From Aegilops tauschii subsp. strangulata (lineage: Eukaryota; Streptophyta; Magnoliopsida; Poales; Poaceae): 64,000 bases of DNA. Location: NCBI RefSeq assembly GCF_002575655.3, contig NC_053041.3, positions 374,525,054-374,589,053 of the forward strand, read 5' to 3'. The notes under the pieces are model-generated. The model was not told the DNA's origin, did not search any database, and saw only the letters and a program-made list of their open reading frames with translations. The translations under genes were made by a program, and so were the position numbers. Of the stretch, positions 1 through 64,000 are shown piece by piece. Position 1 is the first letter of the stretch; each line of letters begins with the position of its first letter.

Positions 1-1
1 C

Positions 2-106
2 GAGGAAGAGGAGCAACAACAACTAGAGCTTGCCCATGTGCACACTCAAGAGCAGCAACATGCTCGCGTGCAAGATCATGCGCTTGACGGTGCTGTAGGC
101 GACTAA
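2..106 (+). pseudogene. C-terminal end of an unidentified E/Q-rich open frame
   Basis: Frame 2 is open from the window edge to a TAA at 104-106 and codes for an acidic, Gln-rich stretch. It lies in the same frame as the zinc-knuckle ORF that starts ten bases after the stop. The two may therefore be one protein split by a nonsense codon, or this may be the end of a separate reading frame. The left part is outside the window, so the family cannot be named. Confidence 0.35.
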
Positions 107-115
107 CATGACAAC

Positions 116-733
116 ATGACATCCTACCAGCAGCAGCAGGAAAGGGTAACTAAACCACCCATATTCTCAAACGCAAAGGGGAGGAAGAGTAAGATGCAAG
201 CAGCGAAAGCAGCAGCCAAAAAGCCGCCACGCCCCATCATACGCGTGGAATTTGGCCCAGACGGCAAACCTCTCGGGATAAGGGCATGCGGATTCTGCAA
301 CGTGGTGACCAATCATAATTACCGCACATGCCCACTCCGCACAGATGCCATTGTAAACAAGCAAAAGCCGCAGAAGCAAATTGGAGCCTCCCAGGTTTCT
401 ACCAATGGAGATGACACATGTAACAACTACACTTGCAGCAAGTGTGGGGGGACTGACGGACATAATGCCCGCACGTGCAAAGTGGGAAAGGAGGTCAGTG
501 GCGCTGAACAGAAACAGGGCAAGGTCCAGAGTTCAAAGAAATCAAAAGAAGAGGATGAAGAAGAGTTTGACGAGAATGATGACCAATCAGACGAAGACAA
601 TGAAGATGACAGTATTGGGGACGAGGAAACTGAAACTGACGATGAAGCTGCCAAGGCTCAAGTAGGAAAGGACGCCGACAAGGGACAACATTCGGGGCCA
701 GTTAGAAGGAGCTCAAGACTGAAGAATCCATAG
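116..733 (+). CDS. Zinc-knuckle protein, FAR1/MULE-transposase-like C-terminal region
   Basis: A 205-residue ORF from an ATG at 116. A KGRK-type basic segment lies near residue 22. Two zinc knuckles follow: CGFCNVV..H..TC near residues 58-72 and CSKCGGTDGHNARTC near 107-121. Next come a Lys/Glu/Asp-rich acidic tail and a basic C-terminus containing RRSSRL. In plants the order KGR box, CxxCxxxGHNxxTC knuckle, acidic tail is typical of the C-termini of FAR1-related proteins and Mutator-like transposases, where the knuckle is thought to bind nucleic acid. No transposase or SWIM domain is visible in this ORF, so it is either the tail of a longer broken protein (an in-frame stop sits just upstream) or a stand-alone derivative. 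Assignment to FAR1 or MULE is inference; the knuckles are seen directly. Confidence 0.5.
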   Translation: MTSYQQQQERVTKPPIFSNAKGRKSKMQAAKAAAKKPPRPIIRVEFGPDGKPLGIRACGFCNVVTNHNYRTCPLRTDAIVNKQKPQKQIGASQVSTNGDDTCNNYTCSKCGGTDGHNARTCKVGKEVSGAEQKQGKVQSSKKSKEEDEEEFDENDDQSDEDNEDDSIGDEETETDDEAAKAQVGKDADKGQHSGPVRRSSRLKNP

Positions 734-1437
734 TTAGGCTGCCGTGTCAACTGAAAAATAAGCTTGTACTGTTGGTTGCCTCGGTACACAATGAGGAATC
801 ATATCAGAAACGCTGTCGTTACAAGAACTTATTTAGCTTTATTATCGATTCCTCGATCAGTACTATAGTTAAGATATAATTTGTGATTTTGTGCCTGCTA
901 GACCAATGACATTATTATGTAAACCATTTGATAAACCTTTTGAATGCAATCACAAATATATTTTAAAAAACTGATCTAGATTTATGTAACGTCAACACTA
1001 CTGTCGACCAGTAACTCAGCAAAAAAATGTTAAGGAAAATTTAAACTCTTATAGTACATCAGTACTGATAATTCTCACTCGTCAGTACAAGGAAGAGTAA
1101 CCAAACACACCCGTGAACAACTCAAAAAACATCATTTCAAAACAAGCTATGACTGGTTCTGCCAGTCCTAGTTGAGAAAGTCCATCAGTACATAAAAATA
1201 ATTACCTCAAGCAAACAGAAAAAATTGAAAGTGCAAATATAATACACCTGTACTGATGAAAAACTAATTTATCTTTAAATATACTTTCAAAGATTATTTT
1301 GATATAAACAATCCTTTCAAAAAACAAAATTTGTTTTAAAAAGATTAGCATGACACACATAGTCTCAACTTGTATTTGGTAAGTTCAATTACACTTCAAT
1401 CACCAGTCCAAGTACCCACAGTAGAGGAGTACAAAGC
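734..1437. other. AT-rich stretch without a recognisable gene
   Basis: AT-rich sequence rich in short A and T runs. I see no ORF of note, no terminal repeats and no RNA gene. It separates the zinc-knuckle ORF from the tandem duplication. Confidence 0.5.
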
Positions 1438-1599
1438 GCCATCATCACCAACCCTGACACGCGCAAGTGGGATAAGCAGCTGATAAGTACAACTTGACAA
1501 GACGGCTCAGTGCGACAGTAAAATGCCATCATCACCAACCCTGAGACGTGCAAGTGGGATAAGCAACTGATAAGTACATCTTGACAAGACTACTTAGTG
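1438..1599 (+). repeat. 87-bp direct duplication
   Basis: The block beginning GCCATCATCACC at 1438 is repeated at 1525 with a few mismatches (both contain AAGTGGGATAAGCA). One related block stands at about 5030, in front of the second exonuclease copy. The extra copy here is thus a local duplication in the 5' flank of the first copy. Confidence 0.75.
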
Positions 1600-1889
1600 T
1601 GACTAGTAAATACCCTGGCAAAGATTTTGGCTTGGATGGTTGATTCTTCCAGGCCAGCGCCCGCGCCACCCGCTGGGCGGTTGCCACGACGGACTGCAAC
1701 TGCACCCCACGACCACTACACCCACGTCCCCGACGAACCGCCTCCCACACATCCCTGTCCACGCACTGGAAATAACCCATTGTCTTCCATCTCTGCCTCA
1801 TTCACAGAACCACCATTGCCGCTTCCATCTCCACTACAAACAACCCAGAAACTTCTCTCTTCCAAGCCCACAGTCATCGGAGGAGGGAA

Positions 1890-3318
1890 ATGGCTGAGGA
1901 ACCGTCTGCCAAGCGTCATCATGGCGAGACGTCCGACCAGAGCAGCAACCTCGACGACGTTCACGTCCCCAGCGAGAAGCGTGAGTACACCCAAACCCTC
2001 ACAGGGGTTGACCTCCACGGCAAGGAGACGCTGGAGTTTGTCTGCACCAGCGAACCAGACAAGGCCGACGAGATGATCACCAGGCTCTGGAAGAAGGGTG
2101 GCGGCTTGTATCCTAGGTTCGTCGGTGTTGATGTAGAGTACACCAGGGAAGACGAACCTCCGCAGAGAGCAGCTGTTCTGTAGTTGTGCGTGGAGGAACT
2201 CTGCCTGGTATACCACATCGCAGCGGCCACAAAATGGTGAACCATCCTACTCATTTGCCCTATTTGGTTCATCTGTTTAATTAGTACTGTATCCTGAAAA
2301 ATTAATCAAACTTGTTTCCCAACTAGATGTACTAGTGTAGTTTGTGAAAGTGGATGCACTACTGCACTTTCTCAAGTAGATGCACTATAATATTTTTTTT
2401 GAACCTGATGAACTGGATTACTATTTGAAAATCTTGCAGAAGATTAATTAATTTATGAAGTTGATGTACTAGTGTAGTTTCTGATCTTGATCTAATAGTG
2501 TAGTTTCTGCACTCGATGTATTAAAAAGATGTTTCTCAACATGATGTAGTGAAGTAATTTCTGAACTTGGTCTGGTGTTATTTTCATAAGCAAACAAACT
2601 AAGAACTTGGTGAAGCACTGGTATGTGTTGTTCTATTCAACAAAAGTAAACTAAACTAGTACTAAAGCAGCACACACATCATTGACTCAAAGTGTATATA
2701 TTCCAAAAAGAAAAATAACATGGTGTACTTGAATTTAATTTCAGAACTTTGTTTACTAGTTTCTGAAGTACACTCATCGATCCATTAATTATACTATATA
2801 AACATCTACTTCATGGATTCATCGCTTGTAAAACAAAAAAAATGAAGAATTCAAACATCAAAATAATACTAATCTTCAAAATGTCTCTCCCCTTGCAGGC
2901 CCAAGCGCCTCAACGACATGCTGAAGCATGAGAAGTTGTTCACATTTGTCGGTTTCAACATTGAAGGTGACAAAGAGAAGCTGAAGGTGTCTAGTTTGGA
3001 GATCAACCCAACAAGTACATCAACATTCAACGCAACTGGAGAGTTCCATACAACGAAAAAGAGTACGACTCCTTGGCTGATGTTGCAGCCAGCACCATCC
3101 ACCCATTCTACAAAGACATGAAGAAGAAGGTCAACAGGAAGGAAGACCATAAACTGTGGGGGATCAGCCCGCTGCCAAATTACCTCATCGAGTACGCAGC
3201 AATAGATGCGTACGCCACCAACAAGTCATGGAAGATAATTGACAACATCACAACAGGTTGGGAAATTTCAAAAGAGCAGGAGGCTGACCCCTACTACCAC
3301 TGCCACTATGCGGGATGA
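1890..3318 (+). pseudogene. WRN-like 3'-5' exonuclease domain gene, broken copy 1
   Basis: Two exons: 1890-2236 and 2899-3318, with a GT-AG intron and a Trp codon split across the junction. Exon 1 starts MAEEPSAK and carries the Exo I motif GVDVEYT (Asp-x-Glu). Exon 2 carries an Exo II-like GFNIEGDKEKL and an Exo III-like YAAIDAY (Tyr-x3-Asp), the DEDDy pattern of WRN/EXD-type exonucleases, which remove nucleotides from 3' ends. The copy is broken: an in-frame TAG at 2181-2183 interrupts exon 1, and the frame shifts between about 3010 and 3075 in exon 2. A close relative lies 3.5 kb downstream and an intact relative at 34616. Family assignment is confident at domain level; whether the gene ever worked on DNA or RNA is unknown. 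Confidence 0.75.
2237..2898 (+). other. Intron with degenerate short repeats
   Basis: The intron starts GTGAAC and ends TTGCAG. It contains loosely repeated stretches built on GATGTACTAGTGTAGTTTCT (about 2324, 2462, 2490), and the equivalent intron at 5698-6379 keeps the same pattern. No other element is seen. Confidence 0.6.
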
Positions 3319-3763
3319 AGATACATCAAAGTCTGCCTTCGTGTTGCTTGCGCTTGTGCTTGCCTTTTATCTTGTTGTTTCAAATTCGTAGTTTGCTCTT
3401 GTTAGGTTAAACCAGTTTGCTTATGTCTTGTGTGTCAGGGTTGAACTAGTGTGCTTATGTCGTGCTTACTACAATAAAAAGTACAAAGAAGCATAAGTTC
3501 GCAGTCCCTCAAAAAAATGTCAGACTAAGCACATAAGTGCTACTATGAATGAACTCTCAGTACAACTTAGTTTACACGCAAGTACTATAGTGGTAAAATG
3601 ATACCAGAAGACCCTTGAGAATAATCACAAAAACAAACACAAAAAGAAGGCAAAAACTCAATGAAAAGATAACACTTCCACAAAACTCACAAGAACTACA
3701 ACAAAAAGTATCAGTCCACATTACTGGTGGAGTCATGTACTAGGTTCAAACCAAAAAAAATAA
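3319..3763. other. 3' flank of exonuclease copy 1
   Basis: Contains a TTGCTTGCGCTTGTGCTTG stretch that is also present after copy 2 (about 6829), so it belongs to the duplicated unit and probably held the 3' UTR. The rest is A-rich with no gene. Confidence 0.5.
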
Positions 3764-3947
3764 AAATTGACCGCCCGAAGACAGGCAGGCCCTGACACAG
3801 CTAGGTACTTGAACTCGAACCCACGACAGAACCGTTGGCGAATCCCTAGTAATCGGCACAACACAGGGCCAGCCGACCAGGGCCCACAGGTCATGAGAAA
3901 GAGTGAGCGCCGTGTATAAGCACTCAGGTAAGTATTCAGAGGAGTTC
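3764..3947 (-). ncRNA. Candidate Pol III small RNA, unit A (about 184 nt, family unknown)
   Basis: Reading the - strand, an snRNA-type promoter predicts a start about 30 nt after the first T of the TATA box, at G3947, giving a 5' end GAACTCCTCTG. The predicted RNA runs to the T-rich block at 3766-3753 (T5, A, T8), a standard Pol III stop. It can form a hairpin GAGTGC/GCGCTC with loop TTATACACG, and a second stem GGGCC/GGCCC. It does not match U6, U3, 7SL or the telomerase RNA template as I know them. A TTCGAG element resembling a B-box core also occurs inside. The unit B copy shares start, length and both stems. No coding potential is visible. Expression is inferred, not shown. Confidence 0.55.
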
Positions 3948-3967
3948 AGCCAGTAGGACTCGGCAAC

Positions 3968-4086
3968 GCTTATAAACAGGTCGAGAGCCCCCTCCCTTAG
4001 CGAGGTGGGGCTAAACCCAGAGCACACGCACATCCAGCCGTCCTCAAATCGCCCGCGCGGGCCATTTGGGCCAGAAAAGGGCCCAA
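3968..4086 (-). promoter_or_regulatory. Monocot Pol III snRNA-type promoter, unit A
   Basis: On the - strand, in order: two RGCCCR elements (GGCCCA, GGCCCG) at about 4059-4076, a USE core CCCACCTCG at 4001-4009, a 23-nt spacer, then TTTATAAGC at 3976-3968. In plants a USE-TATA gap of about 23-26 bp marks Pol III rather than Pol II snRNA promoters, and RGCCCR boxes upstream of the USE are the monocot-specific elements. The first USE base is C here where unit B has T. Confidence 0.7.
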
Positions 4087-4380
4087 TAGCCTCCATCATC
4101 TCCAAACAACCCACCAATAAGGCCAATTGAATAAAGCAGAGCACGGGGCAAAGAAATATAAAAAATGTTCAAAAACTGAAAATAGAAAAGTTCAAATACT
4201 TGTTCGTAGGCAATAATTTTAAATACAAAAATAAAAATAATTTTAGCTCTGCACCACAGATGATAAAAAAGGAAAATTTTTGATACAAAAACAACGAAAC
4301 TTTAAAAAGCGGAGAACTTAATAGGCTGTATGTTAAATGTACATAATTTAAACCAGCGAATTAAATATTACTTTCAAGTT
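4087..4380. other. AT-rich spacer
   Basis: A/T-rich sequence with runs of AAAATAAAAA type. No gene or structured repeat seen. Confidence 0.4.
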
Positions 4381-4629
4381 CAACTACTAAAATGCAATAA
4401 GTTCAAATAGATATTGTTTGTCAATTCAGCTAAATTTCTTATTTATATAAAATCTAACTAGTTCAACTACTGAAATGCAATAAGTTCAAATAGATATTGT
4501 TTGTCAATTCTGCTAAATTTCTTATTTATATAAAATCTGACTAGTTCAACTACTAAAATGCAAGAAGTTCAAATAGATAGTGTTTGTCAATTCTGCTAAA
4601 TTTCTTATTTATATAAAATCTGACTAGAG
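4381..4629 (+). repeat. Three tandem copies of an 83-bp unit
   Basis: Units start at 4381, 4464 and 4547, each opening CAACTACT(A/G)AAATGCAA and ending near AAATCT(A/G)ACTAG. They are nearly identical. The equivalent place in unit B (about 8577) holds a single, more diverged copy, so the triplication followed the large duplication. Confidence 0.9.
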
Positions 4630-5026
4630 CTCAACCAATGATTTCGTCGTAAATAATCTCAATCCCAAAAAAAGCTCAGTTCAAACGTACATATGACATC
4701 AGTACTACAAAACAAAGAAGGGTCAAGCCACTCACACCACTGGGACACCAATTTTCAAAACCTTACGCTGTATGAAATTACAATTCAATACACACAACAC
4801 TAAACCATAAGTACACTAAAAAGAGAGTACAAAAACTATAAAGGCCTAACTTAGGTTGGGACAGATGAAAATAAAATAAGTCCCAGTTTTGAGCAACCAC
4901 TTGCAGTGCACTATATTTATTTTTTTGAGATCAACTAGTGTATAAGACTTCAGTGCAAAAAGGAGACTTAACCTCCAAACTGAAAACATCACAAAGTATA
5001 TGTCACTTAAACAGTACAAAATGCCA
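4630..5026. other. Spacer at the junction of the two duplication units
   Basis: Low-complexity, A-rich sequence. The block near 4850 (ACTTAGGTTGGGACAG) recurs at about 8902, marking the right part of the duplicated unit. No gene found. Confidence 0.45.
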
Positions 5027-5364
5027 TCATCACTGACCCTAAGACGTGCAAGTGGGATAAGCGGCTGATAAGTACAGCGTGACAAGACTACTCAGTGCGA
5101 CAAGTAAAAAACACTTAGCTTGGACGGTTGGTTCTTCCAGGCCACCACCCGCGCCACCCACTGCCACGACGGACTGCAACGGCGACCCCACAACCACTAC
5201 CCTCACGACCGGGAAGAACCGCCTCCCCCACGTCCCAAACCACGCCCTCAAAAAGCCCCAAATCAACTCCATCCCTGCCACATCTCCAAAAACCACGATT
5301 GCCGCTTCCATCTCCACTACAAACAACCCACAAACATCTCTCTTCCGAGCCCACAGTCGCTGGA

Positions 5365-6802
5365 GGAGGCCAAGCGTCATCATGGCGAGACGCTCGACAA
5401 GAGCAGCAACCTCGACGATGTTCGCGTCCCTGGCGAGAAGCGCGAGTACACCAAAACCCTCACAGGGGTTGAGCTCCACGGCAAGGAGACGCTGGAGATC
5501 GTCTGCACCAGCAAACCATACAAGGCCGACGAGATGATGAGCAGGCTCAGGATGAAGGGCGGCGGCTTGTATCCTAGCTTCATCGGAGTTGATGTGGAGT
5601 TTACCAGAAAAGATGAACCTCCCCAGATGCCAGCAGTCCTACCGTTATGCGTGGAGGAACTCTGCTTGGTGTACCACATCGCAGCAGCCACAAAATGGTG
5701 ATCCATACTACTCTTAATTCATCTGTTCTACTAGTACCATTCCCTAAAAATTTCATTAAACTTGTTTCCCAACTAGATGAACTATTGTAGTTTGTGAAAG
5801 TGGATGCACGAGTACATGTTTCTCAAGTAGATGCACTATAATATATTTTGAAACTGATGCACTGGATTAGCATCTGAAATTGTTTCACCACATTAATTTC
5901 TGAACTTGATGTACTAGCATAGTTTCAGATCTTAATGCACTAGTGTAGTTTATAGATTTGATGTATTAAAAGATGTTTCTAAACTTGATGTACAAAAGTA
6001 GTTTCTGAACCTGGTTTGATGTTATTTTCAGCAGCAAAAAATAAAGTAAAAACTTGGTGAAGCACTGGTATAGGTCTTTTATTCAACAAAAAGAAAACTA
6101 AACTTGAAGTAAGCAGCACATAGATCATTGACTCTGGTTATAGGTTCTTGAACTTGGTGAAGCATTTGGTGAAGAACTGAAGATACCCAAAAAAGAAAAT
6201 AACAAGGTGTACTTGAATTTAATTTCAGAACTTTGTGTACTAATTTGTGAACTACATTCATCCATTACTTATACTATATAAGCATCTACCTCATGGATTA
6301 TCACTTGTAAACCAAAAAACAGAAGAATTAAATCTTCAAAAAAGAACACTAATCATCAATATGTGTCTCCCCCTTACAGGCCTAAGCGCCTCAAAGAGTT
6401 CCGGCAGGAGCAGAAATTGTACACATTTACCCGTTTCAGCATTGAAGGTGACAAAAGGATGTTGAACAAGTCTTGTTTGGAGATCAACCCCAAGAACTTC
6501 ACCGACATTCAGCGACTCTAGAGAGTTCCAGGCACCGGAAAAGAGTACGACTGCTTGGCCGATGTTGCTGCCATCGTCATCCACCCATTCCACAAAAGCA
6601 TGAAGAAGAAGAAGATCGATAGCGAGGAAAACCACAAACTGTAGGGGATCAGCCCGCTGCCAGACAAGCTCATTGAGTACGCAGTAATAGATGCATACGC
6701 CATGTACAAGTCACGGAAGATAATCGACAACATCGTAATAGGTTGGGAAATTTGAAACAGCAGGAGGCTGACCCCTACTACCACTGCTACTACGCGGGAT
6801 GA
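5365..6802 (+). pseudogene. WRN-like 3'-5' exonuclease domain gene, broken copy 2
   Basis: Exon 1 reads from about 5365 to 5697 and exon 2 from 6380 to about 6802, with splice sites matching copy 1. Exon 1 lacks the start codon present in copy 1: the bases before CAAGCGTCATC differ and no ATG fits. It is otherwise open through the Exo I motif GVDVEFT and the VYHIAAATKW end. Exon 2 carries in-frame stops at about 6519 (CTC-TAG), about 6643 (CTG-TAG) and about 6753 (ATT-TGA), while the Exo III-like Tyr-x3-Asp remnant reads YAVIDAY. Copy 1 and copy 2 have different lesions, so they decayed independently after duplication. Confidence 0.75.
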
Positions 6803-7901
6803 AGAGACATGAAAGTCTGCCTTCGTGTTGCTTGCGCTTGTGCTTGTCCTTTATCTTTTTGTTTCAAATTTGTAGTTTGCTTTTGTTAGGTTGAACCAGC
6901 TTGCTTATGTCATGTGTGTCAGGGTTTGAACAAGTTTTCTTATGTCATCAAGTACATCGTTCGCTTATGTCGTTCAACAAGTTTGCTAGCTTCCTATTTT
7001 GCTTATCCATCATTTGAAGTTGAAGTAGGTAGTGAATGAAACATGATGGCTACTATGCATCACTAGTCATGGAGCAACAAATCACACATGGATATTTTCA
7101 CAAAAACAGTGGCAGACTAAGGACAATAGCAAATAGTAGCCTTGGATGCTCAGTACAGCTTAGTCCTGTACGGTAGTACTATCACACTAAAAAAATCAGT
7201 TTTTAGTTTCAGAAGAACACTAAAAAGGCTAAGTTGCAGCCAAGGACAACATTCAGTACTAACAGCATCATGCTAATAGTAGTTAGAAAATTACTAAGTA
7301 CTGCAACAGGAAAAGCCAAGAACCATCAGTACGTATTTCATAGTCACTAGCATACTAGGAGTGAAAGTACTGGTACACTTCAACACACAGTACATCCATT
7401 CTACAAAAATAAAAAGGAATGGGAAGCTTCAGTTCGAATTCCCTAAAACAGTGACACACTAAGAATAACAGTGCTAGTACAATTGAAATCTCAGTACAAC
7501 TTATTTTATACCACATGTACTATGATGATACCAATTAATGCCTTGAGAATAACCACAACCTATGAAAAATAAGGCCAAAACTAAATCAAAAGGATATCCG
7601 TTCGACCAAGGAGAAAAATCACAAGAAAGACAATAGAAGCATCAGTCCACATTGACAAGTGAGGTACTAGTTTCAAACAACACAAAAATAAAATGATCAC
7701 AGTGCTAGTAGAATTCAAATCTCAGTACAACTTAGTTTATACGGTAGGTACTATGATGATACCAATTAATGCCTTGAAAAAGAAGGCCAAGACTCAACCA
7801 AATAGATTACATTTCAACCAAAGACAAAAATTCACAAGAACAAACAACATAAGCATCAGCCCAGATTAACCAGTGAGGTACTAGTTTCAAACAACAACAA
7901 A
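6803..7901. other. Unit B intergenic region with an internal duplication
   Basis: A-rich. Two related blocks of about 80 bp (7471-7555 and 7703-7784) share CAGTACAACTTA and GATGATACCAATTAATGCC. A single related block near 3555-3600 follows copy 1. No gene seen. Confidence 0.55.
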
Positions 7902-8089
7902 AAATGATGACGGGCCAAGGACAGGCTAGCCACGCATAGGAGGTTAAACTTGGACTCGAGCCCACGGTGGAACCATTGGCGAATCCATAGTAATCGAGAC
8001 TGTGCGGGCCAGCCGTCAAGGGCCCACATGTCATGGAACAGAGAGCGAGCGCCATGTATAAGCGCTCAGGTCAATATACAGAGGAGTTC
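7902..8089 (-). ncRNA. Candidate Pol III small RNA, unit B (about 188 nt, family unknown)
   Basis: Counterpart of the unit A element. The predicted start is G8089 (5' end GAACTCCTCTG) and the T6 stop is at 7904-7899. The first hairpin is GAGCGC/GCGCTC with loop TTATACATG; relative to unit A a U-G pair is replaced by C-G, which keeps the stem. The second stem, GTGGGCC/GGCCCGC, is longer than in unit A. The sequence between the stems has changed more than the stems, as expected if structure were kept, though two sequences are too few to prove it. I do not recognise the RNA. Confidence 0.55.
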
Positions 8090-8109
8090 GACAGGCAAGG
8101 CACGACAAT

Positions 8110-8228
8110 GCTTATAAACCGGTTGAGAGCCCCCTCGTCTAGCGAGGTGGGACTAAACTCAGAGCGCACGCACATCAAGCAGTCCACAGTTGCGCGCACC
8201 GGCCATTTGGGCCAGAAAAGGGGCCAAT
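8110..8228 (-). promoter_or_regulatory. Monocot Pol III snRNA-type promoter, unit B
   Basis: On the - strand: a GGCCCA element within 8199-8228, the USE TCCCACCTCGC at 8152-8142, exactly 23 nt, then TTTATAAGC at 8118-8110. This matches the arrangement I recall for wheat U6 and U3 promoters, including the bases just upstream of the USE (AGTTTAG). It is the better preserved of the two. Confidence 0.75.
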
Positions 8229-9255
8229 ACGACTGCTACTCACTCCTCTCCAAACTCTCCTCACCCCACCTCATAAGGCCCGCTGAATAAACCAGAGAGT
8301 GTGGCAAAGAAAATATAAACAAGTACAAAAAAGTTCGAAAACTGAATATAGAAACGTTCAAATACATGTATGTTCGCAGGAAAAATAATTCTAAATTGAA
8401 ATATAAAAATAAAATAAATTTACGTCTTCAGCACAGATAAAAGGATTAAAAATATGCTACAAAAACAATGATACTTTGAAGTTCAACTGTATATGCTACA
8501 AAAATAATCATGAACTTAATAGGGTTATCGGTTAAATGTAGCTTATTTAAACCAATGCTTTAACTTTTACTATGAAGTTCAACTACTAAAATGCAAGAAG
8601 TTCGAACAAATATTTGGCTCTCAATTTTGCTAAATTTCTTACATTTAAATAAAATATGGCTAGAGATCACGTAGCAATTTCGTCATAAATAATTTCAATA
8701 CCAAAAAAACTTCTATTCTAATACATTATATGACATCAGTTCTACCTAACAAGGAAGCGTCACTCCACTCACGCTAGATCCACAAATACTATTGTGACAC
8801 CAAATTTTAGAAGCCTTGCGCTGAATGAAATTACAATTCAGTACTCACAGAACTATACCATAAGTACAAGAAAAGAGGGTACATAAACTATAAAGGGGTC
8901 CAACTTAGGTTGGGACAGATGAAAATAAAATAAATCTCACTTTTTCAGCAACAACTCGTAATGCACTTGAAAAAAGTGTTTCAGTTCAACTAGTGTATAA
9001 GACTTCAGTGCAAAAATAAAACTTAACCAAAACGAATTCCCGATAAAACATACACTAGTGAAACAGCTGTTCAACCACATTATCATCATGGAAAAAAGTT
9101 TGTAAAATGTTGTGCCACACTTAAAAACATCACAAAGTATACCGGTTATTACATAGTTGACAAGACATCCAAACACTACAAACAAAGCCTACAATGCTTT
9201 CAAGACATCAATCACACAAGTATCCCATTCACTATGCAAATGATAACCATTTCTT
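8229..9255. other. AT-rich right part of unit B
   Basis: Holds one diverged copy of the 83-bp repeat (about 8577) and the ACTTAGGTTGGGACAG block (about 8902). Homology to unit A stops near 9145. The last 100 bp lead into the 3' end of the protease pseudogene on the - strand. Confidence 0.5.
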
Positions 9256-10930
9256 CTATGCACTAGGAGCCAAAGCCCGAACCTCCTCGGGAAGCTCCAC
9301 CACCATAACCTGGTTATTCCGGTTGAACACAACTGTATACATATCCTCAGCGTTCCAATCAACAATAAGCGGTTCCAAAACAATAAAACAAATTATCAAA
9401 AATCATGACACATAGAAAAAGAATAGACAATCAGCCAAACACAGAAATTGAAAGCTGAACTAGAACCCACGCCATTATTTCGAATGTTCTCAATGATCTT
9501 TTCACCATCATAGGTTCCTGCATACTTCAGAGTATAATGGCCACATTCATTCGACCCTTGAAGTGGAACCTTGACAAACATTGGTTTCTTTGCAAAAAAC
9601 CTCCCATTTGGGTTGCTTGCTCGCATTATACTGAACATCACCATACACAACCTTCATTACTTGGACCAATCTAGAGATTGTAAAAAAACAAAAGAAACCA
9701 CACATTTTTATGTCTCAGAAAAGCAGAAACAAAGAGGCGGAAAAATTAATCTAGTACAGATAAATGTCACTCACAATCTTCTCGCAGTCTTTGTGATAGG
9801 TGTTCTTTGAAGGATGATGGTTCTTCCCATAAGGTAAAGGGTCAAGGATGTCAACGGTACTTCGGTACCGATTCATGACATATAAGGAAAAGTGGTTCAC
9901 TTTCAAATCCTTTGATAAAACCATAGGTTTGAATAGAGGCATCATGATTTAAAACAAATTACCAGAAAAGAGATATTAAATATTAAAAATAAAAACCAGC
10001 ATCACAGCAAACAAATAAAACCAAAAATCAGCTAGTAGATCTCACAAGGTCGGCACTGAGCAAGTCTTCCCCATCTTTAACATAGCTCGTGAAATCTCTC
10101 GCTGCACTCTCACACTAAACTCTTTACCTTCATCACCGTAAAACGTACAGTCAAGCACAGTCTGCGAAAAGCCAAAAAGAAATAGATAGGGGAAAAGGAT
10201 CGACAAGGAAAGTATTTTTAAAACACGTAAAACAATAGGCAGTCTTGTTTCACATAAACAAACGATCTAATTCATTACCGTGATGAAATATGGACTCAAC
10301 AAGATCCTTTTTCTAGATGCGAAATCAGCATTTCTCTCGGGATCTCGCTTCCAATCATCAATGAGGAAGTCCATTACATCACCCTCCATCATCTGTGCAG
10401 GTGCAAAAACTTCTCAGATGCGTTTCCCAGTGAAGGTAGTTACGTTATCATCGGGCTGAGGTATCATTGATAACGCAGTCATGCAGCACACACAAGAACA
10501 AAAAGCAGGGGAAGCAAGATAAGGCATTCATAGCAGTTCAAGTTGTATAAAAAAGAGGAGTTCAGGTCATATTTATCTAGCAGTTAGAAACAGCAGAAGA
10601 AAAGAAGAGGAAACATAATGAGAGATACTCACTGGACATACTTCTCACGTCCTTCATCACTAAGAAACAGATTATACAACTTGCGAGCCTTGTCCAGGTG
10701 AAGGAATTTATGAGGGTGAAGCTGCTGCATAGGGGAACAAAACTTTATAGGAGCTCTCGGTGCATGCTTCGTGCTTGTAACATCGCCAGACTTCAAAGCA
10801 GGATCCTTCCTAGCAACACCAGCTCTATGGCCCACTATTCCAGCAAGGGGAGATACACCCTTGGCAGCAGCGCTCCTGGTGACTCTTCCCATGCCAGCGA
10901 TCTTATCAAACGCATCATCATCACTGTCTA
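9256..10930 (-). pseudogene. Ulp1/C48-type cysteine protease gene, truncated and frameshifted
   Basis: Exon-like blocks on the - strand: 10930-10633, 10455-10279, 10161-10046, about 9949-9775, 9670-9471, and a last one ending at a TAG at 9258-9256 (LPEEVRALAPSA end). The catalytic layout of Ulp1/SENP proteases is readable: His in HFSLYVMN (about 9885), Asp in DILDPLPY, and Gln...Cys in PLQGSNECGHY (about 9560). Such proteases cleave SUMO-type conjugates, and transposons also carry them in plants. Breaks: an in-frame TGA near 10415, a lost base at the 10633 donor, and a frame change near 9590. The first block is open through DSDDDAFDKIAG right up to the CACTA end at 10931, so upstream exons are cut off. 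It could be a host gene or transposon-carried. Confidence 0.65.
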
Positions 10931-11504
10931 CACTACAAAAAAAGACACATCCGTGACATTTTGGGCCGAACGAAATTTTTTTCTATCATACATATGACAC
11001 TTCTATGACGATAATTGTGACAAAACCCGGTTTCATCATAGATGTGGTGGGCTCCTACTTCTATGACAAAAAATCATGACAGAAAATGGGCTTTTCGTCC
11101 TGGGCGGGCCGGAGACGCGGCTGCATGACATTCTTTGGGCCGTCCATGACGGAAAAAACCATGGTAGAAGCGAGGGGTAGGAAAATTTCGGGGAGTTCCC
11201 GGTTACAGTGGGAGGTCGGGGGCCGAGCGATGCGCGTTTCTCTCATACATGTATGCACGTGTGCGCGAGGCGTTGGCTCTAACTGAACCCGAGCGAAGCG
11301 TTGGGCTCTAACTGAACCCGAGCGATTGCACTGCAGGCTACGCGTTACTGAACCCGAGCGATCGATCGATGGCTGTTAACTGAACCGGATCGAGCGATTC
11401 CTTCGCTACTGCTGCTAACTGAAGCCGATTGATTGGATGAACAGTGAGCATTGCGGGGGGGGGGGGGGTGGATGAACAGTGAGCGGTGGCGTTGCCTCTG
11501 GATG

Positions 11505-11660
11505 AACAGGACCCCGTGGTGTGGAGGGCTGGATGAACAGTAGACGGTGGAGGGGTGCCCGTGGAGGGGTGGTTGAACAGGACCCCGTGGTGTGGAGGGC
11601 TGGATGAACAGTAGACGGTGGCGGGGTGCCCGTGGAGGGGTGGTTGAACAGTAGCCGGTG
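11505..11660 (+). repeat. 70-bp direct repeat in CACTA DNA
   Basis: AACAGGACCCCGTGGTGTGG occurs at about 11505 and 11575, followed in both by GATGAACAGTAGACGGTGG. A run of thirteen or more G lies just upstream near 11455. Confidence 0.85.
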
Positions 11661-11756
11661 GAGTAGCGCGCGGTGGAGGCTGGATGAACAGGAGCCCGTG
11701 GAGGCTGGAGGAGGTCGACGGTGGAGATGAACAGTATCCCGTGGAGTCCCGTTTTG

Positions 11757-12115
11757 CGGTACGCCACACCCCTCCCGATGAACAGGACCCCCGTTTCGAC
11801 CGTAGGAGGTCCGTTTCTTCCGTATTCCGGTACGCCACACCCCTCCCGATCAACAGGACCCCCGTTTCGATCGTAGGAGGTCCGTTTTGCGGTACGCCAC
11901 ACCCCTCCCGATCAACAGGACCCCCGTTTCGACCATAGGAGGTCCGTTTCCTCCGTTTTGCGGTACGCCACACCCCTCCTGATCAACAGGACCCCCGTTT
12001 CGACCGTAGGAGGTCCGTTTCCTCCGTTTTGCGGTACGCCACACCCCTCCCGATCAACAGGACCCCGTTCCGAACATAGGAGGTCTGTTTCCTCCGTTTT
12101 GCGGTACGCCAGGCC
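11757..12115 (+). repeat. 71-bp minisatellite, six copies
   Basis: CGGTACGCCACACCCCTCC-type units start at 11757, 11828, 11890, 11961, 12032 and 12102. Spacing is 71, 62, 71, 71 and 70 bp; the short unit lacks a CCTCCGTTT segment. The long ORFs on both strands here come from the repeat and are not genes. Confidence 0.9.
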
Positions 12116-12209
12116 TCGTTTCCATCTCCTGTTCCATCCAAGCCCTCCCGATGAACACGACCACGCATTCCGTTCCGACCTAGCCGGTTGGCTCCCACGC
12201 GTTCCGTTG

Positions 12210-12325
12210 CCTCCCGATGAACACGACGCATTCCGTTGCCTCCCCATGAACACGACGCATTCGGTTGCCTCCCCATGAACACAACACATTCCGTTGCCTC
12301 CCCATGAACACGACGACGATGTTGT
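12210..12325 (+). repeat. 29-bp minisatellite, four copies
   Basis: CCTCCCCATGAACACGACGC-type units start at 12210, 12239, 12268 and 12297, exactly 29 bp apart, with few mismatches. A partial related unit precedes them near 12146. Confidence 0.9.
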
Positions 12326-12612
12326 TTCTCCATTCCGACCTAGCCATGTACACGAGCCCTGGCCGTACGTATGCGCGAGTAGGCGTTCGAGACCCCGCCC
12401 GTATTGACACATACGTGGCCGTATTTTCTTTCTTGCACCCTGGCCGCTGTACGTACGTGTACACGCTACGTGGGCGCCTCTACTACGACACGTACGCACC
12501 TCTACTACGACACGTGCGCGCCTCTACATCCACAAGTATATATGTACGTACACGTTCGCGACCAGAATGACAACGCTACGTACGCTTCGACCAGGTGGGT
12601 CCCGACTATCAG

Positions 12613-12830
12613 GCACTTCCTTGCGTGTGAAGATGTAGCTGGTGGGTCGTAGCAGTCAGGGGGGCGAATCCTTTTTTTGCCCGGACGCACTTCCTTGCGT
12701 GCGAAGATGTAGCTGGTGGGTCCCAGCAGTCAGGGGGGCAAATCATTTTTTTGCCCGGACGCACTTCCTTGCGTGCGAAGATGTAGCTGGTGGGTCCCAG
12801 CAGTCAGGGGGAAATGTTTTTTCGTGAAAT
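12613..12830 (+). repeat. 74-bp minisatellite, three copies
   Basis: GCACTTCCTTGCGTG starts at 12613, 12687 and 12761. Each is followed by AAGATGTAGCTGGTGGGTC and a TTTTTTTGCCCGGAC or related tail. Confidence 0.9.
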
Positions 12831-12860
12831 ACGGTGGCCCGTCTGGTGGGTCCCCGCTGT

Positions 12861-14400
12861 CAGGTGGAGGAATCATTATTTTGCGCGTAATAAGGAGGCA
12901 CTTCCTTGGTGCGGCCGTGGACCCAGCTGTCAGCCTCTCCACGTACAGTCCACGTCCGAAGGAAGTCGTTCCTTGACCACGTTGACCACGCCGCGCCGAG
13001 ATCACCACGGCGGTGGACGATGGCGAGGACTAGGAAGGGGACGACTCGGAGCCGGGGAAGACGCAGCAGTGGATGCCCACGCGAAGAGGAGTACAAGGGT
13101 TCACTGGTTCGGCTGCGGTGTGAGGCTGCTGTCGCCGCAGAATAACAGGGGGTGTGGGTGAGTAGAGGGATGGCCTCGCTAGCGGTGGGAGTAGTAGGGG
13201 GCGGTGAGGCCTCCGCGGCATCATAGCCGGCCACGGGAGGCAGGAGCACGCGGCACGACCGACGCTGGTTTGGGCGGCTGGAGCAAGAAGACCAGAGGTT
13301 GAAGAAGCACTACGGTCGTTGGATGAACATCGTACGGTAACAGGAGCTAGAATCGTTCATATTGACTAAGTTGACAAAGCCCTCCGTCCCCGTCAACTTG
13401 GTAGGCCCACAAGTCAGCCTCCCACTATGCTAGGTTCCAGCTGGAAGGGGGAGTATTCATTTTTTTTGTGCGTAATAAGGAGCACTTCCTTGTGTGCGAA
13501 AATAGCTGGTGGGTCCGACATGTCAGTGGGGGGCACGTTATTTTCGCGAAATACAGAGGCCCTTCCGGTGGGTCCCAGATGTCAGGTGGAGGAATCATTA
13601 TTTTGCGCGTAATAAGGAGGCCTTTCCTTGGTGCGGGCGTGGACCCAGCTGTCAGCCTCTCCACGTACAGTCCACGTTCGATGGAAGTCGTTCCTTGACC
13701 ACGTTGACCACGCCGCGCCGAGAGCACCACGGCGGTGGACGATGGCGAGGACTAGGAAGGGGACGACTCAGAGCCGGGGAAGACGCAGCAGTGGATGCCC
13801 ACGCGAAGAGGAGTACGAGGGTTCACTGGTTCGGCTGCGGTGTGAGGCTGCTGTCGCCGCAGAATAACAGGGGGTGTGGGTGAATAGAGGGATGGCCTGG
13901 CTAGCGGTGGGAGTAGTAGGGGGCGGTGAGGCCTCCGCGGCATCATAGCGGGCCATGGGAAGGAGCACGCGGCACGACCGACGCTGGTTTGGGCGGCTGG
14001 AGCAAGAAGACCAGAGGTTGAAGAAGCACTACGGTCGTTGGATGAACATCGTACGGTAACAGGAGCTAGAATCGTTCATATTGACTAAGTTGACAAAGCC
14101 CTCCGTCCCCGTCAACTTGGTAGGCCCACAAGTCAGCCTCCCACTATGCTAGGTTCCAGCTGGAAGGGGGAGTATTCATTTTTTTGTGCGTAATAAGGAG
14201 CACTTCCTTGCGTGCGAAAATAGCTGGTGGGTCCGACATGTCAGTGGGGGGCATGTTATTTTCGCGAAATACAGAGGCCCTTCCGGTGGGTCCCAGATGT
14301 CAGGTGGAGGAATCATTATTTTGCGCGTAATAAGGAGGCATTTCCTTGTGTGCGGCCGTGGACCCAGCTGTCAGCCTCTCCACGCACAGTCTACTTCCGA
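12861..14400 (+). repeat. Large tandem array, unit about 720 bp, two copies plus a partial third
   Basis: CAGGTGGAGGAATCATTATT occurs at 12861, 13583 and 14301 (offsets 722 and 718). The first two copies are nearly identical along their length, for example GATGGCGAGGACTAGGAAGG at about 13018 and 13741. The third follows them to about 14400 and then diverges. Paired TTGACCACGTTGACCAC motifs recur in each. No protein of note is encoded; the ORFs are duplicated passively. Confidence 0.88.
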
Positions 14401-15100
14401 TGGTGTCGTTCGTTGACCATGTTGACCACACCGCGCCGAGCGCATCCAAGGTGGTGGACGACAGCGAGGCCCCGGACAGCAACGAGCCGGAGATGGGAAG
14501 ATGCGGGAGTAGAGTCGCAGACGGAGAGGTGTACGAGGGTTAACTGGTTCTAGTGTGGTGTGGTTCGGCAGTCGGTGGAGAAGAACAGGAGGTGTGGAGG
14601 GGTGGAGGGATGGCCTGGCCAACGGTGGAGTACCGCTTCATAGCGAAGCGTGCTAAGCAGAGCTGCTAGTAGCAGGAGGCGGGAGGTGGTCCCGGCGGCG
14701 CTGGAGGAAGAAGACGAGAGATTGAAGATGGATGCCGGTCGTTGGATGTAAATCCAACGGCTAACATGTCAGAATCATTTGTTGACCAAATTGACAACGA
14801 CTTGCGTTGGCTTCGACCTATTGTCCCACATTTCAGCCTCCAAAAATGTGGCACGTATTCAACCCATTTTTCAGAATTTACAGTCTTTTTTTGCGCGGTA
14901 GAATTTACAGTCAATTTGATCTATTTTTTGAATTACAGCCAATAGCTGGGCTGGGTGAACAAATAATGTAGCGTCCATGCGGCCCATTTATTTTATTTCC
15001 TAAAAAATTACCGGCCATTTGCACTTTCTCGAAATACACGATTTTGCTGGGCTGATTCTAATTATAATGTTGGGTTGGGCCAGCAATGTTATCAAAAAAT

Positions 15101-16145
15101 AAAAAGGGGCTGAGCATTTTGTTATAAATATATTTAAATAATAAGTGATATTATTACATGCGTCCTTAAATCTTACCAAGCTTTTGTACACAATCACTAG
15201 GATTTTCGTGCCAAAACAATCCAGGATTTTATTTGTTAAGAAATTATTTTTATAAGTTAATAAGATGTGGGATATTGTTTTCTTACATATGTAAGTATCT
15301 GTTAAATATATGATGACAATAAAAATAATATATAATAACATATAAAATAATTTAAATATATATAATATAGTTAGAAGGGAAACATAAGTTGGACCTGGCA
15401 TTCCTATTCTTATATAGAAAAATAGAACAGACCTCTGCGTTTTCTTCAAAAAAATACATAAATTGGGATGCCAAAAATAAAACCTCTAATGGGAGGTCCA
15501 TAGGCCGGTCGATACATGACGGCCCTAAGAAAATACAAACAGGCCTATTGACCTCCCATCCGAGGTCGTGGGCTGCGCATGTTAAAAATGAAAGCCTAGA
15601 CGGGGCAGCCCAAAACCACGTCCAACACTTGCCAAAACTTCGTCCCTCGTTTTCTCTGTGTTTCGCACACTCGACATTGTGTGGGCATTTTGACTGTGCA
15701 TCATATGAAGATGTGCTATGCATGAATGTTAATCAGCATGATGTTAACTGGCTGGTAGTTCCATTTTCGACCGTGAATAAAACTTCCAACATGATGTTAA
15801 CCCTGTTTGAAAAGGCCGTGTTAATATAAATGCTATGCCTCTGAAAGTTGCAGTTTCTTATCTGAACTGAACTTGCAGTTTCTTATCTGAAACTGAAACT
15901 TGCAGTTTCTTCTCTGAGAATCACATTGTCTGCACTTTTATACTCCTATGAAACTACATTTTTTTAATGCTAAAAATAGATCTCTAGAATTCATAAAATA
16001 CTTCATATGCTCAATACTGCAAATCTGAAATTCAAAAGACATTCATATCTAAAAGTACTCTAAAAATACACAACACAAAACACAATTCAGAACCTGCAAA
16101 TACTGACAACCCTAAGCTCCTCCTGACAATTCACAACCTGCCCGA
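15101..16145. other. Non-coding stretch, probably CACTA interior or older debris
   Basis: AT-rich to about 15380, then a mixed region with a 146-codon open frame at 15389-15829 that resembles nothing I know and is overlapped by another on the opposite strand. I do not call it a gene. Short direct repeats of CTTGCAGTTTCTT type occur near 15870-15910. Confidence 0.35.
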
Positions 16146-16560
16146 CTATTGGGCTGGGGGGCAGCCCCCTCCTATTCCTCGGCGGCAGACAGCCACCCCG
16201 TGAGACGATGTGAACGGCGAGGGAGACGATGGCGGGGAAGCGTCGTCGGGCCAACTGCTTTTCTCCTCTTGCAGTTGGGTTCGGTCGACGAAGACTCCAC
16301 CGGCTTGCTCCCTCACGATCGGATTCCGTGAATCTGTTTGCTCCATGGCCTAGAGGAGCAGCTCTATGTACTCCGGCGCGACTCCCTCCGGGAGTATCGC
16401 CGCCTTTTCGCTCTGTTGCAGATATTTGGCCATGGATGTCGCCGTCGCCGCTAGTTGGTCCTTGTTCTCAAACCAAGACTGTATCTCCAACATCCTAGCT
16501 AGCTTCACAGGGTCGCCGTCTGTGATCCTCACGTATCGGTTGTACTCCTCCATCGATCTA
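16146..16560 (-). pseudogene. Small unknown protein family, - strand copy
   Basis: From an ATG near 16556 the frame reads MEEYNRYVR...KLARMLEIQSWFENK...SEKAA...PEYIELLL and meets a TAG at 16352-16350. It then continues in the same frame as MEQTDS to 16146. The + strand copy about 1 kb away has related segments in the same order and a Trp where this copy has the stop, so the copy is interrupted by one nonsense codon. No signal peptide, transmembrane segment or known domain is visible. The helix-rich central segment around KLAR..EIQSWF looks like the conserved core. Family and role unknown. Confidence 0.5.
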
Positions 16561-16800
16561 CTTCTCCACAGCACCTCCACTTGCCGGCGGTGGTTTTTGA
16601 ATGGAAGAGGAGAGGAGCAGCGCTGGTTTTGGATTAGAACGGGAGAGGAGCGACACTGGTTTTGGACTGGAACATGAGAGGAGGGGCGGTGGTTTTGAAA
16701 TGGAAGAGGAGAGGAGCGGTGCTGCATTTAGATTGGAACAGGAGAGGAGCGGCGGTGGTTTAAGAGGAGAAGAGCGGTAGAGCGGCGCTGGTCTTGGAAG
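16561..16800 (-). repeat. Degenerate tandem repeat in the 5' part of the - strand copy
   Basis: Purine-rich on the + strand: units of about 40-45 bp built on GGAGAGGAGCG and TGGTTTTGG, five or so copies. Read on the - strand they are Ser/Pro-rich codons (SIxKPPPLLS type), as in front of the + strand copy. Confidence 0.65.
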
Positions 16801-17120
16801 TATTTTTTTGTTGTTTTGCGTATTTTGGGTCAAAGTTTGACCACGTACTGTATTTGACAAGCAAAATGTGAATGCATGTCACCAAAAATTGTATCGTTTG
16901 GTTCGTATCTGAATGTACTTTCAAATTATATTATTTTTGCAACGTATAACATATATTTTATGTGCGAAAATCATGGTCAATTATGACCCAGAATAAAAGG
17001 GAGACTAGTTAATGTGGGGTCGCTTTCTTAATTGAAGGGTAAATTGATTTTGATTTTGATCCAGTCACAGCGCGCCGGCCCTCTCGTCCAATCCTAAATC
17101 TCTACCGCACGCTCCTCTCC

Positions 17121-17360
17121 CTCTTCTCCATTGCAAAACCACCTCCTCTCCTCTCCATTATCTCCATTCCAAAAGCACCGTCTCGCCTCTCCCTCTTCTG
17201 ATCTTCTCCATTGCAAAACCACCTCCTCTCCTCTCCATCATCTCCATTCCAAAACCACCGTCTCGCCTCTCCCTCTTCTGATCTTCTCCATTGCAAAACC
17301 ACCTCCTCTCCTCTCCATCATCTCTATTCCAAAACCACCGTCTCGCCTCTCCCTCTTCTC
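17121..17360 (+). repeat. 80-bp pyrimidine-rich tandem repeat, three copies
   Basis: TCTTCTCCATTGCAAAACC starts near 17122, 17202 and 17282, exactly 80 bp apart, each followed by ACCTCCTCTCCTCTCCAT. It precedes the + strand copy of the small protein family and could lie in its 5' leader. Confidence 0.9.
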
Positions 17361-17427
17361 TATTGCAAGACCACCGTCTATCCTCCCATCTTCCAAAGCT
17401 AGTACCGGACCACTCAGAAGGACATCT

Positions 17428-17921
17428 ATGGAGAGGATGCAGCAGCGAATCAGGCAGATCGCCGGCAGCGACCAGGCAAAGTTAGCCAGGTTGAAGGAGA
17501 TCCTTAGTTGGTTTGACAATGAGTGGGAGATTTCGAGGACGGTGCGAGCCATGTGGCAATGTATGCGAAAGAGCGAGACGGCGGCAATGAGGGCGGCGAT
17601 GTATATGTACTCCTCAGCGCAGTCACACTGCAGTCCTCCGAGTTCATCGAGTATCTCCTCTGGGTGATGGAGCAGACAGATTCGCCCGAGGCGACAGTCA
17701 GGCGGAGGTGGTGGGCGTACAGGTCGAAGGTCGAGCACCCAGAGGATAACGAATCGATCGAGTATGGTGTGCCGTTCGTGAGGGTGCAGAGCCAGCCGGA
17801 GCCACAGGAGTATTCGTTCACCCACCGCAAGAGGAGGCCGGATGGCGTGATGTCGCTTCCCCGCCATTCTCCACGGTTCCATCGACGCTCGCCTCGTTTC
17901 AACGGCGGCGGTAGGGTTTAA
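17428..17921 (+). pseudogene. Small unknown protein family, + strand copy
   Basis: Starts MERMQQRIRQIAG, then KLARLKEILSWFDNEW and MRKSETAA, in the frame of 17428. The rest of the family pattern (SSEFIEYLLWVMEQTDSP, then a basic His/Arg/Pro-rich end closing at 17921) is in the frame of 17523. The switch lies between about 17580 and 17640. Either a frameshift broke the gene or a short intron joins the parts; I see no convincing splice pair. It is the head-to-head relative of the 16146-16560 copy. Confidence 0.5.
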
Positions 17922-20289
17922 GGTAAGCTTCGCACTAACCTAATCTTCCACCTGCTCATGCTTACAATCAGTGTGACAACTAATGAAAATCATGCTTACA
18001 TTCAGTCTCCGAGTACTACGCCAATCACCCTAAAATAGCTCTGGACCTTTGGGTCAAAGTTGTGACACAGTGTACAAATAAAGAAAAATAGATTGGTGCT
18101 TCTTTCAGAAAAGAGTACTCCCTAGAAAACTGCCAATATAAGCTACGAGTATTTGGTTAGATGATTTGCTGCCGAGAAAGATCCGTCCACAGAGAGCACC
18201 ACACATCCCACTGGTGGTGGTGGATGCCAATGCGTGCATGCAGCATGGTTGGTGTCGGTAATTTTTACTTGGCACACCTCGCACTCTGCATATATGCCAG
18301 TTCCATACGTACATTTGTGCAGTTCCACCAAAATGCATCTGAATAACCCTGTTTGCACAGATAATGAAAATGCGTGATTACATTATAGTGGCACTAGTTG
18401 ATGAAACACACAAAATAAATGGAAGAAAATATTGCGATAGTATCATAGTATGCCATGCTGCGAGGGCGAGATGGGCCCCGCGACGCCTCATATGGTACGC
18501 CTCATACCGGACATCGTCCCAAGTCTCCCAGATGCACCTTCTGCCAGTGATGAACATCAGTGTACAGCGGTAGTACAAGGAGGCGCCTTGAGACATTCAA
18601 ATCTCTATTTTTGTACATATCAACTAAAATTAAGCACCCCAGTTTGTAGAAACACTTAAACATTAACAATGGGACTAGTTGATGAAACATACATTAACAA
18701 AGAGAAGCACTTTCTTTATCTACATTGGAAATGGAATGATAGAGATGACACTCGCTCTATTTTAACTGTATTATTACTTCATTTTATCAGTGACACTAGG
18801 GTCGAGCAGGTGGCAAACGAGGTGTACCGTGCGTCGCAAGGATGGAGGCCGGGGGTGCTTAGACTGGGATGCTGAAGCTGGCTCTTTCAGTCACCAACAT
18901 GGATGATTCAATTCATGGGACCTTTTGGTGCAGTTCACCTAAAATGAAGCAATGTCCCGTGAGCTAGCTTCTTCTTCTTCAATTTTTTTAAGAAAAGGGG
19001 CTCCAGCCCCGGTTCCATTTCCATCAGAAAACGAAACCCACAGACTTCTTCATTAGTTGCAATAAAATTGAGCAACATCAAGGTTGGTTGTGAAGCTCCT
19101 GGAATGCTCAACTATAATTTGGATATCATTTGTGCAGTTCAACTAAGATCGAGCGTGAAATGTATATCTCTGTTTGCACAAAAAGGTGGAAAGGAGGGTG
19201 ACTAACAAGTGATGAAACATGCATCAAATGAAAAGAAGCATGTTCCTTATCTGAATGGCAATCCTACAAGGACAGTAGCAATTTCTAAAGCACTGCCATT
19301 GCTAGATATTAGTGTGGGCATTAGGATTAACTATGACAACCGTTAAATACGACATTACTTTGGGCACGGGAGAGTAGGCGGACCAGGACAGTTGCATTTC
19401 TAACGAAAAGAACCAACTTATCTTAATGGGAAATTTTAGCAGGACATGTAAAGAAGTGCCATTGATTCATATTACTGGAGGCATTACATTGAAAACAACA
19501 TTGGTTTAACGTGTCCTTACTTTTAACAGTGCGACTGCTACATTTTACCAGTGGCATTACATAAGAGTGGCTCAGGGCAACAAACATCAGAACAGGATAT
19601 CTGGGTTGGTCCCATTTTTGTTCGGTATAGCCACCTTATACTGTGTGAGGCTAGCAAATCTAGTGCTGAACTTACTCTGTTGACTTGTCCCCCAGTCCCC
19701 ACTTTCTTTCCTTTTTCAACCAATAGATCGGGTTTATATTGAGTTTGTACTGCGTTTCCCTTTATTTCCCTATTAGACCTAGAGACCAGTTGGATAGCTA
19801 GTCTCTGCTACTTTTCGCCCCCATTATTTCCTCTTTCGACCAAGTCCTAGATTCAGGTAACAAATCCTCCCCCACCCCCACCCCCTTTCTTCCTTGTTTG
19901 AACCAAGTAGTACTAGATTCGAGTGCATGAACTAGTTTTACCTCTTAAACGTAAAAAATTAGGTGGTTTTCGAACAGCCGATCGATCCTATCTACGAGGG
20001 GGCCTGAGAAATAGTAAAAGATACAAATGCAGCGACGTCAGGAGCTCGGGAAGTAGAGCAAGGCCGGTTTCGAAGGAAGTTATACCCGATGGTCGCCGGG
20101 ATGTCGCTAGGTGGGCGGCGGGAGGCCGGATCTGCCCACACTACGGCAGCAAGGAAGAAGGGGTCGGAGGCCCTCCCTCGCCAGCGGTGCTTGGGAGAGA
20201 CCGGCAAAGCAGGCTGATCGGGACGCGCCCAGCAGTGGGTAAGAGCCGTCGCGAAGGACGACCGCGTGAACGTTGCACCTTCTCACCTT
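17922..20289. other. Intergenic DNA with weak dispersed repeats
   Basis: A GATGAAACA-containing motif recurs at about 18397, 18679 and 19211 with similar flanks (ACTAGTTGATGAAACA), hinting at an old, decayed repeated element. A GGGGCTCCAGCCCCGG palindrome-like block lies at about 18998. No gene recognised. Confidence 0.4.
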
Positions 20290-20452
20290 CCCCGGCGGAG
20301 AGGATCCGGCTGGATCTGTGACCAGCGGTGAGCAGAGAGAGAGAGAGAGAGAGAGTGTGTGGCCACCGCTGTCGTGTTTAGATCTGGAGAGGCCGAGACA
20401 GTGTGAAGAGAGCAACACTAGCAAGCAAGCGCGGAGGCTCCTGCCTATATAG
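20290..20452 (-). promoter_or_regulatory. Possible promoter and 5' leader on the - strand
   Basis: A TATA-like CTATATAGG at 20452-20444 is followed on the - strand by a pyrimidine-rich leader containing a (CT)n microsatellite (20357-20332) and a GTGAGAAGG that could be a splice donor near 20287. This is the look of a plant 5' UTR, but no convincing coding exon follows to the left. Confidence 0.25.
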
Positions 20453-21485
20453 TGGAAGAGTACTAGTTTTCTTTTGTCTACCGGAGCCGGCTTGACCTCG
20501 TCAATGACTGTCGAGAAGTCTTCATGCACGTGGCCCGGAGGCGCAGTTGTCATCATTTTGATCTGAAGCGCCGGATTATAACATATAACACGAAAAAATG
20601 CCACATGACAAGAAATCATAACCTCACTACCCAAAGGAGACAACATGAATCCCGACGGACAAACTAGACGAGGAACAAAGCTCAAATTAAAGATAAACTC
20701 GTAGAAAAGGGGTCCGTCGATAGATGTCCTAATTAACATAGCCGGCTTGACCTAGATGGCAGCCGAGTAGTCACTATTCGTGCATGTGCCCCCAATGACT
20801 AGCCCAACTCAGTTGTCGCTGTTTAACCCTCGCAGTGATCCGAAGCACATGACACCTAATTTTGCGAGATGACAAGAAACCTTTTTTTACATTTCTCACC
20901 ACAACTACAGCCATGTACAACACAGCCTGCACGATATGTACACGATAGCCAATCCAGGCGTGTCTGCTGGAGTCTGGTCACATGCATGGACGAACTGATC
21001 TTCCGTGTCTTGCAGGGATCGTGCAGGCACCAACGTAGTACAACACTTCTCTAGTACTATTGCTCGTCTCCCTCTTCTATTAAGTCACCCGACTTGCGGG
21101 GCCGGGGAGTGTGCCTATGGTCGGTTCTCAATTACCGTCCCACATGTGTGTGCAAACGCAATATGACGCGCGTTCCATTTAGAGAGCAGCGTGCCAGACT
21201 GACCGACCGTCTGGGGTGCGACGCGAACGCGACGGGCGTGCTGTATACTCCGTACATGTGTACCGCCGTTTTCTAGACGCTTTGCTCCATGGCGCGGGCG
21301 CAATCCATGGATACAAAATTAGTATATTGTATACTATTTAAAAGTCGAGGGCGGGGCTTTTCCTGCGCGGTAGGCGGCGGGGCAGTTCCGCCTAGTCGGT
21401 TCGACAGAGACGCGAGAAGACGAGGGGAGTAGGCTGCTGCAAACGTAGGGCTGTGTGATTTGACAGCGAGTTACTGCTGGACAGG
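20453..21485. other. Intergenic DNA; old 5' flank of the intact exonuclease gene
   Basis: A GCCGGCTTGACCT block occurs at about 20485 and again at about 20742 with weakly similar flanks. The last 200 bp (21285-21485) are similar to 36130-36290 and are the left half of the region split by the gypsy insertion. No gene seen. Confidence 0.5.
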
Positions 21486-21490
21486 TGGGG

Positions 21491-24400
21491 TGTAACGACC
21501 CGACCCGAAATCGGTCAAGTCTCTGTGTAGCTGTACCATCCCAAGATCATGCTGGCACACATAGTACATTGATGCAAAGATTCAAAGTTCAATCACACCT
21601 GCATTTATTACACGATTCTCATATCGAGTCTTTATTACAAGATAATAAATTCGGCCGAAGGCCAACTCACGAGAAATAAACTAAATAAAGCTGCGGAAGC
21701 GTAGATGAATAGCGAGTCCATCAGACTCCATAGGGCAATCGCCAAGCGTGGATCGTAGCCTCACTCCTGATCGGAAAACTCCTCTGCAACATAAGACGTT
21801 GTAGTCGTGTAGGTCAGCATTTTGAATATGCCGGCAAGTCATGAAGAGAGAACAACAATAAAATTACTAATACTATATGCAATTTGGCTGTGGGGCTCTA
21901 AGTTTCATTGTTTTGCGAAAAAGCCAGTAATTCCCTACAACAAGGACTAGTTTGCAATTACTACAAAATGTTGGTAGTTATTGAGATGGTTCCGCCAACC
22001 AATGTCTCATTCCCAATTATTAAATAACCCCCTCAATTAATTTATTAAGTTCAGTGTTGAGATATCTGAAATACTCCAATCCCAGAGGCTCATTTGTCCG
22101 TAACCGGGGACACGGCTAATCGATTAGGTTGTTACTCTGCAGAGGTTTGTGCACTTTACCCGCAAGAATCTTTCCCTCCTTTAAGTCTTCGCATTGCCTG
22201 GTGTTTGAAGACGGGACGAACGAAACAGGGTCTTCCATAGAGTTTCTCTGGGCCACTGCCGGTGCCCATCCAATCCTACCGTTCTTCTACATCTCGTAGC
22301 ACCGTCCAGCCAGAGTCACGCCTAGGGTCGACCAAGCCAGAGCCCATAATGGCTTGCCGCTGCACAGGTAAGCTTCCGGTCAATGGGGTATCCATCCGTC
22401 TCTTCGTGGCTGGGTGAAGCTTTCCGCAAGATGTCATGGCGCTTCTCCATGCATCCCGGCCATCCGCTGGTTTCTCCAGGGTGCCCGTCAACCGTCCTCC
22501 ACCCAGTAGTGAATTTTGAAGTCCATCTTGAGCTTGATGTCATGGGGTTTTCATCATCTTGACTCTCGCATCTCCCTTATGAATCACTCAACCAACCCCG
22601 TCTACGAGCATAGCAAAATAAACTACATCGTCCCGGGCATCGGTAACAAGGGAGAAGGGTTCATCCTACCTCATGATAATACTCAAGAACATAACTTAAC
22701 AAAATTCTCCTACTGCATGCATGGTGGGGAGGTATAACTCTAATACAATAAAATCATTGGTATTGTAAAAACGTGATCAAATGACTTGCCTGGCTGGCGG
22801 TCTTCGAAAGCTAGCGACTCGTAATAGCAGGCTTTGCACTCCAGAAATTCTACCGAGGCAAACAATAGCACAAATAAGTATAGCACAATATAACATAACA
22901 GCAAGTTGAAGTAAAACACCCAAGCACTCAAACCAAAACCAAAGAAAAACTCGGAGAAAGCAAATCAAGGTTTTCATCATATCAAGCAACAACTAAGAAA
23001 TAGTTTTACACAACTAAAACTTTTCTTAACAGAACCTAAGCATTGGTTTTGCTAACTAACAGAAGAGAAAACATCATACAAACTAGTAGCAAAAAGAATC
23101 ACATCAAAAGCTATTATAGAACTCCTATTATGCCTAAAACAATCCTAGCAAAAAAAATAAAATAAAAAAATTTATTCTACCATAAATAAAAGTTCATCCG
23201 CTGTAGCTACAGAAACTAATCCAAAATAAACTATAACATAATAAAAATAAAATTATTTACTAACTAGAACAGTAGGAAGACAGTAACTAGCTAAATAAAC
23301 AAGAAAAACTTGATTTCCACATAAAACTAATTGTTTATTAAATCTAAAATACCCAAACAAGTTCCTACTGCTAGACATGGTCAAAACTAAGCAGTAGCAA
23401 AAAGAATCACTAAAAAATAATGCTAACTCAATTTATGGCAGAAAAACTAAACTGTCTAAATCTAATATAAAACTATTTCTAATAATTTAAACCTGGCTCA
23501 ACATATTTTCTGCAGAAACTACAACAAATTTTCAAACTAACAAAAAAAGAATCAACTAAAAATAATAAATAACCTAAAAGATATAGATTTTACAAGATTG
23601 GAACTTTTCTGTTTTTAAAACAGAACGTAAATAACAGAAGAAAAAAAACTAATGGGCGCTATTGGGCTCGGGGTGGTGGGATCTGAAACTAAACCGCGCC
23701 CGGTCGGAAATTAACAAAACCTGTGCGGCTAATAACTAAACCGACCGATTCGATCTAATCAAATAAACCGTAAACTAAACCGGAGAAAAAAACCGAACTA
23801 CTAAAAATAAACCTAACCCTTCGCTACGATCTAATCTACGGCGTACATGCGAGATCTAACGGTGGCGGGGAGCTCGAGCTTACAGCGGACGGCGGCGACA
23901 GACGAAGACGACGGTGGTGACTCGGGCGATGGCGGTGCAGCGGCTCCGGTCGTCGGGGAGGAAGGAGATGGCGTCGGGGCGATGCGGCGGAGCTTGGGGA
24001 AGTCGGGGGCGGCCTTGGTGGAGCTCGGGGACGGCGAAGACGATCGGGATGACGGAGACAGCGCCCTGGTGAGCTGCAACTCCGGCGAGGGAGAACGAGC
24101 TCGGGGACAATCCTGTGATGGGAGAAGGAGGTCGAAACCATGTCAAAATGATGCGCAACATCGGGGGAAGCTCATAGGTGGAAGAGGAAGTCGTGTTGTT
24201 GCTCACCGGCGGTGGAGGCAGCGATGAACTGAGGCGGCTGCGGCGAGATCCAAAGGAGGAGGGCGTGAGCTGTGGTGGGAGTTGAGGTAGGGTTTTTGGG
24301 GGGTTCGGAAGAGGAAGGGCTTGGCCTTTTATAGGGCGTAGTCTTGGGTGAGGGGGCGTCTTGGGATCGTGATCCCATGGAACTCGGACGCGGCGGCGGC

Positions 24401-25034
24401 GGCGAACGCGCTCTGGCGCGGTGTCGTGGGCGAGGGGTTGGGGATGAGGGCAGGCCCGGGGTGTCAACGAGAGAGAGAGGGGAAAGGCGCGACGGGCGAC
24501 CGAGGGGGAGAGGAAATTGGGCCTCGGGCGCTGGGCGGCGGCGGCTCGGGCGCTGGCGGGCAGGCGCCTGCCCCGCTGGCTGGGCCGGTTGGCCTGGCTG
24601 ACGCCTAGGGCTTTGCCTCTTTTTTTTTGAATAGAGAGAAGAGAAAACAAATAAAAATATTTTTTTATATAGGACATATATATCAAAATTCTCAGGGGAA
24701 TTAATCCTACAACGTGGACATTTTTCTAGGGGCAAAACTCAAACTAAAAAAACAATTTCTGGAAATCCCAAATAAAATTCAAATTTGAATTCAAACTTTT
24801 TGGCAATACTTTTCTTCTGACATTTTTGGAGTGTCATGTTAGCTCCTCTCATACTTTTGATCAAGTATTTGTCAGGGATATTTGAAATAAATTTCAATGC
24901 CAAATCAAGTTCAAATTCACAACAAAAACTCAACTGCCTCTGAAATTTTCAAATGCCACTCAATTTCAATCAAAATGCATAGATGCTTAGCTATAATTGT
25001 AAAACATTCCAAATGGGAAATTTGGGGTGTTACA
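21491..25034 (-). repeat. Gypsy 1, 3' LTR (3544 bp)
   Basis: Matches 30557-34122 end to end with scattered substitutions and small indels. The GC-rich ORFs near 23830-24690 recur in the other LTR, so they are LTR sequence rather than host genes. Confidence 0.95.
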
Positions 25035-25046
25035 AACCTACCCAGC

Positions 25047-28000
25047 TTAAGATGAATCTCGCCCTCGAGATTCGGGTTGACTAGCCAATAGGTGCGGGTG
25101 GTCTCGGCGGAGGTCTTCTTCTCGCTCCGAGGTGGCTTCCTCCTCGGAATGATGACTCCAGAGAACCTTGCAAAACTTGATGATCTTGTTGCGGGTGACT
25201 CTGTTCGCAGTCTCGAGAATTCCGACGGGTTTCTCCTCATAAGTCAGATCACTGTCGAGTTGTATGGCCTCTAGGGGCACTGTGTCTCTCAACGGAATTT
25301 CGGCCATCTCAGCATGGCATTTCTTCAGCTGAGAAACATGGAAGACATCGTGAACTCCGGACAATCCTTCCGGCAATTCCAGTTTGTAAGCAACTGCTCC
25401 ACGACGTTCGAGGATTTTGTAGGGGCCAAAGAACCTGGGTGCCAACTTTCCTTTAACACCAAACCTCTTGATTCCACGAAGTGGGGACACACGGAGATAT
25501 GCTCGGTCTCCAACTTCATACGTTATCTCCTTGCGTTTGCTGTCGGCATAACTCTTCTGTCTCGACTGGGCTATCTTGAGTCTATCTCGAATCAGCTTGA
25601 CCTTCTCTTCGGAGGCTCTGATAAGATCGGGACCAAAAAGTTTTCGGTCTCCAACACCATCCCACAGCAATGGTGTTCTACACCTCCTTCCGTATAGAGC
25701 TTCGAAAGGGGCCATCTTCAGACTGGTCTGATAGCTGTTGTTGTACAAGAACTCTGCATATGGCAAATTATCATCCCAGCTAGACCCATAGTCTAGCACA
25801 CACGCTCTCAACATGTCCTCCAGAATCTGGTTGACTCTCTCGGTTTGTCCGTCTGTCTGCGGACGAAAAGTTGTACTGAATTCCAGCCTCGTACCCAAAG
25901 TTTCATGCAACTGATTCCAAAACTTTGAGGTAAATTGTGTTCCTCTATCTGACACGATACTCCTCGGAACTCCATGCAGACATACGATCCTGGTCATGTA
26001 TATCTTGGCTAACTTAGCGCTGGTATAGGTGGTCTTCACGGGAATGAAATGAGCTACCTTGGTCAAGCGATCAACCACTACCCAGATGGAATCATAACCT
26101 GAACGTGTCCTGGGTAATCCTGTGATAAAATCCATTCCAAGTTTCTCCCATTTCCACTCGGGAATCGGCAAAGGTTGAAGTAACCCTGCTGGCTTCTGAT
26201 GTTCCGCCTTTACTCGCTGGCAAACATTGCATACTGCTACGTACTCGGCAATATCCTTCTTCATACCTGTCCACCAGAAACTTTCCTTTAAATCCAGATA
26301 CATCTTGGTGTTGCCTGGGTGAATCGAGTACGGTGAATCATGGGCCTCCTGAAGAATTAACTTCCTGACCTCTGGGTCATTAGGCACATAGATGCGATCC
26401 TCAAACCATAAAGTTCCGTGCTCATCTTCACGAAAACCTTCAGCCTTCCCGTTACTTATCTTTTCCTTTATCTCTGCAATTCCCTTGTCTATCTTCTGGG
26501 CTTCATGGATTCTTTCGGTCAGAGTGGACTGTATATCCAAGGTGGCGACAAATCCTCTCGGTACTATCTCCAGTCGGAGCTCTCTGAGATTGTCGGCTAA
26601 TTCCTGAGGTAATCCTCCAGCTATGAGGGTGTTCACATAACTTTTACGGCTCAAGGCATCTGCTACAACATTTGCCTTCCCTGGGTGATAATGCAATCTC
26701 ATGTCATAGTCCTTGATCAATTCAAGCCATCTCCTCTGCCTGAGGTTCAATTCCTTCTGCGTGAAAATATACTTCAGGCTCTTATGATCCGTGTAAACAT
26801 CACAACTTTTTCCGACAAGGAAATGTCTCCAGGTCTTGAGTGCGTGCACTACGGCTGCTAACTCCAAATCGTGTGTGGCATAATTCATCTCGTGAGGTCG
26901 TAGCTGTCTGAAGGTATAAGCTACAACTTTTCCTTCCTGCATGAGCACTCCTCCGAGTCCTTGACGAGAAGCATCACAATATACCTGGTAATCCTTGTGT
27001 ATGTCTGGCAAAATTAGCACCGGGGCGGTAACCAAAAGTTTCTTCAGCTCCTGAAAACTGTCTTCACAATCCTCGGTCCAAATGTACTTGGCTTCCTTCT
27101 TCAACAGCTCAGTCATGGGCTTGGCAATCTTGGAGAAATTCTCAATAAACCTCCAATAATATCCTGCGAGCTCGAGAAAACTGCGGATCTCCTTGACTGA
27201 GGTGGGGGACTGCCAGTTGGTGACCGATTCGACCTTGGTGGGGTCGACTGCTATTCCTTCTCCTGAAATAACATGTCCGAGGAATCCGACTTCCTTCAGC
27301 CAAAATTCACATTTGCTGAACTTGGCATATAACTGATGTTCTCGGAGTTTCTCCAGAACTAGACGCAGATGTTCCTTATGCTCTTCCTTGCTCTTGGAGA
27401 AAACCAATATGTCATCGATGAACACCACGACAAACTTGTCTAGATATTCCATAAATACCTTGTTCATTATGCTCATGAAATACGCAGGGGCATTAGTCAA
27501 TCCGAATGACATTACGATATACTCATATAAACCATACCTGGTGGTGAAAGCTGTTTTGGGTATATCCTTTTCACGAATCTTTAGCTGATGATACCCTGAT
27601 CGAAGATCGATCTTGGAGAATACCTTGGCTCCAACTAGTTGATCAAATAAATCGTTAATCATCGGCAGAGGGTACTTGTTCTTGATGGTCACATCGTTCA
27701 ATGAACGATAATCCACAACCATTCTCAGGGTTCCATCCTTCTTCTCTACCAAAAGAACTGGGGCTCCCCAAGGTGACGAGCTTGGGCGAATATATCCTTT
27801 CTCCAATAGCTCCTTAATTTGCTTCTTGATCTGTTCCAAATCATTCGGGGGCATCCGATAGGGTCTCTTGGATATTGGGGCTGTGCTGGGCAATAACTCA
27901 ATCAAAAACTCAATGTCTCTTTCCAGTGGCATTCCTGGTAATTCCTCTGGAAACACATAGGAAAAATCTTGCACTACGGGCACTTCCTCCTGAACAAGTC

Positions 28001-29114
28001 CCGTGAGGGAATTCACCCGATTCTTCATCGGTGTGCGTCTGGATACATACTTGATCCTCTTCTGCTCTGGGGTCGTGAGCAAAATCGTCTTGCGGGCACA
28101 GTCGATGTTGCCTTCAAACTTGGTCAACCAATCCATGCCTAGAATTACATCCAAACTCTGGGATTCCAATACTATGAGGTCTGCGGGAAAATCATGGTTT
28201 CCGATGCTGAGGGTCGAATGACAGCCTAAGCCTGCCGTCATCTCTCCTCCTGGGGAGGTGACCTGAAGCGGGGTTCTAAGGGTTCTAGTGGGCAACCCGT
28301 ACTTTTCCAGAACTACCCTTGATATGAATGAATGCGTTGCACCGGAATCAAAGAGTACCAATACTGGATGTGAATTTAATAAAAACATTCCAACCACAGT
28401 GTCTGGCTGATCATAGACGTCCTCCACGTCAAGGTGATTCACTTGAGCACGCGGAAAAGGGTTGGGCTTCTTTGCTGAGCTTCCATTGCCGTTGCCGTTT
28501 CCATTCCTCTGCTTGGCCTCCGGACAATCAGTGGCATAGTGTCCTGTCTTCTGGCACTTGAAACAGGTGATATGACTCAGATCCTTCTGAGCCGGAGCAG
28601 GACGGTGCTGGTTGCCATTGCCTCCATTGCCTGACTTGGAGTTGTTGTCGTGGTTGCGATTGTTCCCATTCCCTCCATGGTTATGTCCTCCATGATTATG
28701 TCCTCCATGGGTGTGATGGGTATGTCCTCCCGAGTATGGGGTATAGCGGGGCTTCTGCTGAGCTCCGGAGTTGTACTTTCCCTGGCCATATTTCCGCTTG
28801 CGGCTATCAATCTGCTGCTGCTTGCCTTCAAGTATGGTGGCCTTGTCTACCAGCTCCTGGTAGTTGTTGAAGGTAGCCACCATTAGCTGCATTCCTAGCT
28901 CATCATTGAGTCCCTCGAGAAACTTCTCTTGCTTTGCGGCATCTGTGGCCACATCATCTGGGGCATAGCGAGATAATTTGCTAAACTCATCCACGTACTG
29001 CCCCACAGTACGGTTCCCCTGGGGTAAGTTGCGGAACTCACGCTTCTTCAGACTCATGGCGCCAGCTGAGACATGAGCGGTGCGGAAGGCCTGCTGGAAC
29101 TCAGCCCATCTCAC
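25047..29114 (-). pseudogene. Gypsy 1 gag (3' part)-pol polyprotein
   Basis: A 1355-codon open frame reading into gag without its own ATG (the first codon is GTG within gag). Approximate residues: zinc knuckle [14 protein letters not shown] 184-197, protease DSGATHS 256-262, reverse transcriptase 440-690 with FIDD 565-568, RNase H 710-815 (DAS, then DLELAA and TDH), and integrase 925-1130 with HHCC and the Asp-Asp-Glu triad at about 995, 1056 and 1092. A chromodomain-like segment lies near 1285-1335. All catalytic motifs are present. Two positions usually conserved in relatives are altered: FLELAGYYW after the RT palm, and EEATSERE in the chromodomain, where Trp is normal. The upstream gag part is broken, so translation of this frame as it stands is unlikely. 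Confidence 0.9.
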
Positions 29115-29349
29115 GGTGGCGGCCGGATAAGTGGCGGTGTAGTTCTCCCACCAAGAAGTTGCAGGTCCATCAAGCTAATGTGCGGCAAAACGCACCTTCT
29201 CTGCATCTGTGCATCCAGCAGTGGCTAACTCCCTTCCGACCTTGCGGAGCCAATCATCGGCCACAATCGGCTCAGTGCTGCTAGATAAACACTGGCGGAT
29301 TCAGCCTTAGGAAGCGGGTCAAGTTGTCAACAGGGGGTGGTGGCGGTGG

Positions 29350-29382
<33 letters not shown>

Positions 29383-29487
29383 CTGGTTCTGGATGAGCAT
29401 CTGCATCAGGGCATTTTGCTGCTGGATCAGCTGGGTGAGTTCCGGCGGAAAGTTGAAACCGGGGTCACGTCTCGGAGGCATCTGGTG
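29115..29487 (-). pseudogene. Gypsy 1 gag N-terminal part, broken
   Basis: Starts MPPRRDPGF near 29479, then a Gln/Asn-rich stretch and RFLRLNPPVF. The frame is lost near 29283 by one extra base, and an in-frame TAG lies near 29175. Gag residues typical of gypsy capsid (DDWLRK, SWWENY) are visible beyond the shift. The long pol frame begins immediately after the second break. Confidence 0.8.
29348..29383 (-). repeat. (GTT)n microsatellite coding for Asn in gag
   Basis: About eleven GTT/TTG repeats on the + strand, read as a run of Asn on the - strand inside gag, followed by a Pro run. Confidence 0.85.
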
Positions 29488-29703
29488 TTTTGGAGTGGAT
29501 GAGAAATTAGAATAGAACAAGGGTCTAATGAGAAAATAGCACTACCCATATGAGTGCACAATCATAATCACACCAATAATTTATTCATTCATCTCAAACA
29601 AGGTTCAATCTCGGATTACAAAAATCTCACGACTAATCGAAAATAACGGCCTAACTGATCGACGAAAAAATAAAATAACATGGCAGTCGACTAAATGTCT
29701 TCA

Positions 29704-30412
29704 TCAATTATTCTTGCGTCCTCCGGTGCGGCGTCCTCTGGTGCGGCGTCTCCTCTTGCGGCTTCCTTCGGTGGAGCTCTCTTCATAATCCTGGTCATTG
29801 CTCACGAGGGGTCCATCATCTCCACTCGGAAAAAGGTCTTCTCCCAGGTCTATCTTCTCCTCCAGTGTGGCAATATATTTATCCCGGACCTCGATTCTAT
29901 CCATAAAATCCTTGACTTCTTCTTCATGTTCAAGGAAGTCCGCGCGTGCTTTCTCCTCCAGTTCCACTTCACGGAACAACAACCTCCTGTGTACCTTCGA
30001 GTTTCGGCACATCTGGATTTCCCGGTTCCTGATGAGACTCTCCAAGTCTTGGACATATGAAAGAATGGAGTCGTCCTATACGGTACGGATGATATCTCCA
30101 TTCCTAGCTCTGCGAGAAATCATGGCGAGGTCTGATGGGTCGAGCTCGGCCCTGTACTCTTCTCGGAGATGTCCAAGTGCACGATAAATCGCCATGTCTC
30201 TTCCGAGGATCCAAGTGAAATCGGTAAACTCAAAGTCAATGGGCTCTGAATATCCTCCGAAGGTCCTCCGAAGTGTTGGTAGGCTTCCCGGTGATTGAGG
30301 GCAGAGCAATCTTCAGCTTCTTCATGATCTGAACCAGCTTCTTGCCGAGAAGCATCGTCTCATCTGGCTGGCAAAACTCCGGTAGCAGAACTGGGGTCAA
30401 CTCGGCGGCCAT
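29704..30412 (-). pseudogene. Gypsy 1 extra ORF between primer site and gag, broken
   Basis: Sense to gag-pol. It opens with an ATG at 30412 (MAAELTPVLLPEF). The frame changes near 30245, after which WILGRDMAIYRALGHL reads on to a TAG at 30078-30076. It then resumes in the same frame as LESLIRNREIQMCRN with a long charged, probably coiled-coil segment (EVELEEKARADFLEHEEEVK) and a basic RKRRRRTRG end at 29704. It resembles no retrotransposon core domain. Extra ORFs upstream of gag are known in some plant gypsy lineages; its role is unknown. Two lesions make it non-functional here. Confidence 0.65.
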
Positions 30413-30539
30413 CTAGAATGTTGAAAATCGGAGAGAAGTCAGAAATGAACAGGGGAGAATTCCGGAATGATAAGAACATAAAATAAAATAGTCTTTCCTA
30501 TGGCTTTCCCCTAGGGGTTACGTCCTACGGTCAGCGTGT

Positions 30540-30552
30540 GCTCTGAATACCA
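30540..30552 (-). other. Gypsy 1 primer binding site
   Basis: On the - strand, four bases after the 5' LTR end: TGGTATTCAGAGC, the initiator-Met tRNA complement with one extra T. Confidence 0.85.
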
Positions 30553-30556
30553 TCTC

Positions 30557-33500
30557 TGTAACGACCCGACCCGAAAATCGGTCAAGTCTCTGTGTAGCTG
30601 TACCATCCCAAGATCATGCTGGCACACACAATACATTGATGCAAAGATTCAAAGTTCAATCACACCTGAATTTATTACACGATTCTGATATCGAGTCTTT
30701 ATTACAAGATAATAAATTCGGCCGAAGGCCAACTCATGAGAAATAAACTAAATAAAGCTGCGGAAGCGTAGACGAATAGCGAGTCCATCCGACTCCATAG
30801 GGCAATCGCCAAGCGTGGATCGTAGCCTCACTCCTGATCGGAAAACTCCTCTGCAACATAAGACGTTGCAGCCGTGTAGGTCAGCATTTTGAATATGCCG
30901 GCAAGTCATGAAGAGAGAACAACAATAAAATTACTAATACTATATGCAATTTGGCTATGGGGCTCTAAGTTTCATTGTTTTGCAAAAAAGCCAGTTTTTC
31001 CCTACAACAAGGACTAGTTTGCAATTACTACAAAATGTTGGTAGTTATTGAGATGGTTCCGCCAACAATTGTCTCATTCCCAATTATTAAATAACCCCCA
31101 CAATTAATTTATTAAGTTCAGTGTTGAGATATCTGAAATACTCCAAGCCCAAAGGCTCATTTGTCCGTAACCGGGGACACGGCTAATCGATTAGGTTGTT
31201 ACTCTGCAGAGGTTTGTGCACTTTACCCGCAAGAATCGTTCCCTTCTTTAAGTCTTCGCACTGCCTGGTGTTTGAAGACGGGACGAATGAAACAGGGTCT
31301 TCCGTAGAGTTTCTCTGGGCCACTGCCGGTGCCCATCCAATCCTACCGTTCTTCTACATCTCGTAGCACCGTCCGGCCAGAGTCATGCCTAGGGTCGACC
31401 AAGCCAGAGCCCATAATGGCTTGCCGTTGCACAGGTAAGCTTCTGGTCAATGGGGTATCCAGCCGTCTCTTCGTGGCTGGGTGAAGCTTTCCGCAAGATG
31501 TCATGGCGCTTCTCCATGCATCCCGGCCATCCGCTGGTTTCTCCAGGGTGCCCGTCAACCGTCCTCCACCCAGTAGTGAATTTTGAAGTCCATCTTGAGC
31601 TTGATGTCATGGGGTTTTCATCATCTTGACTCTCGCATCTCCCTTATGAATCACTCAACCAACCCCGTCTACGAGCATAGCAAAATAAACTACATCGTCC
31701 CGGGCATCGGTAACAAGGGAGAAGGGTTCATCCTACCTGATGATACTACTCAAGAACATAACTTAACAAAATTCTCCTACTGCATGCATGGTGGGGAGGT
31801 ATAACTCTAATGCAATAAAATCATAGGTATTGTAAAAACGTGATCAAATGACTTGCCTGGCTGACGGTCTTCGAAAGCTAGCGACTCGTAATAGCAGGCT
31901 TCGCACTCCGGAAATTCTACCGAGTCAAACAATAGCACAAATAAGTATAGCACAATATAACATAACAGCAAGTTGAAGTATAACACCCAAGCACTCAAAC
32001 CAAAACCAAAGAAAAACTCGGAGAAAGCAAATCAAGGTTTTCATCATATCAAGCAACAACTAAGAAATAGTTTTACACAACTAAAACTTTTCTTAACAGA
32101 ACCTAAGCATTGGTTTTGCTAACTAACAGAAGGGAAAACATCATACAAACTAGTAGCAAAAAGAATCACCTCAAAAGCTATTATAGAACTCCTATTATGC
32201 CAAAAACAATCCTAGCAAAGAAAATAAAATAAAAAAATTTATTCTACAGTAAATAAAAGTTCATCCTCTGTAGCTACAGAAACTAATCTAAAATAAACTA
32301 TAACATAATAAAAATAAAATTATTTACTAACTAGAACAGTAGGAAAACAGTAACTAGCTAAATAAACAAGAAAAACTTGATTTCCACATAAAACTAATTG
32401 TTTATTAAATCTAAAATACCCAAACAAGTTCCTACTTCTAGACATGGTCAAAACCAAGCAGTAGCAAAAAGAATCACTAAAAAATAATAATCCTAACTCA
32501 ATTTATGGCAGAAAAACTAATCTGTCTAAATCTAATATAAAACTATTTCTAATAATTTAAACCTGGCTAAACATATTTTCTACAGAAACTACAACAAATT
32601 TGCAAACTAACAAAAAAAGAATCAACTAAAAATAATAAATAACCTAAAAGATATAGATTTTACAAGATTGGAACTTTTCTGTTTTTAAAACAGAACGTAA
32701 ATAACAGAAGAAAAAAACTAATGGGCGCTATTGGGCTCGGGGTGGTGCGATCTGAAACTAAACCGCGCCCGGTCGGAAATTAACAAAACCTGCGCGGCTA
32801 ATAACTAAACCGACCGATTCGATCTAATTAAATAAACCGTAAACTAAACCGGAGAAGAAAAAACCGAACTACTAAAAATAAACCTAACCCTTCGCTACGA
32901 TCTAATCTACGGCGTACATGCGAGATCTAACGGTGGAGGGGAGCTCGAGCCTACAGCGGACGGCGGCGACAGACGAAGACGACGGCGGCGACTCGGGTGA
33001 TGGCGGTGCAGCGGCTCCGGTCGTCGGGGAGGAAGGAGATGGCGTCAAGGCGATGCGGTGGAGTTTGGGGAAGTCGGGGGGCGGCCTTGGTGGAGCTAGG
33101 GGACGGCGAAGACGATCGGGATGACGGAGACAGCGCCCTGGTGAGCTGCAACTCCGGCGAGGGCGAACGAGCTCGGGGACGATCCTGTGATGGGAGAAGG
33201 AGGTCGAAACCATGTCAAAACGATGCGCAACATCGGGGGAAGCTCATAGGTGGAAGAGGAAGTCGTGTTGTTGCTCACCGGCGGTGGAGGCGGCGACGAA
33301 CTGAGGCGGCTGCGGTGAGATCCAAAGGAGGAGGGCGTGAGCTGTGGTGGGAGTTGAGGTAGGGTTTTTGGGGGGTTCGGAAGAGGAAGGGCTTGGCCTT
33401 TTATAGGGCGTAGTCTTGGGCGAGGGGGCGTCTCGGGATCGTGATCCCGTGGAACTCGGACGCGGCGGCGGCGGCGAACGCGCTCTGGCGCGGTGTCATG

Positions 33501-34122
33501 GGCGAGGGGTTGGGGGATGAGGGTGGGCCCGGGGCGTCAGCGAGAGAGAGGGGAAAGGCGCGACGGGCGACCGAAGGGGAGAGGAAATTGGGCGCGGGGC
33601 GCTGGGCTGCGGCGGCTCGGGCGCTGGCGGGCTGGCGCCTGCCCCGCGGGCTGGGTCGGTTGGCGCTGGCTGGGCCGGTTGGCCTGGCTGGCGCCTCGGG
33701 CTTTGCCTCTTTTTTTTGAATTAGAGAGAAGAGAAAACAAAGAAAAATATTTTTTTATATAGGACACATATATATCAAAATTCTTAGGGGAATTAATCCT
33801 ACAACGTGGACATTTTTCCAGGGGCAAAACTCAAACTAATTTTTTTCTGGAAATCCCAAATAAAATTCAAATTTGAATTCAAACTTTTTGGCAATACTTT
33901 TCTTCTGACATTTTTGGAGTGTCATGTTAGCTCCTCTCATTCTTTTGATCAAGTATTTGTCAGGGATATTTGAAATAAATTTCAATGCCAAATCAAGTTC
34001 AAATTCACAACAAAAACTCAACTGGCTCTGAAATTTTCAAATGTCACTCAATTTCAATCAAAATGCATAGATGCTTAGCTGTAATTGTAAAACATTCCAA
34101 ATGGGAAATTTGGGATGTTACA
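30557..34122 (-). repeat. Gypsy 1, 5' LTR (3566 bp)
   Basis: Begins TGTAACGACCCGACCC on the + strand and ends GGGATGTTACA, flanked on the right by the TSD TGGGG. It is the transcription-start LTR, so its transcript would run away from the exonuclease gene to its right. Confidence 0.95.
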
Positions 34123-34131
34123 TGGGGCCCC

Positions 34132-34413
34132 GTGATTTGACTTGCCATTATCATTTTAACTGCGGCGCTATGACTGGCGTGAGTCTCCCGATTCCTGACC
34201 ACCTCCATACAGGTGCGTCTCCCAATGCTCCACCATCTAGTAGAGGTTGGCTCTTGCATGAGAGCCCACTTCTCCACTTTTTCCTTGCGCTATGACCAGC
34301 GTGATTTGACTTGCCATTATCATTTTAACTGCGGCGCTATGACCGGCGTGAGTCTCCCGATTCCTGACCACCTCCATACAGGTGCCTCTCCCAATGCTCC
34401 ACCAATGCGCCAT
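34132..34413 (+). repeat. Direct repeat (about 113 bp, offset 169 bp) upstream of the intact exonuclease gene
   Basis: GTGATTTGACTTGCCATTAT begins at 34132 and again at 34301. Similarity runs through GGCGTGAGTCTCCCG and CCTCCATACAGGTGC to CCAATGCTCCACCA. It lies between the gypsy insertion and the start codon, so it is part of the promoter or 5' leader. Confidence 0.9.
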
Positions 34414-34615
34414 GCAACCGTTCGATCTCAGATCCAAGGGCTCTCGGAAGCCCGTATCATGGGAGAATGGAAAGCCACTACCCTGCCGTTCGCACGCTGG
34501 CAGTTCGCTCCTACTCGTCCCCGCACGTCCTTCAATACTACGGCGGTTCGCTCCTAGTCGTCCCGTCCATTCACATTACGGCAGTTCCACTAATCCTAAC
34601 CTTCCTCCCAAATCC

Positions 34616-35335
34616 ATGGCGTCCCAAATCTCCACGATCGGCGGTGAGTACAAGGTTAGAACCATCACCGGCGATGAGTTCGACGTCATCTACACCCGTT
34701 CTTCCGCGACGGTGAAAGGATGCCTTTCTCGCTTCAGACGCATGTTCGAAGACTCAGATGATGAGTGGGTCACTGGGCTAGATGTTGAGTACACCACAGT
34801 CCTCGGACGAGAGAAGGATCTAAAGGACGAAGAGAGGAAGAAGCCCGCCGTGATCCAGGTTTGCGTGCATGACTTATGCTTGGTCTACCACATATGCCAT
34901 GCCGACGTTGAGTGCCAGGATTTTAAGGACTTCCTCGAGAGCAACCTAGTCAAATTCGTTACTGTAGACTTTGGTAACGACAAAGAAGTCCTGCGTCGGA
35001 GAGGCCTCGTTGTAGGCAACACCTTCGACCTCCAGAAGAATCGGCTGATGTCCTCTCGTCAGCCTTCAATGCTGACCCTGGCAGGAGCCATGGTTCATCC
35101 TTCGTACGGTAAACTGGAGAAACCTCCATACACGTTTCATCGTCATGCATGGCAGCGGAATGTACTAGATATAGACCACATCCACTACGCTGCAATGGAT
35201 GGCTACCTTTGCTTCAATATCTACAAGGGTTGGATGAAGAGCAACAGCCAAGTGTGTGGTTCAAGCAAAGATGTATCGGCCAAGAGGAAGAGGGACAAGG
35301 ACGAAGTCGAGGACGTGGACGAGGACTCCGAGTAA
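34616..35335 (+). CDS. WRN-like 3'-5' exonuclease domain protein, intact, intronless
   Basis: 239 residues from an ATG at 34616 (MASQISTIGG). I chose this start because the in-frame extension further left runs into the duplicated 5' flank and begins with GTG. Exo I is GLDVEYT with Asp56 and Glu58. Exo II is FVTVDFGNDKEVL with Asp122. Exo III is HYAAMDGY with Tyr191 and Asp195, so the DEDDy set is complete. A KRKR basic patch precedes the acidic C-terminus, compatible with nuclear location. The family removes nucleotides from 3' ends of DNA or RNA; plant single-domain members are mostly uncharacterised. Unlike the two broken copies at 1.9 and 5.4 kb it has no intron. A gypsy element sits about 490 bp upstream and may alter its expression. 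Confidence 0.85.
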   Translation: MASQISTIGGEYKVRTITGDEFDVIYTRSSATVKGCLSRFRRMFEDSDDEWVTGLDVEYTTVLGREKDLKDEERKKPAVIQVCVHDLCLVYHICHADVECQDFKDFLESNLVKFVTVDFGNDKEVLRRRGLVVGNTFDLQKNRLMSSRQPSMLTLAGAMVHPSYGKLEKPPYTFHRHAWQRNVLDIDHIHYAAMDGYLCFNIYKGWMKSNSQVCGSSKDVSAKRKRDKDEVEDVDEDSE

Positions 35336-35665
35336 GGTGGAAGTGTCGTTGCTCATGGTGGTTCTAATGCAGTGTCTACCGGAATAGTTGCAAAGTTTAA
35401 TTTCAGGTGTGCTTAATTTAATTTGAGGGGTGTGTTGTGCTGAGCCCCCCAGCAGAACTATGTTATGTTTCTTCTCGTTACTTTAACTCTTCACTACGTA
35501 CATACTAGTATTTCTTACATTTCATCTTTTAGTTGGTATAGTACTACCACTCGTTTCTTCACATTATATACGTACAATATATATGGCCTACATCATATAG
35601 CCAGCAGTTTAGTTGTCAAAGAATTTCAGGGTGCTTAGTTTTGTCAAAGAATTCCAGGATGCTTA
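35336..35665 (+). other. 3' flank of the exonuclease gene
   Basis: Probably 3' UTR, then AT-rich DNA. It contains a GTGCTTAATTTAATTTGAGG motif that returns in part near 36012 (TTTTATTTGAGGGGTG). No gene. Confidence 0.4.
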
Positions 35666-36011
35666 GAGGTTGCTTGGATCCAAGGGACTTATTTTAGTCT
35701 GACTAAAATTAGTCTCTTTAAGAGGCTAAAGTTCCAAGCACCCCTGACTAAAGAGGGGCTAAAACTAGTCTTGAGACTAAAAAATTTTAGTCAGGGGTAC
35801 CCCTACTAAAATGTGGACTAGTCCCCTCTCTACGCATTTAACTCCTCTCCTTTAACACAGGCGAGTTCTGGATTGGAGGGTTTGGAGGATAATAAATTCT
35901 CATTAACTTGATTTTAGCCTTTTTAGTATTTGGATCCAATCATGGGTGAGGCTAGCATGTTTTAGTCCCCCTACTTTTAGTCATGGGACTAAAACGTATC
36001 CAAGCACCCTC
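35666..36011. mobile_element. PIF/Harbinger-type MITE, 346 bp
   Basis: Terminal inverted repeats GAGGTTGCTTGGATCC (left) and its counterpart GAGGGTGCTTGGATAC (right, read inverted), flanked on both sides by the TTA duplication typical of PIF/Harbinger (35663-35665 and 36012-36014). Internal GACTAAAA/TTTTAGTC motifs are repeated in both orientations. No transposase; mobilised in trans if at all. Confidence 0.88.
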
Positions 36012-36129
36012 TTAGTTTTATTTGAGGGGTGGGTTGTGCTGGACACCATTATTGTGACTAGCCTTTTTAATAGTACTATATGCATAATTTGGCGACGAGC
36101 GCTCTCTATATGTACCACCTTTTTTTTAA

Positions 36130-36310
36130 TTTCAAGTTTTGCCCCATGGCGCAATCCATCGATACTACTGCTGTACAAAAGTATACATTTTTTAAAAGGC
36201 TAGAGGGCGGGGCAGTCTAGCTTGGTCGGTTTCACGAGAGGCGAGGGCCTTTGTGATTTGATGGCTCATTACTGCTGGAAGGCGGGGCCTTGTGATTTGA
36301 CTGCTTGTAT
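36130..36310 (+). repeat. Paralogous copy of the exonuclease 5' flank (without the gypsy)
   Basis: Similar to 21285-21490 joined to 34128-34150. Shared blocks are CCATGGCGCAATCCAT-like, TTTAAAAG..GAGGGCGGGG, TTACTGCTGGA and GTGATTTGACT. The site matching the gypsy insertion reads GGAAGGCGGGGCCTTGTG and is uninterrupted. A TATA-like TTGTATAAATGC follows at about 36304. Confidence 0.75.
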
Positions 36311-36594
36311 AAATGCGCCGACGACCTGATCGAGGAGGAGCAAAGAACCGTGCGGTATACTCAAGTTTTCCACTGGAGTAGTACTTCGATGGAGGAGCAC
36401 GAAACACGGCAGCCCAGTGCCATATGGCGATAAAAAATGATCTAAATTGCTAATCATCTCATTGTTAGCATTGTTCTATTCATTCCCTCAAAAAAAACCA
36501 TTGTTCTATTCATGCCTCGCAGAGAACGTGACACGTGCGGCGAAACACCCGAAGCAAAAAATGAAACACATGAGCAAAAGAAGAAGGAAGATTA

Positions 36595-37317
36595 TCACCC
36601 CAAATGATCTAATTCGCCGCGGAGTCGTAACTGCTTCTTCATCGCCTCCATGACCTCCATCTCCTTGCGCGTCTCCTCTGCCATCTTCATTATGTCCATG
36701 ACGCGGGATTTCTCGACGCGAGCCTTCATCATCTGTTCCACGGCCGCATTACGTACCTTGACAGCAGCCGGGTGCTCGATGAGGAGCTTCGCCAACTCCT
36801 CCTTCTGTTCCATGACGAGGGCCTGCAGCATCTTCATCAAGGAACTACTATTCTCATGCAGCTTCTTCCAGCCGGCGTTCTTCTCCTTCAACAGGTCAAT
36901 CTCGTGGCAGAGCTTCGCCTTGTCCTCCTGAAGTCGCAGGATTTCGCCGGTCGCCTTCTTCTCCGAGGCAATGCTCTTCTTCAGCAGCATCACCAAGCCG
37001 GCGGTCAACTCCCCCTACTGATTGAGCTCAGCGGGCATGTCGTCGAGGCTCTCCTTCAGCAACTCCATCAAGCCTTGGATGAAATCCTTCTGCTTATTGA
37101 GCTGATCGGGCATGCCGTCGAGGGATAACGACTCCAGCTCCGCCGGCTCGGCATGTTCGCCTCCGCGGCTAGGGCGCTCCTGGGAGTCATCGCCTGCCCG
37201 TGAGAGATCTTTCGAGGTCTCTGCGTGGCGGCGAGCCCTCTCTTTTTTTTCCGCAGCCTTGGTTGCCGCTCCCTTGTTACGAGTAGTTCTCGACCTAGAG
37301 CTCTGCTCACCGGCCAT
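36595..37317 (-). pseudogene. Coiled-coil protein of unknown family, one internal stop
   Basis: A single frame from an ATG at 37317 (MAGEQSSRSRTTRNKG) to a stop at 36595, 240 codons with one TAG at 37017-37015 (after AELNQ). The N-terminal 45 residues are basic. From about residue 65 the protein is heptad-like and charged, with repeated LMELLKESL/LVMLLKKSI-type segments and long Lys/Glu helices, so an extended coiled coil is likely. No catalytic motif or membrane segment. The rest of the frame is clean, so the nonsense change looks recent; alternatively the downstream part starts at an internal Met (37008). Function unknown. Confidence 0.55.
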
Positions 37318-37388
37318 GGCAACGACGGATGAAGAAGAAGCACTTATGAGGAGGAATGGTAGAGTAATTTTCGGTTAGGTAGTTCCCC

Positions 37389-37397
37389 TTTTTATAA
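37389..37397 (-). promoter_or_regulatory. TATA box for the coiled-coil ORF
   Basis: TTATAAAAAG on the - strand about 75 bp upstream of the ATG at 37317, a normal distance for a plant Pol II promoter with a short leader. Confidence 0.5.
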
Positions 37398-37399
37398 CC

Positions 37400-38097
37400 T
37401 AAGTACTAGCACTAGTACTAATACCTGCATAGTGGGAACACGTTCAGGTTTGGTACGTACTAGTAGGTGTGAGCAGGCTTTCGAATGTGATGGGAACAAG
37501 GTAAAGATTAATTGATGGTTTTGGTTTCGAGGCCCGAAACGGCTCCCGATGAGTTTAGCGGAACATAAATTTCAAGTACTAAACTGCTCAAATGCGTACA
37601 TATTATGTTACTGTCAAAAATTGGCACAAAATACGAAGGAGACCAATGGAAGTACTACTAGCAACCCACGATTTAACTACTCGCATGCGCGCAGTGGAGT
37701 AATAATGTCTTTCTTCCGCCCTCACGTCCACTCAATTTGCATGCGCTGTATTAATTGACCATCAATGAAGTGAACGACTTTACACGCGTCAAATTATCAC
37801 ATGGGGTGGATCTTGGTACAAAATTGCGTCCGCCCGTGTACCCGCGTGTGCGTGCAAGGGAATGAGTGCGTGCGTGGCGTGCGTGCACATCTTTGCTTCG
37901 TGCATGTACAGCCAGTATGGCTCAGGGAGGATGAGTACATTCTTCTGGAACCAGCAGCACGTCACTGTGATCAATCCACACAAGGAGGTCGCGACAACGC
38001 CTCCACATGTGCCACGTGGCTTCATGAACTGGAAGAGAGACACTGTGTAGCGTGCCATTGGTATTCTAATTTACGTGTTTTGCACATACTCGAATTA
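37400..38097. other. Intergenic DNA
   Basis: Promoter-proximal sequence of the - strand coiled-coil ORF, then sequence with CGTGCG/GTGCGT-rich stretches near 37850. Open frames overlap on both strands here without any recognisable protein. Confidence 0.4.
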
Positions 38098-40283
38098 CTA
38101 GTAAGGTACACGTCAATTGCACGCATCAGATTTTGCAACCAAATTATGAATAAATACCACACTATAGCATGTAAGCTCTGAGTCATATATGCCTGATGTA
38201 GCCCTTCGTTTAATTCTTATAGTTCATCTCATTCAAAATCAATTAGTTTTTATAAAAAATCTAAGAACGCGGGAATAGGAAAAACATGGGATTATAGTGG
38301 AATGTCGTCTTGAATCCTACAGGATTGTACGAGTGTTTGATTGTGCATAGAAAAAACGTAGAATTCTTTCAAAGAGGTTTGAGTGGATGGGATGTTTCCT
38401 ATGAAATCTAGTGCAAATGAATCATATGGAAAAATTTCTATGGTTTACAATCCTATGAATCAAACAACCAAGATAGGAAAAATTCCTAATGATTAGAATC
38501 CTCCAAAATTCCTTTGAGAATCCTTTGAATCAAAGAAGCCCTTAATCTATTTTATGATTCATGGAATTGTGCGTTGTAAAGCATAAAGTAAAAACAAATA
38601 ATGGCAATTCAACTAGAAAAAATTTTTGGGCAGTTATGATACGGTAGATTCTAGAACAAAAGAGAACCACTGTTGTTTTGAGGTTTGTGCATTATGCTTA
38701 AGTTCAACCATGGAGTCTGCTAGATTGTACATGTGGCAAAATCCGGTGGGGGCTAGAAGATGGTGCGAGGGGCCTAGTGGAGGAACACTATGAAGGAATG
38801 CACAAGTGCGAGATCGATATTTAGGAAGAGGGGGCGAACACGTGCGCTGTTGCGCGCGGTGGCGGAGCCATGAAAAATAAATGAGCTAGGGGGCCAAGCA
38901 TTGCTAATCCTTTACGAGGAGGGTCAATTCATGAACTTAAACCATTTTTAGCAGCAATTGTCTAATGATCACATTCATATTAGCCTCGATGTATAGTGAT
39001 GTTAGGGGGGGAGGGGGGCAGGGCCCTTACTGCCCCCTATCTTCGCCATTGTGCACGCGTCTGAGAGATGAAGCGGAAGGCATGGATGATGAGAGGGGGA
39101 CGTTGGATATATAATTAATGTGGGTGCATTAGCTATATATGTTAATCCTATATAGAGAGGTATAGATTGATCGATGTGGACGTGGGAAAGAGGGTGAGAC
39201 CTCACTGGATATATCGATTGATCGGTTTGTGTGGAAAACTATGAAAGACCTAGCTATATACACGCATACATAGAGGAACATCGATCGTTGCGCATGCACG
39301 CGTGAGAGATAAAGAATGCCCGATATGATGGACAGGGGGATGTGTGTGGGTGTGTGCCTTCATGGGAGACCGACCTGAAGAAAAATATTGCATGCGTGCG
39401 ATGGATAATGCCGACTGGTAGTGTGTGTGCATGCATGCACGAGAGAAAGTTAGTGGTACAATTATAAAGAGAAGACTACTGTGTGGGTATAAAAGAATAG
39501 GTGAGGTCATAATCAATGTAAAGTTGAATTCAAATATTTGAATAAGAGATCCTGATGTTTGAAACCCATGCATGCATGAATATAACGGAGATCCACGCGG
39601 TGTGGTTTGGAAACGAGCATGTTGTAATGTATAAACATTGAACAAGGTCAGACTGATTTGAATTTGAGATACCGATGGCAGACATCATTTGGCCACGTCG
39701 CATCCATGCATGGACACACTATTCTAATTGGAGCTGATGGGCGGCTTTCGCATCACATATCTATATCTATACCCCTATATATATTATATTTTATATTTTT
39801 TTTATTGTGTGCGGGTAACTTTAACTTTGAAAGATGGTCGTTGGATGAGGCGAATCCGATGGTCCAAAGATGGCAAATTTGAGCACTACTGGCCGTTGGA
39901 TATCATCTAGATTCCACCAGATTTCGCCACATGTATAATCTAGAAGACTCCATGGTTGAACTTAAGCATAATGCACAAACATCAAAACACAAGCACTTCT
40001 TATTTGTTCTAGAATCTTCCGTATCAGAATTGCCCAAATGTATTTCTACATGATTTGCCATTATTTGTTTTTACTTTATGTCTTACGACGCACAATTCCA
40101 TGAATCTTAAATAGATTAGCTTTCTTATAAAAACTAGATGATTTTGAATGAAATGAACTATAAGAATTAAACGAACATCTACATCATGCATATATGACTC
40201 AAAGCTTGCATGCTATAATGTGGTATTTATTCATAATTTGGTTGCCAAATCTCATGCGTGCAATGCACGTGTACCTTACTCTA
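38098..40283. mobile_element. Long-inverted-repeat (foldback-like) DNA element
   Basis: The left arm, 38098 to about 38755, and the right arm, about 39905-40283, are inverted copies. The left end CTAGTAAGGTACACGT matches the right end read inverted (CTAGAGTAAGGTACACGT), and the arms stay similar inward through CCACATGT near 39925. The left arm is longer only because a MITE sits in it. The core (38756-39904) holds no transposase. I found no clear TSD. A Mutator-type non-autonomous element is possible; class uncertain. Confidence 0.75.
38265..38542. mobile_element. 278-bp MITE nested in the left arm
   Basis: Flanked by TAA at 38262-38264 and 38543-38545. The other arm of the inverted repeat has the empty site (CTAATCTATTT read inverted), which fixes the limits. 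The right end AGGGCTTCTTTGATTCAAAG (inverted) is typical of grass Harbinger-type MITEs; the left end is poorly conserved. Confidence 0.8.
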
Positions 40284-40380
40284 GTCTAAATGGTGTTTGT
40301 GTGTGTGTTGTGCGTGTTGAGGTGCAAATTGTCTTTTTTTTGGGTACACGTTAAGCTTGTTCTTCCGAAATTTCAAGCCG

Positions 40381-40585
40381 CGCCTTGTTATGCCAAAAAT
40401 TCAAGCTAGCGTCTCTGTCTATCGTGCTGCGAAACTCCCACCTCTTCAACCCGCGCCTTGTTAGCCGGAAATATTTAAGATATATCTTTGTCTCGTTGTG
40501 CTCCGACAACTCCCTCCATCTCAACCCGCGCCTTGCTATTCCGAAATTACAACGCGCGCGAAAACTCCCACCTCCTGTGAAATCC
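40381..40585 (+). repeat. Tandem repeat of about 74 bp, three copies, in front of the exon-series gene
   Basis: CGCCTTGTTA-type units start at 40381, 40454 and 40529; the third is shorter. Each has a CTCCCACCTC or CTCCCTCCAT segment. They lie about 270-480 bp upstream of the predicted ATG. Confidence 0.7.
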
Positions 40586-40856
40586 CGACACGTGAAATGC
40601 CTGTGGTACCCCTGAACCGAAAGAACCGCCTCAAATCGGTGGGGGTACTCTCGTAACTTACCCCACATTTCAGACAAGCGCGTCTCTAAGCCATGGTTCC
40701 CTACTGCCATCCCATCCGCCCACCCATTCGTACACCGAGGCCGCGAAAACTCGCGACGAAACCCCACAGCCTGCTCCGTCCGCCACCTAGCCGGAGCCTC
40801 TTCCCCGACGACGTCGTCCACAGCAACACCTCGACGTCCCTCATCCACCGTACCGA

Positions 40857-43265
40857 ATGAGGATCCGTCGTCGATCTCATCGTCCCGCCGGTTCAGCCAC
40901 CCCGTCCTCCACCTCCAAGGAGCTGCCCCGACATTCCCCTCGTCTTTCGCGCCACCTCCATTCCCACACCGCCGTCTTCACCTGCACCAGCGGAAGAGCA
41001 TCATCATCACCGTTTCCTCGGATGAAGATGCGGCCTAATCGGCGCCACCAAAGAGGTTGTACACTAATCGCCGCATTTTCTTCTTGATTCGATCTCACGG
41101 TGCTGCCGGCGCTCAGTCCTGAGCCGACACGGCGCCGCTCCATCCAGGGCGGCGTCGCCGGCCACTTCCTCCACGGTGTCGCTCCCTCGGCGGCGACGTC
41201 CACATCAGTAGGAGCTGCTGCTTTAGCTCTCGCTCGCGCTGCTGCTCTGCTCTTGCTCTCGGTCCCCTGCCTGGTCTGCTCTTGCTATTGCTCTTGCTCG
41301 CGCTGCTGCTCTCGCTCTTGCTCTTGCTTGCGATGCTGCTCCGATTTAGCCACACTTCAGTCGACTAAATCGACTTTTGGGTCAGTCGATTTTCAGGGGG
41401 TGGGGGGCTCGCCGGGGTGAAGGAAGAACCAGCCGCAGCGGGGAGGGGGGCTCGCCGGAGAGGTACCCCACTATCTATCTTAGGGTTCAGGATGGGGGCG
41501 GTGGTCGCCGGCGGTGGCGGGGCGTTGGCGGGGCGGTGGTGTGGGGACCGCCGGAGAAAAAGCTCGGCACGGGGGGGGGGGGGCGGGGGGCTAGAGGGAT
41601 GGCCGGGGCGGCGGCGGACCGGCGGTGGGGAGTGTTTTCGGGGCGGGTGGGGCGGCGCACCGCCGGCCACGGGCGGCGGGGGGCTGCTGTTTGGCCGGTG
41701 GTGGCTGGCGGCTCAGGGGGGGTGGAGGTTGAAGATGAACCGCAGGCCCTTGATTTCGTATCCAACGGCTGCAAAATCGACTGGCCAGAGATGAAAAAGT
41801 CAGTCGACCGACGTGTAGCCTCACCTTGCTGGTGTGTTCAGTTTCGACAGCAAAATTCAGTTTCGATAGCAAAATTCAGTTTCGACAGTTAAGTTCAGTT
41901 TCGACAGTTAAGTTCAGTTTCGACAGTTAAATTCAGTTTTGACAGTTAAGTTCAGAGATGAGCGGCTGCTGTATTTTACATCTAGCACTTTGTGGTTATG
42001 TATTTTACATCATGTATTGGAGATGCTATTAGAATTCCACTCAGGTTAACATTGTTCGTTGTCTCTCTTGTCCTGCTTCAGTCTCGGCGTCGTACAACTC
42101 ACCGGAGCTGCTCCAACGACGAAACCCTCCATCACAGCGGAGCAGTACCTCGGGCTCCATCTCTAGACGCCTAAGATCTTCTTCCCCTCCTCCGACAGCC
42201 AAGTCAGCCGGAGCATCCTCACCGGCCAACCTAATCACGCTGAGATCGACATGGCTTCGCCAAAGAGGTTGTACACTTGTTGCATCTCTTTTTTACTCTA
42301 CATGTTATATATATTGTCCACGGAGCACTCGTAGTAACGGGAAATACGATTATTTTATCCTACTATATGACAAGCAATGAGGTACCAGGCAACTTAGCTA
42401 TCCGTGATGGACTCTCTTGAACGCCATCATTATTTATCTCTGCGCGTTTGAGCTGTGCATTTGTCGATGGGCCTGGGAGTTGAGCTAGTATGGCAGTGGC
42501 CTGGGTCCAAAGTAATAGAAGTAGCACAAAAACATTTTTCTAGTGTGGGATTTTCCTTGCTCAATCCTGCCTACTAGAATCGCCAGTGCTTGAAAGGAAA
42601 AGTGAATGAAAAACATCGGAATTGGAAAGTTTCCTATGGTACTACTTTTCATGAATTTGGTGCAAAGGAATGGAGCAAAGGAAAACTGTAGGGTTTGTTC
42701 CTTTAGTGTCTCCTTGAAAGAAAAACCGTAGGAATTCTAATTTCCACTTCTCCTCCTTTTTATATTCCTATTCATCAAGCACAAGACTAAGAGATAGTAG
42801 CATAATAGAATTATAACCGTGCATTTTCTTGTGGTTTGACTTAATCTCACCATGCTTTTTTGCATCCCGTGATCTTCCAATTGTTGTGAATCAAACACCC
42901 AGATTGGCAGAAATCCTGTTTTTTTTAATTCTCTGTTTTGCATGTGCATTCCTATCCTATTCCTGTCTATTTCCTATCCCTGCATTGTTAGAATCCTCAA
43001 ATTCAAACAAGCCCTTACTCAATTACTTCTGTTACAGATATGTATCAAAGAAAACCTTGTGTGGTTTGTCCTGCTCCTGCGGCGCTGTGTTCCACCCCAG
43101 CTCAGCTGCTCCAACGACAGAAGGGTTCACCACAGCAGGGATCCGCTCTCCAGACTATCTTTCGCCGCCTCAGATCTTCTTCCCCGCCGCCGGCAGCCAC
43201 GGCAACTGCATTACCATCATCAACTGAGCAGATGACCTTGAGGACTACACGGGTCCGCAAGAGAG
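40857..43265 (+). CDS. Exon-series gene of unknown family (three phase-1 exons), 3' part missing
   Basis: Predicted exons: 40857-41055 (ATG, 199 nt), 42082-42267 (186 nt), 43038-43265 (228 nt). Acceptors are TTCAG and TACAG. The donors follow AAGAG, AAGAG and AGAG, each in phase 1, and the joined frame stays open. Exons 2 and 3 code for related peptides: LLQR near the start, RRLRSSSPPP in the middle, and LR(S/T)T..(R/K).R at the end. Exon 1 is a more distant, Ser/Arg/Pro-rich relative with the same donor context. This suggests exon duplication inside one gene. The product is basic and probably disordered; no known domain is seen. The Angela element begins 145 bp after exon 3, so later exons lie outside the window or are lost. 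Intron 2 (42268-43037) looks partly MITE-derived. Confidence 0.45.
41215..41345 (+). repeat. GCTCTTGCT-type microsatellite
   Basis: Degenerate 9-18 bp units alternating GCTCTTGCT, GCTCGCGCTGCT and GCTCTCGCT, inside the predicted first intron. Confidence 0.7.
41842..41956 (+). repeat. 19-bp minisatellite TTCAGTTTCGACAG, about six copies
   Basis: Units of about 19 bp (TTCAGTTTCGACAGTTAAG and variants) in a row within intron 1. Upstream, 41400-41740 is very G-rich with a run of twelve G near 41572. The open frames there are composition artefacts. Confidence 0.8.
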
Positions 43266-43409
43266 GTCGCACTCTTCCGTGTCTGCTTATGTTATGCGTC
43301 GCTTAATATGATGACATGCTACATTATCGTCGTGTTCACCTATTAGACTCCGAGTCAGGTCCAAACTAATGCTGAAACTTGAGTTTTTAAATGGTTGTGG
43401 GGTACATAT

Positions 43410-45140
43410 TGTTGGTGAACGTAGCAGAAATTCAAAATTTTCCTACGTGTGACCAAGATCAATCTAGGAGATGCTAGCAACGAGAGGGGAGGAGTGCATC
43501 TACATACCCTTGTAGATCGCGAGCGGAAGCGTTCAAGAGAACGGGGTTGATGGAGTCGTACTCGTCGTGATCCAAATCACCGATGATCCTAGCGCCAAAC
43601 GGACGGCACCTCCTCGTTCAACACACGTACGGAGCGGGGACGTCTCCTCCTTCTTGATCCAGCAAGGGGGGAGGAGAAGTTGATGGAGATCCAGCAGCAC
43701 GACGGCGTGGTGGTGGAAGTAGCGGGATCCCGGCAGGGCTTCGCCAAGCGCAAGCGGGGAGGAAGAGGTGTCACGGGAGGGAGGGAGGCGCCAGGGCTTG
43801 GGGTGCTGCTCCCATGCGCCTCCCCACTATATATAGGGGTGGAGGGGGCTGGTTTCTTGCCCTCCAAGTCCATTGGGGCGTTGGCAAAGGTGGGGGAAAG
43901 AAATCCCATCATTTCCCTTCCCCACCGATTGTTATCCCCCCCTTTTAGGGATCTTGATCTTATCCCTTCGGGATATGATCTTATTCCTTCTAAGGTGGGA
44001 TCTTGGTGCGCCTTGAACAGGGGTGTGGGGCCTTGCCCCCACTACCCACGTTCATGTGGGTCCCCCCATGCAGGTGGGCCCCACTTCGGAACCTTCTAGA
44101 ACCTTCCCGGTACAATACCGAAAAATCCCGAACATTTTCCGGTGGCCAAAATAGGACTTCCCATATATAAATCTTTACCTCCGGACCATTCCGGAACTCC
44201 TCGTGACGTCCGGGATCTCATCCGGGACTCCGAACGACTTTCAGATTTCCGCATACTAATATCTCTACAACCCTAGCGTCACCGAATCCTTAAGTGTGTA
44301 GACCCTACGGGTTCAGGAGACATGCAGACATGACCGAGACGACTCTCCGGTCAATAACCAACAGCGGGATCTGGATACTCATGTTGGCTCCCACATGTTC
44401 CACGATGATCTCACCGGATGAACCACGATGTCGAGGATTCAATCAATCCCGTATACAATTCCCTTTGTCAATCAGTACGTTACTTGCCCGAGATTCGATC
44501 GTCGGTATCCCAATACCTTGTTCAATCTCGTTACCGGCAAGTCACTTTAGTCGTACCATAATGCATGATCCCGTGACCAAAACTTGGTCACATTGAGCTC
44601 ATTATGATGATGCATTACCGAGTGGGCCCAGAGATACCTCTCCGTCATACGGAGTGACAAATCTCAGTCTCGATTCGTGCCAACCCAACAGACACTTTTG
44701 GAGATACCTGTAGTGCACCTTTATAGCCACCCAGTTACGTTGTGGCGTTTGGTACACCCAAAGCATTCCTACGGTATCCGGGAGTTGCACAATCTCATGG
44801 TCTAAGGAAATGATACTTGACATTAGAAAAGCTCTAGCAAACGAACTACACGATCTTGTGCTATGCTTAGGATTGGGTCTTGTCCATCACATCGTTCTCC
44901 TAATGATGTGATCCCGTTATCAATGACATCCAATGTCCATGGTCAGGAAACCATAACCATCTATTGATCAACGAGCTAGTCAACTAGAGGCTTACTAGGA
45001 ACATGTTGTGGTCTATGTATTCACACATGTATTACGGTTTCCAGTTAATACAATTATAGCATGAACAACAGATAATTATCATGAACAAGGAAATACAATA
45101 ATAACCATTTTATTATTGCCTCTAGGGCATATTTCCAATA
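43410..45140 (-). repeat. Angela-type 3' LTR (1731 bp)
   Basis: Limits set by TGTTGGTGAACG on the left (matching TGTTCGTGAACG at 63825) and CATATTTCCAATA on the right. The next bases, GTCTCCCACTTGC, read inverted as the purine-rich tract preceding a 3' LTR. A TATATATA motif lies near 43830. Confidence 0.92.
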
Positions 45141-45152
45141 GTCTCCCACTTG

Positions 45153-45256
45153 CACTAGAGTCAATAATCTAGTTCACATCACCATGTGATTAACACTCAA
45201 AGTTCACTAGAGTCAATAATCTAGTCCACATCACCATGTGATTAACACTCAATGAG
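45153..45256 (-). repeat. 52-bp direct duplication beside the Angela LTR
   Basis: CACTAGAGTCAATAATCTAG starts at 45153 and 45205, each followed by (T/C)CACATCACCATGTGATTAAC. Confidence 0.9.
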
Positions 45257-45543
45257 TTCTAGGGTTTGATCATGTTATGCTTACGAGAGAGGTTTTAGTC
45301 AAAGGGTCTGCAACATTCAGATCCGTGTGTGCTTTACAAATCTCTATGTCATCTTGTAGATGTAGCTACCACGCGCTACTTGGAGCTATTCCAAATAACT
45401 GCTCTACTATACGAATCCGGTTTACTACTCAGAGTCATCCGGATTAGTGTCAAAGTTTGCATCGACGTAACCCTTTACGACGAACTGTTTTACCACCTCC
45501 ATAATCGAGAAAATTCCTTAGTCCACTAGATACTAAGGATAAG

Positions 45544-48500
45544 TGTAAGAACCGTCAAAATTAGATAACAATAATTTCAACGGCGTTGCCCAAACATTAA
45601 TTAAAATAATGGAAACACCTGACATTTAATTTTTATTATAGCAAATAGCATTTGACCATGCACAACAAAATATTTCCAAACCTCCATGTATTCTACAAAT
45701 TTATAATCAGATCTTGGTCTCATTTTTTTTCCACATAAAGTAAATGCCAACTAATGGCCAGTCAAGCAAATTACACTTGTCCCTAGTACAGCCTACAAGA
45801 GACACAAGTGGAGGCATGCATGCAAGCCTAACCACGCATGCATGCCAGATGTAATGCCTCTCCAAACCGACATAGCTACTAACCCCACTATAAATAGGAG
45901 CCATTCCTTTCACTGTGGTCCATTCCACCTCACACACACACATACACTGGAGTACCACCACCACTTGCCTTTTCACCTTCTGCCACACTGCTGTCCTTCA
46001 CTGCGGTGAAGCCCTTTGGGTCGCATGCGCCATCAAGTACTAATCAAGTACCTTGTTGTGTTAGCCCTTCTTGCTTGACTTCTTGTCTATCTTCACCTCG
46101 GTTTGAATCAGTCCATGAGCATCTATTCACCTTGATCTATTTATCTTGCTGTAAAAAGAACAAAATGTTTGCGTAAACACCCAAGTTAATCAAAACTAAT
46201 TAGATCAATTGCAAAAGCTTGTAAAAGTTTCTGTGAATGACATCTATGGCTTGTACTAGATCTAACATGCCAAGAATCAAATCCTAAGTACTAGTAACTT
46301 GCTAAGACATGTATGTGTGTATACAAAAGATCAATCTTCCTGTGTATACTACCTTGTTCTAATTATTAATCCCTGCCAATCTGTAGCAAAAATTGAGTGA
46401 TTGATGTTTATAATCTACTCACAAGTAATTAATTTTGGAGTTTCACTGCCACTATTTGCTTCTATACGGTGTTCAAGGATGAGTAGCACTAGTTAGGAAC
46501 AACATTTAGATCTAATCAGCAGCAATACCATGACCACGCCATAGATTAAATCTTGATTAATCTCATGGCCTTGAGATAAACAAAGAGAAAGAAGGCAATA
46601 TGGCTGAGTGGGCAATAGTAGGGCCTGAGATAAAATGAACACTATATGCACACCCACGTTGACATCTAGCAGGCTCTCGATGTGAAATTTGGAACACTTA
46701 TGGAGAAGGAATCAGAATTAGTACTTACCAGTAGTAGCAGTAGGATGTGGCTAGTCCACACCGTTAGCAGCAGAGCCATGCGACCGAGCAGCGCCGGTGA
46801 AGCCGCACACGCCCGACGCCCATGGCTACACGCCTCGTGCGTGTGGCTGCGCTGGGGGAGGATGTAGGCATGGAGATGTCATTGCCGCTGCAGCCGGTGG
46901 CAAGCCCACCGGACCTGAATCAGGCGGCGCTAGGATTGAGTGGTGGCGACGTTTTTGGCGGCGGCAGATAAAATAAATAGGGGGAAATGGTAGAGGGAGA
47001 CGAGGAGAATCTGTAGGTGTCCACCGTGTCGCCGGAGATGCCCGGACGGGGCAGATCGAGGCGGCGGCGGCCATGCTCTATTCTTGGGGAGAGAGAGAGA
47101 GGTGGGTGGCTGGTTCTGTTCTTGGGATAGCAGAGAAGACGAGGAGAGGAACGAGCTGGGTTCAACGAGTAAAGTACTAGTAGTGTAGGCTACTGTTTCC
47201 TTTTTACTTATCATTTTTTTACTCTCTAGACTGGATGGCATACGTGCATGCTACTCTGATTTGGATGGTTTGATGCATTTTATCTCTCAATGAAACACTA
47301 GGACGTATCACAACCTAGTTAATTAATTATGGCTTGCCCAACATGGCCGTGTTGCTGGATCTTTAGATTTTAAATTATGAAATATAAACATGGTTGTGAA
47401 ATAATTATCAGGAGCCGATCTCGGATCCGTAGGAGCCACGCCCGGTGGTTCCGAGTTGGTCGAAGCACTATCCGGCAAGTCGTCATGTCCTTGACCATGT
47501 CTTGATAAATGTTTTCCGGGCTATGGGTCATTTCCAAAATTTTGCATAAGATTTTAAAATAAATATTTTTCATAAATAAAATGAAATTTGGATCAGGTGG
47601 ATCCACTGATTTGGCAATTGGACCAGATCAGGTGAAGCATCTGTATTAATTAGTTGTGACCCGGGTAGGGTTACAATATAAATAAATATTTGGTGGGTAG
47701 GGGAGCTCATGTTGGTGAAAGCAACATAGGGAGGGTCGGCTTGGATAGCGGGCTCCTCTACATAGGGTATCACATTAGGACACAACCAACTGGCGCTTAC
47801 TTCAAAAGCGGCGCAAACTGTACTGACCATAGACCTGGAATGGGACGGGCTGAACCAACTACCCATGCCAAGTAGCTGCCTCTGCATGGGTGAGAAGGTG
47901 GCTGTAGCCGGGTAGGTACAGTCACCCTAGGGCGGGACCGCCGGTCAGGGGTCTCGACCCGCGGGCCTTTAGTAAGGCAAGGTGGAAAAGCAGAGGTAGT
48001 GTACGGGCTGGTTAAAGGTTCTGGTTCCTTGGTCTAGTCGTGTGCACGGGTAGCGCATGGACGACTTGGACCAAGTGATGCTATGGGTAAAGCAGTACAC
48101 CTCTGATTAGAGTAAATGTGATATCACTCCCAGCTTCCGGGTTTGGAAGTGCGTCGTGTGGGTTTTCCTCTGACACAGGATGTAAGATCCCACGTCGCTC
48201 TGTCGCCAGTAGATTTTATAGATAAAATTTGGTTTTCAACAAAATGGGTTAAGGGAAAATATTTTTACCTACAAAGTATTTTGAGCTAATGGCTCGGTGG
48301 TTGTAGCCGTGGCCGGTAAAGTTATTCCTCTTTAAAGACTCTTGCATCCACTTTTCTCGGCGACTTGCAGAGTACGTATTTTATACGTACTCAGCTGCAC
48401 TTATGTTGTTTTTCAGAACAAGAGAGTTATGAGAACTCTGAGGTGATAGAGAATGGTACTTATGATGAATCTGGTCATCTTAATGACTTAAGTTATTCTG

Positions 48501-48782
48501 AAGTGGAGTATGTTTATGAGGAAGTCGACAATCAAGGCTATGAAGAGTAGATGCCCTCCATGGTTGGTTTAGAAGGCACGTAACTAGAAGTGGATGACGA
48601 TCTATCGTCATGGTCGCTTAGGCTTAGTCGACACTTGAGGTGTCAATGTAATAAAAGCTTGCCTACTCATGGCAGCTGCACCGTCTTGTACATGATACTG
48701 TTCTCCTTAACTGATCCTGGCGCAACTCTGAAGTGACGGCTTCCGTTACGCCTGACTCTGTCGGACGTAACGGGGCGTCACA
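45544..48782 (+). repeat. Gypsy 2, 5' LTR (3239 bp)
   Basis: TGTAAGAACCGTC...GGGGCGTCACA. A TATA box, CTATAAATAGG, lies at about 45888. Near its end TTTTTCAG at about 48410 precedes an acidic open stretch closing at 48550 that the other LTR shares. Confidence 0.95.
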
Positions 48783-48789
48783 GAAGAGG

Positions 48790-48801
48790 TGGTATCAGAG
48801 C
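48790..48801 (+). other. Gypsy 2 primer binding site
   Basis: TGGTATCAGAGC, an exact initiator-Met tRNA complement, seven bases after the 5' LTR. Confidence 0.95.
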
Positions 48802-49046
48802 CCCGTTAAGGAAACAGTCATGTACTTAGTTAGAGACCGTCCGAGCCCTAGGAAACATAGGTTCCCTCTTTACCTAAAATAAAATATGAGTTTTCTAAAA
48901 AAATGATGACTCAAGTCAAGTGAATATTAAATAATTTAGACCACACAATTGTGCAAGAAAAATGTTTTTAATTTTACTGTCCTAGGTAAATTAATTTTGC
49001 ATCGTATTATAACTAACTAAATTCTTAATTGCTCAATGTAGCTAGG

Positions 49047-50225
49047 ATGACGAGTGGTAGGTTGTTTGGTATGGGTGCTGAGTATGGTGGTTTTGCTCTG
49101 TTCTTGGTTGAGCTTCTTGGTCTTCTGGGTGTGTTGATTGCACCATACTACATAGTGTTTCACGACCCGTGTTCTATGGGGTACTTAGTCACGGTGCACA
49201 TTCCTGAGGGCTTAGATGTCCCTTCTAGGTTCAGTGTTGCACGTTATGGCTTTGTTTCGGCACTTCAGGGTGCGGCACGGGATGCCGCTTTACACCTTTT
49301 CCACACCTATCACCCTCTCCTTGAGTATGTGGGCAGAGGCGAGTGGCCTCATCAGTTAGAGGAGGCAGGGAGTTCGTCTGCACCTCCGCCCACTGTCGCT
49401 CCTTCGCCTTTTGCATCCACTTCTGCTTTCCCTCCACTTCCACCACGTCCTCCTGTCTTGCCTCCCATGTTTTTACCACCACTAGCTTCGACTGCCGCTC
49501 GTCCACCTCTGTACCCGACAGTCCCACCCACTCGTGCAGACCACCCAGCTCCTAGAGTCATCAGGGGTTCCTCCTCTCGTGCAGTGTCATGTCCCTCCAC
49601 ACCGTACGTGCGTCCACCTATATATCAGCTTGTTCAGGACCTATTAGATCGGGTTGACACTCTTCAGAGGCGCTGTTCCAAGCTTGAGCGGGCGAACAGC
49701 GAGATGTCCACTGCGTTGAGGGACTACACCCGTCCGGGTATGGCCCTCAACCCTCTTCAGATTGACAGCTCACCTTCCGCCTCTCCAGGCCGGGTAGGGT
49801 ACCCGATTGACCAGGAGTCTCTTGCCGCCGATGAGCCTTCCTCTCAGGTTTCTCCTACTCTGAGTTCCGTTGTAGTTCCACCACCTCCAGAGCACACTCC
49901 CCACACTCCACCAGGTTCTCTAGCTACCGACCCTGCTCCACCTTCTCCCGATGGCACCCCTGACTTTTCAGTGATTGGCGTCACTTACTCAGAGCTTCTA
50001 GCACTCGACTCCCGCCAGGTGTCTTCTCAGCCCCCGGAGTACCTTCGTGTCGCTTCCGACGTCACACCCTCTGAGCACACTCCCTCTGAGTACCCTCTTA
50101 GCACCATCAGTGCACCCGAGTCTGACGCTGCTGCACCGAGTGTGTCTCTGCCTGCACCGACTTCTGCCCTCGACCCCGACTTGCTCCTCACTGTTTCACC
50201 TAGTCCTCTTGTCAGGGAGGATTGA
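49047..50225 (+). CDS. Gypsy 2 extra ORF: proline-rich protein with hydrophobic N-terminus and coiled coil
   Basis: 392 residues from the ATG at 49047 (MTSGRLFGMGAEYGG); an in-frame TTG at 49029 is not a plausible start. A hydrophobic stretch at about residues 14-39 (FALFLVELLGLLGVLIAPYY) could be a membrane segment. A conserved-looking block ALQGAARDAALHLFHTYHP follows near 70-95, then long Pro/Ser-rich stretches and a short coiled-coil candidate (DLLDRVDTLQRRCSKLERAN) near residue 200. It is intact, sense to gag-pol, and separated from gag by about 1 kb. It has no retroviral core domain. Plant gypsy lineages can carry extra ORFs; in this position the role is not known to me. Confidence 0.7.
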   Translation: MTSGRLFGMGAEYGGFALFLVELLGLLGVLIAPYYIVFHDPCSMGYLVTVHIPEGLDVPSRFSVARYGFVSALQGAARDAALHLFHTYHPLLEYVGRGEWPHQLEEAGSSSAPPPTVAPSPFASTSAFPPLPPRPPVLPPMFLPPLASTAARPPLYPTVPPTRADHPAPRVIRGSSSRAVSCPSTPYVRPPIYQLVQDLLDRVDTLQRRCSKLERANSEMSTALRDYTRPGMALNPLQIDSSPSASPGRVGYPIDQESLAADEPSSQVSPTLSSVVVPPPPEHTPHTPPGSLATDPAPPSPDGTPDFSVIGVTYSELLALDSRQVSSQPPEYLRVASDVTPSEHTPSEYPLSTISAPESDAAAPSVSLPAPTSALDPDLLLTVSPSPLVRED

Positions 50226-51247
50226 CATGCTACCAGTAGTAGTAGTTAGTATTCTGGCAAGGTTGTAGCATCATGCTAGATAGCTACTCCTCCCAGAGTT
50301 AGTTCCCCCACTTATTAGATGTTTAGGTAGGTGCATGGAGGCTGTCCTTTTGGTTTTTGTACATATCTGGAAAGGTCTCGTAGCCGTAGCTACCCTTCCA
50401 GAGTTTGCACAGCCATAGTTAGCCAGACTAGTTCCAACGGACAGATAGGTCGGCAGGTATACTTTTGTTCCAGGTACACATGTAGATAGCCGTGGTAGCC
50501 TGATGATGTGCGACACAGAGTCATGTGTGGTGTTGCTGCTATGATATGTGATGTATCCATGTGGACTGGTGGACTTATGGATGTACTGATATGCTATTAC
50601 TAGATGATCTCGTATGATGCATATGCCATGCCTCCATATTCATTTTAAATTCTGGTTTTTTTTATGCTCCTTGCTCTGAATGATGGAATACTGTATGTGA
50701 TGTTGTTGCCACATTGTTGACAATGCCTCATTATGGCGTCTGATGTATGGAAGAATTTTTTTGGTGATCTCTTCATTCAAGTACATACCATTGGTACATC
50801 ACGTGTTGGGCTAGTATATATATTATGTGCTGACGCTGCTACATATTTTCCTAGCACTTCATGAGTTCAACTGATGTATGTCAGACACTTGATGATTGCA
50901 TGCTTTTAATGCAGTACGTGAAGAACTTGTGTGTGCATGTGCATGTGCATGTGCATGTGCAAGTGGCTCTATTTTTGACTTGTGATTAATCTCTTGCCTC
51001 TGTCGTGATAAAAAAATCACTTTGTTTGACTACTTTTATTCTTAGGCCAACAACAAGTCAAAAAAATGTTTCGCAAAATTTTCTAGTATGCCGCTGTTAA
51101 GTGCACTGTTTAAATTGATGTTCCAAAATAGGAAGCGTGAAGTGTACTGTTTGAGCTAAAATCTCACCTCTAATCAAATAAATAAAATATTTTTCACAAA
51201 TAGTAGCTATCGTTATAACCTATGCTTTGCCCACCAGATCGATAGCG
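50226..51247 (+). other. Gypsy 2 spacer between extra ORF and gag
   Basis: About 1 kb without a gene, with a (GTGCAT)n run near 50933-50960. It may hold an intron or internal ribosome-access sequence, but no clear signal is visible. Confidence 0.5.
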
Positions 51248-54200
51248 ATGGCATCTGGTAGTCAGTCGTTCGAAGACAACGGGAACCCATCAGATTTAGC
51301 ACCCGAGTCGCTAAGGAACATGGCAGATTTGCCGTCTAGAGTGACGTTACCTCCACCTCCACCATTACCCCATCATGCCCCGGGATCCGATCAACTTGCT
51401 CTAATGTATCAGTGGATGGAGCAGTCTCGTCGAGACTCTCTAGAACACCAGAATAAGTTCATGGAGCAGATGTTCGGTATGATGAGAGGCCAACTGACTA
51501 AAAACCCAGAACAAGGTGTCACGATCGGAGACTTCCAAAAGACTAGACCACCAACCTTTTCAACCGCCACAGACCCATTAGCCGCAGATGATTGGTTGAT
51601 GGACACAGAGCTAAAACTTAACACTGTGGGATGCACGGACCAAGAAAAAGTTCGGTATGCATCCCATCAGTTAATTGGTCCTGTTGCCACATGGTGGAGA
51701 AATGTCCAAATTATCATACCCGAAAACCACATAGTTACATGGGACGAATTTAAGAGGAGATTTCGAGATAACTACGTCCCGCAAAGTGCGATGGAAATAA
51801 AGAGGAAGGAATTCCTGAACCTCAAGCAAGGGTCTAAGACCATCGCAGAGTACCTAGATGAGTTTAACTCACTATCCCACTATGCACTAGAGGACACAAA
51901 CACTGAGACCAAAAAGGTGTACCGGTTCGTAGAAGGATTGAACCCGTCCATACAACTTATTATAGCTCCTATAAAAATCATCGAGTTTCGGGAGCTAGTA
52001 GACCGAGTCATTACAATCGAGAACCGGCAAATCGCCGTAGAGGAAGAGCGAAGGAAGAAAGCTAGGATGGACCCGAGGTTTGCCATGAGAAGTGGGAATC
52101 GTCCTGTTGGCCTAGTCCGTGTGCCAATGGTCGGGCCTGTCCGTCCTCCTTTCCGTCAAGCTCCTAGACCACCTTTTATGCCTCCGAGAGCCCCTATCAA
52201 ATGTCACGTGTGCAGTGGACCACACTTGGCTCGAGATTGCCCAAAGGCGAGTGTTGTCTGTTTTGGTTGTGGACAAAAGGGACACTACAAAAATCAGTGC
52301 CCAAGCAAGGGTCAACCACAATCTGGCACAAATGGAGCTGTCCCACCTCAAAATAAGCGTGAGGCTAATTCAGCACAAGTACACGGGAGTGCGTCCACTG
52401 CCAACCGCGGGCGTGGTCGTGGCAGTCTTGCACGTGGACCATTCCGTCTGGCACATATGGATGTGGCACAAGTGGAGTCGGCTTTAGACATAGTGACGGG
52501 TAACCTAATAATCCCTCCCGGAGTAGGACTAGTATTGTTTGACCCAGGAGCAACACATTCTTTCATATCGCAACGCTTTGTTGAGACGCATAATCTGGAC
52601 CGGACCCCCCTAGCCAAACCCATAAAAGTAGATTCACCGGGAGGCCCAATAATTGTTGAGCATGTCTGCCACAACCGTCCCATTTGCATTGAGGGCATAA
52701 CCTTTAATGCTAGCCTATTTGTCATTGGCCTAAGAGGGTTAGATGTTATTCTTGGAATGGACTGGTTAGCGAGTCATGGAGCAAGAATGGATTGTGCAGA
52801 AAAATCCATATCCTTGAGAAGCCCAGAAAATAAACGGATAACCCTTAATAGTAGAAGAACCCGAGCGAAATCAAACCAAGCCTCAGTAGCCACTTTGGAC
52901 AAAAAGGAGGCTAAAGATGTGCCTGTGGTACAAGAATTTTTGGACGTGTTTCCGGAAGAATTGCCCGGGATGCCACCAGACAGGGAGATAGAGTTCACTA
53001 TTGATATCATCCCAGGTACGGCACCCATATCAAAACGAGCATACCGTATGTCCGCGGAAGAACTAAAGGAATTAAGAAAACAATTGGATGAACTAGAAGA
53101 AAAGGGGTTTATTCGACCAAGTGTGTCACCTTGGGCAGCACCAGTCTTATTCGTTAAGAAAAAGGACGGAAGTATGAGGCTATGTGTGGATTATCGAGCC
53201 TTGAATGAGGCGACAATTAAGAATAAGTACCCACTACCCCGGATAGATGATCTATTTGACCAATTGAAAGGAGCCACCGTGTTCTCAAAAATAGATCTCC
53301 GGTCAGGGTACCACCAACTAAAAGTAAAGGAAGAAGATATACCTAAGACTGCTTTCATAACCCGATATGGTCACCATGAATTCTTGGTTGTTCCCTTCGG
53401 ACTCACAAATGCACCAGCAGTTTTCATGAACCTGATGAACCTAGTCCTCATGCCCTATTTAGATAAGTTTGTGGTAGTGTTCATCGATGACATCCTCATA
53501 TACTCTCGAAGTATTGAGGAACATGCTGAACACCTCCGGATAGTGCTACAGACCTTGAGAGAAAAACAACTCTATGCCAAATTCAAAAAGTGTGAATTTT
53601 GGCTAGAAGAAGTGTCCTTCTTAGGACATATTATATCAGGGAAAGGGATAGCCGTAGATCCTGCTAAAGTGGATGCAGTGTTGGCATGGAAATCCCCAAC
53701 CAACGTAACAGAGATTCGTAGCTTCCTTGGTTTAGCTGGATATTATCGAAGGTTCATAGAAGGCTTCTCCCAGAAAGCAGCCCCTATGACCAAATTACTA
53801 AGGAAGGGAGTTCCATTTGACTGGAATGACAAGTGTGAGCAAAGTTTTCAGGAGTTAAAGAAACGACTCACAACCGCTCCTGTATTGGCTCTACCCGAAC
53901 CAGGCAAAGCATTCACAGTATATTGCGATGCCTCTAGAGTTGGTTTGGGATGTGTGCTAATGCAAGATGGGAGAGCCATAGCCTATGCCTCTCGACAGTT
54001 AAAGCCCCATGAACAAAACTACCCCACCCATGGCCTCGAGTTAGCTGCCATGGTATTTGCGCTAAAGATGTGGAGGCACTACCTTTATGGAAACCGTTGT
54101 GAACTATACACGGACCATAAAAGGCTCAAGTATATCTTCACGCAAAAGGAGTTGAATATGAGACAAAGACGATGGTTAGAACTCATTAAGGATTATGACC

Positions 54201-55814
54201 TTAGTATCAACTACCACCCAGGAAAAGCTAATGTGGTGGCAGATCCCAACCTATGATAAGCATCTGATACATGAGCTGGGAATGATGGGAAGTGAATTCA
54301 TACATAAACCGGTTGAGAAAATCCTAACCACATTAACAATCAGACCCAATTTGTTGGACGAAATCAAGGAAAACCAAACCAAAGATGAGTTCATTTGTGA
54401 GGAAAAACGCAGAATACAAGAAGGTCAACCATCAGAGTTCCGAATAGCAGAAGACGGTTCACTTTGGTATAAAACCCGGTTATGTGTGCCAAATATCCTT
54501 GATATTAAGCAAATAATACTCCAGGAGGCACACAACACACCGTGCACCATACACCCTGGTAGCACAAAAATGTACCGGGATGTCAAAGGTACATTTTGGT
54601 GGAGAAATATGAAAAGAGAAATTGCTCAGTATGTGGATGAGTGTGACACTTGTAAGAGAGTAAAGGCAGAACACCAGCGACCACCAGGATTGTTGCAACC
54701 TCTCCAAATTCCGCAATGGAAATGGGAGGAAATCCACATGGACTTTATCACCGGACTGCCCAAAACAAGAAAGCAAGAGGAGATCATATGGGTCATAGTT
54801 GACCGACTCACTAAATCTGCCCATTTTATCCCTTTAGCCCCGGGTTGTTCCAGAGAAAAATTGGCTGAGCTATATATCCACAGGATAGTAGCTCTACATG
54901 GGACACCTTCTAGAATAGTGTCAGATCGTGGATCCATGTTTACATCCAAGTTCTGGGAAAAATTACAAGAAGCATTAGGAACAAAATTGGATTTTAGTAC
55001 CGCTTACCACCCCCAGACTAGCGGTCAAGTCGAGAGGGTGAATCAAATCATAGAGGACATGCTAAGGGCTTGTGTGCTAGATTTTGGTGACTCGTGGAGC
55101 AAGCACTTGCCCTTAGCATAGTTCGCTTATAACAATAGCTACCAAGCTAGTATTGGTATGTCCCCATTTGAGGCCTTATACGGTCGAAGATGCCGAACCC
55201 CAATATGTTGGGTGGAAACCGGAGAAAAGAAACTCTTAGCACCCGACTTGGTCCAAGAGACCGAGGAAAAAGTTCGCATAATTAGAGAGCGGCTCAAGAC
55301 GGCGCAAAGCCGGCAAAAAGGTTATGCGGACAAGAGACGACGTGATATACAATATCAACCTGGAGACTTTGTTTATTTAAGAGTCTCACCAATTAAAGGT
55401 GTCAAGCGCTTTGGAGTACAAGGAAAACTAAGCCCGCGATATATTGGTCCCTATCGGATCTTAAAAAGAAGAGGGACGGTGGCGTACAAATTAGAATTGC
55501 CAACGCACCTACAAGGGGTTCATGACGTATTTCATGTTTCCCAATTACGCAAGAGTGTAAAGCCACCATTTGAGAGAGTCTCGGAGGAAGAATTAACCCT
55601 CCAAATGGACCTAACGTATGAGGAGCATCCTAGTCGTATTCTGGACACCGATGAAAAGAAACATAGGAGTAAAACAATTAAATATTGCAAGGTGCATTGG
55701 GGAAATCATCCGGTGCGAGAAGCAACTTGGGAAAAAGAAGATGACCTCCGAGAAAAATATCCTAACCTTTTCGAGGTGCGACTCAACAAATTTCAAGGAC
55801 GAAATTTTCTCTAA
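51248..55814 (+). pseudogene. Gypsy 2 gag-pol polyprotein, three visible lesions
   Basis: Starts at the ATG at 51248 ([10 protein letters not shown]); an upstream in-frame TTG is ignored. Gag core with ADDWLMD and ATWWRN near residues 112-152; zinc knuckle [14 protein letters not shown] at 338-351 with a shorter one at 319-331. The protease active site reads DPG (432-434) instead of DSG or DTG. Reverse transcriptase with FIDD near 53480; RNase H with DAS, GLELAA and TDHK. The frame is lost near 54245, just after the RNase H domain. Integrase follows in the next frame with HHCC, MDFITG, SDRGS and VERVNQ, interrupted by TAG at 55119-55121. A chromodomain-like end with EATWEKEDDL closes at 55814. 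Confidence 0.92.
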
Positions 55815-55825
55815 GGGGGATAGGA
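55813..55825 (+). other. Gypsy 2 polypurine tract
   Basis: AAGGGGGATAGGA directly before the 3' LTR, overlapping the pol stop codon region. Confidence 0.85.
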
Positions 55826-58800
55826 TGTAAGAACCGTCAAAGTTAGATAACAATAATTTCAACGGCGTTGCCCAAACATTAATTAAAATAATGGAAACAC
55901 CTGACATTTAATTTTTATTATAGCAAATAGCATTTGACCATGCACAACAAAATATTTTCCAAACCTCCATGTATTCTACAAATTTATAATCAGATCTTGG
56001 TCTCATTTTTTTCCACATAAAGTAAATGCCAACTAATGGCCAGTCAAGCAAATTACACTTGTCCCTAGTACAGCCTACAAGAGACACAAGTGGAGGCATG
56101 CATGCAAGCCTAACCACGCATGCATGCCAGATGTAATGCCTCTCCAAGCCGACATAGCTACTAACCCCACTATAAATAGGAGCCATTCCTTTCACTGTGG
56201 TCCATTCCACCTCACACACACACATACACTGGAGTACCACCACCACTTGCCTTTTCACCTTCTGCCACACTGCTGTCCTTCACTGCGGTGAAGCCCTTTG
56301 GGTCGCATGCGCCATCAGGTACTAATCAAGTACCTTGTTGTGTTAGCCCTTCTTGCTTGACTTCTTGTCTATCTTCACCTCGGTTTGAATCAGTCCATGA
56401 GCATCTATTCACCTTGATCTATTTATCTTGCTGTAAAAAGAACAAAATGTTTGCGTAAACACCCAAGTTAGTCAAAACTAATTAGATCAATTGCAAAAGC
56501 TTGTAAAAGTTTCTGTGAATGCCATCTATGGCTTGTACTAGATCTAACATGCCAAGAATCAAATCCTAAGTACTAGTAACTTGCTAAGACATGTATGTGT
56601 GTATCCAAAAGATCAATCTTCCTGTGTATACTACCTTGTTCTAATTATTAATCCCTGCCAATCTGTAGCAAAAATTGAGTGATTGATGTTTATAATCTAC
56701 TCACAAGTAATTAATTTTGGAGTTTCACTGCCACTATTTGCTTCTATATGGTGTTCAAGGATGAGTAGCACTAGTTAGGAACAGCATTTAGATCTAATCA
56801 GTAGCAATACCATGACCACGCCATAGTTTAAATCTTGATTAATCTCATGGCCTTGAGATAAACAAAGAGAAAGAAGGCAATATGGCTGAGTGGGCAATAG
56901 TAGGGCCTGAGATAAAATGAACACTATATGCACACCCACGTTGACATCTAGCAGGCACTCGATGTGAAATTTGGAACACTTATAGAGAAGGAATCAGAAT
57001 TAGTACTTACCAATAGTAGCAGTAGGATGTGGCTAGTCCACACCGTTAGCAGCAGAGCCATGCGACCGAGCAGCGCCGGTGAAGCCGCACACGCCCGACG
57101 CCCGTGGCTGCACGCCTCGTGCGTGTGGCTGCACTGGGGGAGGATGTAGGCATGGAGATGTCGTTGCCGCTGCAGCCGGTGGCAAGCCCACCGGACCTGA
57201 ATTAGGCGGCACTAGGATTGAGTGGTGGCGATGTTTTTGGCGGCGGCGGATAAAATAAATAGGGGGAAATGGTAGAGGGAGACGAGGAGAATCTGTAGGT
57301 GTCCACCGTGTCGCCGGAGATGCCCGGACGGGGCAGATCGAGGCGGCGGCGGCCATGCTCTGTTCTTGGGGAGAGAGAGATAGGTGGGTGGCTGGTTCTG
57401 TTCATGGGATAGCAGAGAAGACGAGGAGAGGAACGAGCTGGGTTCAACGAGTAAAGTACTAGTAGTGCAGGCTACTGTTTCCTTTTTACTTATCATTTTT
57501 TTACTCTCTAGACTGGATGGCATACGTGCATGCTACTCTGATTTGGATGGTTTGATGCATTTTATCTCTCAATGAAACACTAGGACGTATCACAACCTAG
57601 TTAATTAATTATGGCTTGCCCAACATGGCCGTGTTGCTGGATCTTTAGATTTTAAATTAGGAAATATAAACATGGTTGTGAAATAATTATCAGGAGCCGA
57701 TCTCGGATCCGTAGGAGCCATGCCCGGTGGTTCCGAGTTGGTCGAAGCACTATTCGGCACGTCGTCATCTCCTTGACCATGTCTTGATAAATGTTTTCCG
57801 GGCTATGGGTCATTTCCAAAATTTTGCATAAGATTTTAAAATAAATATTTTTCATAAATAAAATGAAATTTGGATTAGGTGGATCCACTGATTTGGCAAT
57901 TGGACCAGATCAGGTGAAGCATCTGTATTAAGTAGTTGTGACCCGGGTAGGGTTACAATATAAATAAATATTTGGTGGGTAAGGGAGCTCATGTTGGTGA
58001 AAGCAACCCAGGGAGGGTCGGCTTGGATGGCGGGCTCCTCTACATAGGGTATCACATTAGGACACAACCAACTGGCGCTTACTTCAAAAGCGGCGCAAAC
58101 CGTACTGACCATAGACCTGGAATGGGACGGGCTGAACCAACTACCCATGCCAAGTAGCTGCCTCTGCATGGGTGAGAAGGTGGCTGTAGCCGGGTAGGTA
58201 CAGTCACCCTAGGGCGGGACCGCCGGTCAGGGGTCTCGACCCGCGGGCCTTTAGTAAGGCAAGGTGGAAAAGCAGAGGTAGTGTACGGGCTGGTTAAAGG
58301 TTCTGGTTCCTTGGTCTAGTCGTGTGCACGGGTAGCGCATGGACGACTTGGACCAAGTGATGCTATGGGTAAAGCAGTACACCTCTGATCAGAGTAAATG
58401 TGATATCACTCCCAGCTTCCGGGTTTGGAAGTGCGTCGTGTGGGTTTTCCTCTGACATAGGATGTAAGATCCCACGTCGCTCTGTCGCCAGTAGATTTTA
58501 TAAATAAAATTTGGTTTTCAACAAAATGGGCTAAGGGAAAATATTTTTACCTAGAAAGTATTTTGAGCTAATGGCTCGGTGGTTGTAGCCGTGGCCGGTA
58601 AAGTTATTCCTCTGTAAAGACTCTTGCATCCACTTTTCCCGGTGACTTGCGGAGTACGTATTTTATATGTGCTCAGCTGCACTTATGTTGTTTTTCAGAA
58701 CAAGAGAGTTATGAGAACTCTGAGGTGATAGAGAATGGTACTTATGATGAATCTGGTCATCTTAATGACTTCGGTTATTCGGAAGTGGAGTATGTTTATG

Positions 58801-59064
58801 AGGAAGTCGACAATCAAGGCTATGAAGAGTAGATGCCCTCCATGGTTGGTTTAGAAGGCACGTAACTAGAAGTGGATGACGATCTATCGTCATGGTCGCT
58901 TAGGCTTAGTCGACACTTGAGGTGTCAATGTAATAAAAGCTTGCCTACTCATGGCAGCTGCACCGTCTTGTACATGATACTGTTCTCCTTCACTGATCCT
59001 AGCGCAACTCTGAAGTGACAGCTTCCGTTACGCCTGACTCTGTCGGACGTAACGGGGCATCACA
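55826..59064 (+). repeat. Gypsy 2, 3' LTR (3239 bp)
   Basis: Starts TGTAAGAACCGTC and ends GGGGCATCACA; the TSD ATAAG follows. Differences from the 5' LTR are scattered, mostly transitions, plus two compensating one-base indels near the start. Confidence 0.95.
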
Positions 59065-59069
59065 ATAAG

Positions 59070-62000
59070 TTCGACCGATGTCATGTGATCCATTCCCGGA
59101 TCACTATTGTACCCCTTGACTAACTCATGGCAAGGCACACTTCAGGTGCGGTACACAGCATAGCATACTGTAGAGCCTACGTCTAAAGCATAGGGGACGA
59201 CCTTCGTCCTTTCTCTCTCTTTTGCCGTGGTCAGGTCTTGAGTCTTACTCAATACTCACACCTTGTAACATAGCCAAGAACTCCTTCTTTGCTGATCTAT
59301 TTTGAACTCCTTCAAAATCTTGTCACGATATGTATTCATTTGAAAGTACTATTAAGCGTTTTTGATCTATCCTTATAGATCTTGATGCTCAATGTTCAAG
59401 TAGCTTAATCCAGGTTTTCCATTAAAAAAACACTTTTCAAATAACCCTGGATGCTTTCCAGAAATTCTACATCATTTCTGATCAACAATATGTTAACAAC
59501 ATATACTCATCTAAAATTCTATAGTGCTCCCACTCACTTCTTTGGAAATACAAGTTTCTCATGAACCTTGTATAAACCCAAAATCTTTGATCATCTCATC
59601 AAAGCGTTCATTCCAACTCCGAGATGCTTACTCCAATCCTTAGAAGGATTGCTGGAGCTTTGCATACTTGTTAGCATCTTTCAGGATTGAAAAAACCTTC
59701 TGGTTGTATCACATACAACCTTTCCTCAAGAAAATCGTCGAGGAAACAATGTTTTGACATCCTATCTGCAAGATTTCATAAATAATGCAGTAACTGCTAA
59801 TATAATTCTAACAGACTCTTAGCATCTCTACGAGTGAGAAAGTCTCATCGCAGTCAACTCCTTGAACTTGCCGGAAAACATCTTAACGACAAGTTGAGCT
59901 TTCTTAATGGTGACACTTACCATCATTGTCTGTCTTCCCTTTAAAATCCATCTGTACCCAACAGCCTTACGACCATCAAGTAGTTCTTTCAAAGTATATA
60001 CTTTGTTTTCATACATGGATCCTCTCGGATTTTATGGCCTCAAGCCATTCCTCGGAGTCCGGGCCCACCATCGCTTCTCCATAGCTCGTAGGTTCATTGT
60101 TGTCTAGCAACATGACCTCCAAGACAGGATTACGTACCACTCTGAAGTAGTACGCATCCTTGTCGTCCTATGAGGTTTGGTAGTGACTTGATCTGAAGTT
60201 TCATGATCACTATCATAAGCTTCCACTTCAATTGGTGTAGGTGCCACAGGAACAACTTCATGTGCCCTTCTACACATTAGTTGAAGTGACGGTTCAATGA
60301 CCTCATCAAGTCTCCACCATCCTCCCACTCAATTCTTTCGAGAGAAAATTTTCCTCGAGAAAGGGCCCGTTTCTAGAAACAATCACTTTTGCTTCCAGAT
60401 CTGAAATAGGAGGTATACCCAACTGTTTTGGGTATTCTATGAAGATGCATTTATCCGCTTTGGGTTCGAGCTTATCAGCCTGAAACTTTTTCACATAAGC
60501 GTCGCAGCCCCAAACTTTTAAGAGACGACAGCTTAGGTTTCTCTAAACCATAGTTCATACGGTGTCGTCTCAATGGAATTGCGTGGTGCCCTATTTAAAG
60601 TGAATGCGGTTGTCTCTAATTCCTAACCCATAAACAATAGTTGTAATTCGATAAGAGACATCATGGTATGCACCATATCCAATAGGGTGCAGTTATGATG
60701 TTCGGACACACCATCACAATATGGTGTTCCAGGCGGTATTAGTCGTGAAACAATTTCCACAATTTCTTAATTGTGTGCCAAACTCGTAACTCAGATATTC
60801 ATCTCTATGATCATATCACAGATATTTTATCCTCTTGTCACGACGATCTTCAACTTCACTCTGAAATTACTTGAACCTTTCAATAATTCAGACTTGTGTT
60901 TCATCAAGTAAATATTCTCAGCATCTACTCAAATCATCTGTGAAGTAAGAACATAACGATATCCACTGCGTGCCTCAGCACTCATTGGACTGCACACATC
61001 AAATGTATTACTTCCAACAAGTTTCTCTCTTGTTCCATCTTACTGAAAACGAGGCCTTCCAGTCATGTTGCCCATGTGGTATGATTTGCATGCCTCAAGT
61101 GATTCAAAATCAAGTGAGTCCAAATGATCCATCTGTATGGACTTTCTTCATGCATATATACTAATAGACATGGTTCGCATGTCTCAATCTTTTCAAAAAC
61201 GAGTGAGTCCAAAGATCCATCAACATGGAGCTTCTTCATGCGTTTTATACCAATATGACTCAAGTGGCAGTGCCACAAGTATGTGGTACTATCATTACTA
61301 TCTTATATCTTTTGGCATGAACATGTGTATCACTACGATCGAGATTCAATAAACCATTCATTTTAGGTGCAAGACCATTGAAGGTATTATTCAAATAGAC
61401 AGAGTAACCATTATTCTCCTTTAATGAATAACCGTATTGCGATAAACATAATCCAATCATGTCTATGCTTAACGCAAACACCAAATAACAATTATTCAGG
61501 TTTAACCCCAATCTTGATGGTAGAGGGAGCATGCGATGCTTGATCACATCAACCTTGGAAACACATATCGTCATCTCACCTTTAGCTAGTCTCCGTTTAT
61601 TCCGCAGCTTTTATTTCAAGTTACTAACACTTAGCAACCGAACCGGTATCTAATACCCTGGTGCTACTAGGAGTACTAGTAAGTACACATTAATATAATG
61701 TATATCCAATATACTTCTGTCGACCTTGCCAGCCTTCTCATCTACGAAGTATCTAGGGTAGTTCTGCTTCAGTGACCGTTCCCCTCATTTCAGAAGCACT
61801 TAGTCTCGAGTTTGGGTTCAACCTTGGGTTTCTTCACTAGAGCAGCAACTGATTTGCCGTTTCATGAAGTATCCCTTCTTGCCCTTGCCCTTCTAGAAAC
61901 TAGTGGTTTTACTAACCATCAACAATTGATGCTCCTACTTGATTTCTACTTTCGCGGTGTCGAACATCGCGAGTTGCTCAAGGATCATCATGTTTATCCC

Positions 62001-62520
62001 TGATATGTTATAGTTCATCACGAAGCTCTAATAGCTTGGTGGCAGTGACTATGGAGAACCATCACTATCTCATCTGGAAGATTAACTCCCACTCGATTCA
62101 AGTGATTGTAGTACTCAGACAATCTGAGCACATGCTCAACGATTGAGCTTTTCTCCCGTAGTTTCCAGGCTTAAGAAACTTGTCAGAGGTCTCATACCTC
62201 TTGACGTGGGCACTAGTCTGAAATCCCAATTTCAGTCTTTGGAACATCTCATATGTTCTGCGACGTTTCAAAACCGTCTTTGGTTCCACAATTTTAAACC
62301 GTTCAACATTACGCACTGAACTATCACGTAGTCATCAAAACGTGTATGTCAGATGTTCGCAACATCCACAAACGACGCTCGAGGTTCAGCACACCGAGCG
62401 GTGCATTAAGGACATAACCTTCTGTGCAGCAATGAGGACAATCCTCAGTTTACGGACCCAGTCCGCATAATTGCTACTATCAACTTTCAACTAAATTTTC
62501 TCTAGGAACATATCTTAGTA
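59070..62520 (-). pseudogene. Angela-type gag-pol remnants (continues at 45543-45141)
   Basis: Heavily mutated, with many stops and shifts, but domain order is clear on the - strand. Gag-like VGVNLPDEIV near 62090 and a Lys-rich segment near 61850. The pre-integrase domain has WHCHLSHIG..RM.KLH and CEPCL near 61280-61160. Integrase remnants lie around 60500-61000 and the linker KFQADKLEPKADKCIF near 60485. A reverse transcriptase start with RKAVGYRWI lies near 59960. The RT/RNase H end continues beyond the gypsy insertion, at 45543-45141. No product can be expected. Confidence 0.85.
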
Positions 62521-63811
62521 GAACTAAAGCGTAAGCTATGACATTATTTGCAAAGACCTTTTGACTATGTTCATGATAATTAAGTTCATCTGATTATTTA
62601 ATGAACTCCCACTTAGATAGACATCCCTCTAGTCATCTAAGTGATACATGATCCGAATCGACTAGGCCGTGTCTGATCATCACGTGAGACGGACTAGTCA
62701 TCATCGGTGAACATCTCCATGTTGATCGTATCTACTATACGACTCATGTTCGACCTTTCGGTCTCTTGTGTTCCGAGGCCATGTCTGTATATGCTAGGCT
62801 CGCCAAGTCAACCTAAGTGTTTTGCTTGTGTTCCGAGGCCATGTCTGTACATGCTAGGCTCGTCAACACCCGTTGTATGCGAACGTTAGAATCTATCACA
62901 CCCGATCATCACGTGGTGGTTCGAAACAACGAACCTTCGCAATGGTGCACAGTTAGGGGGAACACATCTCTTGAAATTTTAGTGAGGGATCATCTTATTT
63001 ATGCTACCGTCGTTCTAAGCAAATAAGATGTAAACATGACAAACATGACATGCAAATCATAAAGTGACATGATATGGCCAATATCATCTTGCGCCTTTGA
63101 TCTCCATCTTCGAGACGCGACATGATCACCTTCGTCACCGGCATGACACCATGATCTCCATCATCGTGTCTTCATGAAGTTGTCTCGCCAACTATTACTT
63201 CTACTACTATGTCTAACGGTTAGCAATAAAGTAAAGTAATTACATGGCGTTTTCATTGACACGCAGGTCATACAATAAATTAAGACAACTCCTATGGCTC
63301 CTGCCGGTTGTCATACTCATCGACATGCAAGTCGTGATTCCTATTACAAGAACATGATCAATCTCATACATCACATATATAATACATCACATCCTTTTGG
63401 CCATATCACATCACATAGCATACCCTGCAAAAACAAGTTAGACGTCTTCTAATTGTTCTTGCATGTTTTACGTTGCTGCTATGGGTTTCTAGCAAGAACG
63501 TTTCTTACCTACGCAAAAGCCACAACGGTGATATGCCAATTGCTATTTACCCTTCATAAGGACCCTTTTCATCGAATCTGATCCAACTAAAGTGGGAGAG
63601 ACAGACACCCGCTAGCCACCTTATGCATCAAGTGCATGTCAGTCGGTGGAACCTGTCTCACGTAAGAGTACGTGTAAGGTCGGTCCGGGCCGCTTCATCC
63701 CACAATGCCGCCGAATCAAGATAAGACTAGTAACGGCAAGCAAATTGAACAAATCATCGCCCACAACTACTTTGTGTTCTACTCGTGCATACAATCTACA
63801 CATAGACCTGG
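62521..63811 (-). other. Angela-type untranslated leader
   Basis: Between the primer site and the gag remnants, about 1.3 kb without a recognisable frame, the expected leader length for this group. Confidence 0.6.
62764..62863 (-). repeat. 60-bp direct duplication in the copia leader region
   Basis: CTTGTGTTCCGAGGCCATGT occurs at 62764 and 62824, followed in both by CTGTA(T/C)ATGCTAGGCTCG. Confidence 0.9.
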
Positions 63812-63823
63812 CTCATGATGCCA
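63812..63823 (-). other. Angela-type primer binding site, mutated
   Basis: On the - strand next to the LTR: TGGCATCATGAG, close to the Met-tRNA complement TGGTATCAGAGC, with one substitution and one inserted base. Confidence 0.8.
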
Positions 63824-63824
63824 C

Positions 63825-64000
63825 TGTTCGTGAACGTAGCAGAAATTCAAAATTTTCCTACGTGTCACCAATATCAATCTAGGAGATGCTAGCAACAAGA
63901 GGGGAGGAGTGCATCTACATACCCTTGTAGATCGCGAGCGGAAGCGTTCAAGAGAACGGGGTTGATGGAGTCGTACTCGTCGTGATCCAAATCACCGATG
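63825..64000 (-). repeat. Angela-type 5' LTR, end only
   Basis: 176 bp matching 43410-43585 with a few differences. It continues past the window edge. Confidence 0.92.

Follow-up and report, generated by a model that had tools for sequence, protein, structure and literature searches.

Two related blocks on the minus strand of the 64-kb window (the whole stretch of DNA that was analysed) probably belonged, as gene cassettes, to a large Mutator-like transposon of the FAR1/Jittery type. Each was likely a template for RNA polymerase III (Pol III), as plant U6 and U3 genes are, and the resulting small RNA of ~180-186 nt would serve the element. We put the probability of this reading at roughly 0.7. 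Judging from the sequence, the dispersed element encoded a FAR1-MULE transposase, exonuclease-like genes, and an Ulp1-like protease, and a cassette lay antisense to, and adjoined, each exonuclease-like gene. The predicted promoter signals, the 5' end, one hairpin, and the 3' end of the putative RNA were kept between strongly diverged elements. What a preliminary description of the same DNA had observed was confirmed, and its interpretation of the blocks as two paralogous Pol III genes was partly supported.

Promoters and predicted RNAs of the two copies

The pattern CCCACMTCG N22-26 TTTATAA had two matches in the 64-kb window, both on the minus strand (3970-4009 and 8112-8151), an outcome obtained in 0/100 dinucleotide shuffles of the window (mean 0.00). 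The pattern scan placed the upstream sequence element (USE) of copy 1, TCCCACCTCG, at 8143..8152 and its TATA box, TTTATAAGC, at 8110..8118, while copy 2 had the USE CCCCACCTCG, differing from that of copy 1 by a single base, at 4001..4010 and the TATA box TTTATAAGC at 3968..3976. The gap between CCCACCTCG and TTTATAA was 24 nt in both copies, and the value of exactly 23 nt in the preliminary description had to be corrected. Its 5' ends, in contrast, were accurate: 8089 and 3947 lay 29 nt past the first T of TTTATAA, and both predicted RNAs began with GAACTCCTCTG. Upstream of the USE, both copies had one reverse RGCCCR box, accompanied by a single forward box in copy 1 and by two in copy 2. 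T-runs began at 7904 in copy 1 (T6, 7899..7904) and at 3766 in copy 2 (T5 at 3762..3766, then T8), that is at about +186 and +182, close to the 185 nt given before. The full set of Pol III-like elements that had been claimed for the minus strand of both units was therefore found. For copy 1 (type A), the RNA was predicted to start with the G at 8089 and to end on the T that opens the T6 run (7904..8089, minus strand); for copy 2 (type B), it would run from the G at 3947 as far as the initial T of the putative terminator (3766..3947, minus strand). Both RNAs contained a predicted hairpin 1 on the same strand, at 8046..8068 in copy 1 (GAGCGC, a 9-nt loop, GCGCTC, and one flanking pair) and at 3904..3926 in copy 2.

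Both copies conformed to the anatomy and spacing rules of monocot Pol III promoters (USE to TATA box ~23-25 nt) set out in PMC11961915 and PMC6181210, which also gave the monocot USE consensus as TCCCACCTCG / TCCCACATCG; the barley U3 USE quoted in PMC6181210 was identical to the USE of copy 1. Monocot U6 and U3 genes shared with the cassettes the USE TCCCACCTCG, a TATA box ~24-25 bp away, RGCCCR boxes (MSP), and the T-run, but the cassette RNA matched neither of them in Rfam and the cassette was a multi-copy part of a transposon. The USE and the TATA box would recruit the host snRNA-type Pol III machinery, and transcription would begin at GAACTCCTCTG and end at the T-run.

As had been proposed, the RNA was unrecognised, in that it matched no family in Rfam. 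There were 0 Rfam matches at the gathering threshold in the whole 64-kb window, and no covariance-model score for U6, U3, U1, 7SL, MRP, or the other Rfam families exceeded that threshold. When positions 3500-8400 and each RNA singly were searched at E up to 10, only chance matches appeared, none of them near threshold. Two cassette patterns had no match in the viral contigs that were scanned. The Arabidopsis AtR8, a Pol III-transcribed lncRNA of ~260 nt (PMC7151572), was comparable as a plant RNA outside the classical families, but it is a host gene conserved in Brassicaceae.

That the blocks were a SINE, or a different Pol III retroposon driven by an internal promoter, was extremely improbable. 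Near +150 the RNAs contained the B-box-like motif GGGTTCGAGTTC / GGGCTCGAGTCC; it was the only internal promoter box seen, the A box having been sought by eye. On the other hand, the external promoter accompanied the RNA in all types, the homology extended into flanking transposon sequence, and ARAGORN reported no tRNA in the window.

The transposon that carried the cassettes

Mutator-like elements contain transposases, Ulp1-like proteases, and captured pieces of host genes as known cargo. The dispersed repeat that enclosed the copy pair exceeded 15 kb and had a FAR1/MULE transposase, exonuclease-like genes, and an Ulp1-like gene. Its part in the window spanned 1..10930; homology to other loci ended at 10930 here and extended further in others. 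At 116..733 on the plus strand, alignment with another copy of the repeat (locus G) identified the C-terminal zinc-knuckle part of a Mutator-like transposase. This segment alone had no match in Pfam, and in locus G the FAR1 and MULE domains were directly upstream of the part aligned with it. Sequence comparison delimited two duplication units on the plus strand, 1428..4973 and 5011..9028, each consisting of an exonuclease-like gene (plus strand, ~1515-3461 and ~5011-6946, respectively) followed by an antisense cassette.

Locus G encoded FAR1 (1.3e-14), MULE (2.3e-18), and Peptidase_C48 (2.8e-5) domains, and its ORF homologous to the exonuclease-like genes matched PF01612 at 5.8e-4, short of the curated cut-off. 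Both transposase domains were thus present in this locus, and a second, diverged transposon (the type F element) had a MULE domain at 8.3e-18 and an exonuclease domain at 6.3e-8. The copies of the transposon stood in differing flanks, as expected of a dispersed Mutator-like element. There were 40 scored matches among 1260 first-look candidates for copy 1 and 40 among 488 for copy 2, and the dispersed cassette matches were frequently paired ~4 kb apart, like the pair in the window. No inverted repeat above chance was found between the compared flanks, which stop short of the element ends, and neither a TIR nor a 9-bp target-site duplication was found.

The closest known systems were Jittery-like and ULP1-carrying elements (KAONASHI type), which, like the present transposon, combine a FAR1-type MULE transposase with a reverse-oriented Ulp1-like gene (PMC2528002). 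The element described here differed from them in its exonuclease-like genes with interleaved antisense Pol III cassettes, neither of which was mentioned in the passages of that paper that were consulted. Barley Abermu is also a Triticeae Mutator-like family of unusual structure (PMC9168764), but the text of that paper made no mention of exonuclease, Ulp1, FAR1, or polymerase III. In a literature search that lacked most subscription papers, no report of snRNA-type Pol III genes in a Mutator-like element was seen among the papers listed.

Conservation of the cassettes

We collected 69 cassettes and divided them into types A-F, among them 8 of type A, 21 of type B, and 20 of type F. The USE and the TATA box, with at most one mismatch each, were precisely 24 nt apart in 66/69, and a T-run of at least four beyond +150 was present in 67/69. 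The layout of a monocot Pol III type 3 gene, recognised in the preliminary description, thus held across the set, and so did the conserved promoter spacing, which it had named beforehand as a test. The USE and the TATA box were not both exact in 19/69 cassettes, so many copies must be dead. Among the consensus sequences of the six types, 38/38 signal columns were invariant versus 20/42 spacer columns (Fisher p 2e-8, with blocks delimited after the alignment had been inspected). Within types, the mismatch was 0.020 in the USE, 0.027 in the TATA box, and 0.023 at +1, compared with 0.048 and 0.071 in the spacers. Inside the RNA, hairpin 1 (19/21 columns) and TGACCTGTGGGCCC (14/14) were largely or fully invariant among the type consensi and the 3' GGTCA was conserved among types, while the middle was weakly conserved (24/103 columns). 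In a comparison of the two copies from the window, the RNA was no more conserved than its flanks.

The type F element had the same cassette layout, with three cassettes alternating with exonuclease-like genes, and was 50-59% alike in the two best transposase stretches. When it was compared with window positions 1-10930 by blastn, 10 pieces aligned, of which 6 were cassette-cassette matches and 4 were exons of the exonuclease-like genes. The DNA-level alignment of the two diverged transposons therefore comprised coding exons, the cassette, and almost nothing more. The invariant signals, the kept 24-nt spacing, and a cassette alignable between diverged transposons indicate that selection probably acts on the cassette. 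The preliminary description had listed membership in a transposon as an observation that would count against its interpretation. The block was indeed part of one, but the Pol III reading survived, since the promoter and the 5' end were the best-conserved non-coding parts of two diverged transposons.

The same comparison bore on the idea that a single capture event had brought in a Pol III gene of the host, carried since then as a functionless passenger. Capture of host gene fragments by Mutator-like elements is documented in PMC2528002, and the numerous mutated copies would fit such an origin. Nevertheless, the cassette DNA remained alignable between elements with only 50-59% likeness in the best transposase stretches. 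Hardly any of the remaining non-coding sequence did so, and we consider a passenger unlikely.

A rather doubtful alternative was that the cassette works as DNA. Pol III factors on the USE and the TATA box would then shield the exonuclease-like genes as a chromatin boundary or spacer, and the RNA would be a by-product. This view would agree with the promoter and the 5' end being the most conserved blocks, with the drifting middle of the RNA, and with a second, far more abundant repeat that had the promoter and the 5' end of the cassettes and an unrelated RNA body. However, hairpin 1, TGACCTGTGGGCCC, and the 3' GGTCA were also conserved deep in the transcribed part, and a promoter-only role needs none of them.

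Two further explanations concerned the motif ATACTTACCTG, present in 27/69 cassettes. It was the exact complement of a strong splice donor, and the conserved feature might be this plus-strand donor, CAG/GTAAGTAT, antisense to copy 2 and belonging to the first exon of a plus-strand gene. The donor complement was missing in 8/8 cassettes of type A and 20/20 of type F, where the minus-strand USE, TATA box, and +1 were kept; such a function is highly improbable, and as one shared by the cassettes it was ruled out. A U1 mimic was considered because of an Rfam U1 match of 8.1 bits: ATACTTACCTG equalled the 5' end of U1 snRNA (11/11 in type B), and the RNA would pair with 5' splice sites and compete with U1. 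With an E of 6.6, though, this score fell well short of the required 69.5 bits, and the motif was at +13 rather than at the 5' end. Its absence from types A and F led us to reject U1 mimicry as the function of the family, and overall we regard it as very unlikely.

RNA structure and a possible role in the transposon

The preliminary description had also argued that GAGTGC/GCGCTC in one copy against GAGCGC/GCGCTC in the other reflected a change that preserved pairing. The difference was real, but GAGTGC occurred in copy 2 of the window alone among the 69 cassettes, GAGCGC was found in 16/21 copies of type B, and the change was a one-sided wobble change. Across 49 copies, the covariation argument failed: no double-sided, compensatory change was found in any tested pair, and the covariation score (0.078) was not above the shuffled mean (0.082). 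The joint fold of these copies was weak (-5.6 kcal/mol, 17 pairs) with no common global fold, and the folding z-scores of types E and F were close to zero. The sides of a stem TGACC/GGTCA were kept in sequence in 64/69 and 59/69 copies, and this stem was uninformative for covariation because it was invariant between types. In a held-out test, a structured and a sequence-only model were trained on 20 copies of types B, C, and D, and both recovered all 20 type F copies (L071-L090) at full or near-full length. Relative to the score, the gain of the structured model in the held-out copies was about that of a training row.

According to our model of a Pol III-transcribed transposon RNA, the molecule would consist of a base-paired body and a small hairpin, its 5' end remaining free. 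In the stretches that were scanned, GAACTCCTCTG was confined to the cassettes, with two one-mismatch sites elsewhere, and therefore no partner site for the 5' end was found within the element. The RNA is predicted to act in trans and, together with the exonuclease-like protein of its own duplication unit, to form a ribonucleoprotein that protects the transposon, most probably because it would dampen RNA silencing or RNA processing in the host. The basis for this predicted partnership was the position of the two genes.

The second repeat family allows a more tentative proposal, which we regard as possible though doubtful, that DNA transposons of grasses maintain a Pol III RNA system of their own. 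It would include the giant Mutator-like family, in which each element has several snRNA-type genes and exonuclease-like genes paired with them, as well as the far more abundant repeat with the same promoter and 5' tag GAACUCCUCUG and another RNA body. Together with transposon proteins, their RNAs would work in trans to counter silencing by the host, which would amount to a ribonucleoprotein encoded by a eukaryotic transposon that has polymerase III genes of its own.

If the reading of the cassettes is true, complete snRNA-type Pol III genes under selection, several per DNA transposon, would represent a new class of transposon cargo. Two testable questions are thereby opened, namely whether a transposon RNA made by Pol III helps the element to evade or adjust its control by the host, and whether this RNA has the adjoining exonuclease-like protein as its partner. 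Moreover, the snRNA-type promoters would then be numerous in the genome, which bears on the annotation of Pol III genes and on the off-target use of U6/U3-type promoters.

Two cassettes in a tandem duplication

The minus strand of the window contained two sites at which a USE was followed by 24 nt and TTTATAA, and two such sites per sequence occurred in none of 100 shuffles. The preliminary description had put the USE-TATA gap at 23 nt, and both copies corrected this figure to 24 nt; the start, T-run and RGCCCR boxes were present at both sites as described. The predicted RNAs ran from a G at 8089 to 7904 (copy 1) and from a G at 3947 to 3766 (copy 2). Judged by this layout, the proposed Pol III type 3 gene plan held for both copies, and we infer that host Pol III would read each cassette from the G through to the T-run. 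The excerpted text of PMC6181210 described a barley U3 promoter with the USE TCCCACCTCG, a TATA box 25 bp away and five RGCCCR boxes, and that of PMC11961915 likewise gave USE, TATA and RGCCCR boxes for monocot U6 and U3 promoters. The suggestion of an unrecognised RNA agreed with Rfam, where the whole window had no match at thresholds and searches at E up to 10 (3500-8400 and each RNA) returned nothing approaching one.

Each copy lay in one unit of a tandemly duplicated segment (1428-4973 and 5011-9028), and each unit included an exonuclease-like gene. The two RNAs were 83, 78 and 62% identical over three 60-column blocks, which was not above the conservation of the flanks, and copy 1 folded far better than its shuffles (z -5.86), copy 2 to a lesser degree (z -1.68). 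The evidence from the window by itself was a weak case. A further tandem duplication (7465-7688 and 7696-7903, 78% identical) started at the copy 1 terminator.

Conservation and folding of 69 cassettes

The cassettes compared were the two of the window, seven others from the copy 1 search, the 20 next best of 40 from the copy 2 search, 20 picked across the copy 1, copy 2 and further searches, and 20 of 150 from a search with the metagenome protein P0023; 10 duplicate extractions had been removed beforehand (59 to 49). They fell into seven types (A 8, B 21, C 11, D 6, E 2, F 20, X 1), with copy 1 in type A and copy 2 in type B. USE and TATA were both exact and 24 nt apart in 50 of the 69, and each had at most one mismatch in 66, the exceptions (L030, L038 and L068) having two USE mismatches each. 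At least four T beyond +150 were present in 67/69 and an exact AACTCCTCTG in 58/69. ATACTTACCTG, at 3925-3935 (-) in the window, was the same as the U1 snRNA 5' end and the complement of a strong 5' splice site; it was found in 27/69 cassettes, none of them of types A or F.

Among the type A-F consensi, the USE (17 columns), TATA (10) and +1 (11) blocks were invariant in 38/38 columns, whereas the two spacers were invariant in 20/42 (Fisher p 2e-8, a guide only because block edges were drawn after the alignment had been seen and columns were not independent). Invariant columns also made up 19/21 of hairpin 1 (GAGCGC/GCGCTC in copy 1), 14/14 of TGACCTGTGGGCCC and 8/9 of the 3' GGTCA block, with 24/103 in the RNA middle and 10/34 in the upstream stretch. 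Within types, mismatch was lowest in USE (0.020), +1 (0.023) and TATA (0.027), highest in the linker (0.076) and second spacer (0.071), and unremarkable in the 3' block (0.051).

Hairpin 1 was likely in all types, with mean pair probabilities from 0.55 to 0.95. When types B, C, D and F were each folded on their own, all four showed hairpin 1 as well as a TGACC/GGTCA stem closing a long body; this stem was unused in the type A fold, and the type F consensus sequence folded differently. The joint fold of 49 copies was weak, and pair counting in them found no compensatory changes, so that the covariation claimed earlier was not sustained. Mean folding z-scores varied (A -3.15, F -0.88, E +0.56). 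We therefore limit the claim to a predicted RNA that forms a hairpin and probably has a base-paired body, and do not present a common fold as proven.

The dispersed element and its genes

The window occupies 374525054-374589053 of one contig of a 4.10-Gb assembly (692 contigs). Searches of this assembly gave 40 scored matches among 1260 first-look candidates for copy 1 (76-100% identical) and 40 among 488 for copy 2 (82-100%), the candidate numbers being first-look counts rather than copy numbers. Several matches were paired about 4 kb apart, as the window copies are. Long blocks, the longest about 89-94% identical, were common to the window's region and six other loci compared over at most 30 kb. 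Homology of the window copy to three loci ended at 10930, and other loci carried on beyond; CACTACAAAAAAA at 10931-10943 started exactly at this break and looked like a nested CACTA-type insertion. At locus G, another genomic copy of the element, the common stretch ran from about 11010 to past 27270 (>15 kb). The element ends were not found within the up to 30 kb compared. In the extension of a further locus, a type E cassette lay about 22 kb from a type A cassette on the same strand (L069, L070), so that a single element may have cassettes in two widely separated positions.

Stop-free pieces of locus G matched FAR1 (1.3e-14), MULE (2.3e-18) and Peptidase_C48 (2.8e-5), and also a 3'-5' exonuclease (5.8e-4, below the curated cut-off). 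The window ORF 116-733, which alone had no Pfam match, aligned to the C-terminal part of the locus G transposase. FAR1-related Jittery-like elements, and elements carrying a ULP gene in reverse orientation, were already known, according to the excerpted text of PMC2528002. The gene plan of the preliminary description stood, and what had gone unnoticed was the pair's membership in a dispersed element with a transposase.

Elsewhere in the window, another, longer exonuclease-like ORF (34382-35335 (+), 317 aa, PF01612 3.5e-5) lay outside the duplicated units. Long ORFs of gag-pol type, by eye from LTR retrotransposons, occupied 25047-29114 and 51227-55814; the direct repeats flanking them (21491-25034 / 30557-34122 and 45537-48782 / 55818-59064; 3.2-3.6 kb, 96-98% identical) were probably LTR pairs.

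A diverged transposon and an abundant repeat

The minus strand across the promoter and the predicted RNA was read as a stop-free frame, and a search of 5.8 billion proteins with it found eight; a profile of eight sequences found 28, of which P0026-P0028 had E values of 0.099 to 2.9. These proteins sit on short contigs from metagenome sources that are presumably plant DNA, and in their alignment the residues that the USE, the TATA box and the RNA start would specify were kept at constant spacing. P0025 joined a bacterial-looking N-terminus to a plant cassette and by eye was a chimeric contig.

P0023, of type F, gave 150 scored genome matches among 2620 first-look candidates. A stretch of 20 kb containing type F cassettes (L091, L092) encoded a MULE transposase (8.3e-18) and an exonuclease (6.3e-8), with a weak C48 match (0.022) below cut-off. 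Its transposase was 50.0% (160 aa) and 58.8% (131 aa) identical to that of the window's element in the best two stretches and less so in the rest. Three cassettes, at 6645, 10071 and 12814, lay on the strand opposite to interleaved exonuclease-like ORFs. With blastn (word 11), the type F element and window 1-10930 had 10 pieces in common, six cassette-cassette and four exonuclease-like exons; with locus G there were 11, namely six cassette, two exonuclease-like, two transposase and one unassigned piece of 50 nt adjoining the Ulp1-like region. By this tally, the cassette was the only clearly recognisable non-coding DNA between the elements, and its identity (71-79%) was about that of coding exons. 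This cross-element DNA match is our strongest evidence that the transposon carries the cassette as a functional component.

Searching the genome with P0028 gave at least 280 matches from 150 scored of 37029 candidates, again a first-look figure and no copy number, some of them near chromosome ends. Six short stretches from these matches (L093-L098, type H) had a USE (0-2 mismatches) 24 nt away from TTTATAAGC, and their predicted RNA began with either AAACTCCTCTG or GAACTCCTCTG, with a T-run about 141-143 nt past the start in five and none within the fetched piece of the sixth. Upstream they carried ACCGGGACCAATG, which we take to be reminiscent of subterminal repeats in grass CACTA elements. 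This far more abundant repeat had USE, 24-nt gap, TATA and 5' end in common with the cassettes, yet its RNA body of about 140 nt differed. Since the promoter was common to type H without the RNA body, a role of the cassette as boundary DNA, with the RNA a by-product, still stands as an alternative, albeit one that we consider improbable.

Under the reading that we prefer, the cassette RNA would act in trans with the exonuclease-like protein encoded in the same duplication unit, a prediction whose sole basis is the interleaving of cassette and exonuclease gene in both elements. Our comparisons showed that a predicted gene plan of Pol III type 3 is conserved and belongs to a transposon, and it is the place of the pair inside a transposon that makes the finding interesting.
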